A DNA stretch of 64,000 nucleotides from Procambarus clarkii. Its lineage: Eukaryota > Arthropoda > Malacostraca > Decapoda > Cambaridae. The stretch is taken from positions 28,131,850 to 28,195,849 of the forward strand of contig NC_091219.1 in NCBI RefSeq assembly GCF_040958095.1, in the 5' to 3' direction. Of the stretch, positions 1 to 64,000 are shown piece by piece. Made by a program: the position numbers and the translations under genes. Numbering within the stretch: position 1 is the first letter of the stretch; each line of letters starts with the position of its first letter. The notes beneath the pieces were generated by a model, which was not told the DNA's origin, did not search any database, and saw only the letters and a program-made list of their open reading frames with translations.

Positions 1-629
1 TGTGCGAAAAGATACGTGAATTCAGAGACAATTCTATAACCAAAGTTCCAGCAATGTGTAAATATTTCATTCAAAATTATCTGCTACCAGAAATTTTAGC
101 CAAATATCCCCAGTTTGCTAACTGTAGGTAGTAACTAAGTTATTGTAACCTATCCACCGCTGCCCACTGGATGTGCAGGACAAACATATCAATTGTGACA
201 GTAGCTCTCCACATATGTCAGTTGTTTAATTTAGAAACTGTACTTGTAGTCGATCTCGAACCCATTGATGATGTGATGACTTATACTGAATTTTTGTAAC
301 TAGCTCATCAAGAGTGTAACTTGCTTAGCTAAATGAATTGTGGCGTTCAGTCCCTGAGCCCATTATGTGCCTCTGTAACCCTTTCCACTACTGCCCACAA
401 GATGGGTATGGGGTGCATAATAAATGAACTAAACTAAATTATTTAAATGAATGTTGTGGTTCAGTTGCTGAGCCTATTATGGGGCTCTAACCTTCACCAC
501 CACCATGAATATGAGGGTATTCACCTAGTTGTGCTTGCGGGGGTTGAACTCTGCTCTTCTGGCTCGCCTCTCAAATGTAAATCAATCAACTGTAACTGTA
601 CAAGAATGTAACAACTCTTGTATATATCT

Positions 630-630
<1 letters not shown>

Positions 631-663
<33 letters not shown>
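631..663. repeat. Poly(A) tract of 33 bases
   Basis: A homopolymer A run directly follows the degraded LINE-like fragment at 500-610 and precedes a minus-strand SINE. It could be a retroelement tail or a simple microsatellite. Confidence 0.8.
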
Positions 664-666
<3 letters not shown>

Positions 667-689
667 ACTAACTACTATTTTTTATTTTT

Positions 690-884
690 TCTACACCACC
701 TCCCCAGGAAGCGACCAGTAGCAGCTCTCTAACTCCCAGGTACCTATTTACTGCTAAGTAACAGGGGCATCAGGGTGAAAGAAACTCTGCCCATTTTGTT
801 TCTCGCTGGCGCCGGGAATCAAACCCCGGTCCACAGGATTACATGCCCAGCGTGCTGTCCACTCAGCCACCAGTGCCCCTCTGT
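690..884 (-). repeat. tRNA-headed SINE, family A, diverged copy
   Basis: On the minus strand it reads a tRNA-like head with a B-box (ggtttgattcccggc-like), then the body with 'ggcagagtttctttcaccctg', 'cctgttacttagcagtaaat' and 'aggaagcgacc'-type sequence. The same order is seen in cleaner copies at 11.75-11.99 and 21.03-21.28 kb. The 3' half is truncated. Confidence 0.75.
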
Positions 885-1045
885 CGGTATGGGCAGTATG
901 AGGGGTATGGAGTGCACCATACCCTCTGTCCTATGGCCTCGGTATGCCATTATTTACGTCACATTTCAATAGGACATTCAGAATATATATTCATGTTATT
1001 TATAATGTTCAATAAATAGTATTTGAATAATTGTTTTTCAGGGTA

Positions 1046-4000
1046 ATGAATGTAGTAGGGATCATCGGGGCGGGCGCGTCGGGTGTGTGCGCGGCTCGCC
1101 ATATACTGGCCAGCGAGCACTGGAGACCTGTGGTGTGGGAGTCCTCCTCCCACGTGGGGGGCACCTGGAGGCTCTCTCACCATGTTGGCACCAATAGCTT
1201 GCCTGTCCATTCTAGCATGTATGAAAACCTTAGGTAAATATGAATAATTAATTTGTTTTTAAATATGTTAGTATTTATATGGAAAATACTGTTCAGTAGT
1301 ATTAGAATTTTTTTTACTATGCAAGTTCAGTAATACATTGTCTGAAATTTTCATGGAACTTCTGCTTTCACTTTCAGCACATTTTGGGGGAGCCCGTCCT
1401 CAGAGCAAATCAATTACTATGAGAAACCACACTCGTCCTCAAACAACCTGGATAGTTATCTAGATATTTGTGATGGTCTGAAAGCATATTACAGTTTCAG
1501 AAATTGTCTACACATAAACTGGCAATTGAACATTTGTCATAAACAGATTACTCCCAAGTTACAACTTTATTATAATATAAATAGTTGGTTTAAAATATAA
1601 AAAGTGTATGGTGAAAAATGTTTTCTTTGAAGAACTTGGTTTTCTGTAAGCAGAATTTGTGGGCACGCAAATAGTTTTCGAATTTCATATTTCACATCAT
1701 CGTTAATAATACACTGTACTGTATTAATGTACCCAAACGTAATGAAACCTAAACTAAACTATTCAAACCTTAATCTAAAGTAACCGTAACCTAACCATAG
1801 ATAGAGAATAGATAATAGCATTAATTATGTGGTCATTCCCAATCTATTCCCCCTTGAGCAGATCTCCTTGAAGACAGATTGTTTGGCGACTATAGGATGT
1901 AGAAACTTTTTAATCAGTTAGTAAATATAACACATGTAAGGGATATTTACCTGAATTTAACCGAGGGCCACTATCTCTCTAGCGACAGGAAGCCGGCTAT
2001 TTGTCAATGGTCCCCTCGTTATTCCTGAGGATTTTTTTTTCAGACGAATTTTAAACAAGTTTTGGCATGTACAGCTTCGGCGGGTAAGCGGTTCCATGGG
2101 TTTATAATCCTGTGGGTGAAAAAGCATCTCCTGTTTTCAGTCTAACATTGTGGCTTGTTGAGCCTAAAACCTCTGCCCCTTGTATGCATTTAAAATCTAT
2201 AATAAAATATAAATATTACAATCTGCCATTCAATCCCAATATGTAATTAATGGGTTAATCTATGTACTGTACACTGTTTATAGGACTGACTTGCCAAAAA
2301 TGATGATGGCATTCCCAGATTTTCCATTTCCTGAGGATAGTAAATCATTTATGCACCACACAACAGTCCTCAAGTACCTGGAGGATTATACTCAGCACTA
2401 TGGCATCCATCGGTGTATCAAGGTTAGTGTCAAGTCTATTCAACGTACCTGCTGATGTGATATTGGGCTTACCATTCTCGTTGCCTCATGACCTAGTGCC
2501 CATAATTGTCTGGTATTCCTCCCTCTTCAGTCCCCTATTAAGGTGATGTCAATACTAGTGTCCAGCACTGCTGCTGTTATTCTGAATAGCAACCACAAGT
2601 GGTTTCAGGATTATTTGAGTGCTAGGCCAGGATCCTTATACCATTTATTCAGACCCTGGATATGCTTCCCTGGCAGCATATTACCTGATGATACTACCTT
2701 TAACTATTCAGACCCCAACCCCCACACATACTAAATATTGTACATAACAATTAAAAGAGGTGTTACAAAGAGTAGTATTATATGTCTGTTCACAGTTGGA
2801 GGCCAGATGCTTTGTGCTAGCTTTACCTAAATTTTTTGGGACATGGTCTGAGGTATGGGGTGGACAATACAACCCCCTCGAAAAAACAAACGATATTTAC
2901 ATCCCACAATGAAGGATGTCACCTTCGATCTACTTATATTGGTGTGACCACCACAAAGCTTTCAAGAAGTCTGACTTGCCATCTACAAGCTGGTGCCTCC
3001 AGAAATCCCATGCAAAGTGAACATAACGCGACACTTACTAGGAACATGCTAGCAAAAAATTCCATTCCACAAAAATATGGAATCTAACACTGACCAAAGA
3101 AGATTGCAAATCTTGGAAGCTATACTTATAAGAGAAAAAGACCTGCCTTAAATATACAGAATAACAACTTTTGCTTCCTTGCCAACACTCAGACCCAAAT
3201 CTCACCATACTTCACCAGCTAATGACGTCTCAACTGAGGTCTCTCTGCCTACCGTGATTACCAGAGTTTTACCCAATGCTATATTTTAATGCTATATATT
3301 ACAATGCTCTATATTTGATTGCCCGGATCACCTCACCCAATACTCCTTCGACTCTTGCACACATGTGTATTTAACCAAAAATTATACCACATGTATTTGT
3401 TCTTTACCTTAAGATGCTCTAGAGAAAAATGAAATGTTGTAGACAATAAATCCTTCAATAATTATTAGATTTTTTTACCATGAATTTTGGTAACGGCACC
3501 CGTCAGTGCCGTTACTCTTGGATATTGTGCTTACTGAACAATGGGCACTATCATTAATTCAACATTGAATTAATGTTTTAATGTAATGTAAGAATGTACA
3601 TTACATGTAAGAATGTATATTACATGTAAGAATCCACATTAATGTAAGAATATCATTAATTCAACATTGAATTAATGTTACTCTTGGATATTATGCCCAC
3701 TGAAATCTTGAAATGTTTAACAGTTTTGTAAATCTGTTTATGTTTGATAGTTTGGTCACCACGTTGAGAAGGTGTCGCCCATAATGAAGACGGAGGGTCC
3801 CCCAGCCTGGGCGGTCACAGTCAGGGACCTGACCTCTGGTTTAACATCCTCCACAACCTGTGATGCCCTACTTGTGTGTACTGGGTAAGGCTGCCAACCT
3901 GTGAAGCCCTGCTTGTGTGTACTGGGTAAGGCTGCCAACCTGTGAAGCCCTGCTTGTGTGTACTGGGTAAGGCTGCCAACCTGTGAAGCCCTGCTTGTGT

Positions 4001-7000
4001 GTACTGGGTAAGGGTGCCTGCCTGCAATGCCCTGAATGTGTGTACTGGGTAAGGCTGTCTGCCTGCAATGCCCAGCATGTGTGTGCTGGGTAAGGCTGCC
4101 TACCTCCGATGCCCTGCTTAAAATTTTGTCCTACAAAAATTTGTAGTCATCCTGTCCTATATTGTGGCTTGTTGAACTTGAAACCATTGCTCCTTGTTTG
4201 TGTTACATCTGACCTTTTGAAGAAGTTGCCTGCATCAATGTTGTCATCTTGCCTATATATTGAGATTGCTAGGGCTGACAGTCCCAAAGTGGGCATGAGC
4301 ATGTGAAAGCAGAAACATCATTTGCCTCTTTCAAGACCCAGCTCTATACGCACACATCCTCCTGGGGTAAGATGATAAGATTTAAGTAGTCACTGGCTTT
4401 CATGCTTCACCAGTTTCGTACATAGACTTGAAACGTCAAAACAAACATTAGCCTGACCTCAGATGATGATTGGCAACCATGAATGGAGCCATGAATGGAG
4501 CCACATCTGGAACTTAAATTTACTCAATCAGCTGATAATTATGTGTGACTACATTACCACTTCCATTACGGTCACACAAAATATCTTGGCAAACCAAAAT
4601 TTGGAAATTTTTTAGCAAATATTTTAAGATGCTCCTTCCCAAATCTTTACAGTACAGTACTTAATCATGGCTGAATGGTCCAGGAGGAGAGAGACTTACG
4701 ATGTTTATTAATTTCTTAAGAGATATGTAGACCAACATAAGATGTAAATTTTGTGTACTATTTTTCCAGACATTTTACAGTGCCATATACACCACATATA
4801 GAAGGCATAGAAAATTACAAGGGACTACAGGTGCACAGCCATGATTACCGAAAGCCTTCACCTTATGCAGGGTCCACAGTAGTGGTTCTTGGAGCTGGTG
4901 CATCAGGTCTTGATATCTCGCTAGAACTATCATCAGTGGCAGACAAGGTAAAGTACCTTGTACCTTCAATTTGTACCTTCAATGTACCTTCAATTTGTAT
5001 GAGTAGATTTTTCATATGTCTTGTATTTTAAACTTAAGTTTTGTTCTTGTTTTAACAGCATTAGCATGTTGTTGATTTAGGGGCCATGACAGCAGTGGTG
5101 CGGTATGTGCAGATATGAATACATAAGGTATAAGGAAACATGCCCAAATTTCTCACTCTGCCCAGGAATCAAACTCGGGTGTGATCTGCTGTGAAATAAC
5201 TACACTACTCACTGTATTTACTTTTACCTTTCTATCTTCATGTTTTGTCTGTTTTCGTACTTGTATAAAACAGTTAATGACGACATTGCTCATTAATAAT
5301 TCTATACATTCATGTTTTAATGCAAGTAGCAATGCTTTATATTAAAGCAAGTAGGCAGTAATTATCAAAAGAACAAACCGTATGTTATAGCAAATACACA
5401 CGTGAATGAGATTTATTAGCAAATGCTTCAAGTTTCCCTTTCATATTCTTAACACATTGAAATAATTTTACTTTTAGGGGCAAGTGTGCATTAAGTCACA
5501 TTCTGAACCCTGAGATTATACACACATCAGTTTTACTCGTACAAATTTAACACAAATTACCATCTCCTAAAAGGTAATAACTAATGAGATCATCTCTCCA
5601 AACCTGCTTGGCATTTTCACTTCCAAAAGTTATACTCTATTACACGTCTTCTTTCCCAGGTACTTCTGTCTCACAACCTTCCTGTGTCAATCCCTTCTGA
5701 ACTGCCTCCCAATATCTATCAAGTACCTGGAGCAGTGAAGGCAACACAGGAAGGATTTGTGTTTTCTGATGGCTCTAGGGCTCAAGCTGATGCCATTGTG
5801 TTTTGCACAGGTATCTATATTGGTTGCTCTACACTATTTATTCTTATATTATTTCTTAATGATAGGTATCTTCTGCATCCACGCATTAAGTTCTTTTAAA
5901 TGAAGCTTCTAAGTCACTTCATGAGACTAACTTCATATATTTTTTTACAGCTTATTAATTATTACTATTAAAGTTTATAATTTTTTCACTCACTTAGTTA
6001 AGGACTGCTTGATAAATTCCAGTGTCATACTGTATAAAGTAACTATTGATTTTGATGAGGCATTAAATCTCTTTCCAGGTTATAAATACAGTTTTCCCTT
6101 TTTGACGGAGGAATGTGGAATCCAGGTAGACGACAACTGTGTGAAGCCACTGTACAAACACCTAATCAACTCCATCTACCCATCAATGGCTTTCATTGGA
6201 ATTCCATCCAGGGTTATTGTCTTTCAGATAATTAACTATCAGGTTAGATTTTTTAATTTGTTAACATGAAACATTTACAAATTTAATATGATCCTGAAAA
6301 TTCATTATTCAGGGATTCAAAATTCATAATTTTGGAACCCCTAGCAAAAATAAGGAATACTTAAAAATACTGAAAATAAAAATTTAGGTGGTTCATGCTA
6401 TGTAGGGTCACATTTTATTTGGCTCAATGGCCAGTACCATGCCTGAGCAAAAGCAGTACTGTACCTGAGCATGAACAGTACCATGCCTGAGCATAACCAC
6501 TGCTGGAGTGTATACCAAACTCAGTTAAAATTTGTCTTTGGACAATTGTGTATACCCTGTACTTATTTTACCTATGTTGATTTATCCTGACACCTGCTTT
6601 CTAACCATCTTTTATTTCCCCTCCCCCCTCCCCCCTCCCATAGGTTCAGTACTTCCTGGCTACACTGACTGGTAGTGTTAAACTCCCTACACCAGATGAA
6701 ATGACTGCAATCAACGACAAAATTCATGAAGAGTGGAAAAAGCAAGACTTGAAAACCAAACACTTTCATATGCTGCCTACTGATCAGTGGCAATATATGG
6801 AAGACTTAGCAACAGAAGCAGGGTTGAATCAACCTCCACCTTTCTTAAAAAAGATGTGGAATATAGTAATGACGAGACTCTTCCTATCTTTTCCCATATT
6901 CAGAAGTTATGAGTACAGCCTCAAGAGTGATGGAAGTATTGTGGAAGCTAAAGATGGTAAAGTGATCAGTACCTCATGGGATCTTGGCAGACTCGTTGTC

Positions 7001-7102
7001 CAACAGTTGGCTCGTTTTGTTTGGAGAGATTTCTCGAAAATAATGTGCTTAACAGGATCTATTTTGGTGAATAAGATGAACAATATTTTGCATATCTCAT
7101 GA
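1046..7102 (+). CDS. Flavin-containing monooxygenase (FMO), 7 exons, complete
   Basis: The exons are 1046-1233, 2284-2422, 3751-3884, 4770-4947, 5660-5810, 6079-6242 and 6644-7102. All junctions are GT-AG and in phase, giving 470 codons and a stop. FMOs use NADPH, FAD and O2 to oxygenate soft nucleophiles (N or S) in xenobiotics. Visible motifs are the FAD-binding GAGASG at residues 8-13, NLRTDLPK at about 60, the FMO fingerprint YKGLQVHSHDYR at 170-181, the NADPH-binding VVVLGAGASG at 191-200, and CTGYKYSFPFL near 262-272. Length and motif order fit invertebrate FMO/senecionine N-oxygenase-type enzymes. The ATG is 4 bases after a 3' splice site (tttttcag, ending 1041), so a 5' untranslated exon probably lies upstream. 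Exon 3 ends inside a minisatellite that copies its donor site. SCNM1 is convergent. The family call is strong; subtype and substrate are unknown. Confidence 0.95.
1945..2190 (-). mobile_element. CR1-like LINE 3' fragment, family Y
   Basis: The minus strand encodes a LINE reverse transcriptase C-terminal tail, with FFTHRIINPWNRLPAEAV followed by HAKTCLKF. The adjoining untranslated part (cctgagggccacta-type, 'gacaggaagccgg') recurs at 39.42 and 40.50 kb. The fragment lies in FMO intron 1 and is strongly 5'-truncated. Confidence 0.7.
2835..3180 (+). mobile_element. Penelope-like retroelement, GIY-YIG endonuclease remnant
   Basis: The plus strand encodes a stretch with STYIGVTTTKLSRSLTCHLQ, then NATLTRNMLA. 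This resembles the C-terminal GIY-YIG nuclease of Penelope-like elements, which often reads YIG(M/H)T followed by L-R-L--H. Only the 3' part is present, in FMO intron 2, and it is old and broken. The call rests on remembered motif similarity. Confidence 0.6.
3857..4106 (+). repeat. 41-bp minisatellite carrying the FMO exon 3 5' splice site
   Basis: About six copies of a 41-bp unit begin inside FMO exon 3 and run into intron 3. Each copy holds the exon end and the donor, tgtgtactgg|gtaagg (the last copy reads gtgctgg). Donor GTs fall at 3885, 3926, 3967, 4008, 4049 and 4090, exactly 41 bases apart. Only the first joins exon 4 in frame, restoring a Gly codon (GG+A). Past it the exon frame reads TAA at once. 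Confidence 0.93.
4136..4240 (-). mobile_element. CR1-like LINE 3' fragment, family Y, short
   Basis: The sequence around 'attgtggcttgttgaac' matches the inner part of the family Y fragment at 1945-2190 in the same orientation. It lies in FMO intron 3, directly after the minisatellite. Confidence 0.45.
4954..4999 (+). repeat. Short tandem repeat directly after the FMO exon 4 donor
   Basis: Three to four imperfect copies of taccttcaatttg begin 6 bases after the 5' splice site at 4948, which reads gtaaag. Confidence 0.85.
5080..5215 (-). repeat. tRNA-derived SINE remnant, family D
   Basis: On the minus strand it shows a tRNA-like B-box (cgagtttgattcctgg) followed by 'gggcatgtttccttatacc'. It lies in FMO intron 4. 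Confidence 0.5.
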
Positions 7103-7186
7103 ATGTCCTGCTATATTTAAATGCATACAGATATGCATCAAATGGTAGGACAAGGAAAGTTAGCATATTGAAGTACTGTATTTAAA

Positions 7187-7192
7187 AATAAA
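7187..7192 (+). promoter_or_regulatory. Polyadenylation signal of the FMO gene
   Basis: AATAAA lies 85 bases after the FMO stop codon. A second AATAAA follows at about 7258. Either could direct 3' end formation. Confidence 0.5.
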
Positions 7193-7367
7193 TCTAAAAA
7201 CTTGTCAACATATTCTTAACAGTATTAGGGTAACTAATACCTACTTCATCAAACATGAATAAAATACCATTAGATACAAAGAAATTTGCTTTCAGACTAC
7301 CCAGTGGAATAGCTATACTGTAATGAACCTCCTAGATGCACGCAGGTTCAACATATTTCAACTCTGC

Positions 7368-7745
7368 CAAGGAGAATTTTATGATGTTTCTTCGACAGCT
7401 TTGTTTTCTTAGTTTGAGTCTATGACCTTTTGTTCTTGAAGTTGCATGTTTAAAAAACTCTTGGCTATATTGTCAATTTCTGTTACTACTTTGTATATAG
7501 TATATTTTGCCTGTCCATATTGCTTTGAATTTTTGCCTTAAGATTCCTACCAGCCATGCCTCTCAAATCTCTTTTTGCATTCAGATACAGTATCACAATT
7601 TCAACATTGCACAGCAAATATCTGGTACGGTAATTATTACCATTACTTCTTTGTCTTTAAAAGCTTATCTAAATTGTCTTGTAGTAGTTTTGTGTTTTCG
7701 TCCAAATTCAGTTTACACTATTTTAGCATTGTCTGCAAATTTGGA
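7368..7745 (-). mobile_element. Degenerate CR1-like LINE fragment
   Basis: Parts align with the minus-strand LINE at 17.53-20.19 kb. One is 'ctatgaccttttgttcttga' at about 7420, which corresponds to 17755. Another is the 'ttagcattgtctgcaaa' stretch near 7725, which corresponds to the region around the FADD motif. It lies between the convergent FMO and SCNM1 genes and is heavily diverged. Confidence 0.6.
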
Positions 7746-8473
7746 AAAGCAACAGAGGTCACATGACATGACTCTGGGACACAGCTTACAATGGTTTCAA
7801 TTGGCTTTCTTTTCTCAGTTGATGATGCATCTCTCTCTCAGTATATATAACTGGTTGCACAATCTTGAAGACAGCCTCACTCTTGACTAGAAGGACCTCA
7901 ATAAGCCTAGCAGGCTTCCTGCCTCCAATAATGGTAAACTGCAACAAATTCAGCACATGATATTGATAAAATATTCAATATACACTGTAAAGTACAGTGC
8001 TGAACTTCTCTCGGTACCTGTTATTTCCAACTGAATGGGGAGGCCATGAAACACTAAATCAATATACTGTAGTTCCTTCTCATTCTACTTTTAAGTATAA
8101 TGGATGTGATTCATGTCTAAACAAAGGAAAGGATGCAAAGTGGTGCAGTATCTTGTGAATCTGGCATCCAAAGTAATTGCAGGGTTTCAACCTGTGCACT
8201 GTGATATCTTACCCATTAATTGTTGGAAAAACAATCTTCTGTATGGTTTGTTAAAATCTTGTTAATGAAGCCAAAGAGATAAATGGTGAGTCAAAGGATA
8301 ATGGATGTCAAAAATCATCTGTTATGCTTTCAGAACTAACTCTATGAATAACAAGACATTAAGTGAAGGTAAAAAGAATAAAAGAACATATGATTGTGCC
8401 TTTTAAGAAAAACAAATACTGTATATATAAAAACAGTTAAAATAATGTTCACAGGAACAAGAAATTAAGAAAA
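7746..8473. other. Intergenic stretch between FMO and SCNM1
   Basis: No gene is seen. A short dispersed repeat at 7885-7935 (aaggacctcaataagcctag) recurs at 39.71-39.77 kb. The rest would include the SCNM1 3' UTR, whose polyadenylation site I could not place. Confidence 0.4.
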
Positions 8474-11400
8474 CTATTGAAGTTGGTTTTCAAACTCTTG
8501 TGGAGGCTCTTCATCACTGTCAAACTCAGCTTCATTATCCCTTGTCCAGTTTCCCAACAAATTTCTCTTCCATCCTGAGGCTCGCAGATTCTGGTAATAT
8601 TTCTCTCTCTTTAGGTTCAATTCTGAATCGACTATAGTTGATGCTTTTCCTCCAGTGCTCTGTGATGTGTCTTCAGGTGGGTTTTTGTCCATTATTGCAG
8701 GCGCTGTGCTTGTAGACTGTGGCATTTGAGACAAACATCTCTCCTTCATAACAGTATCAACAAAGTCATTCTTTTGCCAAGTCCTGTTAACATATTTTGT
8801 AACCTCATCCGCTACATTGTTAATGTGCCTTTGAGAAATAAATCCTATGCTACAGCCATCTGAAATACATACAAAAATTAAAGTACAGTACTGTATTATG
8901 AATATATCAGCATCTAAATATATCTGACTGTAAAACTTCCTGACTGACTGTTCATAATCTCAAAATCTATACTCCTTTATGCCATTTTGGTTGCCTACCC
9001 ATCACTCAAGCACTATATTTGACTTTTGTACATCTTCCCCTACCAGTGTAACAGTCATCCTCTGAAAGTGTCCACTTTGAGAGGATGACTAGCTCTACCG
9101 ACCAAGGTCTCATGAAGCAAGACCATCAACGGCAGATTGACGGTCTCACTTCATGCAGACTGGCGTTCAATCCACGACCATCTACGTGGTTAGGCACCAT
9201 TCCTTTCCCTTGTTCCATCCCAAACACCTATCCTGATCACTTAGAATTGCTATATAGTCGTAATGGCTCGGCGCTTTCTCCCGATAATTTCCTTCCCTCC
9301 TTCAATGTGTCCAAACTATCATTAAGCATTTCCGCATTTCCGCTTAATTGATTAACAGTATTAAGGGTTATGATTACAGGGTATTTTTTGCTCAATAAAT
9401 TGTCACCCCATTGTTTTATGGTAGAATGAGGTTGCTCAACCCCCAGTGCTGTGTGTGTTCAATTCTGTCATCATTTACAGGATGCCCTGTATAAAGGCCT
9501 GAACCATTTGCTGAACAGTGATGATCTTGGGTAAAACAACAGCAATTGGTAGACACAATCTATTGCAGTATTTATCGATGGCAAGACTGATTTGTGACAA
9601 AGCCAATGCAACCTGATAACCCACTGTCTGAGACAAGAGATCAGCCAGTACAGGATCCCAGCACTGACAAATGGCACACATTCGAGGCCGAATGGACTCT
9701 TGAATCCAACAAGCCAAGTGATAGAGGCAGAAGAATGGCTACTGGGGTCCAATACACCTTAAACTCATGAAAGCTGTACAACGGTATCAGGCATGGAAGC
9801 AAGCAAGTCAGTCATAACTGCCTGCTCAAAAATATAGACCTGACAATACTCCTCATTCTTATGAGAGGAATACCGGCTGCCTAGACTGTCCATAGCAAGC
9901 ATAAACTAGGTGCAGTGAAAGCACCTCAACTGAATAAACAACCACTTCTGAGATTCTGTTTAAAATCTTATGCAATATTTCAAAATTTCCCCAACTGTGT
10001 TGCACAGTTTACGGATAATTAGCAAGATCATCCCCAGACGTAGCGCACATTAGTGGGTTAAACATTAGTGGTCATGGACAGTGAGTAAATAAGACTCGTC
10101 TCCAAGTCAAATCCTCTAAAGCAAATCTCTCTCAAGGTATTGGCTAGAAAGTGGCCTAGCTCAAAGGTGTACAAGACAGCATCTGAGAAAATCTTGAAAC
10201 CCAGTTGACTTGGAAAAACAATAACCAGACATTCTGACATTTAGAGGCAGAATAGCAACCAGAGTTTTTTAGCATAATTTTAACTTGAGTGACTTGTGTT
10301 TTCCAGTTAGTACTTAGGAGGTGATGTAAGAGTAGAAACAAAACATGTTATAGTGAGAGGCATTTTTTGCTGGAGGATTAAGCATTATCTTCCCTGTCTT
10401 CCCTCTCTAATTAAGGTAGCAAGACATTTGTAAAGATAATTTTCATCATGAAACACAAGTCAACAAGAGCCTGATGGGAACGTGGTGTCCAGAGCGAGCA
10501 AATCCATGTCTCTGGGAGTAAATGAGGGGGCCCTTGCTCACAAAAGGTTAACTGTTTTACCTACAACAATATTTAACTTACCAGATTTATTTAAATAAAT
10601 TTTTGCCTTGCGACTGTAAGGAGAGAGCTTCGAGCGTTTTTTATCTTGGTTGTTTGTAGAGGACGTCCTTATCATTCCACTGGAAAGAATATAGTAATGG
10701 CACGTATAAATACTGTATACCATATAATGCACAGGCATAAAACAGCTTGTCTTTGAATTAATTAAAAATTTTAATGTTTCAATTTGACCAACTATAAATT
10801 TGTCCAAAGACTTGCTTGGCATGTTCATTGCATATTTTGTGTTATTCAATATATATTTATTTGTTATATATATATGTGTACGTACATAAATTTGATATTT
10901 TTCCATTGGGATATCTAATTAGTGTAATATGCCAAATGTCTTCATACACATTACACCAATAATGACATTGGATAAATGTTAAAACGAACATATAAAAAAA
11001 CCAGTGTTGAATGATATGAAATGCCAATTTCTTGGGCGAGCCTCAGTGGCTCCCTGAATATATCTCACTGAAATGGCCCCAACTACTAAATCTCATCAGC
11101 TATGGAGACAAGTTCAGCTGCCGTCTAACAACCAAAGCCAGAACCTGGCCCCTCTCAGAGGAGCAGAGAGTAGGTGACACTTTGCCACCTCACTGGAAAA
11201 GGCACCCAGAAAGTCAATGAATCAACATAGATCACTGCTGGGTTCAAAGAAACCAAAACCTTGCAATTTGCTGAACGAACTTCCTCAACAATGCAAAAAT
11301 GCAATAGAAAATTTATTGAAACAAGCATGCACTAATTTGCCCCATCCCTCCCACTCTCTTGAGGAAAGTTGGGTGAGGGGCTGGGGTTCATGCTGCCTAC

Positions 11401-14400
11401 TGGCTCAAGTACTCAGTTCTGAATCAAATGCACACAGAACAATGCCCAGCCAATGACCTGGAAGGGAGGGGGGGAAATTGGAGAGCCACCAGGGCTTACC
11501 CAGAAATTGGTGTTTCATTTTATTCAATGCTGGTTCTCTGTGGATATCCTTGTGGCTCCCTGAAGTTAACTACCTACAGAGAAGAAAAAAGTTCTTCCTC
11601 CTCCTTGGACTCACCAGGGAGGAGGAAGAACCGTAGGTAGTCAGCATGAAGACGAGACACCAGGCCGAGAGACATGGCGCATTTCCCAGGCGAGGAGGCC
11701 TGGAACACTAACCAAGTACCAGGCTGCCAGTGCCCTGTTTTCTTGAGTGGTTATCTTGAGATGATTTTGGGGCTTTTAGTGTCCCCGCGGCCCGGTCCTC
11801 GACCAGGCCTCCACCCCCAGGAAGCAGCCCGTGACAGCTGACTAACACCAAGGTACCTATTTTACTGCTAGGTAACAGGGGCATAGGGTGAAAGAAACTC
11901 TGCCCATTGTTTTTCGCCGGCGCCTGGGATCGAACCCAGGGCCACTGGATCACAAGTTCAGCGTGCTGTCCGCTCGGCCGACCGGCTCCCACGTTTGAAT
12001 GGCAGAACTCCCTTGTTCAAAGTTGGAGGGTGGAATATCACCCTCCACTTCACAGCTTTGAGGGGGACTGTAAAGTGTTACAGAAGCACAAAGTTCAAGG
12101 CAACCAGGTAGAGTAGTGGAGGAGAGAACAAGGGAAGTGGAGAGCCATCATGACTCAACCAGCAGCCATAAGGTAAACAAATTATCTGCTACACAGGACT
12201 GGCATTCCTCACCAAACCAACCATCAATTGAAAACCAGGGGTGGAACCTGGCATAATCTAGCATATAATAATGACAGGATCAAAGGCACAAAGGGAGAGG
12301 GGACATGACTGAAGTAATGAATGAAGAGGTTTTGAAAAGGCAATATGAATAAGATTTTAAATATATGAATCCAAGTTATAACAAAATAATGGATTCAAAT
12401 TGGAGAAATTTTAATTTAGCAAATATATGGGCAAATACTCGTTTAGAAATAGGTTGGTGATTTGTTTCACAAGTTACCAAGTAACACCATAGAAATCTCA
12501 CTGGAACGTTTAAAGCATTGGCCGGATAAGTACTCAAGTGAAAATAGTTGGATATAAATATGAGCCACCTTGTATAGGCCAACAGGCCTTCAGTATATTC
12601 AATTATTTTTATGTTCAATGCCACGTCTTGTTTGCTGTTCATGAAACAATGCTGCTCAGCTATATTCACCAGTAAACACTATCTTAACATATATAAGACT
12701 AATAAATCCACAGCAATAAGAAAGTTTATTGTAAAAATTACGAACCTCAGTTGATGAGCACGGCTTTGATTATTTTGGGGGACAGCTGTTGACACTGGGT
12801 TGTTAGCTTGGTCAATCTTCAAGGTGTTTTTTTGTTGATGCTTTAATACGAGTAGCTCCATCTCCGTCTTCTTCTCCATGAACTTCGAAAGGCCTAATTA
12901 AAATGTAGCAAAATTTATTATATATTTGTATGCACCACCCGTTTCCATGATGGAAACGTTCATCTAAAAATCATTTACACGGCAGACCAAAAATCATTCA
13001 TTGAATGTAATGAAATGCCCTTCTCAGGTGGGGCCCTCAGTAGCTCCCAGTAGTATCAAGCCTTGGGTAAATGAACTACAGTAGTCCTCCGAGGCCCACC
13101 CTGGCCTATCTGGACCACGATTCATCAAGCATTTATGCATCCACTTACAAAGTAAGTAATTATCAAAAGAAGGTGCTAAGCCTGCATATTTTTTCTGTTT
13201 TGGAATAATATTTGATCCTCACGCACCACTTGCATCACAGGGCCAGAGGCTGGACCAGGTTTCATCAAGCTACCACTTACAAAACCTGTACATGTTTCCT
13301 CAATCATGGTGACATTGTTTACATTTATCAATCAATCTGTGAGCTCCAGAGTTCTATGAGCTTGTTTATAACAATGACAACTTTGGATTATCAAGTTTCA
13401 AAGCTCAAACTGTTTCATAAATGAAAACAAAGCCACCATGATTGAGGAAACATGTTCATGTAAATTTCATAAAATAATAGTGTACTGTACATACAAAGTT
13501 CTGAATAATATTTTAACTAAATTTCAAAAAGCCACCTAAAAAATTAAGACTTGTAGATGAGCTGTATGGTATCAACACTATACTCAAATGATACACAACA
13601 TGAATTGCAATTTGGTTGTTAAAATAATTCATCTCCAAACAATGCTATGACAATTATAATTATTATATAAATGCACTGGTATATTTCACAACCGAGTGTC
13701 CTCTAAATGTTGTACATGCTATGGGCACCATTCCTTTCCTCCGACCCATCCCAAATCCTTATCCTGACCCCTTCCAAATGATATATAGTCATATTGGCTT
13801 GGCGCTTTTCCCTGATAATCTTCCCCTTCCCTCATGTTCATATGGGCTCCATATCTACAGCTTCACAGCCTCTGAAGTCCAATCAAGATCATCCTTGTAA
13901 GCAATTATGTAAACTGTTGTGTGATTCATAAACCCTTTGTAAATATTTATGCAGAATGTGGTTGTATTCTCATTTAAAGAAGCTAACAAATTTTATACAA
14001 TAGAGTATTAGATTAATTAATTCATTTGGTCTCACATTTTCAAAAGAACTCACAGTAGAGATGTTTTTTTCCAGCTCTGTGTCGAGACAACATTGGGAGA
14101 GTATCACATATTGGTCGATGGCTGCATACCAAACATGCATATCTGCAAATAAAAAAGTTACACAAGTAAAAATAAAGCACTGAATGCAATGAAATGGTCA
14201 CTTTTCGGTGAGCCCACAATAGCTACCTGGAGCTTGCACACGGGGGAGCCTAAGAGACCCACACTGGCCTTAATTGGTGTAAGGACCCAAATTTGACTCC
14301 CTACAAGGCTAGGGAAGCTTGAGAATCTAAGAAACCTACCAGAAAGGTTAAGCAAAACAAAATACTGTTCCATAATTCAATAATAGAAAAGATATACAGT

Positions 14401-15631
14401 ACTGTACTATTCTTATACATTGGAAAAGATGGCAGGTGAGGAGATTACATTATAAGGAGATAACATTATGAGGAGATAACATTAATGTGATTTTTTTTGT
14501 GCATTTGAAGATGTAAACCCAGTACAGTACTGGTGATGTTCTCAAAACAAGACAAATAGCACACAGCAGCAGTTCTTGCCTCTCCACATCATCCAATGAA
14601 ACTACATGTTCCTGTAGAAAATAAATGTGAAAAATTATTCATATTCAGGATTTAGTGGCCAGCAATCATGAATCAGTGACATTGCGATACCTCCTCACTC
14701 CACCATAACCAAAGCAAGCTACAAATTTTTTTTATTTGCTTTTAAAGATTTTTTAAATCTTACCTGCCGTTCTTAATAAGAAGTGCTTCGTCCTCTGGGA
14801 TATTTTCAGCTAGGAGCTCACTCACGCGTCGTTCCTGGAGAAAGAGGCAGTAAGATACAACAGCTTAATGTAAAGTTTAGACCATACACAATTAAAAATT
14901 TAATGCAGCATTCCTCCAGTTCAATACAGAGGTAGTAGTACTGGTTGACAGAGGTTGAGTGCATAGGGAAATTGTGTGAAACCTCGGTTAGGCTTCAGTG
15001 GAAGCCTTGGGGCCCTTGCGGGTGAAATAATTGTACCCTAGGTTGCAATTCTTTTAACCACGTGGTGGTGCAGTTGACTAGAGCATGCCTAGGAACACCC
15101 AGTGCATAGGTTCGAACCCTCGTCAAGGCTACTGTGGAATTGTTTAATGGAAATATTTATGTTATGATATTTATGAATTGATTTATTCTAACCGGTTTTT
15201 ATAAGTTTCTTTTCACGCTTTCAGTATGTTTTTGCATTATACTCAATAAGTTCCTTATCTTTTGTATGTGCTTCGTGTTTTTAGGCACTTGTGTCTGGAA
15301 ATCAATGACCATCCATCCAGAGGCAACTATACCTTAATAAGAAACAAAATACTGTATATGCTTTAGATAGTTCTCAAATTTTCAACTTCAGTTTAACTTG
15401 CCCGAAAAGCTATGCATGCTAGTGGCTTTACAAGAATGTAAATTCAACTTAATTCCTATATTCTCTGTTAACCTCCAATGTACCTTCTTGTATATAAATA
15501 AATAAATACAATAAATAAATAACTTGTGCCTAGAAGTGAACACAAATTATTACAAAAAGTTTAAAAACGAATATTACCTTAAGTTGTTCAACGTAGGATG
15601 AATCTGAATCTGTTTCACGTTTGAAGGACAT
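8474..15631 (-). CDS. SCNM1: Sodium channel modifier 1 homologue (minor spliceosome zinc-finger protein), 6 exons, complete
   Basis: The exons, 5' to 3' on the minus strand, are 15631-15578, 14834-14764, 14142-14054, 12893-12746, 10679-10582 and 8859-8474. All are GT-AG and in phase, giving 281 codons (human is about 230). SCNM1 is a nuclear component of the minor (U12) spliceosome. Supporting features are the N-terminus MSFKRETDSDSS, the conserved ERRVSELLAENIPEDEALL at 19-37, and a U1-type C2H2 finger with Cys45, Cys48, His63 and His69 (CLVCSHRPICDTLPMLSRHR, then AGKKH). The C-terminal signature YYQNLRASGW and EFDSDEEPP near 241-272 matches human SCNM1 in order and spacing. The middle is Lys/Ser-rich and poorly conserved. 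The donor of exon 4 (AG|GTTCGT) is weak. An inverted duplication starts about 190 bases upstream of the start codon. Confidence 0.93.
9128..9295 (+). repeat. SINE-like repeat, family B
   Basis: It has a B-box-like 'ggcgttcaatccacgacc' followed by 'ggttaggcaccattccttt', 'atcccaaacacc' and 'ggctcggcgctttctcc'. Related copies lie at 13.72 and 38.80 kb. It lies in SCNM1 intron 5. Confidence 0.6.
11001..11640 (+). repeat. Dispersed repeat, family C (GAATGTAATGAAATG type)
   Basis: It starts at 'ccagtgttgaatgatatg' and continues with 'cagtggctccctgaa' and 'ctcactgaaatggc'. A second short unit with related sequence (ttcaatgctggttctctg, ggctccctgaagttaac) follows at 11515-11580. The family recurs at 13.00, 14.18, 38.96 and 61.66-62.69 kb. 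Its termini and class are uncertain (SINE or MITE). It lies in SCNM1 intron 4. Confidence 0.6.
11745..11995 (-). repeat. tRNA-headed SINE, family A, nearly full length
   Basis: Minus-strand order is a tRNA-like head (ggccgagcggacagcacgct), a B-box (gggttcgatcccaggcgc), then body 'gggcagagtttctttcaccc', 'ctagcagtaaaataggtacc' and 'ggcctggtcgaggaccggg', ending 'atcatctcaag'. It lies in SCNM1 intron 4. Confidence 0.9.
13001..13080 (+). repeat. Family C repeat fragment
   Basis: 'ttgaatgtaatgaaatgccc' is followed by 'ctcagtagctccc', matching the start of the family C unit. It lies in SCNM1 intron 3. Confidence 0.5.
13722..13830 (+). repeat. SINE-like repeat, family B, 3' part
   Basis: 'gggcaccattcctttcctcc', 'cccaaatccttatcctgacc' and 'ggcttggcgcttttccc' match the copies at 9.13 and 38.80 kb. 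The tRNA-like part is missing. Confidence 0.55.
14178..14300 (+). repeat. Family C repeat fragment
   Basis: 'ctgaatgcaatgaaatgg' followed by 'tcggtgagcccacaatagct' matches the start of family C. It lies in SCNM1 intron 2. Confidence 0.45.
15047..15150 (+). repeat. tRNA-derived SINE head
   Basis: An A-box-like 'tggtgcagttgactagagc' and a B-box 'ataggttcgaaccctcgtc' lie at tRNA-like spacing. No cloverleaf good enough for a functional tRNA was found. It lies in SCNM1 intron 1. Confidence 0.6.
15395..15525 (-). repeat. TTTA-tailed dispersed element (cgtttcgggca family), minus strand
   Basis: Minus strand reads a (TTTA)n tail, 'tacaagaaggtacattgg'-type sequence and 'gccactagcatgc', ending at the 'cttttcgggcaagtt' core. 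Other copies lie at 20.23, 35.89 and 36.21 kb. It lies in SCNM1 intron 1. Confidence 0.6.
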
Positions 15632-15824
15632 GTTGACTTGTCAATCAGCCTATAAAGGCAATAATGTGGTGTAACTTAAGTCTCTGGAAGCTGTTTTTCA
15701 GAACGTATTTGAACTTAAGGGTTCCTTGTCATGTTTCAGTTTAATATCCAGTGGGTCACACATTTTCTTTGCTGTTTAGAACACATCGTTGTGTCTCAGA
15801 CCCTGTTGGAATATAGCCAGTCTG

Positions 15825-16390
15825 TCAATCGGGTCAACCCAAGTGTTGCGTTTCCATGCGTTTCCAAAAGGGTCGCCCATGTTGGAATCGGTGAACGCCC
15901 TAGTAATATTGTTGAAAACATCTTAATAACTTATTAAACCAAAGGTCTTTTTATGTCAGAAGAACGGCAGAAACTAGATCTATATATGCAAACTCTTTCA
16001 GGACAAAATTTAAAGTAAAACTAGATTATGTAAAACTAGATTAAAGTAAGATTATGTTTCTATCTTTCTTGAGACGTATAAAAATCTTACGTTTATTAAC
16101 GATTCTGCGTGAAATAAGCATTGTTCTGAGATGAATATTGCGGATTTCCGGCTCTACGACCGATGAAAAATGCAACTTTTATACAACTACAAATATCTTT
16201 AGTTTTACTTTAAATTTTGTCCTGAAAGAGTTTTCATATATAGTTCCAGTTTCTGCCGTTCTTCTGACATAAAAAGACCTTTGGTTTAATAAGTTATTAA
16301 GGTGTTTTCAACAATATTACTAGGGCGTTCACCGATTCTAACATGGGCGACCCTTTTGGAAACGCAACACATGGGTTGACCTGATTGATA
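15825..16390. repeat. Inverted duplication with about 195-bp arms upstream of SCNM1
   Basis: Left arm is about 15825-16024 and right arm about 16199-16390, in opposite orientation and nearly identical. Shared landmarks are 'aaagggtcgcccatgtt', 'gtgaacgccctagtaatatt' and 'atgtcagaagaacggcag'. The left arm has one extra 10-base step (gcgtttccat). The spacer is about 175 bases. It sits between the SCNM1 start (15631, minus) and a candidate plus-strand exon at 16671. Confidence 0.9.
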
Positions 16391-16670
16391 TATGGGTCAG
16401 ATTCCATTAAGGTTCCCAACATTTACACTGGCGGGCGGCGTTCTTGCCAACTATATGGCTGTTAAGTTGAAAATTGTAACTGTTAAGAGCATTCTATTGT
16501 GGTTTTAATATTGAACAATTATACATATACGAAACAGACAAATCTGGTGTCCGAAATAGTAAAAATATTAGTGTGCGATGTGATCAATGTAAGGGGGATA
16601 TTGGGTGTGCCTCGTATCCCCTACAACAACAAGTTCGAGAGCGATGAGGCCGCCACCTACTAGCTTCAGG

Positions 16671-16723
16671 ATGTCGTCGAATCTAAATCAACAATATACT
16701 ACCGCCGCTACTTTCTCGGAAAC
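16671..16723 (+). CDS. Candidate first coding exon of an unidentified plus-strand gene
   Basis: ATG at 16671 opens MSSNLNQQYTTAATFSE and runs into a strong donor, GAAAC|GTAAGT, at 16724. No in-frame stop occurs before the donor. An out-of-frame ATG lies just upstream. I could not find the next exon with confidence, and the peptide is not one I recognise. Divergent placement from SCNM1 across the inverted duplication would suit a shared promoter region. A chance ORF with a donor-like site is quite possible. Confidence 0.25.
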
Positions 16724-16742
16724 GTAAGTACCTGCCGCTTTA

Positions 16743-16866
16743 CTTCTCTCACCCTGCCTAGCCTGGCCTGGCCTGACCTGGCCTAGCCAGACCTGACCTG
16801 GCCTAGCCTTACCTAGCCTAGTCTGACCTGGCCTAGTCTGACCTGACCTGGCCTAGCCTTACTCAA
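16743..16866. repeat. CCTGG/CCTAG/CCTGA pentanucleotide microsatellite
   Basis: About 20 imperfect 5-base units in the style cctggcctag-cctgacctgg. It begins about 20 bases after the candidate donor at 16724. Confidence 0.85.
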
Positions 16867-17461
16867 CACTAATCACCACACGTGACAGCCCAAACGAATC
16901 GCAAATAAGTACACGTAACAAGTCATATGCCCGGACACTCTTTCACCTTGGGGACTGAGTGGTAACTATTGTATAGAAGAGCCGGCTCCCTGAGAGTGGT
17001 AAGAGGGCGTGATAAGAGGCTAACGTGTGGTCTTGAAGGAAGTCGATAAAGCAGACAATTTTCAAAAGGAAGGGCAGCATAACGAGCAGACAGGAATGGA
17101 CAGACAGTCGGTTATCCCATAATGTGTAATACGCCCCGCACAGCATGGGTGGAGGGGGGGGGGGTTGTAGCAGGGCACAGTATGGTGATGGTGTGGGTGA
17201 AGTACACACCCACTGAATTCCTGCCATCAATAATTGTTTTCATAACCATTAGAACAATGGCATCCCTCCAGCCACCATCCTTCCACTGACCCCCTCCTCT
17301 GGTCCTCCACCTCAGACAATAACCCCCCACACCCCCTCTCCCTTCCAGACATCAGCATGTCAAAATCAGTACCATAATGTGTTTAAACTATTTAAACTAA
17401 GTCATTGTGTATCTCAAGGTATCTTAATTCATTTGAAAGTGTACATGTGCATTCGTTCATA

Positions 17462-17533
17462 TACTCGCCTAATTGTGCTTGCTGGGGTTGAGCTCTGGCT
17501 CTTTAGTTCCACCTCTCAACCGTCAATCAACAG
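17462..17533 (-). mobile_element. Older LINE (family X) 3' end, left piece of a split copy
   Basis: 'ctaattgtgcttgctggggt' and 'cctctcaaccgtcaatcaac' match 35.39-35.46 kb. The copy is interrupted here by the 17.53-20.19 kb LINE and resumes at 20193. Confidence 0.8.
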
Positions 17534-20192
17534 GTAATTACCTAAGTGTAATTACCTAAGTGTAGTTACAGGATGAGAGCTACGCTCGTGGTGTCCCGTC
17601 TTCCCAGCACTCTTTGTCATATAATGCTTTGAAACTACTGACGGTCTTGGCCTCCACCACCTTCTCACTAAACTTGTTCCAACCGTCTACCACTCTATTT
17701 GCGAAGGTGAATTTTCTTATATTTCGTCAGCATCTGTGTTTAGCTAGTTTAAATCTATGACCTCTTGTTCTTGAAGTGCCAGGTCTCAGGAAATCTTCCC
17801 TGTCGATTTTATCAATTCCTGTTACTATTTTGTATGTAGTGATCATATCACCTCTTTTTCTTCTGTCTTCTAGTTTTGGCATGTTTAATGCTTCCAACCT
17901 CTCCTCGTAGCTCTTGCCCTTCAGTTCTGGGAGCCACTTCGTAGCATGTCTTTGCACCTTTTCCAGTTTGTTGATGTGCTTCTTAAGATATGGGCACCAC
18001 ACAACAACTGCATATTCTAGCTTTGGCCTAACAAAAGTCATGAACAATTTCTTTAGTATATCGCCATCCATGTATTTAAATGCAATTCTGAAGTTAGAAA
18101 GCATCGCATAGGCTCCTTGCACAATATTCTTTATGTGGTCCTCAGGTGATAGTTTTCTATCTAGAACCACCCCTAGATCTCTTTCTTTATCAGAATTCTT
18201 TAAAGATTTCTCACATAATATATAGGTTGTATGGGGTCTATGTTCTCCTATTCCACATTCCATAACATGACATTTATTAACATTAAATTCCATTTGCCAG
18301 GTGGTGCTCCATATACTTATTTTGTCCAGGTCTTCTTGAAGGGCATGACAATCATCTAAATTTCTTATCCTTCCTATTATCTTAGCATCATCAGCAAACA
18401 TGTTCATATAATTCTGTATACCAACTGGTAGATCATTTATGTACACAATAAACATCACTGGTGCAAGAACTGAACCCTGTGGTACTCCACTTGTGACATT
18501 TCTCCATTCCGATACATTGCCTCTGATTACTGCCCTCATTTTTCTATCAGTCAGAAAAATTTTCATCCATGATAGAAGCTTACCTGTCACCCCTCCAATA
18601 TTTTCCAGTTTCCAGAACAACCTCTTATGTGGAACTCTGTCGAAAGCCTTTTTTAGGTCCAGATAGATGCAGTCAACCCAACCATCTCTTTCCTGTAATA
18701 TCTCTGTGGCTCGATCATAGAAACTGAGTAAATTCGATACACAGGATCTTCCAGATTGAAAACCATACTGTCTGTCTGATATTATATCATTTCTCTCCAG
18801 GTGTTCTACCCATTTAGTTTTGATTAGCTTTTCCAATACTTTCACTATTACAATTGTCAATGATACAGGTCTATAATTGAGGGGGTCTTCCCTGCTGCCA
18901 CTTTTGTAGATTGGAACTATGTTAGCCTGTTTCCACACGTCTGCTACGATTCCTGTACACAGGGATGCCTGAAAGATCAGGTGAAGTGGAATGCTGAGCT
19001 CAGATGCACATTCTCTCAGAACCCATGGTGAAACGCCATCTGGGCCAGCTGCTTTGTTCTTCCCGAGCTCCTTTAGCATATTTTCCACTTCATCTCTAGA
19101 CACCTCTATCCGCTCTATGTTGTTCTCTGGAATTCTTATTGTGTCTGGTTCTCTGAAGATTTCATTTTGTACAAACACAATTTGGAACTTTTCATTTAAT
19201 GTTTCACACATTTCCTTTTCATTTTCCGTGAATCTGTTTCCCATTTTCAACCTCTGGATATTATCCTTTACCTGCAATTTGTTGTTTATGAATTTGTAGA
19301 ATAGGCCCGGTTCTGTTTTACATTTATCTGCTATCCCTTTTTCAAAATTTCTTTCTGCCTCTCTCCTTGCTGCTGTATAGTTGTTTCTCGCATCTTTGTA
19401 TCGCTGGTATGTTTGGGGGTTTGGCCTCTTCCTATACTGATTCCATTTTTGTGTCTTTTGGTCTCTTGCCCTCTCACAATTTCTGTCGAACCAATCCTGT
19501 TTTCTGGCCCTGCAGCTCTGTTTTGGTATGAATGTTTGTGTGCCTTCCTCGTATAGTTTTAAAAATTTGGCATACATTTCATTTACTTCCCTGCCTAGCA
19601 ACAATTCTGTCCAATTACACTCATTAAAAAATTTTCGAAGTTCCCCATAGTTGCCTCTCCTTAAATCGAGTTTATCAACTGTTTCAATGTCCCCATTTTC
19701 TTCTAGATGATATCTTAAAGCATATTTAATGTCTAACAGGACGTGATCACTCTTTCCCAAGGGAGGAAGGTACTGGATGTCAAAAATCTCTTCTTCTTTC
19801 CTGGTGAATACTAGATCCAGTACTGACGGTACATCTCCTTCCCTCATTCTTGTGGCTTGCTTTATGTGTTGATACAAGAATGTCTCCAGAATGAGGTTCA
19901 CAAATCTGCATGTCCAAAAGTCCTCCGTTCTTGCTTCATAGGCCTCCCAGTCTATTGCTCTAAAGTTGAAGTCCCCCAGTATCAACAGTCGTGATTTATC
20001 TTTATCTGCTTGTACAATAATATCTCTCATGACCATTATGAGGCCCTCTCGTTTGCCATCCAGTTCTTCCTTTGTCCATGTGTTGCTTGCTGGTGGGCTG
20101 TAGGTATTTACAATTATCAGCTTATCATCCTGATTCCAGACCTGCAATGCCATTATGTCAATATCTCGAGGGTTTTCAAATATTACAAATAG
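17534..20192 (-). mobile_element. CR1-like non-LTR retrotransposon (LINE), 5'-truncated, ORF open
   Basis: The minus strand carries one open frame of 808 codons from the first ATG (17727-20153), and it stays open upstream to the truncation point. The N-terminal part of the APE-type endonuclease is missing. What remains shows NTYSPPAS, LLILGDFNFRAIDW and PLGKSDHVLL, then reverse transcriptase with AAGPDGVSPW, YRPVSLT, DLKKAFDRVPH, SGVPQGSVLAPVMF and MFADDAKI. The C-terminal tail has RDLGVVLDRKLSPEDHIKNI. The 3' end carries short repeats (cttaggtaattaca-like). The insertion splits an older LINE. Clade assignment (CR1 group versus other Jockey-type) is from motif style only. The clean ORF suggests a recent insertion. 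Confidence 0.9.
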
Positions 20193-20228
20193 AAGGTGTA
20201 CAGGTTTCTGAGCCTATTGGGCTCTATC
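20193..20228 (-). mobile_element. Older LINE (family X), middle piece
   Basis: 'aggtgtacaggtttctgagc' and 'tattgggctctatca' resume the copy split at 17533. A further piece at about 20596-20669 ('tatggagtcagcctccacca') completes it. Confidence 0.8.
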
Positions 20229-20595
20229 ATATTTATTTATTTATTTATTTATTTATATATATACAAGAAGGTACATTGGGTTTGTGAGAATACATTGGAT
20301 AGTACAGTATTTACATTCTTGCAAAGCCACTAGTACGCGCGGCGTTTCGGGCAAGTCCTTAATCTAGCAGATAATTTTAAGTAGGTAATTTCAATCAGAA
20401 TTGATAAATGAAAGATACATTACAAGAGAAAAATGAGATGAGAGAGATAAGTAAGTATATTAAAGCACATTGTTATATTAAAGCTCTGATTGATTACATT
20501 GACAGCTTGATTAGTAATTTAAACAAGATTAATAGACACCATACAGCAGATTGACAGCACATCTACACTTGAAGATGTGTACACTTGAAGATGTG
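20229..20595 (+). repeat. TTTA-tailed dispersed element nested in family X LINE
   Basis: It begins with (TTTA)n, then 'caagaaggtacattgggttt', 'cttgcaaagccactagtacg' and 'gcgtttcgggcaag'. It interrupts the family X fragment between 20228 and about 20596. The right boundary is approximate because of short local duplications of 'cacttgaagatgtgtaca'. Confidence 0.7.
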
Positions 20596-20669
20596 TACAC
20601 ATATCTACACTTGAACCTGTATATGGAGTCAGCCTCCACCACATCACTTACTAATGCATTCCATTAGAT
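20596..20669 (-). mobile_element. Older LINE (family X), right piece
   Basis: 'ggagtcagcctccaccacat' and 'aatgcattccatt' match 35.51-35.55 kb, continuing the split copy. Confidence 0.7.
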
Positions 20670-20800
20670 ATAATCATATATGATTACACATAATCATATA
20701 TGATTACACATAATCATAATCATTCCATACACATAATCATATATGTGTACGTCAACGTATACATACATGCGTATATATACCTCATTAAAATACTGATAAA
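20670..20800. repeat. Local tandem duplication of tcatatatgattacacataa
   Basis: Several copies of a roughly 21-base AT-rich unit (taatcatatatgattacaca) occur in tandem. No gene is seen here. Confidence 0.6.
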
Positions 20801-21028
20801 CGAATGACCATGAACAAATTAATTTATAATTGTAGCATTATATATAATTTTAATAGACTAATTACGTGTTTATACATTTGAATGGTCCAGACAGGTGGCC
20901 AGCCTTGGACATATACACTTCTGGTAGGCACAATGACCTCATGTTAGACCCTTGATAGATTATGTGAGAGAGAGAGCTGGGGCAGGGAGGTGCGTGCCCC
21001 AGGGAGATAATCCTGGAGGATAATCATA

Positions 21029-21283
21029 ATAATCCCGCTCGGCCGAGCGGACAGCACGCGGGACTTGTGATCCTGTGGTCCTGGGTTCGATCCCAGGCGC
21101 CGGCGAGAAACATTGGGCAGAGTTTCATTCACCCTATGCCCCTGTTACCTAGCAGTAAATAGGTACCTGGGTGTTAGTCAGCTGTCACGGGCTGCTTCCT
21201 GGGGATGGAGGCCTGGTCGAAGACCGGGCCGCGGGGACACTAAAGCCCCGAAATCATCTCAAGATAATCTCAAGATAAAAAAT
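21029..21283 (+). repeat. tRNA-headed SINE, family A, full length
   Basis: Head is 'cggccgagcggacagcacgc', B-box 'gggttcgatcccaggcgc', body 'ggcagagtttcattcaccc', 'agcagtaaataggtacctgg', 'ggaggcctggtcgaagaccg'. The tail repeats 'atctcaagataatctcaag'. This is the clearest copy in the window. Confidence 0.92.
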
Positions 21284-21544
21284 CCATGCCCATGCCCCAC
21301 CTCGAGGTCAGTTCTCAAGTCACACCACGAATAACAATCGAGCAAGTTGTCCTGACCAGGATGTGGCATATTAGGGAGGGTTGAGGAATAGGAAGCCTGT
21401 CTGATAGGGCTCTTGGCAAGCAGCTCTCCCTCAGTCTACCTATCTATATGGAAGAAATGTATCTAGGCCCTCCTCCCCCCTGCCTATTCTCTCTCCCCCA
21501 CCTTTCTTCCTTCATTTCCTCCCTCCTTCCCTCCCCCTCACTGG

Positions 21545-21900
21545 TGAGAGAGTAGGAGTGTGAGAGTGGTTAGAGAACTCGTAGTTCTCACGCTCGTGAA
21601 ATTGTCTGCGACCCTGGAGGAGTAGAGTGGAGGGGGGGGGGTGAAAGTAGGTGACGATGGAGGAGTAGAGGGGAGCATTATATGCAGTGAACGTAGGTGT
21701 CTATGGAAGAGTACATCATAGAGGAGGGTGAAAGGAAGGTGACGATGGAGGAGGAGAAGGGAGGGGGTGTGAAGGTAGGTGATGATGGAGGAGTAGAGGG
21801 GAGGAGGGGGGGCAAAGGTAGGTGTCTATGGAAGAGTACATCATAGAGGGGGGTGAAGGTAGGTGGCGATGGAGTAGAGCAAAAGGGGTGGGGGTTGAAA
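21545..21900. repeat. Purine-rich minisatellite (gatggaggagtagagggga type)
   Basis: About six irregular tandem units share 'gatggaggagtagaggggag' and 'gtgaaggtaggtg', with two copies of an inserted 'tctatggaagagtacatcat' step. G runs of up to nine occur. Minus-strand ORFs here are repeat artefacts. Confidence 0.8.
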
Positions 21901-21931
21901 GTAATCCTGAGTTTAATTTTTTAGTTATATA

Positions 21932-22620
21932 TAGTGACACCTCGGCTTACGAATGAATATTTATGAACTTTTCGGGTTACGAGCCTAATTTCTTCGAAAA
22001 ATTTGAATCGGGTTACAAACTTTGCCTCGGGAAAGGAGTTTGTTGATACAGTATACGTATGGGCTGACCTAGCGTGTGGTGGCATGGTTTTCGCGCCTCA
22101 GTTTACCAGTGTCTCCTGCCTAGTAAGTATCGCACCTGAATTCTTTGTAAAGCATTACATTTGTTTTGGGATTTTTGGCTATTTGAACATAAAATTTGTT
22201 ATGATATATCTTGCCATGAGTCCCAAGAAAGCCAGTGGTAAGGTTCAAGCCAAGAAAACACATGTGAGAATGACCATAGAGGAAAAACAAGAGAGCATTC
22301 ATAAACATCAAAACGGTGCATAGGTTATTGAACTAGCTAGGCAGTACAACAAATCTATGTCAACAATATGCACTATACTTGCTAAGAAAAAGGACATTAT
22401 GAGCGTTAAAGTGGCAAAAGGCATATCAACAATCCCAAAACAAAGAACACAAACACTTGAGGATGTTGAAAAGTTTTTATTAATTTGGATACACAACAAA
22501 GAGTTAGCAGGTGATAGCATTTCAGAGGCCATCATTTGTGAGAAACCAAGGCATTTGCATGAAGACCTTTTAAAGAAAACCCCTGGAACGAGAGGGAAAA
22601 AGATGAATCAAGTTTGAAAA
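21932..22620 (+). mobile_element. Tigger/pogo-like DNA transposon, 5' end and N-terminal transposase fragment
   Basis: It starts with a Tigger-style terminus (agtgacacctcggcttacga). From ATG 22216 it encodes a CENP-B-type helix-turn-helix N-terminus: MSPKKASGKV, RMTIEEKQESIHKHQNGA, then VIELARQYNKSMSTICTILAKKK split by one in-frame stop at 22321. It goes on to KTPGTRGK, where Tigger N-terminal domains join the DDE domain. The DDE part does not follow in this orientation. Confidence 0.8.
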
Positions 22621-23084
22621 TGTGAAAAGTTTGTGTGACAATAGAGCCTCGTGGAAAACTTTTGCTGTGGTCATTACCTGGTGGAATGCACCCAGGATGG
22701 AGTATTAGGGCTATACATCTTTTAAATCATAAAAGTAATAAACATTTCCCATCAACCTTACAAACAATATTAACCTATTTTCATGTATTTCCCCCATGTG
22801 CATTTTAACAAAGTTACTAAATTGCCTTTATCATTCTGTAAAATTTCAATTACAGTATACTGTATATAATTTTGTTAGTATAAATGGACTGAATATTCTG
22901 AAATCACTATTAATTTTACAATTTCAGATTCAAAGGTGGTCTGGACACCCAATTTGGTCAGACAGGTGAAGAGAGCATTTAGGATAGTTCGAAGAGATGA
23001 AGATGGTCACAATTGTGTTTGAAGAGGCAAACGCCCCCCCCTTTGCTCCTGACATTATGTTCAGCCTATTGACCCCTGCACACC

Positions 23085-23795
23085 TAACACAAGGTAGGTT
23101 GAAAACTCCTCTTTCATGTCATTGGTTCATTAGCCAGAAACTTAGGGCCCATGCAGGAATATCCTTAAAAAAAACAAAGTGGCCCCAACAATGCATCCTC
23201 CAAGTCTGGAGGATGAGCAGGAGCATTGTCGAGAAGCAGGCCCTTTAGTGTCAAACTTTTCTCTTGCAGATATTTTTTGATGGCAGGGCAAACCACTCTA
23301 CATCACAGTTTTTCTGCACGTTATATATTTTTTAAAACTCTTGGATTTTCGGAATGATACACGAGCAAGGGTTTAATTTTCAAATCGCCACACAGCACAA
23401 GAGTTAGCCTATCCTGACACAAGTTAGCCCAAGTTAGCTTGTGTCCGGGCAGTGACGTCTCGTCTTGGGTAATGTATGTCCTCTTCGGCAATTTTTTCCA
23501 GAATAGCCATGTCTCCTCACAATTAAACACTTGTTGTGGAATATATTCATCAATACAGTATCTACAAAATCTTTAAAATCACAAACAAATCTTTCAGCCC
23601 CTACTTTGTCTGAGCTGGCACCCTCACCATGCCTCACAACACTATGAATACCACGTCTTTTTTCAAAATTTTTCAAACCATCCCCTACTCACCTTAAACT
23701 CTTTCGTATCTGCAAAACTCGTTCTAGGGGTTTTCTTTATAAGATCTTGCATGAAGATTTCATTGTTGACCAAACCACACACTGGAAATTGAATA
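23085..23795 (-). mobile_element. Tigger/pogo-like transposase DDE fragment, opposite orientation
   Basis: The minus strand encodes, in order, MQDLIKKTPRTSFADTKEF, VSRGWFEKFEKRRGIHSVVR, HGEGASSDKVGAERFV, FNCEETWLFWKKLPKRTYIT, DRLTLVLCGDLKIKPLLVYH, SENPRVLKN and GLLLDNAPAHPP. These follow Tigger/jerky DDE_1 order closely. The usual first Asp (NADET) reads Glu (NCEET); the second (LLLDNAP) is kept. Frame changes separate the blocks, so it is inactive. It points towards the head fragment at 21.9-22.6 kb. Confidence 0.85.
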
Positions 23796-23819
23796 GACAA
23801 CGACATTTCGATCCGTCCT

Positions 23820-24500
23820 GGACCATTATAAAGTCAATTGTGATGAGATGAGGGAAGCAAGAGCATTAAGTAGGCAAGAGAGAGAGGTGAGGAGATGGCA
23901 AGTATGTACGTATGTACATGAATAAAACATGTACATACTTATACATAACGTGTGTAAATAGTGTAATAAACACAATAACAGTATTTTGGGAGGAGGAATG
24001 TTGGCGAGTAATGTGTTGGAGGAGGGAGGGAGGACTGGCAGGGTGTGGCAGCTCACTCATGTTTTTTGGGCTCACCATACCAACATAGTGGATCGTTATG
24101 GTGAATACATACGTAGATGGGTATATACAATGTGTGTGTATATAGTGTAATAACAGCAAAAACACTGTTTGATTGTAGAATATGTCGCATATATGAGGCC
24201 CATAATTTTGAGCATAGCGATGTTCTATACTTTGAATTATATAAATTCCACAAATTACACACTTTTAAATAATATTACAGCAAAAAAAAGGAAGAAATGA
24301 ATGAGAAACTTCAAAATAATTGCGCAACATTTTATTCGCAGCAACTGCCGTCGCACGGGGTGGCGGGGCCGACAGACCCCCGTCGCTCCAACGCTCAGCG
24401 CCCATAATTTGCTCAACTTCCCAGCTCCATCGCAGCTAAAGTAAGTCACATACAATATTTTTTGTTTAGTTTCCCCGTGATCAGACTCTGCATTTTAACA
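23820..24500. other. No gene seen; AT-rich with a GC-rich patch
   Basis: A purine-rich stretch at 23.99-24.03 kb and a GC-rich patch at 24.34-24.43 kb stand out from AT-rich sequence. Small minus-strand ORFs here lack recognisable motifs or biased composition. Confidence 0.3.
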
Positions 24501-24595
24501 ATATAAGAAGATAAAAAAAAATTTTGGAAAGAATTTATTTCTTGTGCACCAGGGTGTTATTTGGAGATAGAGCAGTTCAGTGGTTAACTACTAAA

Positions 24596-24690
24596 TTTTT
24601 TTTTCTCCCACACACGCACCCCCCTAGGAAGCAGCCTGTAACAGCTAACTCCCAGATACCTATTTACTGTTCGGTAACAGGGGTCATCCC
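24596..24690 (-). repeat. tRNA-headed SINE, family A, body fragment
   Basis: Contains 'aggaagcagcctgtaacagc' and 'acctatttactgttcggtaa', the middle of the family A body in minus orientation. It directly abuts the RNase H LINE. Confidence 0.6.
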
Positions 24691-24699
24691 CTTTTGTAC

Positions 24700-26240
24700 A
24701 AAGAATCTGCTAAAGCTTTTAGGGCTAATCTTTGACACTCGTTTGTCTTTGTCGCCCCATATTTTTTACGTCCGAGTTGAATGCTCTAAGGCCCTTAACT
24801 AACTTTAGGTCATGTCCCATACTTCTTGGGGAGCTAATCGACACTGCTCCTCTCTTTACATTCCTCTCTCGTTCTGTCTAAACTCGATTATGGCCCTGTT
24901 TACTCGTCTGCTTCTCCTTCTACCCTTCACCATCTGGACACACTGCATCATACTGGGTTACGGCTCAGCTCTGGTACCTTTCCTTCGACACCTACCCTAA
25001 GCCTGTATGTTGAAACTGGCGTCCTGTTTCTACAGGATCGCCATGATCGCTACTGTCTTCTCCACCTTGCACGGTCCTTACAGCACCCTCACTCTTGCTT
25101 ATGTCATGCCTTGACCTTTACCCATCCTGTGGTTCCTGTTCCCCTTCACCACCTATCTCTTTCTATACGGTTGTCTCTCTTACAAAATGCTCTTTCAGTT
25201 TGTGTTACCAATATTTCCCCTCGTGTCATTCCGTCTTTGCCCCTATGGAGGGGTCCCCGTTCCTAAATTCTGTAAGCCTTAACCCACATGACTAAAACTT
25301 TTACCCCTCCTACAGTTCTAAATCACCTTTTCCTTGAACACTTTTCTTCACACTTCCACTCTATTTCCGTCTTCACCAATGGGTCTTAAGTCTGCAGAGG
25401 GTGTAGGCTACTCTGTTGTTTTTCCTGACTGCACCTTTGTGTCTCCTGCCTCCGGAGACTAGCATCTTCATGGCAGAACTTTATGCTATTCTCTATGCTC
25501 TTCATCAACTCTTTTCTCGCTGTCAACCCTCCTCTGTGTTTGTAGTTGACACTTGCAGTGCCCTCATGGCTCTAGAATCCTTTAATCCAGTCCATCCTTT
25601 GGTAGTTGAAATTCAACATTGGCTGTTTCTTATCTCCAGTAGATTTAAGACAGTGGAATTTCGCTGGATTCCCACCCATTTTGGTGTGTTCTTAAATGAG
25701 CGTGCGGACACTGCCGCTAAGGAAGCTATCCACACCTGTCCCATCTCCCGTTAAGGTATTCCTTATTATGACTTTTACCCAGTTATTCATTTCCCCATTC
25801 TTGCCCGTTGTCAGGGTTGTTGGTCTTCTGTTACTTGTAACAAATTGCGTGCTCTTAAGAGTAGTGTGTTCCAGTGGCCTTCCTCCTACCACCGTAACCG
25901 GTGGTGGGAAACGGCTCTGGCGAGGTTGTATATTGGTCATACACGTTTAACTCACGGGCACTTAATGGAGCGCTGCCCTGCTTCTTATTGTCCAAACCGT
26001 TGTCTCTACATGTCCTGACTTCCAGGACTTACGTGTCTTGCTTCCCGACCATCCCTCACTGTCAATTGTCCCTCGATAAAATTCTTGGTAAATTCAATAC
26101 CTTTGATATTGTTCGCCGTATGCGTTTTTGTTCTTGTATTGGCGACGTTAGTGATATTTAGCGCACTATGATTATCCCACACATTTGATGGTTTGATAAT
26201 TACTGTACTGTACAGTACTTTGGTTTGGAATGTATCAAAT
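24700..26240 (+). mobile_element. LINE with RNase H domain, 3' copy 1, degenerate
   Basis: It matches the better copy at 29.64-31.10 kb along its length: the RT C-terminal part near 24720-25000, then an RNase H domain with MAELYAILYALHQL, VVDTCSALMALESF and RWIPTHFGVFLNERADTAAK. The His-Asn-Asp tail of RNase H is visible. Several frame changes make it a dead copy. The element is 5'-truncated and ends with AT-rich sequence after 'gatatttagcgcac'. Confidence 0.85.
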
Positions 26241-26249
26241 AAAGTTGTT

Positions 26250-27600
26250 TCATGTATTCAAATGTGTGAGAAAATCCACTGGGGCTGTGAGATGAAGCGA
26301 ACCTGTAACAAAGGCATTGCCAGTTGCATACTCTACCACCACTGATGGTAAAAGTCTTACAACTGGATATCTTGTGTGACGGGTTATGGTATCACAGCTA
26401 TAATGAACCAAGATGGTATGGCTCTCCCTCACATAAATGAAAGAAATGCTGCTATTGGCCTTGCAGTGTGTAAGTTGCAGGTGGAAACAAATGAAAATTA
26501 TAAAATAAATAATTAAACAATTTACTGAAATAGTAATGAACAAAAATAACACATGACAATACTTGACTATCATGTAATGCAAAGGTGAACAAGTTAGTAT
26601 GACCTTAAATGCAAAATATAAACTATAAGCAATGAATAAAAGTATGAAGATATACTGGTGTTCTGAAGACAGCTACCATACCACCATGGCATCAGTCACA
26701 TGATGTTGGCTGGAAGTGGACGACGGGTTAGAGACACGAAGGTGATCCTAGAGCACTAAGGGAGAGATTGCCTCTCCAGGGAGGCAGCGCTCTTTATATA
26801 GTCCGGCGGTGATGACTCATCCAGTGTCAACACGAGGTGGACATCTGGTCAACTAGCAAACTGCTCGTTGTGGCCGGCGGTGCCTTTGTGTTGAGCTGTA
26901 CCACTGTCAGTTGAAGGCGGCTAACTGCTTGTTTGTGGGGACAAACTGCCAGTTAGCAGTGGCGCCCGGCTTGCCTCTGAGTCGTACCAGGCCGTGCCAG
27001 GCCCTGGGGGGTATGGAGAGGTGGCAGGACTGATGACTCTTCTGGGCTGGTGTAGATGTATACTTCCAGTGCAGAGGCATTGAAGGTGAAGGGAAAAGGC
27101 AGTTCCACTGCTATGCAGGGGATTCACGTGACACTTGTGAAGCCACAGAAAGTCTGGAGGCCCTACTAAAGCCAGTCCAAGTATTAAATAAAACCCCTGA
27201 AGTACGCCGGTGAAGGGTAAAGTGAAGGGTGAAGCAAGACTCTATGCCCCAACTTCAGGCACACACAGAAAATCACGTTTTGGTCCCGCCTCTCAACTGT
27301 ATATTTGAAGTTGGGGCGTATGGTGTTGAACTGCTTCTGCTTTCACCTGAGTGCTTGTAGGTCTTACGTAAGACGTTGACTCAAGGAGGGGCCTCAAAAC
27401 TTGCTGTGATTTATGGGGAAATCCGGTTGTAAGACTTTTACAAAGTCAGTAATATACTGTGGTAGAGTATGCAGCTGCCTGTGCCTTGGGCAAGGGTTTA
27501 CGTCGCCTCACAGCTCCAGTGGATTTTCTGCTTGGTGTATATCAGGTTGTGATTTTGTGTGTGTACCGTATTGTTATGATCGCCGTCTGATAAGTCCTTT
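26250..27600. repeat. Diverged inverted repeat pair around a GC-rich core
   Basis: A roughly 110-base segment occurs at 26265-26390 (minus) and 27425-27530 (plus), sharing 'ttgtaagacttttac', 'gtggtagagtatgca' and 'cagtggattttct'. Between them is a GC-rich stretch with a TATA-like 'ctctttatatagtccgg' at about 26793. No coding gene is recognised, and class is unknown. Confidence 0.5.
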
Positions 27601-27858
27601 CTGGCCTCAAGAGTCATTTTTACCCACCTAGAAAGATTGCAGATGGCCAAAGCAGTTATTTAAGTTAAGAAGGGACAAGTCTTAAACAGAAATTTGCATA
27701 ATATTTGACTGTAAAGGGGTAAATTGAGGTAGATTGAAAAACAAAATGGTGAACCGGGCAGGCGGTACTCACAATTAGGCGAGTACACTCGGGAACTTTT
27801 AAAGTGCAACCAAACATGCTTTAGGCTCTCACAACAAGAGGTGAGTGGTGGTGGCTCA

Positions 27859-27881
27859 GGTGCTCAGCCAATCAGAGCACC
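27859..27881. promoter_or_regulatory. CCAAT box inside a 7-base inverted repeat
   Basis: GGTGCTC at 27859-27865 and GAGCACC at 27875-27881 are perfect inverted repeats flanking CCAAT at 27868-27872. A donor-like CATT|GTAAGT follows at about 27960. It could be a promoter with a non-coding first exon, but nothing downstream was linked to it. Confidence 0.25.
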
Positions 27882-29630
27882 TAAGGAGGGAGGGCAGGAG
27901 TGAGAGGGGGGTGGTATGTGGAAGTTTGGTGACAGTTGTGTGTAGTTTGTTCATCTTCATTGTAAGTTTCATGGCTTGGTGTGCATTTCCCTAGTAAATT
28001 TAATTAGGGAAAAATTCAGGTGTTTGATTTTTTAAATCAACTTTTTAAATGTTGAGTTGTTAACCCCTGCACTGCTCACCCATTTTCGGCAAAAATGTCT
28101 TGGTGCAATTCTCAAGGATATATTTCTGTTATTTTTATAATTGTTCAGGTAAAGTTAATGTCAAAATGTTTCCAAAGTCAACTATTTCCATTTCAAAACA
28201 GAAAGAGTAATGAAAACATTTAAAAATATTAAAATATAGCCTAATTAAAAAACAAAAAGCACAAATCTCAGAGCGCCTAAAGGCGCTTTGCGCAGTGCAG
28301 TGGTTAAAGCCTCAAAGTGCACGGAGTTGGTTTGGGAGTATGGCATCCTCATGCTGTTGCGTGCTCGCGTGAGGTAGCAAAGGTGATGTAAAGTTGTGGG
28401 GTGTACATGCTTGGGACGTCCTCTCTCGGGATGGCTGGTGTTAGACCTGCGTGTTTGTTGGTTGTTGAAAAGCCGTCATCCTTTGCTGTTGTGGTATTGA
28501 TTTTACACTGTTCATCTTGTAATTAATACTGTAGTGCGATATCTAGGGCTACCATTTGTAGGTTTAAAATGTCTAATACAAACAGTTGTCCAATGAGTTT
28601 TAATAGGAAATATCATCCACCAAGCACCATTGTATAATTATATTAATTGATAGTATATGGATTGTGCAGAAGTGCTTAGAATGATCTTTAACACTTGGCT
28701 ATATTGGTCATGTCAAATACCTGCACGGTGAATGCTCAAAGACCCTTTCTTTATTCAGTGTTGTCACATACCTCATGGGGGTATGGATAGGCAAAGACTC
28801 ATTCGGTTAAACTTGCCTTGTAGTACTTTCAGAGCTGAGAAATTTGGAATCTGGTTAGCACTTTCCAAATAAATTGACCTTTAAAGTGAATTCCTATTTA
28901 GGTTTAAAACATTATACCGAATGAGAAACTCGGATTATATAGCCGAACACCAGAAATGTTGTTATTCAATTTGGTTGCCTAAAGCACATTCAAGGACTAC
29001 TCATTACATGGCATTCCAGGATTCCTCTATACCTTGCCTTATGCTGTAAACATTGCCACAACCCTGTGTTTTATTGATTTAAATGGGCACAGGGAGGCAT
29101 ACAACACTGCAGATTATGATGTCATTAGTTATCCACAGTGCTGACAAGTGGGCTGACTGATGTTCGTTGACACCTGTATCGTGCTTCAATTTAATCGCCA
29201 GGAGATCACCCTCTCACTAGACTCGTCTGTAGGAAGTACAGTATAGTATCTCAAATTACCTTGGATCACAAATAGCATAAGACTTGGGGGTAGGAGAGGG
29301 TTGCAGTGTTTGTCATGGCTCTCAGTTGTTCCTGGTAATAGGCAATTTAGTTCTGGAATCATTTTTGTTGGCTAATGTTAAATTTTTTCGAAAGTAGATG
29401 TTTTTCTGAAAGGGAAGGGGGGGGGGGGGTTACCTCTATGCTTGGATACAGTTATCTAAGTGAATACTTAGATTTATACAGTAGAATAACTACCTTCTTT
29501 TCCTTAGTCAAAAAGGTTGCTTGTTTATTTCTAGGGACTTGTATTGTCTTATATTTTTAACTGCAGCAACTTTCAGTGAATGATAGATTCTTACTGAAAG
29601 GACCTTTACTTCATTGTTGTTGCTTTATGG
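27882..29630. other. No gene seen
   Basis: Mixed AT-rich sequence with scattered short ORFs and a G run of about 13 at 29415-29430. I recognise no domain, RNA gene or repeat family here. Confidence 0.3.
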
Positions 29631-29639
29631 TCATCTCAT

Positions 29640-31110
29640 TGTGTACAGGGATTCCGCGAAGCTTTTGGGGTTAGTCTTTGACACTCGTTTGTCTTGGTCA
29701 GCCCATATGTCTTGCCTCCGAGTTGAATGCTCTAAGGCCCTTAACCTCCTTAAGGTTTTGTCCCATACTTCTTGGGGAGCGGATAGGCGCACACTCCTCT
29801 ATTTGCACTCCTCTCTCATCCTGTCTAAACTCGATTATGGTTGCCCTGCATACTCTTCTGCTTCTCCTTCTACTCTTCGCCGTCTTGATGCTTTGCACCA
29901 TACTGGGTTGCGTCTCGGCTCTGGTGGCTTTCGTTCGACTCCTGCCCTTAGTTTGTATGTTGACACTGGCTTTCTCTCTCTTCAGGACTGCCGTGATCGC
30001 TACTATCTTCGCTATCTTGCGCGGTCCTTCCAACATCCTTCCTCTCGCCTCTGTCGTGCATTGACTTTTCCTCCTCCTGTGGTTCCTGTTCCTCTTCATT
30101 GTCTCCCACTTTCTGTCCAGTTATCTCGCTTACAGGATTCTCTTTCTGTTCATATTTCTAATGTTTCTCCTCGTATTGTTCCTTCATTACCTCCGTGGAG
30201 AGTCCCCCTTCCCAAGTTTTGTACGTCCTTGACTTGTATTACTAAAGCCTTTACCCCTCCTACAATTCTGAAAAGCCTCTTCCTTGAGCACTTTTCTTCA
30301 CACTCCCACTCTATTTCCATCTTCCCTGATGGGTCTAAGTCTGCGGATGGTGTGGGCTACTCTGTTGTTTTTCCTGACCGTACTTACATGTGTCGCCTCC
30401 CTTCAGAGGCTAGCGTCTTTACGGCAGAACTTTATGCTATTCTCTATGCTCTTCGTCTCTTGCTTTCTCATTCCTCCTTTGTGGTTGTAGTTGATTCTCG
30501 TAGTGCCCTCATGGCTCTAGGGTCCTTTAATCCTGTCCATCCGGTGGTCATTGAGATTCAACATTGGCTGTTTCTTATTTCTAGTAAATTTAAATCAGTA
30601 GAGTTTTGCTGGGTTCCCAGCCATATTGGTGTTTCAATGAGCGTGCGGATGCTGCCGCTAAGGAAGCTATCCGTTCTTGTCCCATCTCCCGTAAAGGTAT
30701 TCCTTATTCCGACTTTTATCCTGTTATTCATTCTTCCCCGTTGGCAGGGTTGTTGGTAAGAAGCTGTGTACTCTCAAACTTAGTGTGTCCCCGTGGCCTT
30801 CCTCCTACCACCGTAACCGGCAGTGGGACACTGCTTTGGCACGGCTGTGGGTTGGTCATACCCGCTTAACCCACGGTGACTTAATGGAGCGCCGCCCTGC
30901 TCCTTATTGTCCCTCTTACAGTTGTGCATATCCTTGTTGAATGTCCTGACTTCCAGGACAAGCGTGTGTCTTGCTTTCCGACCGTCCCTCGATAGAATTC
31001 TAGGTGAATCGGATACTTTTGATATTGTTCGCCTTATGCATTTTTGTTCTCGTATTGGCATTCTTGGTGATATTTAGCGCCCTCTGATTATTTCGCACTT
31101 TGATGGTGCT
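29640..31110 (+). mobile_element. LINE with RNase H domain, 3' copy 2, better preserved
   Basis: An open frame from 29614 to 30759 covers the RT C-terminal region (KLLGLVFDTRLSWSAHM, KALNLLKVLSHTSWGADR, LSKLDYGCPAYSSASP, LRRLDALHHTGLRL) and RNase H (IFPDGSKSADGVGYSVVF, FTAELYAILYALRLL, VVDSRSALMALGSF, CWVPSHIGVS). A frame change near the RNase H end moves the rest to another frame. RNase H-bearing LINEs belong mainly to the I, LOA and R1 groups; an I-like lineage is my guess. It is 5'-truncated and matches copy 1. Confidence 0.88.
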
Positions 31111-32190
31111 ACATGGCCTTCCCGGTTTGGTGCCTTCTTTTGGTAATTACCTTACCTTCATTGTTGTTTCATTTTAATGTGGTAGTTGTGGCTCATGTGC
31201 AAGGTCTTGGATTTTTTTCTGTTTTATATTAAGAAATTGCCAGTCTTGTTACTATTTGTAGAGTTAGAGATCTGCATTAAGGCCTCAATATTTTAATCTT
31301 TATTTTTTTTTATAACGTTATCAGCAATTTTTGTGGTTGGTAATATTTAGATTAATGTCAGTGATGTATATGACAAGGGTTTGAGACCCCTTGTGGTATG
31401 ACAGCATTTTTCCCCAGTCATTTCTTTAACAAATGAATGGTTACGAGGACCCTTTCTTTTGTCCTTTCTACCATGTACCTGTTTGTTGCTTCTTGGTCTT
31501 CCATTTGGTACTTTGGCTATTAAAACAATGGCCTTTGGTAATGTTGCAATTACCATTGCTAAAAACTAACCCTGCTTAATGAACCTGCTAAATTTTTTTT
31601 AGAAAAGTTTTAAAAAATTCCATTCCTTCAGGACCTTGCAGATGTTAGGTCAAACTAATTGACAGTAATCTGTTTTGCCCTTTCAAACAATGATGGTTTT
31701 AATCTAGGTAAAATATTTCAGAATATCTTTAGTTTGGCAGACAAATCATTTAAGAGCTTTGATTAAATTTAAGTTACCAAAGACTGTGAAAACCATGTTG
31801 TATAGATGCTTCAGTGTCACTTTTCTAATGTTTTGTAAATTTAACAATGATCTTTAGTTAATTTAATCATAATTTGTCCAAAGCTTAGGTGTTGCATAGC
31901 TTTAAATTTACTTTCAAATATGAAAACTAAAATTGACTAAAGTTTCTTGCACTTTAATATTTCAAACTAACAAATATTGCAAATTAGTCTATGTAAAATG
32001 AATAGGTAGTCCACTTTTACATCTTTTCAATGCATTTTGCATGCACCTATGTAACAAGTTACAAATAGGTGTAAATTTTACCAAGTATTTATTTTCAAAG
32101 TAAAAAAATTTCAGATGTTTAAACATTGCATCAATAGTAGTAAAAAATAATTTCCAGCATAATTTCAGGATAAGGTATATAAAGTAGTTT
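31111..32190. other. No gene seen; AT-rich
   Basis: Very AT-rich sequence with no domain, clear repeat or RNA gene. Its right end may be the 3' flank of the minus-strand transcript below. Confidence 0.3.
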
Positions 32191-32199
32191 CATTAAAAT

Positions 32200-35112
32200 C
32201 GTTTTATTTAATAAGTTTTACATATAGTATTTATTAAACATCTAATATTTATTACTGTTTCAGGTTGTGGGACAGATGCTCCTAGATGAACAGAAGATCC
32301 AAAAGGCCAAGACAACTCCAGAGATAATCACCTGTAAAAGAAAAATAAACATTAAACAGGGACACTACTTTTATTATCCCCAATGCCTAATAACAAGCCC
32401 AAAAAATCCTAACATCCTATCTTTCAAGATAGGCTCAGCAAGGCCTATCCCTTACTCTGGTTTTGGTGCAGAGCTTGTTCCCTGAATGGGTGCATTACAT
32501 CCACCACTTTAGTGCCATCAACACATTGTACATATGCTTTATTGTAAGCATTGTACAATGCATGCCAGGCACTAAAGTTTTAGATGCATCCACCCATTCA
32601 GCAAACAAGCCCTGTGAGGATTAACAATGTAACCATTGTTAAGGGTCCCTAAACCTATGCAAATCTAGTCCATCTAGTAGATGGGTAGTAGAGCAAAGCT
32701 CTGAAAAAGCCAAGCCAGGGAGATCTGCAGGACTGCCTGGTCCCCTTTTATGCAATGGGGTAGGATCAGTACAAACTGCATCATCCCTGTGGGTTGTAAC
32801 AGTAGGACATGGTTACACACCTATAAATGGACTAGATAAGAGAATTAAGATTAGGTCATTGATATAGCTAAAACATCAAATTTAATCTCACCCACTTTTG
32901 TAGATTTCCTTTTGCAGAGTAAAGGAGCCTCAGTCCATGCATCAGGACTAAGGCTCTGCATGTCAGCTTACTTTCACCTGAAAAATATTTCAGATTTAAA
33001 GCCAATCTTTCTTTACTTTTCACATTAGCATTCAGTACTTTACAGATTCAGATGGAAAAAATTTCTTTAAGGAATTTACCTTTCCTACATATTTAGTAGC
33101 AGTACAGTAGTAAAGATCTAATTTAGCAATATAAATATATATGGCATCAACTTGCCAAGTTTCAGTAAATGTCATTTGAGAAACTATCCACAACTGCACT
33201 TCAATGGCAATTTACATTTATCTTTAGCCAATGCTATATTGTTTAAGTTATTACCATCTTTTTACTTTTATGCAAATCTATTTAGAGTAACCTTTACTAC
33301 AACTCACCTGATTTTGTTGAAGCAACTGACAGAGGGACTTCTGGACTTTCCAAACCACATTCTGGAAAACTATAAAAATTTAAAACCAAGCTAAAGTAAA
33401 CATTGAATATTTTTTTTACTTCCAAGGGAAAAATATCACTTGGAACAAAACTTTTCCTGCCATTAACTTTGACTCATGATTATCCTTAACAGTGTTATAC
33501 ATTTATAGATTAAAGCTTATTTAACAAACATTTAATGTTAAAGATTTATATTTCATTATTATTATTAATAAAACACCCTCAACTATGCTGTTTAAGATCT
33601 AATGCCCCACATTACAATTTTAACATAGCACTATTCAATACATTCCTGAAAGGACTAAACTTGCAGATATGGTACCCACTAGCCTAAGCCTAGACTTCCA
33701 TACCCTAATATTTAATAGGTTTTTAGCAATTAACTTCTACCCTCTAATTCCAATGTACACAACACTACTTACCGAAGATCTGCAAGTAATTTCCTGCAGC
33801 TCTTTGTTGCCAGGACCTTCCACTATTCTCATGTTAGCTGGAACATTATTGCCAGCTGCTGGTTTGAAAGGGAGGCATACCATGTGCCAATTCAGGAAGC
33901 TTTCCACGTTCCTCACTGCATGTCAGCTCGAGACCTCACTACCATGTTGGGAGGCAGTTGAAGACTAACCAATCAACATCCCAGGCTGGAGAGCAGTGCC
34001 AGCTCAGAATTTACCACCTGCAAAAAAATTTTATATACTCTTAATCTACACCATCTATCTCATCTTTACCTAGCCCCCAAACCTTACACTTGTCAGCATT
34101 AAACTGCATCTGGTAGTCTTAACTATTTCAAAACTATATAGGGCATCGGTATTTTTTATTTGCCAATTCTGCAACTAATGCAGTCTAAACCATAATCTTG
34201 CGAATAACCGAGGTCCAAGGAGAGCTTTTAGGCACTCTTTACAACACTTCTCCCAACTTAACCACATTTATACTAATTTCCTTTGGTATAGCCATGACCT
34301 AATCAACTTCATTCAGCATTCCCAATGATCAGAGCCCCTATCAATTTTGCGCCACTATCAAAATCTCTGCTGAAGTCAAGGTACACAAAATCACAAACTT
34401 TACCACTATTTCCTCAACTATGCAACCTAATCCATGAACATTTAGTAATAAAACTATGCGATTCATGTATCTAGTCACGTTTCTCAAAAAGAGTAGAGAA
34501 ATGGCACTTGCAATGCTAGATTCTAGTAACTTTCCTCACAATAGACTAAGTTAATTGGTCACTAACTTACGCGTTAAAGTTAACTCAAACTTTCCTTTAA
34601 AACTTGCTATATTAGGAACTTTCCACGACCGGCCTTTACCAGACATAATTAAATAGGGTAAAAACGGTATATTAAATGCAGTAAAACTACGGTAAATTCA
34701 ATATGATAAACTTGCAGTCTTTAAGCATGGGCTGCATAGTAAGTGAACTAAACTAAATGTTAAGCACCCTGGCAAACCACTTCGTTCTATTCAATTTATT
34801 TAATCACTTTGTCCGGCTAGAATTTTTAGATTAAAGGAACACCCTCCCTGGTAACGGCTGAACTAGTTAACCAAATACAAATATTTAGGTAAAATACTTT
34901 CATAACACCCGTCTACTTCCCACACCAGTAGACTTGTTCAGCTAAAGGCATAATGTAATGTTCCACTTTAGTAAATAAAGACTTAAAAAAACCACTACCC
35001 CATCTATGTAGTTACCTGACATTCTACGCTTAAAATAACCCATCTATTCCCCATAATTATTCGATATAACTTACCTCTCACCCGCTGGTCGAGTACACAG
35101 CAGTATATATCC
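32200..35112 (-). ncRNA. Candidate five-exon minus-strand transcript, probably non-coding
   Basis: Minus-strand exons read from splice sites are 35075 and upstream, 34017-33773, 33369-33308, 32977-32892 and 32331 downward. All four introns are GT-AG, with good donors (GTAAGT, GTAAGT, GTGAGT, GTGAGA) and T-rich acceptors. AATAAA occurs three times at about 32205-32255, suitable for a 3' end. The short ORF starting in exon 1 (MEEDIYCCVLDQRVR) meets a stop early in exon 2. A different frame across exons 2-5 stays open for roughly 70 codons but has no start, so a long non-coding RNA is likeliest. Promoter and start are not defined. Found by eye only. Confidence 0.4.
32473..32610. repeat. Long imperfect hairpin (about 138 bp)
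   Basis: Left arm 'gcttgttccctgaatgggtg', 'cactttagtgcc', 'cattgtacatatgct' is answered by right arm 'agcattgtacaatg', 'ggcactaaag', 'cacccattcagcaaacaagc'. Arms of about 60 bases have few mismatches and the loop is very short. It lies in intron 4 of the candidate transcript. It could be a foldback MITE or a small-RNA precursor. Confidence 0.75.
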
Positions 35113-35379
35113 TCCTCCATCACTCACCGCGTGGATACTATTTCACTCTGGCCGCAAATTGCCTCAAATCACCTACGTTGTCCATAAACATATATAGAAG
35201 AGCAACTGACCGTAACACCCGTATAGCAATCATCACATAACGTGGGAACATTAGTAGTACTGCTGTCAAAACATAGATGGCGCCAGGACAAACGGTAATT
35301 CCTATGGACTCGCCTAGTTATACGTAGGGAATTGAGCTTCAGCTGTTTGGTCCCGCCCCTCAGCTGTATTCACCTAGTT

Positions 35380-35690
35380 GTACTCACCTAATTTGTGCTT
35401 GCAGGGGTTGAGCTTTGGTTCTTTGGTCCCGACTCTCAACCGTCCATCAACAGGTGTACAGGTTCCTGAGCCTATTGGGCTCTATCACATCTACATATGA
35501 AATTGTGTATGGAGTCAGCCTCCACCACATCACTGCTTAATACATTCCATTTGTTAACTACTCTGACACTGAAAAAATTCTTTCTAATATCTCTGTGGCT
35601 CATTTGGGTACTAAGTTCCCCTTGTTCGTGTTCCACCCGTGTTAAAGAGCTGTCTTTGTAACTATCAAAATGCATATATCTTTGCTTTCA
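35380..35690 (-). mobile_element. LINE family X, 3' end
   Basis: The minus strand encodes a LINE RT C-terminal tail (MSHRDIRKNFFSVRVVNKWN, VLSSDVVEADSIHNF) followed by a 3' untranslated part with 'aggctcaggaacctgtacac'. This is the uninterrupted copy that shows where the nested insertions at 17.5 and 20.2 kb landed. Confidence 0.85.
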
Positions 35691-35884
35691 CTTCAGTTAT
35701 ATTTATGACAAAGGATTTAAAATTTGCCTATATTTCTGCTTCTCTAATGACATTAAAAACTTTCGTTTATTACAGTATCTACATAAAATGAACATTTATC
35801 TTCATTAGGTTGTAGTTCTCATCAATAGGGAGATCGTCGGTAAAAAAAAAAATTGTTTAAATATAAATATCTTTCCTCTCTCAA

Positions 35885-36010
35885 TAATATGCCCGAAACG
35901 CTATGCGTACTAGTGGCTTTAGGTATTGTATGTACTAGCTCTATCTATAAATCCAATATTATGTTTGTAAATCGACTATTTATGTACTTTCCTGAATAAA
36001 ATGAACTTTA
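35885..36010 (-). repeat. TTTA-tailed dispersed element fragment
   Basis: 'gcccgaaacgctatgcgtac' and 'tagtggcttta' match the cgtttcgggca family in minus orientation, with poor tail preservation. Confidence 0.5.
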
Positions 36011-36207
36011 CTTTACTAATATCTAATCTCTGTGACTAAAACGTAAGAACGACTTTATCTATGCCTTTTTGATAACATATACAATTATAAGCTTTATTAG
36101 TGAATCTCTATTAATTAAACAGTGTTTATATAAACATGTTTATGTAAACAGAGTATATATAACTCCACATATAACATCCTCTCTAAGAATATTTTAAACA
36201 CTACACA

Positions 36208-36380
36208 CTTTTATTTATTTATTTATTTATTGTTATATAAAAGAAGGTGCAGTGGGTTTGTAAGAGTACAGTGTTCTTACATTCTTGCAGAGCCACTGAG
36301 GTGACTAACACGCACAGCGTTTCGGGCAGGTCCTAAATCTAACGGATAAGGTTACATGAATAGTTAGTTACATTGTAGCA
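36208..36380 (+). repeat. TTTA-tailed dispersed element
   Basis: (TTTA)n, then 'agaaggtgcagtgggtttgt', 'cttgcagagccactgaggtg' and 'cagcgtttcgggcaggtcct' match the 20.23 kb copy. Confidence 0.7.
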
Positions 36381-36689
36381 AAATTTTAGTTAAACATAAT
36401 AACTACAATATAAATTCACGGGGATGGTTACGCAGGTGAAGATGCATGTCATAATTACTTATATTAGGAGAGTAGGCAGCACAAAATACAGTTTAAGTTT
36501 GAAGCACAAGGTAGGAAACTATGAAGATGAAATTAAGTATTTTTTTGTTTTACTTTTGAATAAGGTGCTCAACAAGAGCATGTTCCAAAGCCTTATGAAT
36601 GGTTAGCATCTGTGTTTGTAAATTTGATCACCAATTTGACAGCCTCTAACTACAGAATTTCCTGTCTTAACTGCAGCTCCGGATTCTTG

Positions 36690-36975
36690 TCTACGCTGGT
36701 CTACTGATCCGTCTGTGAAGCTATCAGGTACCAAATTAATACCAATTTATAAAATAGGTCCGGGAGGTAAAGGTGAAATAAAACATGTATGATAACCGAT
36801 GGTTAGAAGGAAGAGGTCACGACCTTTCCGTAGGGTACAGTCGCACCTCCACAGATCTCCAGTATCATCTATTGATACTGGTAATGGCTCAAAAGGGCCA
36901 CCACTTACGGGCTATTCATGCCCGTGCCACCTTTTGGGTGGCTTAATCTTCATCAATCAAATCTTCATCGACGGT
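36690..36975 (+). repeat. Dispersed SINE-like repeat (gccaccttttgggtggc type)
   Basis: Contains 'ggtaatggctcaaaagggcc', 'gggctattcatgcccgtgcc' and 'accttttgggtggcttaatc', which I recall as a recurrent decapod repeat. Two small hairpins are visible. Only one clear copy is in this window, so the family call is from memory. Confidence 0.5.
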
Positions 36976-37207
36976 TAGAAAGGCGGGGTCCTCCAGGCAC
37001 AAATAGTAAATACAAACCTTACCACAGGCCAGGTGGACTTTCCCAGTCCCAGATATACGATGAAAAGTTTAAGCAAGAGATCTTCCAAGAAAAGCCATGA
37101 CAACATTGACCACTTCACTCGTAACATTGTGAAAGTAAACTTTTAATGTTGGTAGAATCCGGGTGGTTCTGACGTCACTTTCTTAACCTTGAAAGCTGTA
37201 GTCATTT

Positions 37208-37350
37208 TCAGCTGAAGTGGTCGTGTAACTATTGCTTAGAGAGCTGAAGTGTCACGTAGTTAGTGCTTAGAGAGCAGACGTGTCATGTAGCTATTAGGTA
37301 GGTGAAGTCGTTGTCTGAATATTGGTTAGAGAAGTGATGTCAAATTAATT
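37208..37350 (+). repeat. Degenerate tandem repeat of about 31 bp
   Basis: Four to five units begin 'agctgaagtg' and end 'attgcttagag', with lengths of 29-32 bases. It sits 100 bases before another 31-bp array of unrelated sequence. Confidence 0.6.
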
Positions 37351-37464
37351 AGTGGTCATATTATTGGGTTGGCAAAAATGGTAATGAGATACATATATAT
37401 ACGCTGAAGAAGTGCATGTGTTTCCTTTGTGTTAAATGACGTCTCTTTTTTTAATGCCAGGCTT

Positions 37465-37830
37465 CTGACAGATGATGTCTCTTTGTTGCCAGCCTTGTGA
37501 TAGATGTCTCTCTTTGTTGCCAGCCTTGTGATAGATGTCTCTCTTTGTTGCCAGCCTTGTGATAGATGTCTCTCTTTGTTGCCAGCCTTGTGATAGATGT
37601 CTCTCTTTGTTGCCAGCCTTGTGATAGATGTCTCTCTTTGTTGCCAGCCTTGTGATAGATGTCTCTCTTCGTTGCCAGCCTTGTGATAGATGTCTCTCTT
37701 CGTTGCCAGCCTTGTGATAGATGTCTCTCTTCGTTGCCAGCCTTGTGATAGATGTCTCTCTTCGTTGCCAGCCTTGTGATAGATGTCTCTCATTGTTGCC
37801 AGCCTTAATTGTGATAGATGTCCCTCTTCG
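37465..37830. repeat. 31-bp minisatellite, about 12 copies
   Basis: The unit is tgttgccagccttgtgatag plus atgtctctctt, highly regular, with a ttt/ttc variant splitting the array into two blocks near 37.66 kb. Because 31 is not a multiple of 3 and the minus strand lacks stops in all frames, it produces a 169-codon minus-strand ORF that is an artefact. Confidence 0.95.
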
Positions 37831-38165
37831 TTCGCTTCAAAATGCAGAGTTTCTCCACACTGCAAAGTTCCATTACATAATCACTCTAAACAGTGCCCGA
37901 GAAATCCCATCCACAACACTGACGTCATTAACCCATTAAGATGAAACTCATATCTCTCTCCAACATTCACTGAGTCCCCTCAAAGTAGTTGGGACAGTAG
38001 AAGCAGTAGTAAAGGCGACAGTAGTAGGAATACCGTTATTAGTAACAGTAATAGTTGAAGTGGCAGCATGAAATAAAGAAGGAATAGGAGCAGGAGCAGG
38101 AGCAGCAGCAGCAGCAGTAACACCTGCCCCAACGAGGGTGCAAGATATCACAGGATATCCTGGAC

Positions 38166-38185
38166 GGGGGGGGGGGGGGGGGGGG
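38166..38185. repeat. G run of 20
   Basis: An uninterrupted poly(G) tract, preceded by a (GCA)n-like patch at 38.09-38.12 kb. Length may be affected by sequencing. Confidence 0.8.
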
Positions 38186-38602
38186 CCTGGTCGCTCTTTA
38201 GTAAACAAGGCCACTTTAGAGCCTCCGTGCTTCAGATACCCAGACGTTCTTCTTTTGGTTAGACAGAAAGAACCTCAGCGCTGGTCCTAAAGTGTTAGTG
38301 CCTTGGAAAGCGTTTTTTTTCGAAAGGTGATGTGTACAGATCACTTTGTGGAAACTAATTCGTTCATCAGACGGAAATTTCTTATAGAAAAAAAGCAAAT
38401 AAAAAGAGCTTCATAAAAAGACGCATTTCGCAGATTTAAAAATAGTACTGAACTTACACGACCAATGGTGTTTTAAACTAGAAACAAGTGTTCAGAGGAC
38501 CTCCGTATTCAGAGGTCTTCAGAGTGCCATCAACAGCGACTGAGAACATTAGGCTTCACAACACCACGACAGAAGTGCAATTGGAAAGAAAAAACAAAGA
38601 AA

Positions 38603-41600
38603 ATGGTTACCATAGTCTGCACTGCATCTGTCTTCTTTATCCTCACCATCAACACAGTCATTACAGCTCAAGAAGGTAACAACACCGTTCAATTCTCTAA
38701 TTCATCCAAGGACTTCAAGCCATATATACCCACAAACTTTCAACTTACCTGTTTTATGCACACTGAAATCATAAAAATGTGAGTAGAGGAGAAAACATTG
38801 CAGGTCGGCGTTCGATCCCCGATGGTCTAAGTGGTTGAGTACTATTCCTTCCCTCTGTTCTATTCCAGATCCTTATCGTTATCCAAGTGCAATATCGCCT
38901 TATTGGCTTGGCGTTTTCTCCTAATAATTAACTCACGAGAAAATATTAAGGCAATACAATGAAATCTAATTCAGATTTCTGGACTTACCCTGGGGAGTCC
39001 ATGCAAGCTCTGTGTCATTGCATTGTCTTATTATTTTGTTACCTGTTCCATTTCTCATTGCAGAAGGTGCAGTGATAACAACACACTCAGGATCAGTGGT
39101 GAACATCACCATCCCGCAGGATGTAGTAGGCACATCCAGCATCTACTTCTGGACTCACCATCCTAACACCAATGTCAGTCTACGGTTCACCAGCACCATG
39201 CACTACCAGGCTAATTTCACCATCATTCAGCCCGATGTGTGGCACATTGGCTACGTTTCTCAACCGGTGAGGACCACGGGAGAGGCTGTGCGGTGTGGTG
39301 TAGTAGTATGTAGTGTACAATGTATGGTGTAGTAGTTTGTAGTGTACAATGTGTGGTGTAGTAGTATGTAGTGTACAATGTATGGAGTAGTAGTAGTAGT
39401 GTACAATGTGGGGCGTGTATTACCTGATTTACCTGAGGGCCACTAACCCTTGTGGCCTCAGCGAGGACAGGAAGCCGGTGGCTTGTCGAAGGTCCTCCCA
39501 TATGAATGTATAAATATATGTATGAAAGAGAATGTGTGCCTTGTGAGAGCGTAGATAATATTGGAGAGACCATGTGGAAGACTGCATGTGGTGGGTGAAA
39601 CTTTTGGGCACGTTTACCTACACTTGTTGCCTTTGTTCACTGAGCAGAAAATAGGTACCTGGGAGTTAACAGATTGTTATGGGTCGCATCCGGGTAACAA
39701 TAGTCGTTAACTTAAAGGACCTCTATAGGCCTAACAAGCTTCTTGTCTCCGACAACGGAAAACTATTTAAGGAGATGGTATGTAGATAGACTCTAGAGTA
39801 GAGGTTGTGGGAAAGGCTCCTGGATGCAAGAGAAAGAGAGGAGCCGTGGGCGAGTATGAGTGTGTTACATGAAAAAAGTTTGCTGGAGTGTGACATACTA
39901 AGGATAGATTTGCTTTTATGCTGGCAGGTAAATTATTTATTAAATGAAAACGCACATTTTCCTTCACAACATTTCAATGTAAACAAGCCCTGATCTTTCA
40001 AACCCTCCAGTGCACGAAAGTGAATCTTTGCATCTACGAAATCTGTTATGCTTACAGTACTGAAAGCACCTGTCTTCCTCCCACAGACGGCAAAGACTGC
40101 AGTCAGCATCAGTATTCCTCACGGACTGATCTATACCAATTTAGACTACACGAGAGTGAGACAAGTGGCAGTCACCAGCGAGAACCTCGTCTACTGGGCC
40201 TTCTGCAAGAACCAGCACATGTGTGGTGAGTGTCTCTGAGGGGATGGCTGGCTGTTCCCGCCCGAGGCGATGGCTAAGTGTCTGAAGAGGATTGCCGCCT
40301 CTCTCTCTCTGGAGGGATGGCTGTCTCTCTCTGAGGGGGACGGTCTTTCCGAGGGATGGCTATCTGTCTCTCAGAGGATGGTTGTCCGAGTATCCGGATA
40401 TGTCTCTGAGGAAATAATTGTCTGTGGGTGTCTGACAGAATGGTTGTAACCGAGGGGATGGCTGTCTATCTGCATGACTGACTGGAAGGCTGTTTCTACC
40501 ACCTGAGGGCCACTAATCCTAGTGGCCTCGATGAGGACAGGAAGTTGGCGACTTGTCGAAGATCACTCCCCGCCCCAGTTGCCTAGATTATATTTTCCAG
40601 TTATATTTTAAAACTACACAATTTTGGCAGTTACAGCTTCGGCGGGTAGGCGGTTCCATGGATTACGAACCCTGTTGGTGTGATAGAGGAGATTGGCTGT
40701 TTATGTGTATGGGTGAGAGAGCAAATAGGGAAAAAGACAGATGGGTGAGAGAGCAGATGGATGAGGGAGCAAGTGGGTTAGAGGGGAGGTGGGTAAGAGA
40801 GCAGATGGGGAGAGCACAAGTGGGTGAGAGCAAGTGGGTCGACGATTAGAAGTTTACAATATTATCATGCATAGATCCAGCCCATCCTTCTAAAATGATA
40901 GTACTGTTCTCACAACAACTGTTTAGTCGAACTTAGAAAATTGGCAGTTGTAGCCAGCAATGTTACCATTTTGTACTAAAAATTTAACAAAGGGCTGTTA
41001 TAAGTGTGCTTGTTGTAAGCCAGTTACTCTAGTCACCCCAGTAAACAGCCGGACCTGAACTCAGTTCTCTCTCAGGAAATAATGTTACTAGCCAAAATGA
41101 CCTGTAATCAAAGGAATTGGAATGACTGAAACACCGTATCAAATTACTATAGCTGTACTTAAGTAACAGATGAATAATAATTAATCCCAGAGATTACTTT
41201 AATAAGGTGGGTAAAATTTAATAATCCAATATTGAGGCATTAATATCACTGGCCATCACAAGACTTTAATAGCACTGACTGATGTAGCAATAAACAAAAT
41301 TAAATGCTCAAGTTGCAACCAGCATCCCCTTTACAACAGTAAAGTCTTTAAGAGCATATTACTAACAAAATATCTTATCGCTGCAAAAAATTCACTGAAT
41401 ATATCACTATATAATTAATAACTAGCATCACTGCCTGACATGGTAATCCTATCCCAATAGAGAGAGAAAGGTACTTACCCAACAATTAGTAGCCCCTGAG
41501 CCACACGTCCTAGCTCCACGGATTCACAAGACCAACTAACTTTTAAAGTAAGAGTTGAGGGATGTAAGACTCTGCCTGTAGACACCACGGTGCCAGATCA

Positions 41601-43316
41601 ACGTTATTCACTTTTCTCCTATGCCAGCAACAATTCCACCATGATTTACTTTCCTTCAAATTATTACATTACCATATACTGCAAGGAAAATTTGCATATA
41701 CCAGCCTATGTAACGAATATTGACCAACCCGACATGTCTGAGGCAACCTAACATGAAACATCTATTTCAAAATGATTAACAGAATAAAACAACCAATGTA
41801 AGCCAAGAAATGGCATGCATATTTAATCACTGAACTACAGTATGTCTGGGCTTTCAACAGAAATGAATTTAGTTACGACAAGGCTATTCCCTAGTTCATA
41901 AAAAAACACTGTATAGCAAAAATAAGTACTGTATTAGGCCCAAGATAGCATATAATAAGCTTGGATTCCCTGGATAGGTTAGGTTCTTCAGTTTCTGAAA
42001 CCGTTTTTAAGAATGACATTTGAATGGCCATAATACAAAATGTGAACTTTTTGGGAGTCCAACAGTACATTTATGAACATTAAAACAAAATGGCTTCATG
42101 TACTATCATTATTGGAGGATGGGCTGTAGACCATTCTTCACACAGATATAGATTAATTTACATGTTTGGAATTCAAATTGCATTTCCCCAGCCCTGGTCA
42201 GCCCTGACAGCAGAGTCTCCAGCAGCAGATCAGTAGACCGCAACAACGCCAACAACAATATGACCAAGATCACCATGGACATCACTGCCACCACTTCCAG
42301 CAGACCTCAGTACCTGCTGGTGAGTCTGCTGGTACTCTGCCTCCTCTTCATAGCCACTTTAGTCGTCCTCAGCATCTTTTTCTGCTGCAGGAGGAGAAGC
42401 AAGCTCTTCCACGTCTATGAAAAGCCTCGTAAGTTGTCTTTATTGGCTATAGAGTATGTCTGTGTCTCGCTGTTTGTCTAGCTGATGGTTTTAATTATTA
42501 GTCAAAATATCAACAAAGAAATAAATACGTGTGATAAGGGTTACTTTAACTTTAAACTTTAAAGTAAGTTGGAGTAAAGTTACTCCAACTTTAAATTTAC
42601 AATACCAAAAGGATGGTGAAAATTCTGGCTTTTATCTCAGATATGAAAGCAACACATATTTATGTTTTTTTTTTTTTTTAGTTCACCCGCCTCTGCCGCC
42701 GCCAATGCTCCCTCGTTTCGTTATACAATCCAAGAACACCCACAACTCTGAGGACAGGGATGACGGAGCCCCCTACGATATTCCTTACGATGAGCTACAA
42801 GACCAACTGAGCAACCATCGCCGGCAGCACCAACACGACCGACGTCTCCAGCGGTCACACCAGCGCCAACACCAAAAGAACCGCCAACTCCATCGTCAGA
42901 AGGGACGTCATCATTACGACAAAACCCAGCTGGTTGACGGAAGTGGCCGTCACCTTTATCAGTATGATAATAACCAGCTGATCGACAGTAGCAACGGTTA
43001 TCTTTATGAACGTAATAACAACCAGAAGATCGCTGTAAACGATTGGCATATCTCTGAACACACCACCCAACTGGTCGACACAAGTAACCATCAACTCAAC
43101 AACACTCAGCTGGTCGACACAAGCAATCAACACACCACCACCCAGCTGGTTGACACAGGCAACCGTCAAGACACCAACACTCAGCTGGTCGACACAAGCA
43201 ATCAACACGACACCCAGCTGGTCGACACGAGCAACCGTCAACATGACGACACCCAGCTGGTCGACACAGGCGATCATGAAAGCCTCAATAGCATCTACGG
43301 CATCATTATAAGATAA
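38603..43316 (+). CDS. Single-pass membrane protein with TQLVDT-repeat cytoplasmic tail, 5 exons, complete
   Basis: The exons are 38603-38675, 39064-39266, 40087-40225, 42192-42428 and 42682-43316, all GT-AG and in phase, giving 428 codons. Residues 1-22 form a signal peptide (MVTIVCTASVFFILTINTV). The ectodomain, about 23-178, has N-glycosylation sites at N38, N61, N75 and N161 and few cysteines. A membrane segment at 179-204 (YLLVSLLVLCLLFIATLVVL) is followed by CCRRRSK, so type I topology is expected. The tail has a proline motif (HPPLPPPMLP, 219-228), tyrosine motifs (APYDIPYDEL, 247-256), a Gln/His/Arg-rich stretch, and a repeat block at 299-415 with seven TQLVD units plus variants. The start has a good context (gaaaATGG). 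Family is not recognised; a receptor or adhesion role is inference. Confidence 0.88.
38797..38940 (+). repeat. SINE-like repeat, family B
   Basis: 'ggtcggcgttcgatccccga' followed by 'tggtctaagtggttgag', 'ccagatccttatcgttatcc' and 'ggcttggcgttttctcc' is the best tRNA-like match of this family. It lies in intron 1 of the membrane protein gene. Confidence 0.65.
38950..39010 (+). repeat. Family C repeat fragment
   Basis: 'gcaatacaatgaaatctaat' followed by 'tggggagtccatgcaagct' resembles the start of family C. It lies in intron 1, just upstream of exon 2. Confidence 0.35.
39296..39415 (+). repeat. 29-bp minisatellite just after the exon 2 donor
   Basis: Four units share 'tagtagtatgtagtgtacaa', at exact 29-base spacing for the first three (39301, 39330, 39359). 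The array begins about 30 bases after the 5' splice site at 39267. Confidence 0.85.
39418..39515 (-). mobile_element. LINE family Y 3' untranslated fragment
   Basis: 'tacctgagggccactaaccc' and 'aggacaggaagccggtggct' match 1.95-2.02 and 40.50 kb. Confidence 0.6.
39635..39705 (+). repeat. tRNA-headed SINE, family A, short body fragment
   Basis: 'aataggtacctgggagttaa' resembles the family A body. A further dispersed repeat (aaggacctctataggcctaa) follows at 39.71-39.77 kb. Confidence 0.4.
40228..40480 (+). repeat. Degenerate minisatellite directly after the exon 3 donor
   Basis: About six irregular units resemble gatggctgtctgtctctgag, beginning within a few bases of the 5' splice site at 40226. 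Confidence 0.7.
40495..40690 (-). mobile_element. LINE family Y 3' fragment
   Basis: 'acctgagggccactaatcct', 'acagcttcggcgggtaggcg' and 'gttccatgg' match 1.95-2.12 kb in order. Confidence 0.7.
40700..40835 (+). repeat. Short-unit minisatellite (gagagagcagatgggt type)
   Basis: About seven units of 15-20 bases with 'gggtgagagagcagatgg' as the clearest form. Confidence 0.75.
40840..42191. other. Remainder of intron 3 of the membrane protein gene
   Basis: AT-rich and without recognisable repeats, RNA genes or coding potential. Confidence 0.4.
42924..43274 (+). repeat. In-frame coding repeat (TQLVDT units)
   Basis: About nine units of 10-15 codons share the DNA core acccagctggtcgacac. Spacing varies by whole codons, so the reading frame is kept. 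Later units are more uniform than the first three (QLVDG, QLIDS, QKIAV). Confidence 0.92.
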
Positions 43317-43373
43317 ATATAATTATATGAATTCATTTCACATCCTGTCACAGGAAACCCGATCAGCATTGTC

Positions 43374-43379
43374 AATAAA
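43374..43379 (+). promoter_or_regulatory. Polyadenylation signal of the TQLVDT membrane protein
   Basis: AATAAA lies 58 bases after the stop codon at 43316. Confidence 0.6.
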
Positions 43380-43489
43380 TTTTACCAGCTACCAGCACTC
43401 CCTCATGACACCAGTGATCACTTTATTAGGGACAGTACAAGAGGCAGAATCAAGGGCTACAGGAACTTCCATAGCAAGATCAGCCGACT

Positions 43490-44900
43490 ATGCAACCAAG
43501 ATTATAGGAGAGACCAGAACCAAGACAAGAAGAAGAAGAAATTGGGGGAAGAACAGAAGCCTTCTTACCCACTGGGGAGGAAGAGGGAGAGGAACCAGAT
43601 TTACATTTACAAGAGATACAGGCATGCCTGGGGCAAGGTATTGTGCAAGAACCTCCACAGTCTCGGTTGAAGAGGGAGAACAAGAGTGGACAACACAAAG
43701 ACGATCAAGAGGATGATGGACATTGGCCTGGACAGATAGCTGTGGAGGAGGGCAAAAACAGAGGGGCACATTGTGGTCGAAAAGTGAAGTAAGGCACAGA
43801 GTAGAGAGGAGGAGAAGTAGAGATGTGGTACTAACCTGGCGGGTAGAAGAGTGGGAAGTTTGGAAATGATGGTTGGAGATCCATCTCTGTGAACTTGTGG
43901 CCTGGAAAAGAGTGAAGAGGGGGAGCTGGTAGAGGTGTGGGAGTTAAAAGTATGGGAATGATTGTGGGAAAAGAAGGTAGTAGTGAAAAAGAAGGTAAGA
44001 GTAGTGCGACACAATACAAACTTAAGTAATGTTAGAGAAAGTCAAGACACCAGACTTGGTGCCAAATATATGATCTCAATGCTTCAAGGCAAGGATGGCC
44101 AGTTCAAACTTTAAATGCACGCATGTGGGAAAAAGGCATGATGGGCCTCACAGCAGGTAATGCAGTGAGCCTGGGATGAAGAGCAACAAGTACGAGAATG
44201 TCCAGGGTCACCACATAAGGGGCAAAGGAAGAACCGCTGCTGCTGCACCTGGAAGAACCATTACCAAATTTTCACCATCTATTGTAAAGGCGTCGAGAGG
44301 GGATGTACTCCTTAATGAAGCATCTGGCACTGACAAGAATGACTAAAGATGGTAGGGTCCCACCACCAAAAGTGATCTGAACTTGAAGGGATTGATGACA
44401 ATGACCACAAGGGGGAGGAGTGAAGGTGTCAATCTGGATAGAAAAGCCCTCAGCCTCAAGGATATAATTGATGTCCTCATGGCAGTCTTTGTGGTCTATC
44501 TCCAGTTGCAACAAGATGCAGAAGAATGACAGTGCCATTGCTTGCATTCAACAGGGTATTTTTGGACATCCCAAACCTGGCTCTCACCAATACAGGACAA
44601 AGTAGCTTGGCAGGTAGCTCCTTTCTGGGAAGGGGCCATAACTACACGAATACCAGTCCGGGTAGGGATAAAAGTAACTTTGAAATCCACAGAGTCAATC
44701 AAGTGCTTATGAATGTGCACATCAGCAGGACGAGTATGTTCATCATGACAAAGATCAAAATTATCAGGCCGCATAGCAGGGCTAAACAAATCCTGGAACA
44801 TTAATCATCACCAGAGGCTTGGAACTCAACCCTGCCAAAGAAACAGGTGGAGAACAGAGAGGGTCAGTTGGGATGGTCCGAGATTAAGCCTGGTCTGGGC
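43490..44900 (-). mobile_element. LINE ORF1 (gag-like) remnant
   Basis: The minus strand encodes broken pieces resembling a LINE ORF1 nucleic-acid-binding protein: HKHLIDSVDFKVTFIPTRTG, FIKEYIPSRRLYNRW and a CCHC-like knuckle CPLCGDPGHSRTC. An acidic, Lys-rich region lies towards 43.5 kb. It could belong to the same lineage as the RNase H LINE copies, whose 5' halves are missing. It directly follows the membrane protein gene, on the other strand. Confidence 0.6.
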
Positions 44901-45309
44901 CTACCAAACCCGGAGCCATGGAGGCCAATATTCCAACATGGTCTGACTCTGGAGTCTGGTTGCCCACCTGACCAGGCTGGGAAAAGGAGAGGGTCGGAAG
45001 AATACATAATCTGAGAAAGTCTTCACTGTCCGGCACATGCACCCACCACGGAGTCCATATTGGAGGCAATAGCACATGGGCAATCAACTTCAGGGTAACC
45101 AAAATAGTAAAATTAATAATAGAAACTACAATAACAATTACTTTCAAAATATTTTATTATTTTTTAACACTGCAAGTAAAATAGTACAATTCAATACTTG
45201 TAGTCTCATAACGAAATATGTAAATACAGAAAGGAGACGACAAGTCACGTGAAAATGAGCAAAAAAGCAGATGAAAAGTGGGAAAACAAAACCACCAGAG
45301 ACAATGAGA

Positions 45310-45500
45310 CACAAGGGCCACACTATCAGTCTTTCATCCTGCGACCACGTCTCACACAAGACACAAGGACCACACCATCAGTCTTTCATCCTGCAACCAC
45401 CTCTCACATAAGACACAAGGGCCACACCGTCAGTCTCATACTGCAACCACCTCTCACACAAGACCAGGGCCACACTATCAGTCTCATCTTGTGAAAGGGC
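45310..45500 (+). repeat. Tandem repeat of about 52 bp, four copies
   Basis: Units share 'ccacactatcagtcttt'-type and 'cacctctcacacaagacac' sequence; the later two are shortened. Confidence 0.8.
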
Positions 45501-45509
45501 AATTGTCTA

Positions 45510-48500
45510 CTCAAAAGTCTATGCCACAGTTGAAGTGATCTCTAAATAAAGTAATAGAAACCTTTCTGAAGATAGCAATCATAGATACATGTTACCAACA
45601 CTATTATTATTGAATTATCAGCAAAGTAATAGTAAAAATATGCATCTTATAATCTTCATAATTCAAAAATTGCTGAATTGTTACAATATTAACATTAACA
45701 TTATTATAATAACTTTATATTCACTAAAAGCAATGTTTTTCTCATCTGGTATAAATGCTCTTACATAAATGAAGACACTGAAAAACATAGCAACTTGGAA
45801 TTTGAACATGTGTTGTACACATGCTTGTATGCAGCATCAAACTTTGGAACCAAATATTATGTTGTCACAAGAGATTCTCTGGATTAATGCCATGCTCTCA
45901 CTGAACCCTCCCAGATGTACAAACCTGGAAATCACAGCGACCCATTCCAAATACGTCCAGAGGCATAACACTGGAAAACTGGAAATTACCTATTCCATCA
46001 ACTGCAGAATTTACAATAAACCAAGAGAATGCCATACACCACTTATTCTGCTAATTGCTGTCATTTTAAAAATATGAACCTCTGAATTGGGTATAGCTTA
46101 CCCTTGGCAATGTTCATAAATATTATATAAATCAACAGTACAATTTCATACAAAATTAATTCCTCGGGCCGGGGGGGGGGGGGGGGGGGGGGCCAAACAG
46201 CATTACTTCTTCCATAAACGTCACCACTGTGAAGCCGGTGATCTCCAAAGCTAAGGTTCCGTAAGTGTATCTAAGGCAAGGCATACTGACAAAACAACTG
46301 TAAGAAATATTAATATTTCTCGCCCCATTACTCCTGAGAAACTCATACTCCTGGACCGGAAGACAAGTTAGAAATGGAATCTGTTCTCCCCTCTTCACTC
46401 CCATGAAATAATATTTATGGCCATAATGGTGTAAGAAATATAGGATAATATTTATCAGATCTGTATTTTAATTCTATTTCCTTGTTGCTTGCTTAACCCA
46501 TAATGAGCAGTTTACTTCAAGTTAACATATGTATGAACACTGGCCATGCTACAATACTATCATAACAAATCTAACAGTGGAAGTGAAGAGGTAAATAATA
46601 TACTAACTAAAAAACACCTTTGTACACTGTATCTATTAATAAATTTTCTCTTAATGAAATGATGAATAATCATTAATGCTACCTAGTAATATCCAAGTAC
46701 TACCAGATGCACATACAAATAGAAAAAAAATCTATATATTTTTAAATTTCTCGTAATAAATCTGAATATAGCTGTACTAATACATCCTACATGGCATCCT
46801 TTGAATGGTATTAAATATTTTTCCTGACAATGTAGCATGACGCATGAAGTGTTTAACGTACAATTTATCTCGCTGCTGTATTCCAAATATAAACAGCTTG
46901 TCCCAACACTCATCAGGTCATGGATAACAGCAACATTACCTCATCTATGTCTCCTACTTACATATTTGAGCTGACAACACAAGAAAAACACAACCTGACA
47001 ATTCCCAGGTCCCCAGGGATGAGGGGATAAAAACAAGAGAATTATAATAAATTTTCACATCTGGCAACACAATTGTTTCATATATTAGGGTAAAGATTTA
47101 TTTTCTTCACTGATGAAAGATCTTAGAATACAACTTTCCCCTCACAATTTAAAATGAATTCTACACTTCCCTCCACTACTCCCATTCCCTACCAAGACAC
47201 ACTTAAAGTTTGCTTCAAATGTGCCCTTGTGTCATGTATTTTGGGAAAAGGAAAATAACACATATATTTACAATGAGGATTTCAGAGTCAAAATTCGATT
47301 ATCTGCAAAGGACCCCAAAACCACCGAATGTTTGGGCCACAAGAATAATGATTCTGTCACTACAGTACTTGTACAGTATAGGAAAATAAGCATTTAGCTG
47401 TTTGGTCCTTTATCATGTATCACATAAGTGTGCTTCATGCTTCACTATAAACTAGTCATTTACAACTTAATATCCATTTGGTATCTTTACAAATGTGAGT
47501 CGGATGAGCAGTTTCCTGGAATTTCAGTAAGCTCAGAAGTATGAAGCATTTTGGCATTCCTAGTGCAACACTACCACAAGTCACCTTATGCCATAGTTCC
47601 ACCTTCCTCGTATATCATTTTCATTGCTATTTATTTACAGGAATGATCATCAACATATATATCGAGCTCTCATCTTTCCAAGTAACTCCTTCAGCACCCA
47701 ATGTCAATACTGGGATGAGTTTTCCAGCACATCAGCACTTAGGAAGCACCACTCAAAATCACCACTGAAACCATCTGGCAATAATGCACTTCAGTCAATT
47801 CAGAATTTATGTAATAAAAAAAAAAGACCCATAGTGGTATGTTGTCAGATATAGAAATGTTTGTAAAAGTTCACTTACAAAACCAGATCATCTAAACTTG
47901 CCAGGAAAAGACTGACTAGGTGTGTATCTCCTGACTAGTGCATACAAGCAGGCAGGATGATATGCATAATCCTCTTCAATGTATACAAACATTACTTGTT
48001 GAAATGGTCACTGAATACTAATACACTGTCCAACATTTCAATGCTGGCAAATTCAAACCTTTTTTTTTTGAACCATTAAGTAACTTTGAGTCACAATAAT
48101 CAACTGAGCTTTGTGAAGCTCAGTTGACTGAAGGCTGAAGGTGCCCCAAATACCGCTGGGCTAAGTAAATGCATCGGAAGAGTCGGTGTCTGTCATGTGC
48201 ACCATCACCTTGAGCAATATGTTTACAGCAGCATATTTCCCACAAATATTCCTTCACTGGTTCTCGTGCTGTGTATTTTAATTTTTTTTTAATTTTAGGG
48301 AAGTGTCACAAATAATTTGTCTGAATAAGGAGATTCGCTATCAAATTAAATTTAATGCATTAAATCTAAAATCTAAAATGTGGACACAACACACCATTGC
48401 TTTGCTTTCCACATGTTGAGGCACACTAAATGCAATTTTTCATTGTAACATATGGTTCCTTCTGTCATGAAATACTTATACCTACATTGTTTAACTAGAA

Positions 48501-48774
48501 TTTTTTGGAAAAAGATTGTCACACCATTCAAATAACATTGGTTGAATCTAAAATATATTCCAGTTAAAGATAACTCGTGCATTTCATGTACAAATCTTCC
48601 ACATATTGTATGGCCTAATAACAGTTATCAACAGAACTAGAACTTAATCTACACTGCACAAATATGACCGAATATAACAATTTTAATTTCAATAAGGCCC
48701 ATTTCCCTGTTTGAAGTCAATGTTTGAATTGGTTAAACAAAGTTATATAAAATGTTCTGATCTACCCCAATGAT
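45510..48774. other. AT-rich stretch; probably 3' UTR and intergenic
   Basis: No recognisable gene. Part may be the 3' UTR of the minus-strand gene ending at 48775. Several TTTATT motifs (AATAAA on the minus strand) occur, for example near 47632. Confidence 0.35.
46171..46192. repeat. G run of 22
   Basis: Uninterrupted poly(G) after 'tcctcgggcc'. It produces a Pro-run in a minus-strand ORF that I do not accept as a gene. Confidence 0.8.
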
Positions 48775-49902
48775 CTATTTTGGTGGGTCAGGTTCAGGCG
48801 ATCCTCTCGTTAATGATGGTTTCTTAAGTACGGAAGGCTTTACTCGAACAGGTGGTTTCATTGCTGGAGTCGATCCACCTGTTGATGCTGCAACAGCCTG
48901 TAGGTATCTTGCAGCTAGCTTCGGAGTCGATGGTGCCACCGTTACTTCCTGTGTTTTTTCTGAACCTGACCGTACCTCAACTCGAACTTCAGAGGACACT
49001 TCAGTGCGTTCACTTCGCATCTCCGAGTCTAGTTGTTGCATCACATTGTCTAAACTACGTACAATACTGGATACTGACGATTCCTCTCCTTCTGTTATCC
49101 TCAACTCGGTGGCATCACTGTTTTTTTTAATTAGGCTAAGGGACGATGTTACTTTAACTGGAACAATTGTCTGAGTTTGTGCATCTGTACTATATCCACC
49201 AAAAGATTTAAGGGCCGGAGTTTTCTTCAATGTACACTGGTTTTGTTTGGCAAAAACCTCACCTGCAGTCATATCAGGAGATTGAGTGCCAGGGGATGAA
49301 CCCCCAGATGAGGAAGAACCATCATAACTTTGGCTCTCACGATGAAGGTGGGTACGGCGCAATCTGGGACTGATGCCACCTTGTTCTTTGGGGGAAGACG
49401 ATAATGGAGTAACTGGCAGATCCATTACTAAATCTGGAGCTCCAGCTACAGGCTTAGGTTTACCTCGTCGTTCCCAGAATGTACGAGGCGCAGGATAATT
49501 GAGACGTTCTTCAGAACTGCTAGAAGAAAGGTTGGAACCTTGGGAGGGGCGTCGAGGTCTCTGCTCCCACGAGTTCCCCTCAGCACGATACCCTCCATCA
49601 TCACGTACTTCTAACATACTACGAGACAATGACCCCCCACTCATGGAGTCACTGGTAGAGGAATTGATCAAACTGATGCTTAACTGCTCCATGTTTTTGC
49701 CCTTCGGAGACTCCTCCATCTTGACCCCTTCATTTGCTTCCGCCACCAATGCAGGGGCCATAGGCTGGGTCACCGACTCAAAGAAGGGGCATGAAGAGTG
49801 CTGGGTGGGTTGGGTGGAATTGGGGGAGGTGGGGGCAACACCTCCACTTTCACCCTGCATGGTGATCTGCAGAGAGCATTCACTACCGAGGAACTCCCCT
49901 GC
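48775..49902 (-). CDS. Last coding exon of an unrecognised Ser/Pro-rich protein (375 residues)
   Basis: On the minus strand a T-rich acceptor (tttttttaccaccag, ending at 49903) opens the frame at AGEFLGSECSLQITMQ, which runs 375 codons to a stop at 48775. It is rich in Ser, Pro, Glu and Arg and looks disordered. Blocks with lower complexity bias are LNYPAPRTFWERRGKPKP, APDLVMDLPVTPLSSSP, FGGYSTDAQTQTIVPVKVT, SSIVRSLDNVMQQLDSEM and LAARYLQAVAAS, ending VKPSVLKKPSLTRGSP. Such tails are common in large cytoskeletal or signalling scaffold proteins, but no family is recognised. Upstream exons should lie above 49.9 kb; none was identified with confidence before the window ends. Confidence 0.8.
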   Translation of the reverse strand, partial: AGEFLGSECSLQITMQGESGGVAPTSPNSTQPTQHSSCPFFESVTQPMAPALVAEANEGVKMEESPKGKNMEQLSISLINSSTSDSMSGGSLSRSMLEVRDDGGYRAEGNSWEQRPRRPSQGSNLSSSSSEERLNYPAPRTFWERRGKPKPVAGAPDLVMDLPVTPLSSSPKEQGGISPRLRRTHLHRESQSYDGSSSSGGSSPGTQSPDMTAGEVFAKQNQCTLKKTPALKSFGGYSTDAQTQTIVPVKVTSSLSLIKKNSDATELRITEGEESSVSSIVRSLDNVMQQLDSEMRSERTEVSSEVRVEVRSGSEKTQEVTVAPSTPKLAARYLQAVAASTGGSTPAMKPPVRVKPSVLKKPSLTRGSPEPDPPK

Positions 49903-49904
49903 CT

Positions 49905-51130
49905 GGTGGTAAAAAAAGAATAAAAAAAACATTAGAATTACGTAAAACTAAACCAATTACTGTATATGTAAAAACATTAGCACAGTTGTTTATAGGGCCT
50001 CTAGTGAGAACACCCTTAACACTTTCTTCTTCTTTTGGCAGAATATTTGCCAAAAGAATGAATTATCTATCAAATAACTATAATGGCATAAGTACACAAA
50101 CATTTGTAACATTTAAAAAAAAAAAAAAGAGCGCCCAAATCAGCCGAAGAAAATCTTAATTCTGGCACTTGAGCAAAAGTGTTGGATGACATTTGTTAAG
50201 TCTTTTATTCATAAATAAAACAAGTACTGTGATCTAAATATTCAGAATCTTATTCAGTGAGTAAATTAAAAAATACTTAATTTAGAACATTAGATTTAGT
50301 GTTTAAAAATTATTCAGTATATATAATGTACAATATACTGACTTCAGCATACAGAAAAAAAAGGTTAAGTGAAAAATATAGAACACTGTACAAGTCAAGA
50401 TACTGTATTTAGAAGAATGATTTTGTATGAACGTTGATTAGACTTATTGTGTAGTAGAATCTTCAGAGATAATTAATTGAAATTCCTTGACATTAGCATC
50501 CCAAAACCTTCCCTCAGTTTTTGTAGCTTGATACATTTTTAGAGCCATCCAGTATCACAACAGTGAGGCTACTGAAGAAGAGGTGCTGGTAGAACATGAA
50601 AATTATCAGTGTTTACCTGTAGCTAGTTTCAAGAGTTTTAGTGATGTATTTTTAAAGCCGTCTAAGCTCTGCTTTTCTGGTAAGTAAATATTACCAGGAG
50701 AAGGCACCAGCCAGGAAGACCATTTAGCACCCTCAGTGTCATGGGATATTAATTCATCAAGTTGTCATTTTACTGCATAGATTAGGGACCTATCCAAGTA
50801 TTTTTCATGTATTAATTATGAAATCTTTCATTCCATTATCATCTACTATTCAAGTACTGTAAAAAATGTTATACTAGATGAGTGCAAGCAGTAAAGTTTC
50901 ATTGTATATTTATGTATATTAAACATTTATTCTCAATGTTTGAGAAAAAACATTACTTTGAATTTTATATTGGGACAAGCTGAGGTGAAGCAAAACTTGA
51001 ATATTTCAGACCAAATACAAATAAATAAATGAAGCCCGAGTGGCTCCCCGATTTCCCCCATCCCCTCCCATTACTCCTGCAGGACTTTCTGGAAGCTTTC
51101 TTAAGTAGGGTGGCAGATTATCATTTGCTC
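49905..51130. other. Presumed intron; no gene seen
   Basis: AT-rich with an A run at about 50117-50129. A donor-like site on the minus strand near 50.62 kb (CTACAG|GTAAAC) was noted without a matching exon. Confidence 0.35.
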
Positions 51131-51134
51131 CCTC

Positions 51135-51370
51135 TATTTACTTAAGTGTATTTACCCAAGTGTAATTACAGGACGAAAGCTATGCGCGTGGTGTCCCATC
51201 TTCCCAGAACTCTGTTATATAACATCTTGAAACTTCTGACAGTTTTGGCCGCCACCACCACCTCACTTAACTTGTTCCAACTGTCTACCACTCTGTTTGT
51301 GAAAGTGACTTTTCTTATATTTCTTTGGCAGCTCTCATTAATTAGCTTAACCCTTGGATAGTGGCTATAG
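51135..51370 (-). mobile_element. CR1-like LINE, 3' end fragment
   Basis: The sequence 'gcgtggtgtcccatcttccc' and the minus-strand peptide RVVDSWNKLSEVVVAAKTVR match the 3' end of the 17.53 kb LINE, including its tail repeats (acttgggtaaatacacttaa). Confidence 0.85.
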
Positions 51371-51769
51371 AAAATGGTCATTCCTTCCTATGTGCAAAAA
51401 ATTTAAAAAATTAAATAATTTTTCATGGTAGAATTACTATTTAGTATGCAAAATGTAAGAAAAACGTGAAAATAAGTGAATATTTATTATTTCACAGGGT
51501 GTAGTCACTCTGAAATATTGTGGGGTGGCAGTGGTCCGGCGTCTAACACACAATGCCGACTTTACTGACACTGAAGTTTTCGAGACAACTCCTGTGGTCT
51601 ACTTGTACGAGTTTCATTGATTGTTTATCACTTGTTTCTCTTTATTTACAAGCGTATGTGTTGAATAACTGGATAAATCACATAATTCACATGACACATA
51701 ATAATGCTTCAAATGATAGGTTTACCTGGTATACTCCATTACAAGTGCATAGTGAAAAGCATGTAAATA

Positions 51770-52099
51770 CAGTGGAACCTTGATTAACAAATTTAATCCG
51801 TTCCAGCACCTAGTTCGTCATGTGAAACGCTTGTCTTTCAAAACAAATTTGCCCATTTAAAATAATGGAAAAAAATTAATCCATTCTACCACTGAAATAC
51901 ATCAATACGATATTCAATTTTTTAAATAATGGAGCAGCCCACCTGCCATACACTGAGCAAACCTTTATGACATTTTTCTTTCTTCAAATTTGTTCAATTT
52001 TATTTTTTTTATTTCTTTTTAAGAAAATGGAGCAGCCTACTTGACATACACTGAACAAACCTTTATGACATTTTTTCTTTTTTCAGATTTGTACAATAT

Positions 52100-52137
<38 letters not shown>

Positions 52138-52802
52138 AAGGTTTGTTCAATGTCAGGTAGCCTACTCCAATTTTATTAAAAAGAAAAATTTATATAAAAA
52201 AAGAAAAATAATGAACAAATTTAAAAAAAGGAGAAATGTCAAAGGTTTGTTCAGTGTTTGCCAGGTAGGATGCTCCACTATGGTATTTTTTCTTGTTTTC
52301 AAATTTGTTCAATTTGTTTTATATGTTTCATATTTTTTATTAATAATGGAGCAGCCTACCTGACACACACTGAACGATCCTTTATGACATTTGTCTTGTT
52401 TCAAATTCTTTCAATTTTTTTGTTTCACTTTTTTTCTAAAATAAAGCAGCCTACCTGACAATCACTGAACGAACATTTTTGACATTCGTTCTTGTCAAAT
52501 TTTTTAAAATTTTGTTTTCTAATTTTGTCTAAAAAAACAAAAATCGATACTTTGCAACATTACAGCAGTCACCCCCTTTACATCCCAGCATCATTAGCAT
52601 CTTTAAACACAAAAAAAAAAAAAAGTTATTTGCATCGTCGGAGGTGTCCGAAAATTTGCGAGAACCAGTGAGAATGCTGCAGGAATTTCTCGTTAATCAA
52701 ACCAAAGCTTGTCAATCGAGACAAATTTTCGCCAAGTGGTGTGCTCGTTATTCTAAATGCTCATACTGTAGATTGAGACGCTCATCACTCGAGGTTTCAC
52801 TG
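51770..52802. mobile_element. Non-autonomous TA-flanked DNA transposon with internal repeated units
   Basis: It starts CAGTGGAACCTTGATTAAC and ends with the inverted CAGTGAAACCTCGAGTGAT, each next to TA, a pogo/Tigger or mariner-like pattern. The interior holds five to six copies of a roughly 110-base unit (ggagcagcctacctgacata, cactgaacaaacctttatga). At least one copy, about 52135-52275, is inverted relative to the rest. It also contains a T run (52102-52133). No transposase is encoded. Confidence 0.8.
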
Positions 52803-53283
52803 TATAATATACAATGGTGTTGGGCTCTGGGCGATGACATATGGCCTAACTGGCACCATACAGGTGAGAGTATAGATTGAATGAAAGGCGTAAGCCACCA
52901 ATTGCCATCCACAGATGATGGCAGGCTTCTAGTACACATAAAACATGATAATGGTTTAACTGATGATTGGTTTACCTGGTATACATTATTACAACCTTAC
53001 GGAGTTTTGAAAACTATATGAACATCATTGGTATACACATCATATAATTATGATGGAATTTTTTACAATAATGATGACCGTATTCACCTGATAACATTCA
53101 AGATGATAACCACATTCACATAAAATAAAGTTTTTTCATGGGCCAAGGTAAACTCCATTACATCCACAGAGTTATTATATCCTTATATACATCATACATA
53201 TAAAACCCAGACAATACTTATTTAAATTGTCATATGACAATAACCGGTGGATCAACATATGACGATAACCACTGTCTAAGGGT

Positions 53284-55050
53284 TAAATTTATGATCTCTT
53301 GTTCTTGAAGTTCCAGGTCTAAGAAATTCTTCCTTATCAATTTTGTCGATTCCCATTACTATCTTGTACGTAGTGATCATGTCACCTCTTTTTCTTCTAT
53401 CTTTTAGTTTTGCATATTTAATGCCTCTAACCTCTCCTCACAGCTTTTGTCTTTCAGTTCCTGGAGCCATTTAATTTAATTTCCACCTTTTCCAGATTGT
53501 TATGCTTTTTTAGATATGAGCACGGCATATTCCAGCTTTTATCTCACAAAGGTTGTGAACAATTTCTTTACTATTTCACCCTCCATGTATTTCAAAGCAG
53601 TTCTGAAATTGGAAAGCGTAGCATAGGCTCCTCACACAATATTCACAGGTGATAGTCATTTTTATCTAGAACCACCCCTAGATCTCTTTCTTAAGAATTT
53701 GTTGAAGCTTTCTCACATCATTTGTAGGTTGTTCTATTTTCTCCTATTCCACATTCCATAGCATGGCATTTATTCACATTAAAATCTATTTGCCAAGTGG
53801 TGCTAGATACACTTATTTTGTCTAGGCCTTCTTCAAGGGTATGATAACCATCTAAATTTCTTTTCTTCCCTAGTATCTTAGCATCAGCAGCAAACATGTT
53901 CATAGCATTCTGTATTCCTTTTGGTAAGTCACTTATGTAGCCAATGAACATTACCAGTGCAAGAACTGAAGCCTGTGGGACACCAATTGAAGTATGTTCC
54001 AGTTTCCAGAACAATTTCTAACGTGGGACTCTGTTAAAATACTTTTTTTTTTAGTTAAGATAAATGTTGCCAACCCAACTGTCTTTTTTCTTGTAAACTC
54101 TGTGGCTCTAACATAGAAAATATGTAAATTTGTTGCACAGTCTTCCATATCAAAAACCATACTTGTCTGTCTGTCTTATTATATAATTTTTCTAGGTGTT
54201 CTACCCATTTAGTTTTAATTATTTTTCCAACATTTTTACTATGTACTACACATGTCAATGATACAGGTCTTAAAGAAGTCTTCCCTGCTGCCACATTTGT
54301 AGAGTGGAACTATCTAGGGCATTTTCCTTAAGTCTGCCAGGACTCTTGTACACAGGGATGCCTGAAAAATAAAATGAAGTTGAATGCTAAACTCGGGGTG
54401 CACATTCTCTCAGACCCCATGGTGAAACTCCATCTGGGCCAACAGCTTTTTTCTTATTCAGCTCCTTCAGCATTTTTTTTTTGCACTTTATCTCTAGATA
54501 CCTCTATGTGCTATATGTTGTTGTCTGGAATTCTTATTGTGTGTGGTTCTCTGAACAATTCATTTTGCGCGCACACACACTTTGGAACTGTTTGTTTAAT
54601 GTTTCACACGTTTCATTTTCTGTGAAAACTGTTTCCCATTTTCAACCTCTGAATATTATCCTTTACCTGCAATTTGCTTTCAATGAATTTATAGAATAGG
54701 CCTGGTTCTGTTTTACATTTGTCCACTATCCCTTCCTCAAAATTTCTTTCCGCCTCTCTTCTCACTGCCGTGTTTCATGCTTCTTTGTATCACTGGTATT
54801 TTGAGGGTTTGGCCTCTTCCAATTTTGACTCCATTTTTATGTCTTTTGGTCTCTGGCCTTCTCACAATTTCTGTTGAACCAATCATGTTTCCTGGTTCTG
54901 TATCTGTTTTGCTATAAATTTTGTTGTGCCTTTATCATATATTTCCTAAAACTTGACATACATCTCATTTACATCCATTAACTGCAAGTCTTCCAATCAA
55001 ACTTATTAAAGAACTTTCCATGTTCCCCACAGAGTTTTCTCCTATCAGGA
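53284..55050 (-). mobile_element. CR1-like LINE, degenerate long copy
   Basis: It aligns with 17.75-19.65 kb in the same orientation. Readable minus-strand pieces include IGVPQASVLALVMFIGYISDL, cut short here as QASVLALVMFIGYISDL, and NMFAADAKILG, where the catalytic FADD reads FAAD. Many frame changes and small deletions show it is old. It lacks both the 5' part and the 3' tail. Confidence 0.85.
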
Positions 55051-56920
55051 GGTTGTTTACACACCTAACTGATATGTAATCAAAATATTTTCAACCATGA
55101 CTATGGCATGGCATTTCTCACATATAGTGGTACTCTTGCTAGTATATATCCCATCTTTAATCTTTTAAAGAGGATGCTCTGAATACTATTGAGGGCCTAG
55201 GCAAGTGCACACTGTATAGTTTTAAAGAGGCCCAGTCACTATTGGCCTCTTCATTTCCCTGGATCTTCGTATGAGCGGGAATACCATCATGGGTACAATA
55301 TGAGAAACTATTTAAAAGTACTGTACATATAAAATAGGGGTAATCTGGGAAGGAATTAAAGGTATGCATAAAATGCCTGGAATCTGGATAAACCTATTCA
55401 AATATACAGACAAAACTATATGGAGAAGTAAAAAAGTAGAAATGTTGAGTAAGAAGTGAGAGCTGTATACAAGTGCAGGGTTGTCAGTACCTTAAAACTT
55501 ACTACAGGAAAAGATTCTGAATATTTTTTTCTTGATGCATAAAATCAAACATTGATTACAGATCCAATTTTTAGGTGAAAAGGCAATTCTTGATTGCTCT
55601 AAGTGAAATCAACTTGTTAGTAATCCAACAATATTTAAGATCATTATGAATCTTAATTAATCTACAGGATAGCTTTTATACACTACCAATGGGCTACAGG
55701 AATTCAATATGAAATTATACTATCACTGCAAATTAGGTTACAGCACTTCAAGACATTAATAATTTTTTTACTTCAATATCAATATTCTAAAAAATCCTAT
55801 AATATAAATTGTAGTTACTTCAAAAATTAATTATTCACCTCCACTCCTGTGGGACAGCATAAAAACACACATATAGCAAAACACTAATACTGGTACTTCC
55901 TGAATTTGACAAAATGAATCACAGACTTACGGGTACTTGAGGACATGTCATGTAGCAAAGTCATTTCACTCAAAAAAAGCAAGATTAAAATAAGTGTAAA
56001 TAAAAGTGAAAATGCATCTTGGTAGCCACCAAGCTACATCTACCCATCAGCACTGAAAGCAAAAGTCATATTAGAGCAAGTCAGTGTACACACACCAGCG
56101 CATCACCAGCCAAGCTCCAACTCTACCATTACCACATCCTAACACAAGCAATTTATATTCAATACAAGAATTATGGAATGCAAAATCACTAGTACATTTT
56201 TGGACCTAAGAATTTTATATAGCTACAGTATATTACTAGTCATTTTACAGTCTCAAAGAGCAGTCTCGCACACACATGCTCGCTGATGAAAGAACCAGGC
56301 CTGAAGATAGTGACGTCTTGTAACTTCCAGTACTGATTTAAATAATAGTCAGATAATAGATCAGTTGGCCTTGCTACACACAGGAGCACAACCAAGCTAG
56401 AAAGAGACTCTTCCCTCTCCCACTAGTAAATCTGACATTAATAGGTCTGCCAATATTTTCAATTCCACAATTGTTGGGTTCCTATTTTTACATTCTCCGT
56501 TATCATTGATTCTGCCCTTTCCTCCTGTGTTTATTAACCGAGCCAATTATTATGTTTTATTGTTTCGTTCATCAGCCCAGGCATTCACATGATGAACAAG
56601 TCAAAATAAATAATTCATTGTGAATAAGCTAAAGAGAACACGTTTGATTATTAATAATGTTTACTGTTGATGTCGTGTCTGATACAGTACTAGAGTGGAA
56701 AGTCAGTCATTGAAGTGTTGCCCCCAAACCTAAGCATACCTAACACTGTCCACCCCCCCCCCCACACCAAAATATAAAGGTGTGAAACAGATTATAATAC
56801 GCTTTTCAAAATTAACTTTTGAAAGATCCATAACTATTCTTTTATCTGAATTGATAGAACTTCATCCAATGACCCGAACATCAAAGGTCTTTCTCTCACA
56901 CATACACTCTCTTACCTGTC
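55051..56920. other. Presumed intron or intergenic; no gene seen
   Basis: AT-rich with a C run at about 56750-56762. No domains, RNA genes or clear repeats are recognised. Confidence 0.35.
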
Positions 56921-56925
56921 ACAGG

Positions 56926-57950
56926 GGGGTGACAGGTCAGCTTCTAACATGGATAAAAAAAATTCTAACGGAGAGAAAAATGAGGGTAGTAATCAGAAGC
57001 AATGTATCGGACTGGAGAAATGTCACAAGTGGAGTACCACAGGGTTCAGTTCTTGCACCGGTAATGTTCATTGTCTACATAAATGATCTGCCAGATGGAA
57101 TACAGAATTATATGAACATGTTTGCTGATGCTGGTAAGATAATAGGAAGGATTAACTTAGATGATTATAATGCCCTTCAAGAAGACACGGACAAAATAAG
57201 TATATGGAGCACCACTTGGTAAATGGAATTTAATGTGCATAAATGCCATGTTTTGGAATATGGAATAGGAGAACATAGACTCCACACAACCTATAAATTA
57301 TGTGAGAAATCTTTAAAGATTTCTGAGAGAGATCTAGGAGTGGTTCTAGATAGAAAACTATCACCAGAGGATCACATAAAGAACATTGTGCGAGGAGCCT
57401 ATGCTACACTTTCTAACTTCAGAATTGCTATTAAATACATGAATGGCGATATACTAAAAAAATTGTTCATGACTTTTGTTAGACCAAGAGCTGGAATATG
57501 CAGCAGTTGTATGGTGCCCATATTTTAAGAAGCACATCAACAAACTGGAAAAGGTGCAAAGACATGCCACTAGGTGGCTCACAGAACTGAAGGCCAAGAG
57601 CTATGAGGCATTAAATATGCCAAAACTAGTAAACAGAAGAAAAAGAGGCAATACGATCACTACGTACAAAATAGTAACAGGAATCGATAAAATTGATAGG
57701 GAAGATTTCCCGAGACCTGGAACTTCAAGAACAAGAGGTTATAGATTTAAACTAACTGAACAAAGATGCTGAAGAAATATAAGAAAATTTACTTTCGCAA
57801 ACAGAGTGGTAGACGATTGGAACAAGTTAGGTGAGAAGGTGGTGGAGACCAAAACCATCAGCAATTTCAAAGCGTTATATGACAAAGAGTACTGGGAAGA
57901 TGGGACACTACGAGCGTAGCTCTCATCCTGTAACTACACTTAAGTAATTA
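56926..57950 (+). mobile_element. CR1-like LINE, 3' third, recent-looking
   Basis: It matches the C-terminal third of the 17.53 kb LINE, on the opposite strand. It reads from VTGQLLTWIKKILTERKMR through TSGVPQGSVLAPVMFIVYIN and RDLGVVLDRKLSPEDHIKNI to the 3' tail (aactacacttaagtaattac). There is a stop after IWSTTW, one frame change near 57.49 kb, and the catalytic FADD reads FADA. It is dead but much less diverged than the 53.28 kb copy. Confidence 0.9.
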
Positions 57951-59560
57951 CACAGTGTCTTGTTTCTAAGTAGCTCCTTGCATCACTATACATTCTCAAA
58001 GATAATTCAAACATTTGTCATTACTCCATTAGTCATTAGTTATGCTTAAATTAAGCTACATAGTATTACATGCTTGTTACAATCACCTCTAACATAACAG
58101 CTTTAAGTCTACTAAATCTAATACAAAGAAGATAAGGTTTAATCTTATGTGACATGTTTCTCTCATACAGAATAACTGTCATTCAGGACTCGTGTTCAGT
58201 CACCTTATTCAAGCAGCAGCTGCTACACTTTGTTTTGCAAGAAATACAAATGAAAGCGTCCATACCTAAAATATTCGTAAAGAAAGTAAATACCTAAAGT
58301 ATTCTATTGCAAAATGTATTTTATCATCCCTCTCCTTTTCATTTTAACTACACTTCAAGTGTGCTGAAAGGAAACGAGGTTGAGGGAGGGAAGGGGGGAG
58401 GGAAAAAAGAGAAGAAATTACATGTAGGTGTAAAGAGTTTGTTATTATTTTCTCAACAATAAACAATGATACAGTATTAATTAGAGGTAATGTAATACAG
58501 TAGTTCTCATACTACTCATAATGGGGCACTGGTCGACATAATTAGTTTCATCTTAGGAAACAACATACTACCACTGGTATCAATAACATAAAAACTCTCT
58601 GAAACAATCACCTGCAGTCGTGCTACCATTAGAAGCCACTCCAGAATTCAAACTCGGGTAACCTTGCTTGCAAGACAAGTAGGCAAGGATGCTAACCACT
58701 AAACTAAAGGGAGAATTTTGCAGAGTTTTAAAATTCCAAGCTTTCATCCATATTATTTAAGACCTTGGGGGATGAGGGTGCTAATGCTAGACTTTGGTGC
58801 AGCCAGTCTCATCCATTTAGTAATAATCAAAAGAAGGTGCTAAACCTGGAAAATTATTTAATTTTGTCAGTGTCAGTGTCAGCAGTCCATTCTTCAACTG
58901 CGTCCTAGCAACAGCTTAACCTCTAACCGAGGTCAATCTACTTTCAAAATTAAATTAAGCCTGAAACTAAAATGCTCTGTATGTCACTTCACTGAATTTT
59001 CAAGATTATTTTACCTGTCTTCCAAGCATCTTAGATTCTTACCTAAATTATTCAGGTCAATTAATTTGTACTATAGTACACCTAATTTTTATCCTGGACT
59101 TAAAAACTCTACTTCTTTGTGCCTTAAACTGGAGAATGAAGGGCCGAACTAGGATAATGTTTTGTCTTTTATTGGGTTGTAACCTTTACTATTAATAAAT
59201 TCCTTTACAGTACTTTTATGATTTCTTTATACAGTATAAAAATTCCTTCATATAATTTCCTAGCTTAATTTTTGGCCATAATTTTTAAATTCTTGGAAGA
59301 GCAAAATAATTCGATACCAAAATGATCAAATACATGTATTCTATCCCATTCACCTCTACTTTTCTTAATATACCATTCAAGCACTTTTCTGAATTTTTTA
59401 AAGAATGAGAGAATAACCGATGCATTAAGTTACCATTTGTTTCTACATATATTTATGCACAAAAGCTAATGATATTTGACTTTAAGAACATGCTATGGGA
59501 TCTTATATGCAAGTTTGGTGTTGAAAGGCTAACCACTGCCTCTTGACTGCACAACAATTA
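57951..59560. other. No protein gene seen; AT-rich
   Basis: A purine-rich patch lies at 58.38-58.42 kb. A tRNA-like SINE head (listed separately) and a short family B/C-like scrap near 58.80 kb are the only features. Confidence 0.35.
58616..58705 (-). repeat. tRNA-derived SINE or tRNA pseudogene, family D
   Basis: The minus strand reads 'tagtttagtggttagcatcc' (A-box region) and 'cgagtttgaattctgg' (B-box). No well-paired acceptor stem was found, so a working tRNA is unlikely. Confidence 0.6.
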
Positions 59561-59806
59561 AATGTGTGTAGAAAACACAGAGTTCCTCAGCAACTACAAA
59601 GAGGGAAGGCAAGAAATACACATGAAAAAGGAGACACTAAGAAAAATAAATTACAGAACTGTGGAACTTGAAAATAAATGGTGGGCTGCCAGTCATACAA
59701 AACTGAAGAGAAAGAGCACACATGGAAGAAAGGATTATCCATGTTCTTCCCTGCGGTAGTCCCGCAACGGGTGAACAAAGCCAACCAATCTATTACCTAC
59801 AAAAAC

Positions 59807-59924
59807 GTCAACATCATCTGGTGTTCCCAGACGGTCACCCATCCAAGTACTAACCAGACCGAACGTTGCTCAACTTCGCTGATTGGACGAGAAGCAGTGT
59901 TTTCATCGTGGAATGGTCGTTGAC
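59807..59924 (-). rRNA. 5S rRNA-like gene (variant or pseudogene), about 118 nt
   Basis: The minus strand from 59924 starts GTCAACGACCATTCCACG, continues with CTTCTCGTCCAATCAGCGAA and TTAGTACTTGGATGGGTGAC, and ends GATGATGTTGAC. It aligns end to end with animal 5S rRNA. The internal control C-box (GATGGGTGACCGTCTGGGAA) is almost unchanged. A T5 run follows 1-2 bases after the end, as in Pol III terminators, and an AT-rich AAATAT lies about 20-26 bases upstream. Ends GUCAAC/GUUGAC pair fully, where most 5S has GCCAAC/GUUGGC. Other stems are also kept by paired changes. It may be a working variant, a 5S-derived SINE head or a relic. Confidence 0.75.
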
Positions 59925-61655
59925 CACTTTCATTCTCTCCAATCATATTTTCAACTATATTCAGCCATGCATCAATCCAGATGCAAAACTCCCTCCTGTA
60001 CACAAAGCAACGTGAAGTCTGTATGAGTGTGTGTAAGTAGTAATATTACCCCAAAACTGAGAATACTACACTCTTAGACTACATTTAATCTATATCTGGA
60101 TGGGAGGCAAGAAATGCCAGCAAATAATGTTTTACTCAGGCATTAACTAAATTGACAGAAGACACACAAAGCAATGGCTTTTGATCCATCATTGTGGGGC
60201 AGGTGATGGGGAAGACAGGATAACCCAGGTAAAGGAAAGGTAATGTTGGGTTGCACCATAGCTACTAACAACCTGACTGGCCTAGATGCTATCTGGCTAA
60301 TGGTCGTAATATGATGAAAACCCCTTGATTACGATTGGTTGTGTCACAGCGCTTTATGACAATGGCATCGAGGTACCTTCTCCTGTTTGTCTGGAAACAT
60401 GCAATTTCGTCCACCACAACACACACACACAAGAAGCTGATCCTCAAGGAGGAAGTTAAACACGAGAACGATCACCGAAGCATTGGTCAAGAGTAAATCA
60501 CACCACTCGGAAGAAAAATAGCCCTTTCAACATAGTCATAACCAAAACCATGAGCAAAATAATGTGTATGCAAGCCAGACAATACGCAACTGTGATGCAA
60601 CCCAGCATAGCCTATCCCTCAACTCCACTGTCCTATCAGGTGCCATCCCTCCTTTCTTTTCCTTGCAAGGAAATTGTTTTCACTCTCTTCCAGCAGACAA
60701 GATATAGCTCATGCCAGAACAAAACATTACCTGCAAAAAAAAAAAAGGATTGTTCCCAATTTGCATTTCTTTTCTATTCTGTACCAATGAATATCCACCA
60801 ATAGACCTTCTCCCACTATAAAGCAGGGTGGCTCATGCAGAACTCCTTTAACATAAGTCGTCTTATGTATCCTTTGGCATTTCCTAGACACACGTGTTCC
60901 CTCTGTCCTATCATTTCCTAGTCATTCTTTTATATCTATCCCTATTTGTTTCACACTTTTCATATTTCTTTTCAAATTCATCCTCTTTTTTTTCATATCA
61001 TCTCGATATTCCATCAACCATTTAACCAGCTATTTCTTTCACGAACTTATATCTTTCACTAATTTTTCTCAGCCTCATTTTGTCCATTTACTATTCCATA
61101 CAGGCCTGCAGGAAGGGTTGATATAAGGGGTAGTCATCAGGGAGAAATGTCAAACATGGTACGGTATTTACATCATGGTATAGTATAGTATCTAATTTAC
61201 AACATTTGCATTATAAAATTAACATCTTTAATAACAATTCCAAGATGTTAAATTAGAACAACTATGGTACCGATGCTATGACACCTATTCTAACATTATC
61301 ATCACAATAAGTAACTCTGTTTACTATTATGACTACTGTACTTGTTTATCACAGCTTGTTTGACCTTGCTACCACCATCCTGAGTGTAAGAAAGTAATTA
61401 TCTAAAGAACGAACCAAGCTGGGAAGACTTATGTCGCACTGTCCCTGTCGCAGAAAATTCAAAAGGCACTAAAGATCACTCACGATGCCATCATATTAAG
61501 AATAATCCTTTCAGTACTATTGTAACTCCCCCTAATTCTACAACCATACATGCACAGGAACAAGAAAGCTGGCCCACATGTTAAACACAGAAAGATGCAC
61601 TGTTGCATTTGGCCATTAGACACGGGTTCCTTATCTACTGGTCACTTAACATGGC
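59925..61655. other. No gene seen
   Basis: Mixed sequence with an A run at about 60735-60746 and small ORFs that lack recognisable motifs. Confidence 0.35.
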
Positions 61656-61658
61656 AAT

Positions 61659-62690
61659 ATAACCAGTGTTGAATGTAATGAAATGTTTCTTTCTGGTAGT
61701 CCCAGTGGCTCCATGAAGCTATCTCACCGAGATGGCTTACCACTATTAGGTCACATCAGTCATAAGAGTCCTGACTGGTTTACCAGGGATCAGAACCATA
61801 CCTTGGACCCCCCCTTATAGAGGTGCAAAGAGCTGGGGGTTGTTACAATCCCACACAAAAAAGTATCCAGAAAGTATACAAAGCAAATATAGACAACTGC
61901 ATGGTTCATAGAAACAAAGCATCAGAACCACAAAATGACTCCATATGTGATTCATTCAAAACCAAAATGGCTCAAAATCCTAAAGTGTGCAAAGCTGCCA
62001 ACATTATGTCCTAGGGCTCCAACCTCTGGGTTAGCATTGTCAGTCAAGAACTGACAGACCACAAACTAACATAACTAGTAGAGGAGGCATCAGGTAACCA
62101 CCAGGACTATTACAAAAAGTGGCACTTCATTACATTTACTGCTGGCTTTCTGAGGGCGCCCCTGGTGGCTCTGTGAAGCTATCTAACCTCAGAAAAGAAG
62201 GATAACAAAAAGTACAGCAGATAAATACACAATCGCGAAGCAAATAATGTATTAAAAAAAAACAGGAGTGATAAACGAGCAAATGGCCTCCACAGGACAA
62301 AGAGCGAAGATGGCCAGCATTCTTATGAGAAAAGAGCAAGACAGAGTAATCACACTAACGTGACTCTTCGAATGAATCATTTTGGCTTTCAATAAATCCT
62401 TTGTGGAGTAGTTTTGGCAGTTTTGGTACTTTGTTTCTATGAATCCTGCAGTTGTCTGTATTGCTTCACTTGATTCCTGGGTTTTTTCAGTGGGGAAAAC
62501 TGTAAAAATCACCAATGCTCTGGCTCTGGTCCCTAGTAGGCCAAACATGACTCCATGATTGATGTTACTCAGTAGTGGGAAGCCATTTCGGAGAGGAAAT
62601 TTTTTACAGGAAGCCTCTAGGGGACCCCTTTCCCCCCATCCCAGAAAATTCATAGAAAAAAATATGAGTAGCAGACAACCTCTCAATCTC
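61659..62690. repeat. Family C repeats in inverted arrangement
   Basis: A plus-strand copy (about 61659-62060) starts 'ccagtgttgaatgtaatgaa' and carries 'gacaactgcatggttcatag' and 'aaacaaagc'. A minus-strand copy (about 62690-62350) carries 'gacaactgcaggattcatag' and 'aaacaaag' in the same order. A third start-like piece lies at 62125-62190. The 144-codon minus-strand ORF at 62252-62686 arises from this repeat. Confidence 0.7.
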
Positions 62691-64000
62691 CCCCTCCTAC
62701 TGGCCTGACACGTCTTTTTATATTTACAGAAAATTCAGCCAAAATGCTAGAGACTTTACTATTGCATATCAATATTTCATGCATTAACGTGATGGCTTCA
62801 AGATCTCTCTTCAGAAAACAATCAATATAAACATTTTACTTTTCATTATTACTCTATTTAGACCTCTGAGCAGTGGCCAGACTGAAAGCTGGCAATTCAA
62901 TCGTCAGCTCACCAATGATGTTTGAAGCACAACCTTAATAACTCAATTACTATATACATAAATCTTAGTTCATATAACTATTTCAAACAACCACTATACT
63001 ATTGTCTCATCATGTCTTTTTTCTTTCTCTTGCTCTCTCTCTCTCTCTCTCAAGTTCTTTAACAATCACCTTTATTTCAATAATTTTGTAATTACATTTG
63101 CATTACTTGTATAAAATGCATTTGATTATATTTTCTCGACACTTTACAGCCATTGGTGATCTAAATCTTGCATTTGTTCTCATGAGAAAAAATATGTTTA
63201 CAATATATCATACTGTTATAATACCTAACTTTCAACTGGTAAATTTACTACCACTAATATATCTTTCAAAGCACTTCCCAACCTCAATTTTCATCCTTAA
63301 GTTATTAAACATTTGAATTTGAATTTAATTGCAATATCTCTGTATCCATCAATTTTGACTTACTGTATGGCGTTACTGTATGTATCTGTGAAACTTATAA
63401 AGTAGCACTCAATCACAATACTGTACTATCTTATACCCATACCACACGTCTAGGTACAACTACCGCAAGCGGCCTCAGTATCTAACACCTAGGTGCCACT
63501 ACCTGACAAATGAACCACCACTATCTTACACAGGAAGTAGCGGTGCCTATATACCCATAAATATTTTAAGAACATCTCTCATTGACTAAGTTGGGTATAC
63601 TATAAGTAGAAGTTTGTTATTCCCAGTAACAAAATTACACTAGTTACCAAACTGTTCAGAACAAAGGTTGATATATTTTTAATCTTTTAACTTTCTTATA
63701 TCCTTTAAAATAATCTTTTAAAATACAATAAATTTAAATTATGTTTCTGCATATCATTTATTTATCAGTCTCTATACTCTCATAAAATACACCAAACATT
63801 GCTTGGCTGCCCTACATTGTTTTGAATCCTAAACAGTTTTGTCATACTTCATTCACTATCAATCCACATCTGCATTTCGAGAAAATGTTGTCTCAATGCT
63901 TGCATTCTCATGGTCATTCTTTTAATCCACATTCAAGTTTACCCTCTCAACATTCCCTCCAAAATTTAATGAGCTCATTAATATTTTTGCTTCAAACAGT
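62691..64000. other. No gene seen; AT-rich with a (CT)n run
   Basis: A (CT)n microsatellite lies at about 63028-63051. Otherwise no feature was recognised to the end of the window. Confidence 0.4.

Follow-up and report, generated by a model that had tools for sequence, protein, structure and literature searches.

A candidate two-gene orphan receptor of Procambarus clarkii with docking-type tail motifs and a copy-specific TQLVDT array

What kind of protein is encoded by a five-exon gene of Procambarus clarkii with a repeat-bearing tail, and is the repeat the part that matters? The earlier note on this DNA had proposed a type I membrane protein of unrecognised family with a tail of adaptor type, and had taken a TQLVDT repeat as its key feature. 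Here we report an analysis of the gene, which lies on the + strand at 38603–43316 of the window, the whole 64,000-nt stretch of P. clarkii DNA analysed, whose numbering is used throughout. Comparison with a paralogue indicates that the conserved parts of both copies are tyrosine and proline motifs of docking type, not the repeat; the TQLVDT array is copy-specific.

Re-reading the sequence confirmed the coordinates and content of the gene, whose product has 428 amino acids. Its exons (38603–38675, 39064–39266, 40087–40225, 42192–42428 and 42682–43316, all +) run from a start ATG at 38603 to a stop codon at 43314–43316, and an AATAAA poly(A)-type signal lies at 43374–43379 (+). Exon 1 carries the ATG and a signal-type peptide (residues ~1–22; 13 of 25 aligned codons equal to the paralogue, 0.52). 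The N-terminal part of the ectodomain is encoded by exon 2, with the conserved core IYFWTHHPNTNVSL..QPDVWHIGY (61% identity to the paralogue exon), and the remainder by exon 3 (61% identity), including C132 and C138, both of which are kept in the paralogue. Exon 4 (52% identity) encodes a stalk rich in Ser/Thr/Asn, the membrane segment and the start of the tail, and exon 5 encodes the cytoplasmic tail and the stop. Among the AGs tried as exon 4 acceptor between 42000 and 42289, those in frame and open are 42192, 42216, 42234 and 42237; the paralogue favours 42192, as CAL..PD.R is common to both copies. The in-phase five-exon model of the earlier note stands, supported most strongly by a paralogue whose exon and phase plan matches, but the 'five junctions' counted there should read four, as five exons have four junctions.

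This paralogue, on contig C20, is the sole convincing one in the 4.03-Gb genome. It has the same five exons, splice-site positions and intron phases (1, 0, 1, 1), and in both copies all five exons are intact and the splice sites canonical. The two share 56% identity over 353 aligned codons, with pS (0.44) exceeding pN (0.26), an order reversed in 0 of 2,000 bootstraps; both copies therefore evolved as proteins. Within the tail, pS exceeds pN in the juxtamembrane part (reversed in 0 of 2,000 bootstraps), the repeat part (5 of 2,000) and the C terminus (2 of 2,000), and the C terminus is conserved in frame in both copies, past repeats of differing length. The ectodomain alone is under weak constraint (dN/dS ~0.8), and the difference between pS and pN is not significant in the core of exon 2, in exon 3 or in the membrane segment. 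In a divergent segment at residues 25–50 (39064–39140, +), pN (0.405) exceeds pS (0.170). This order holds under 370 of 378 gap placements, and the scanned maximum was matched by 161 of 2,000 shuffles; the indication of positive selection at these residues is suggestive only.

The N terminus is hydrophobic, and hydropathy gives a single strong hydrophobic segment at residues ~179–203 (42311–42385, +; 19-residue windows here reach a hydropathy of 3.2). Basic residues lie on its inner side in both copies (CCRRRSK here, CRGRRSQ in the paralogue), and the sequons N38, N61, N75 and N161 are all N-terminal to it. By hydropathy, rather than by a dedicated predictor, both copies have the type I arrangement of N-terminal signal peptide, one membrane segment and inner-side basic residues, and together with the sequons this agrees with the signal peptide, sequon-bearing ectodomain and single membrane segment proposed before. 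The ectodomain comprises about 120 residues. Predicted-structure models of exons 2 and 3, made separately, contain strands only, at low confidence (mean pLDDT 65.1 each). A fold search with the exon-2 model (pLDDT 65) returned 205 matches at E ≤ 10 (best E 0.43) and none at E 0.001; the matches were scattered, many of them low-scoring filamin Ig-like domains, and were set aside. Exon 3 as an internal duplicate of exon 2 was likewise rejected, the four scores being reached by 52–165 of 2,000 shuffles. The ectodomain would be small and glycosylated, and is probably β-rich.

Family searches agree with the description of the protein as unrecognised. In Pfam at E ≤ 10, a total of six matches came from the whole protein and both ectodomains; none exceeds its own cut-off, and none is to an EMI, EGF-type, Ig or FNIII domain. 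The best two, DUF4501 (E 0.0041; 17.6 versus 29.6 bits) and Cadherin_C_2 (E 0.0057), lie over or around the membrane segment and are not taken as homology. NCBIfam gave no match at E ≤ 1, and a PDB sequence search none below E 0.4 (the ectodomain reached E 0.8 at best, residues 1–282 E 0.41). Genome searches for further copies with exon 2, exon 3, the paralogue ectodomain, the proximal tail and the membrane segment returned below E 1 only the gene and its paralogue, one of the five covering E ≤ 0.001 only. Two weak matches, L034 and L035 (E 1.6 each), lie on contig C26; L035 was rejected as a relative and is apparently repeat DNA, because its translation has no YDxPYDxL continuation and its sequence is common to DNA downstream of the paralogue. 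The full tail gave 111 listed matches, 109 of them elsewhere in the genome at E 5e-4 or worse; most of these fall in the repeat part, and many contain stop codons or overlap in register, as is usual for tandem arrays. Exon 2 found no relative in the viral and prokaryotic contig collections searched. The P. clarkii genome itself contains nine above-cut-off matches to the crustacean neurohormone family, in keeping with a crustacean. In the literature searched, the peptides TQLVDT, PYDIPYDEL, HPPLPPP and YFWTHHPNT yielded nothing beyond a human acetylome, and decapod orphan inhibitory receptors nothing related. Across these sequence comparisons, the paralogue is the gene's sole recognised relative.

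The tails of the two copies have the blocks LFHVYEKP, HPPLPPPxLPRxVIQS, YD[IL]PYD[EQ]L and ESLNx[IL]Yx[IV]I in common. HVYEKP, with the YxxP tyrosine Y214 (42410–42427, +), and the proline motif PPLPPP (42687–42704, +) are identical in the paralogue; YDIPYDEL, a YxxP plus the ITIM-like IPYDEL (Y249 and Y253; 42774–42797, +), reads YDLPYDQL there; and the C-terminal ESLNSIYGIIIR (Y423; 43278–43313, +) is conserved as ESLNNLYCVILE. Each of the paralogue's four tail tyrosines has a counterpart here, and five extra ones here have none in the paralogue. The ITIM pattern (I/S/V/L)xYxx(V/L), as printed in PMC6851185, is matched in both tails (IPYDEL and LPYDQL), although a lone match is no rarity in shuffled sequence (460 of 2,000 shuffled versions for this tail, 200 of 2,000 for the paralogue tail); N..Y is commoner still (1,120 and 627 of 2,000), and PPLP is rare (0 and 10 of 2,000). 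NPxY and ITAM spacing (a Y..[LI] pair 6–12 apart) are absent from both tails. The conservation of these docking-type motifs supports the adaptor-type tail proposed before; the comparison covers two sequences only.

Re-reading also found every tail element listed before: PPLPPP, PYDIPYDEL and seven TQLVD units plus variants. Six of the seven are TQLVDT, spaced 11–13 residues (43065–43268, +) and missing from the paralogue; the seventh lies with two weaker variants, NNQLID and NNQKIA, at 42924–43034 (+). A TQLVD count of seven was reached by 0 of 2,000 composition shuffles. The paralogue tail contains no TQLVD, and the repeat's proposed standing as the key feature is not borne out. Two aligned units of the paralogue keep Q..DT and never 'LV'; the paralogue has NDNTQ units of its own, and TQ..D occurs in it three times, a count reached in 0 of 2,000 shuffles.

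Could the array nevertheless be the working part, a multivalent strip for a repeated partner domain that clusters one adaptor? A repeated partner is conceivable because the array core keeps its amino acids: across the six units, changes fall on 4 of the core's 6 third positions and on none of its 12 first or second positions, whereas in the next four codons 4 of the 8 first or second positions change (Fisher p 0.014), although some of this identity follows from choosing the units by exact TQLVDT. The recurrence of TQ..D in the paralogue points the same way. Yet only Q..DT is common to the copies, and the array is also a tandem repeat at the DNA level, which by itself gives repeated peptides. 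Nor do the LC8 motif and the TRAF minor motif fit. Like LC8-binding arrays of the ASCIZ type, the tail has several short TQ-core motifs on a presumably disordered strip, but the LC8 motif given in PMC3078936, [D/S]KX[T/V/I]Q[T/V][D/E], occurs in neither tail, nor does its short form [TVI]Q[TV]. In each TQLVD, D stands at +3 from Q (position 0), the spacing of the TRAF1/2/3/5 minor motif Px(Q/E)xxD (PMC6125299), but P at −2 is lacking, and P.Q..D is absent from both tails. We consider it unlikely that the array is the working part.

Somewhat doubtful, but to be taken seriously, is a surface glycoprotein for adhesion or coating, without tyrosine signalling, whose tail motifs would serve only cytoskeletal anchoring or trafficking. 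The sequons and the Ser/Thr/Asn-rich stalk suit such a protein, the C-terminal YxxI/L and YDEL would make sense as sorting signals alone, and the rarity of PPLP fits as well; against it, the YxxP and ITIM-like tyrosines are kept beside a divergent stalk. That the locus is instead a decaying or unexpressed duplicate, its open frame surviving by chance, would accord with the fast evolution of the ectodomain, but intact exons and canonical splice sites in both copies, pS above pN and a C terminus kept in frame after repeats of unequal length make this very improbable. On sequence grounds, the five-exon locus looks like a genuine gene for a single-pass cell-surface protein.

Among known receptors, Draper/CED-1/MEGF10 are likewise single-pass with tail tyrosine motifs, theirs being read by SH2/PTB proteins; PMC8092387 reports that an ITIM of Draper-II is bound by Corkscrew and that Draper is phosphorylated by Src42A. 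Unlike them, the present protein has no EMI/EGF match, NPxY or ITAM spacing, and its ectodomain is short. Crustacean Dscam, also a membrane receptor of arthropods, has a tail that bears docking motifs, polyproline among them, and PMC6851185 describes shrimp and crab Dscam as lacking an ITIM, in contrast to the pattern matched in both copies here, which moreover have no Ig/FNIII match by sequence.

The reading we favour, which in our judgement has about an even chance of being right, is a type I receptor of an orphan family of two genes: its tail would dock SH2/WW-type proteins and carry endocytic tyrosine signals, with the array as a locally expanded linker. The sequence analysis directly shows the gene structure, the paralogue, the constraint on the coding sequence, the motifs kept in both copies and the copy-specific repeat; topology beyond hydropathy, phosphorylation, partners, uptake, ligand and tissue we infer. 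In such a receptor the ectodomain would bind a ligand, and the tail would be a flexible docking strand bearing the PPLP proline motif and four conserved tyrosines, which lie in YxxP, in ITIM-like YxxL and in C-terminal NxxYxxI/L contexts. On clustering, a Src-type kinase would phosphorylate the tyrosines; [IL]PYD[EQ]L could then dock a Corkscrew/SHP-2-like SH2 phosphatase and YxxP Crk-type SH2 adaptors, WW- or SH3-type proteins may also dock, and the C-terminal tyrosine signal would direct clathrin uptake. The TQLVDT array would have arisen when an older Q..DT linker unit expanded in this copy alone; it lengthens the tail and may contribute weak multivalent binding. A bolder version, which we regard as improbable, is a crustacean-lineage inhibitory-type receptor pair with a new ectodomain fold, N-terminal diversification at residues 25–50 and a TQ..D docking unit separately amplified into multivalent strips.

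If this is a conserved orphan pair with an ITIM-like tail, it becomes a candidate for an inhibitory or uptake receptor that belongs to none of the families in terms of which crustacean immunity is described. The gene also offers a clear natural example of a coding tandem repeat that expands within a receptor tail while the adjoining docking motifs stay unchanged.

The gene at 38603-43316 (+) proved to be a complete five-exon, in-phase model, as the earlier note had proposed: the frame is open from the ATG at 38603 to the stop at 43314-43316 (428 residues), with intron phases 1,0,1,1 and splice donors and acceptors that are canonical here and in a paralogue. A stop codon lies in frame upstream of the ATG, and AATAAA is found 58 bases past the stop. 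Four acceptor choices for exon 4 stay in frame; we favoured 42192 because CAL..PD.R is common to both copies. The note's layout (signal peptide, glycosylated ectodomain, one membrane segment and 224-residue tail) also held at the level of prediction: the N terminus is hydrophobic, four sequons precede the membrane segment, which is the one strongly hydrophobic stretch, and the tail runs to around 224 residues. A tandem repeat (12 copies of a 31-base unit) occupies 37455-37832, roughly 770 bases ahead of the ATG.

The ectodomain (about 120 residues; cysteines C132 and C138 conserved in the paralogue) had been said to match no known family, and profile searches indeed gave no Pfam or NCBIfam family, nor was any PDB sequence match significant. 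Its exons, folded separately, form strands throughout (pLDDT 65), and a fold search with the exon-2 model returned nothing at E 0.001.

Exon 2 and exon 3 each found one further locus in the same genome (4,027,284,227 bases; the window is C70:28131850-28195849), namely C20:20666317-20666499 and a site near it, both at 62%, and the tail matched there too. The gene at this locus is complete: five exons (718-790, 2304-2500, 4177-4315, 5472-5696 and 6011-6468 of L026, the DNA around it) with the same intron phases encode 363 residues, at 56% identity over 353 aligned codons. With the paralogue's ectodomain, proximal tail and membrane segment as queries, no third locus appeared in the genome below E 1. 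Three non-coding pieces upstream (37843-37927, 37988-38069 and 38149-38393) match the paralogue's 5′ flank, which was therefore duplicated with the gene, promoter sequence included. Exon 2 (39064-39266 versus L026 2304-2500) has a synonymous divergence (pS) of 0.198, far under the 0.62 of exon 5, which could reflect gene conversion of the 5′ half from one paralogue to the other. Paralogue intron 2 contains a long G-rich array (L026 about 2410-3570) with both strands open over long stretches; in this genome, then, an open frame may be long and yet no more than repeat sequence.

Over the whole protein, pS (0.440) exceeds non-synonymous divergence (pN, 0.263), an order reversed in 0 of 2000 bootstraps. 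The juxtamembrane tail (pS/pN 0.496/0.198), repeat part (0.627/0.350) and C terminus (0.833/0.271) are constrained; for core exon 2, exon 3, the stalk and the membrane segment, taken singly, constraint is not significant in this two-copy comparison. Ectodomain dN/dS is about 0.8. The order is reversed at residues 25-50 (0.170/0.405), an excess whose maximum, when all windows are scanned, was reached by 161 of 2000 shuffles.

Common to both tails are the blocks LFHVYEKP, HPPLPPPxLPRxVIQS, YD[IL]PYD[EQ]L and ESLNx[IL]Yx[IV]I. Each of the paralogue's four tail tyrosines has a counterpart here, where five more are unshared. [IL]PYD[EQ]L matches the ITIM pattern as printed in PMC6851185. A single ITIM match arose in 460 of 2000 shuffles of this tail and 200 of 2000 of the paralogue's; for PPLP the counts were 0 and 10 of 2000. 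The case for these putative docking motifs is their conservation between copies, not pattern matching. Candidate partner classes are Crk-type for YxxP, WW-type for PPLP and clathrin adaptor for YxxI/L.

The repeat was described as seven TQLVD units plus variants, and the count is right: TQLVDT begins six times, at residues 346, 359, 371, 384, 395 and 408; the remaining TQLVD lies further upstream, as do two variants that are weaker, and the even spacing leaves no space for a missed unit in the six-unit array. Within the core of these six units, third positions vary in 4 of 6 cases and first or second positions in 0 of 12, against 4 of 8 in the four codons that follow (Fisher p 0.014), a constancy partly built into the test because units were picked by exact TQLVDT. 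As the key tail feature, the array found no support on comparison, TQLVD occurring zero times in the paralogue. The paralogue's end, TQKTDTSNR..NQERDTDDPESLN, aligns with TQLVDTSNR..TQLVDTGDHESLN here (score 74; 0 of 2000 shuffles); Q..DT is common to both repeat ends, LV is found only in this gene, and the paralogue tail carries NDNTQ units of its own, TQ..D occurring in it three times. The simplest history, we infer, is an old linker expanded independently in either copy via tandem-repeat slippage. An LC8 client and a TRAF-type minor motif were both rejected, the LC8 pattern and P.Q..D being absent from both tails.

Elsewhere the window carries a LINE-type endonuclease/reverse-transcriptase frame of 828 codons (17727-20213 (-); RVT_1 1.7e-30). 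RNase H and RVT_1 also matched, less strongly, at 29587-30756 (+) and 56734-57219 (+). A frame at 8474-8959 (-) has the SCNM1 acidic C-terminal region (8.6e-13), and a Ser/Pro-rich open frame of 390 residues (48775-49947 (-)), for which Pfam gave nothing at 0.01, may be a large exon belonging to a gene not yet recognised. The crustacean neurohormone family gave nine matches above cut-off in this genome and none in 14 control genomes, in keeping with a crustacean host. Five exon matches of this type, four with equal scores and one on the opposite strand, fall within about 56 kb on another contig (G000:C37:10181571-10237901), a putative local hormone gene cluster.

Src42A phosphorylates Draper, one isoform of which binds Corkscrew via an ITIM, according to PMC8092387; such tyrosine/ITIM docking may offer an analogy for this tail. 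The protein itself lies outside the Draper family because an EMI/EGF ectodomain, NPxY and ITAM all went without a match. The adaptor-recruiting layout suggested earlier is supported for the docking-type motifs kept in the paralogue, and not for the TQLVDT array as the key feature, TQLVD being absent there. On sequence grounds, the layout, the conserved docking-type motifs and the fast ectodomain would fit a ligand-binding, recruiting receptor: outside, the ectodomain would bind something; inside, the tail would recruit signalling and uptake proteins.
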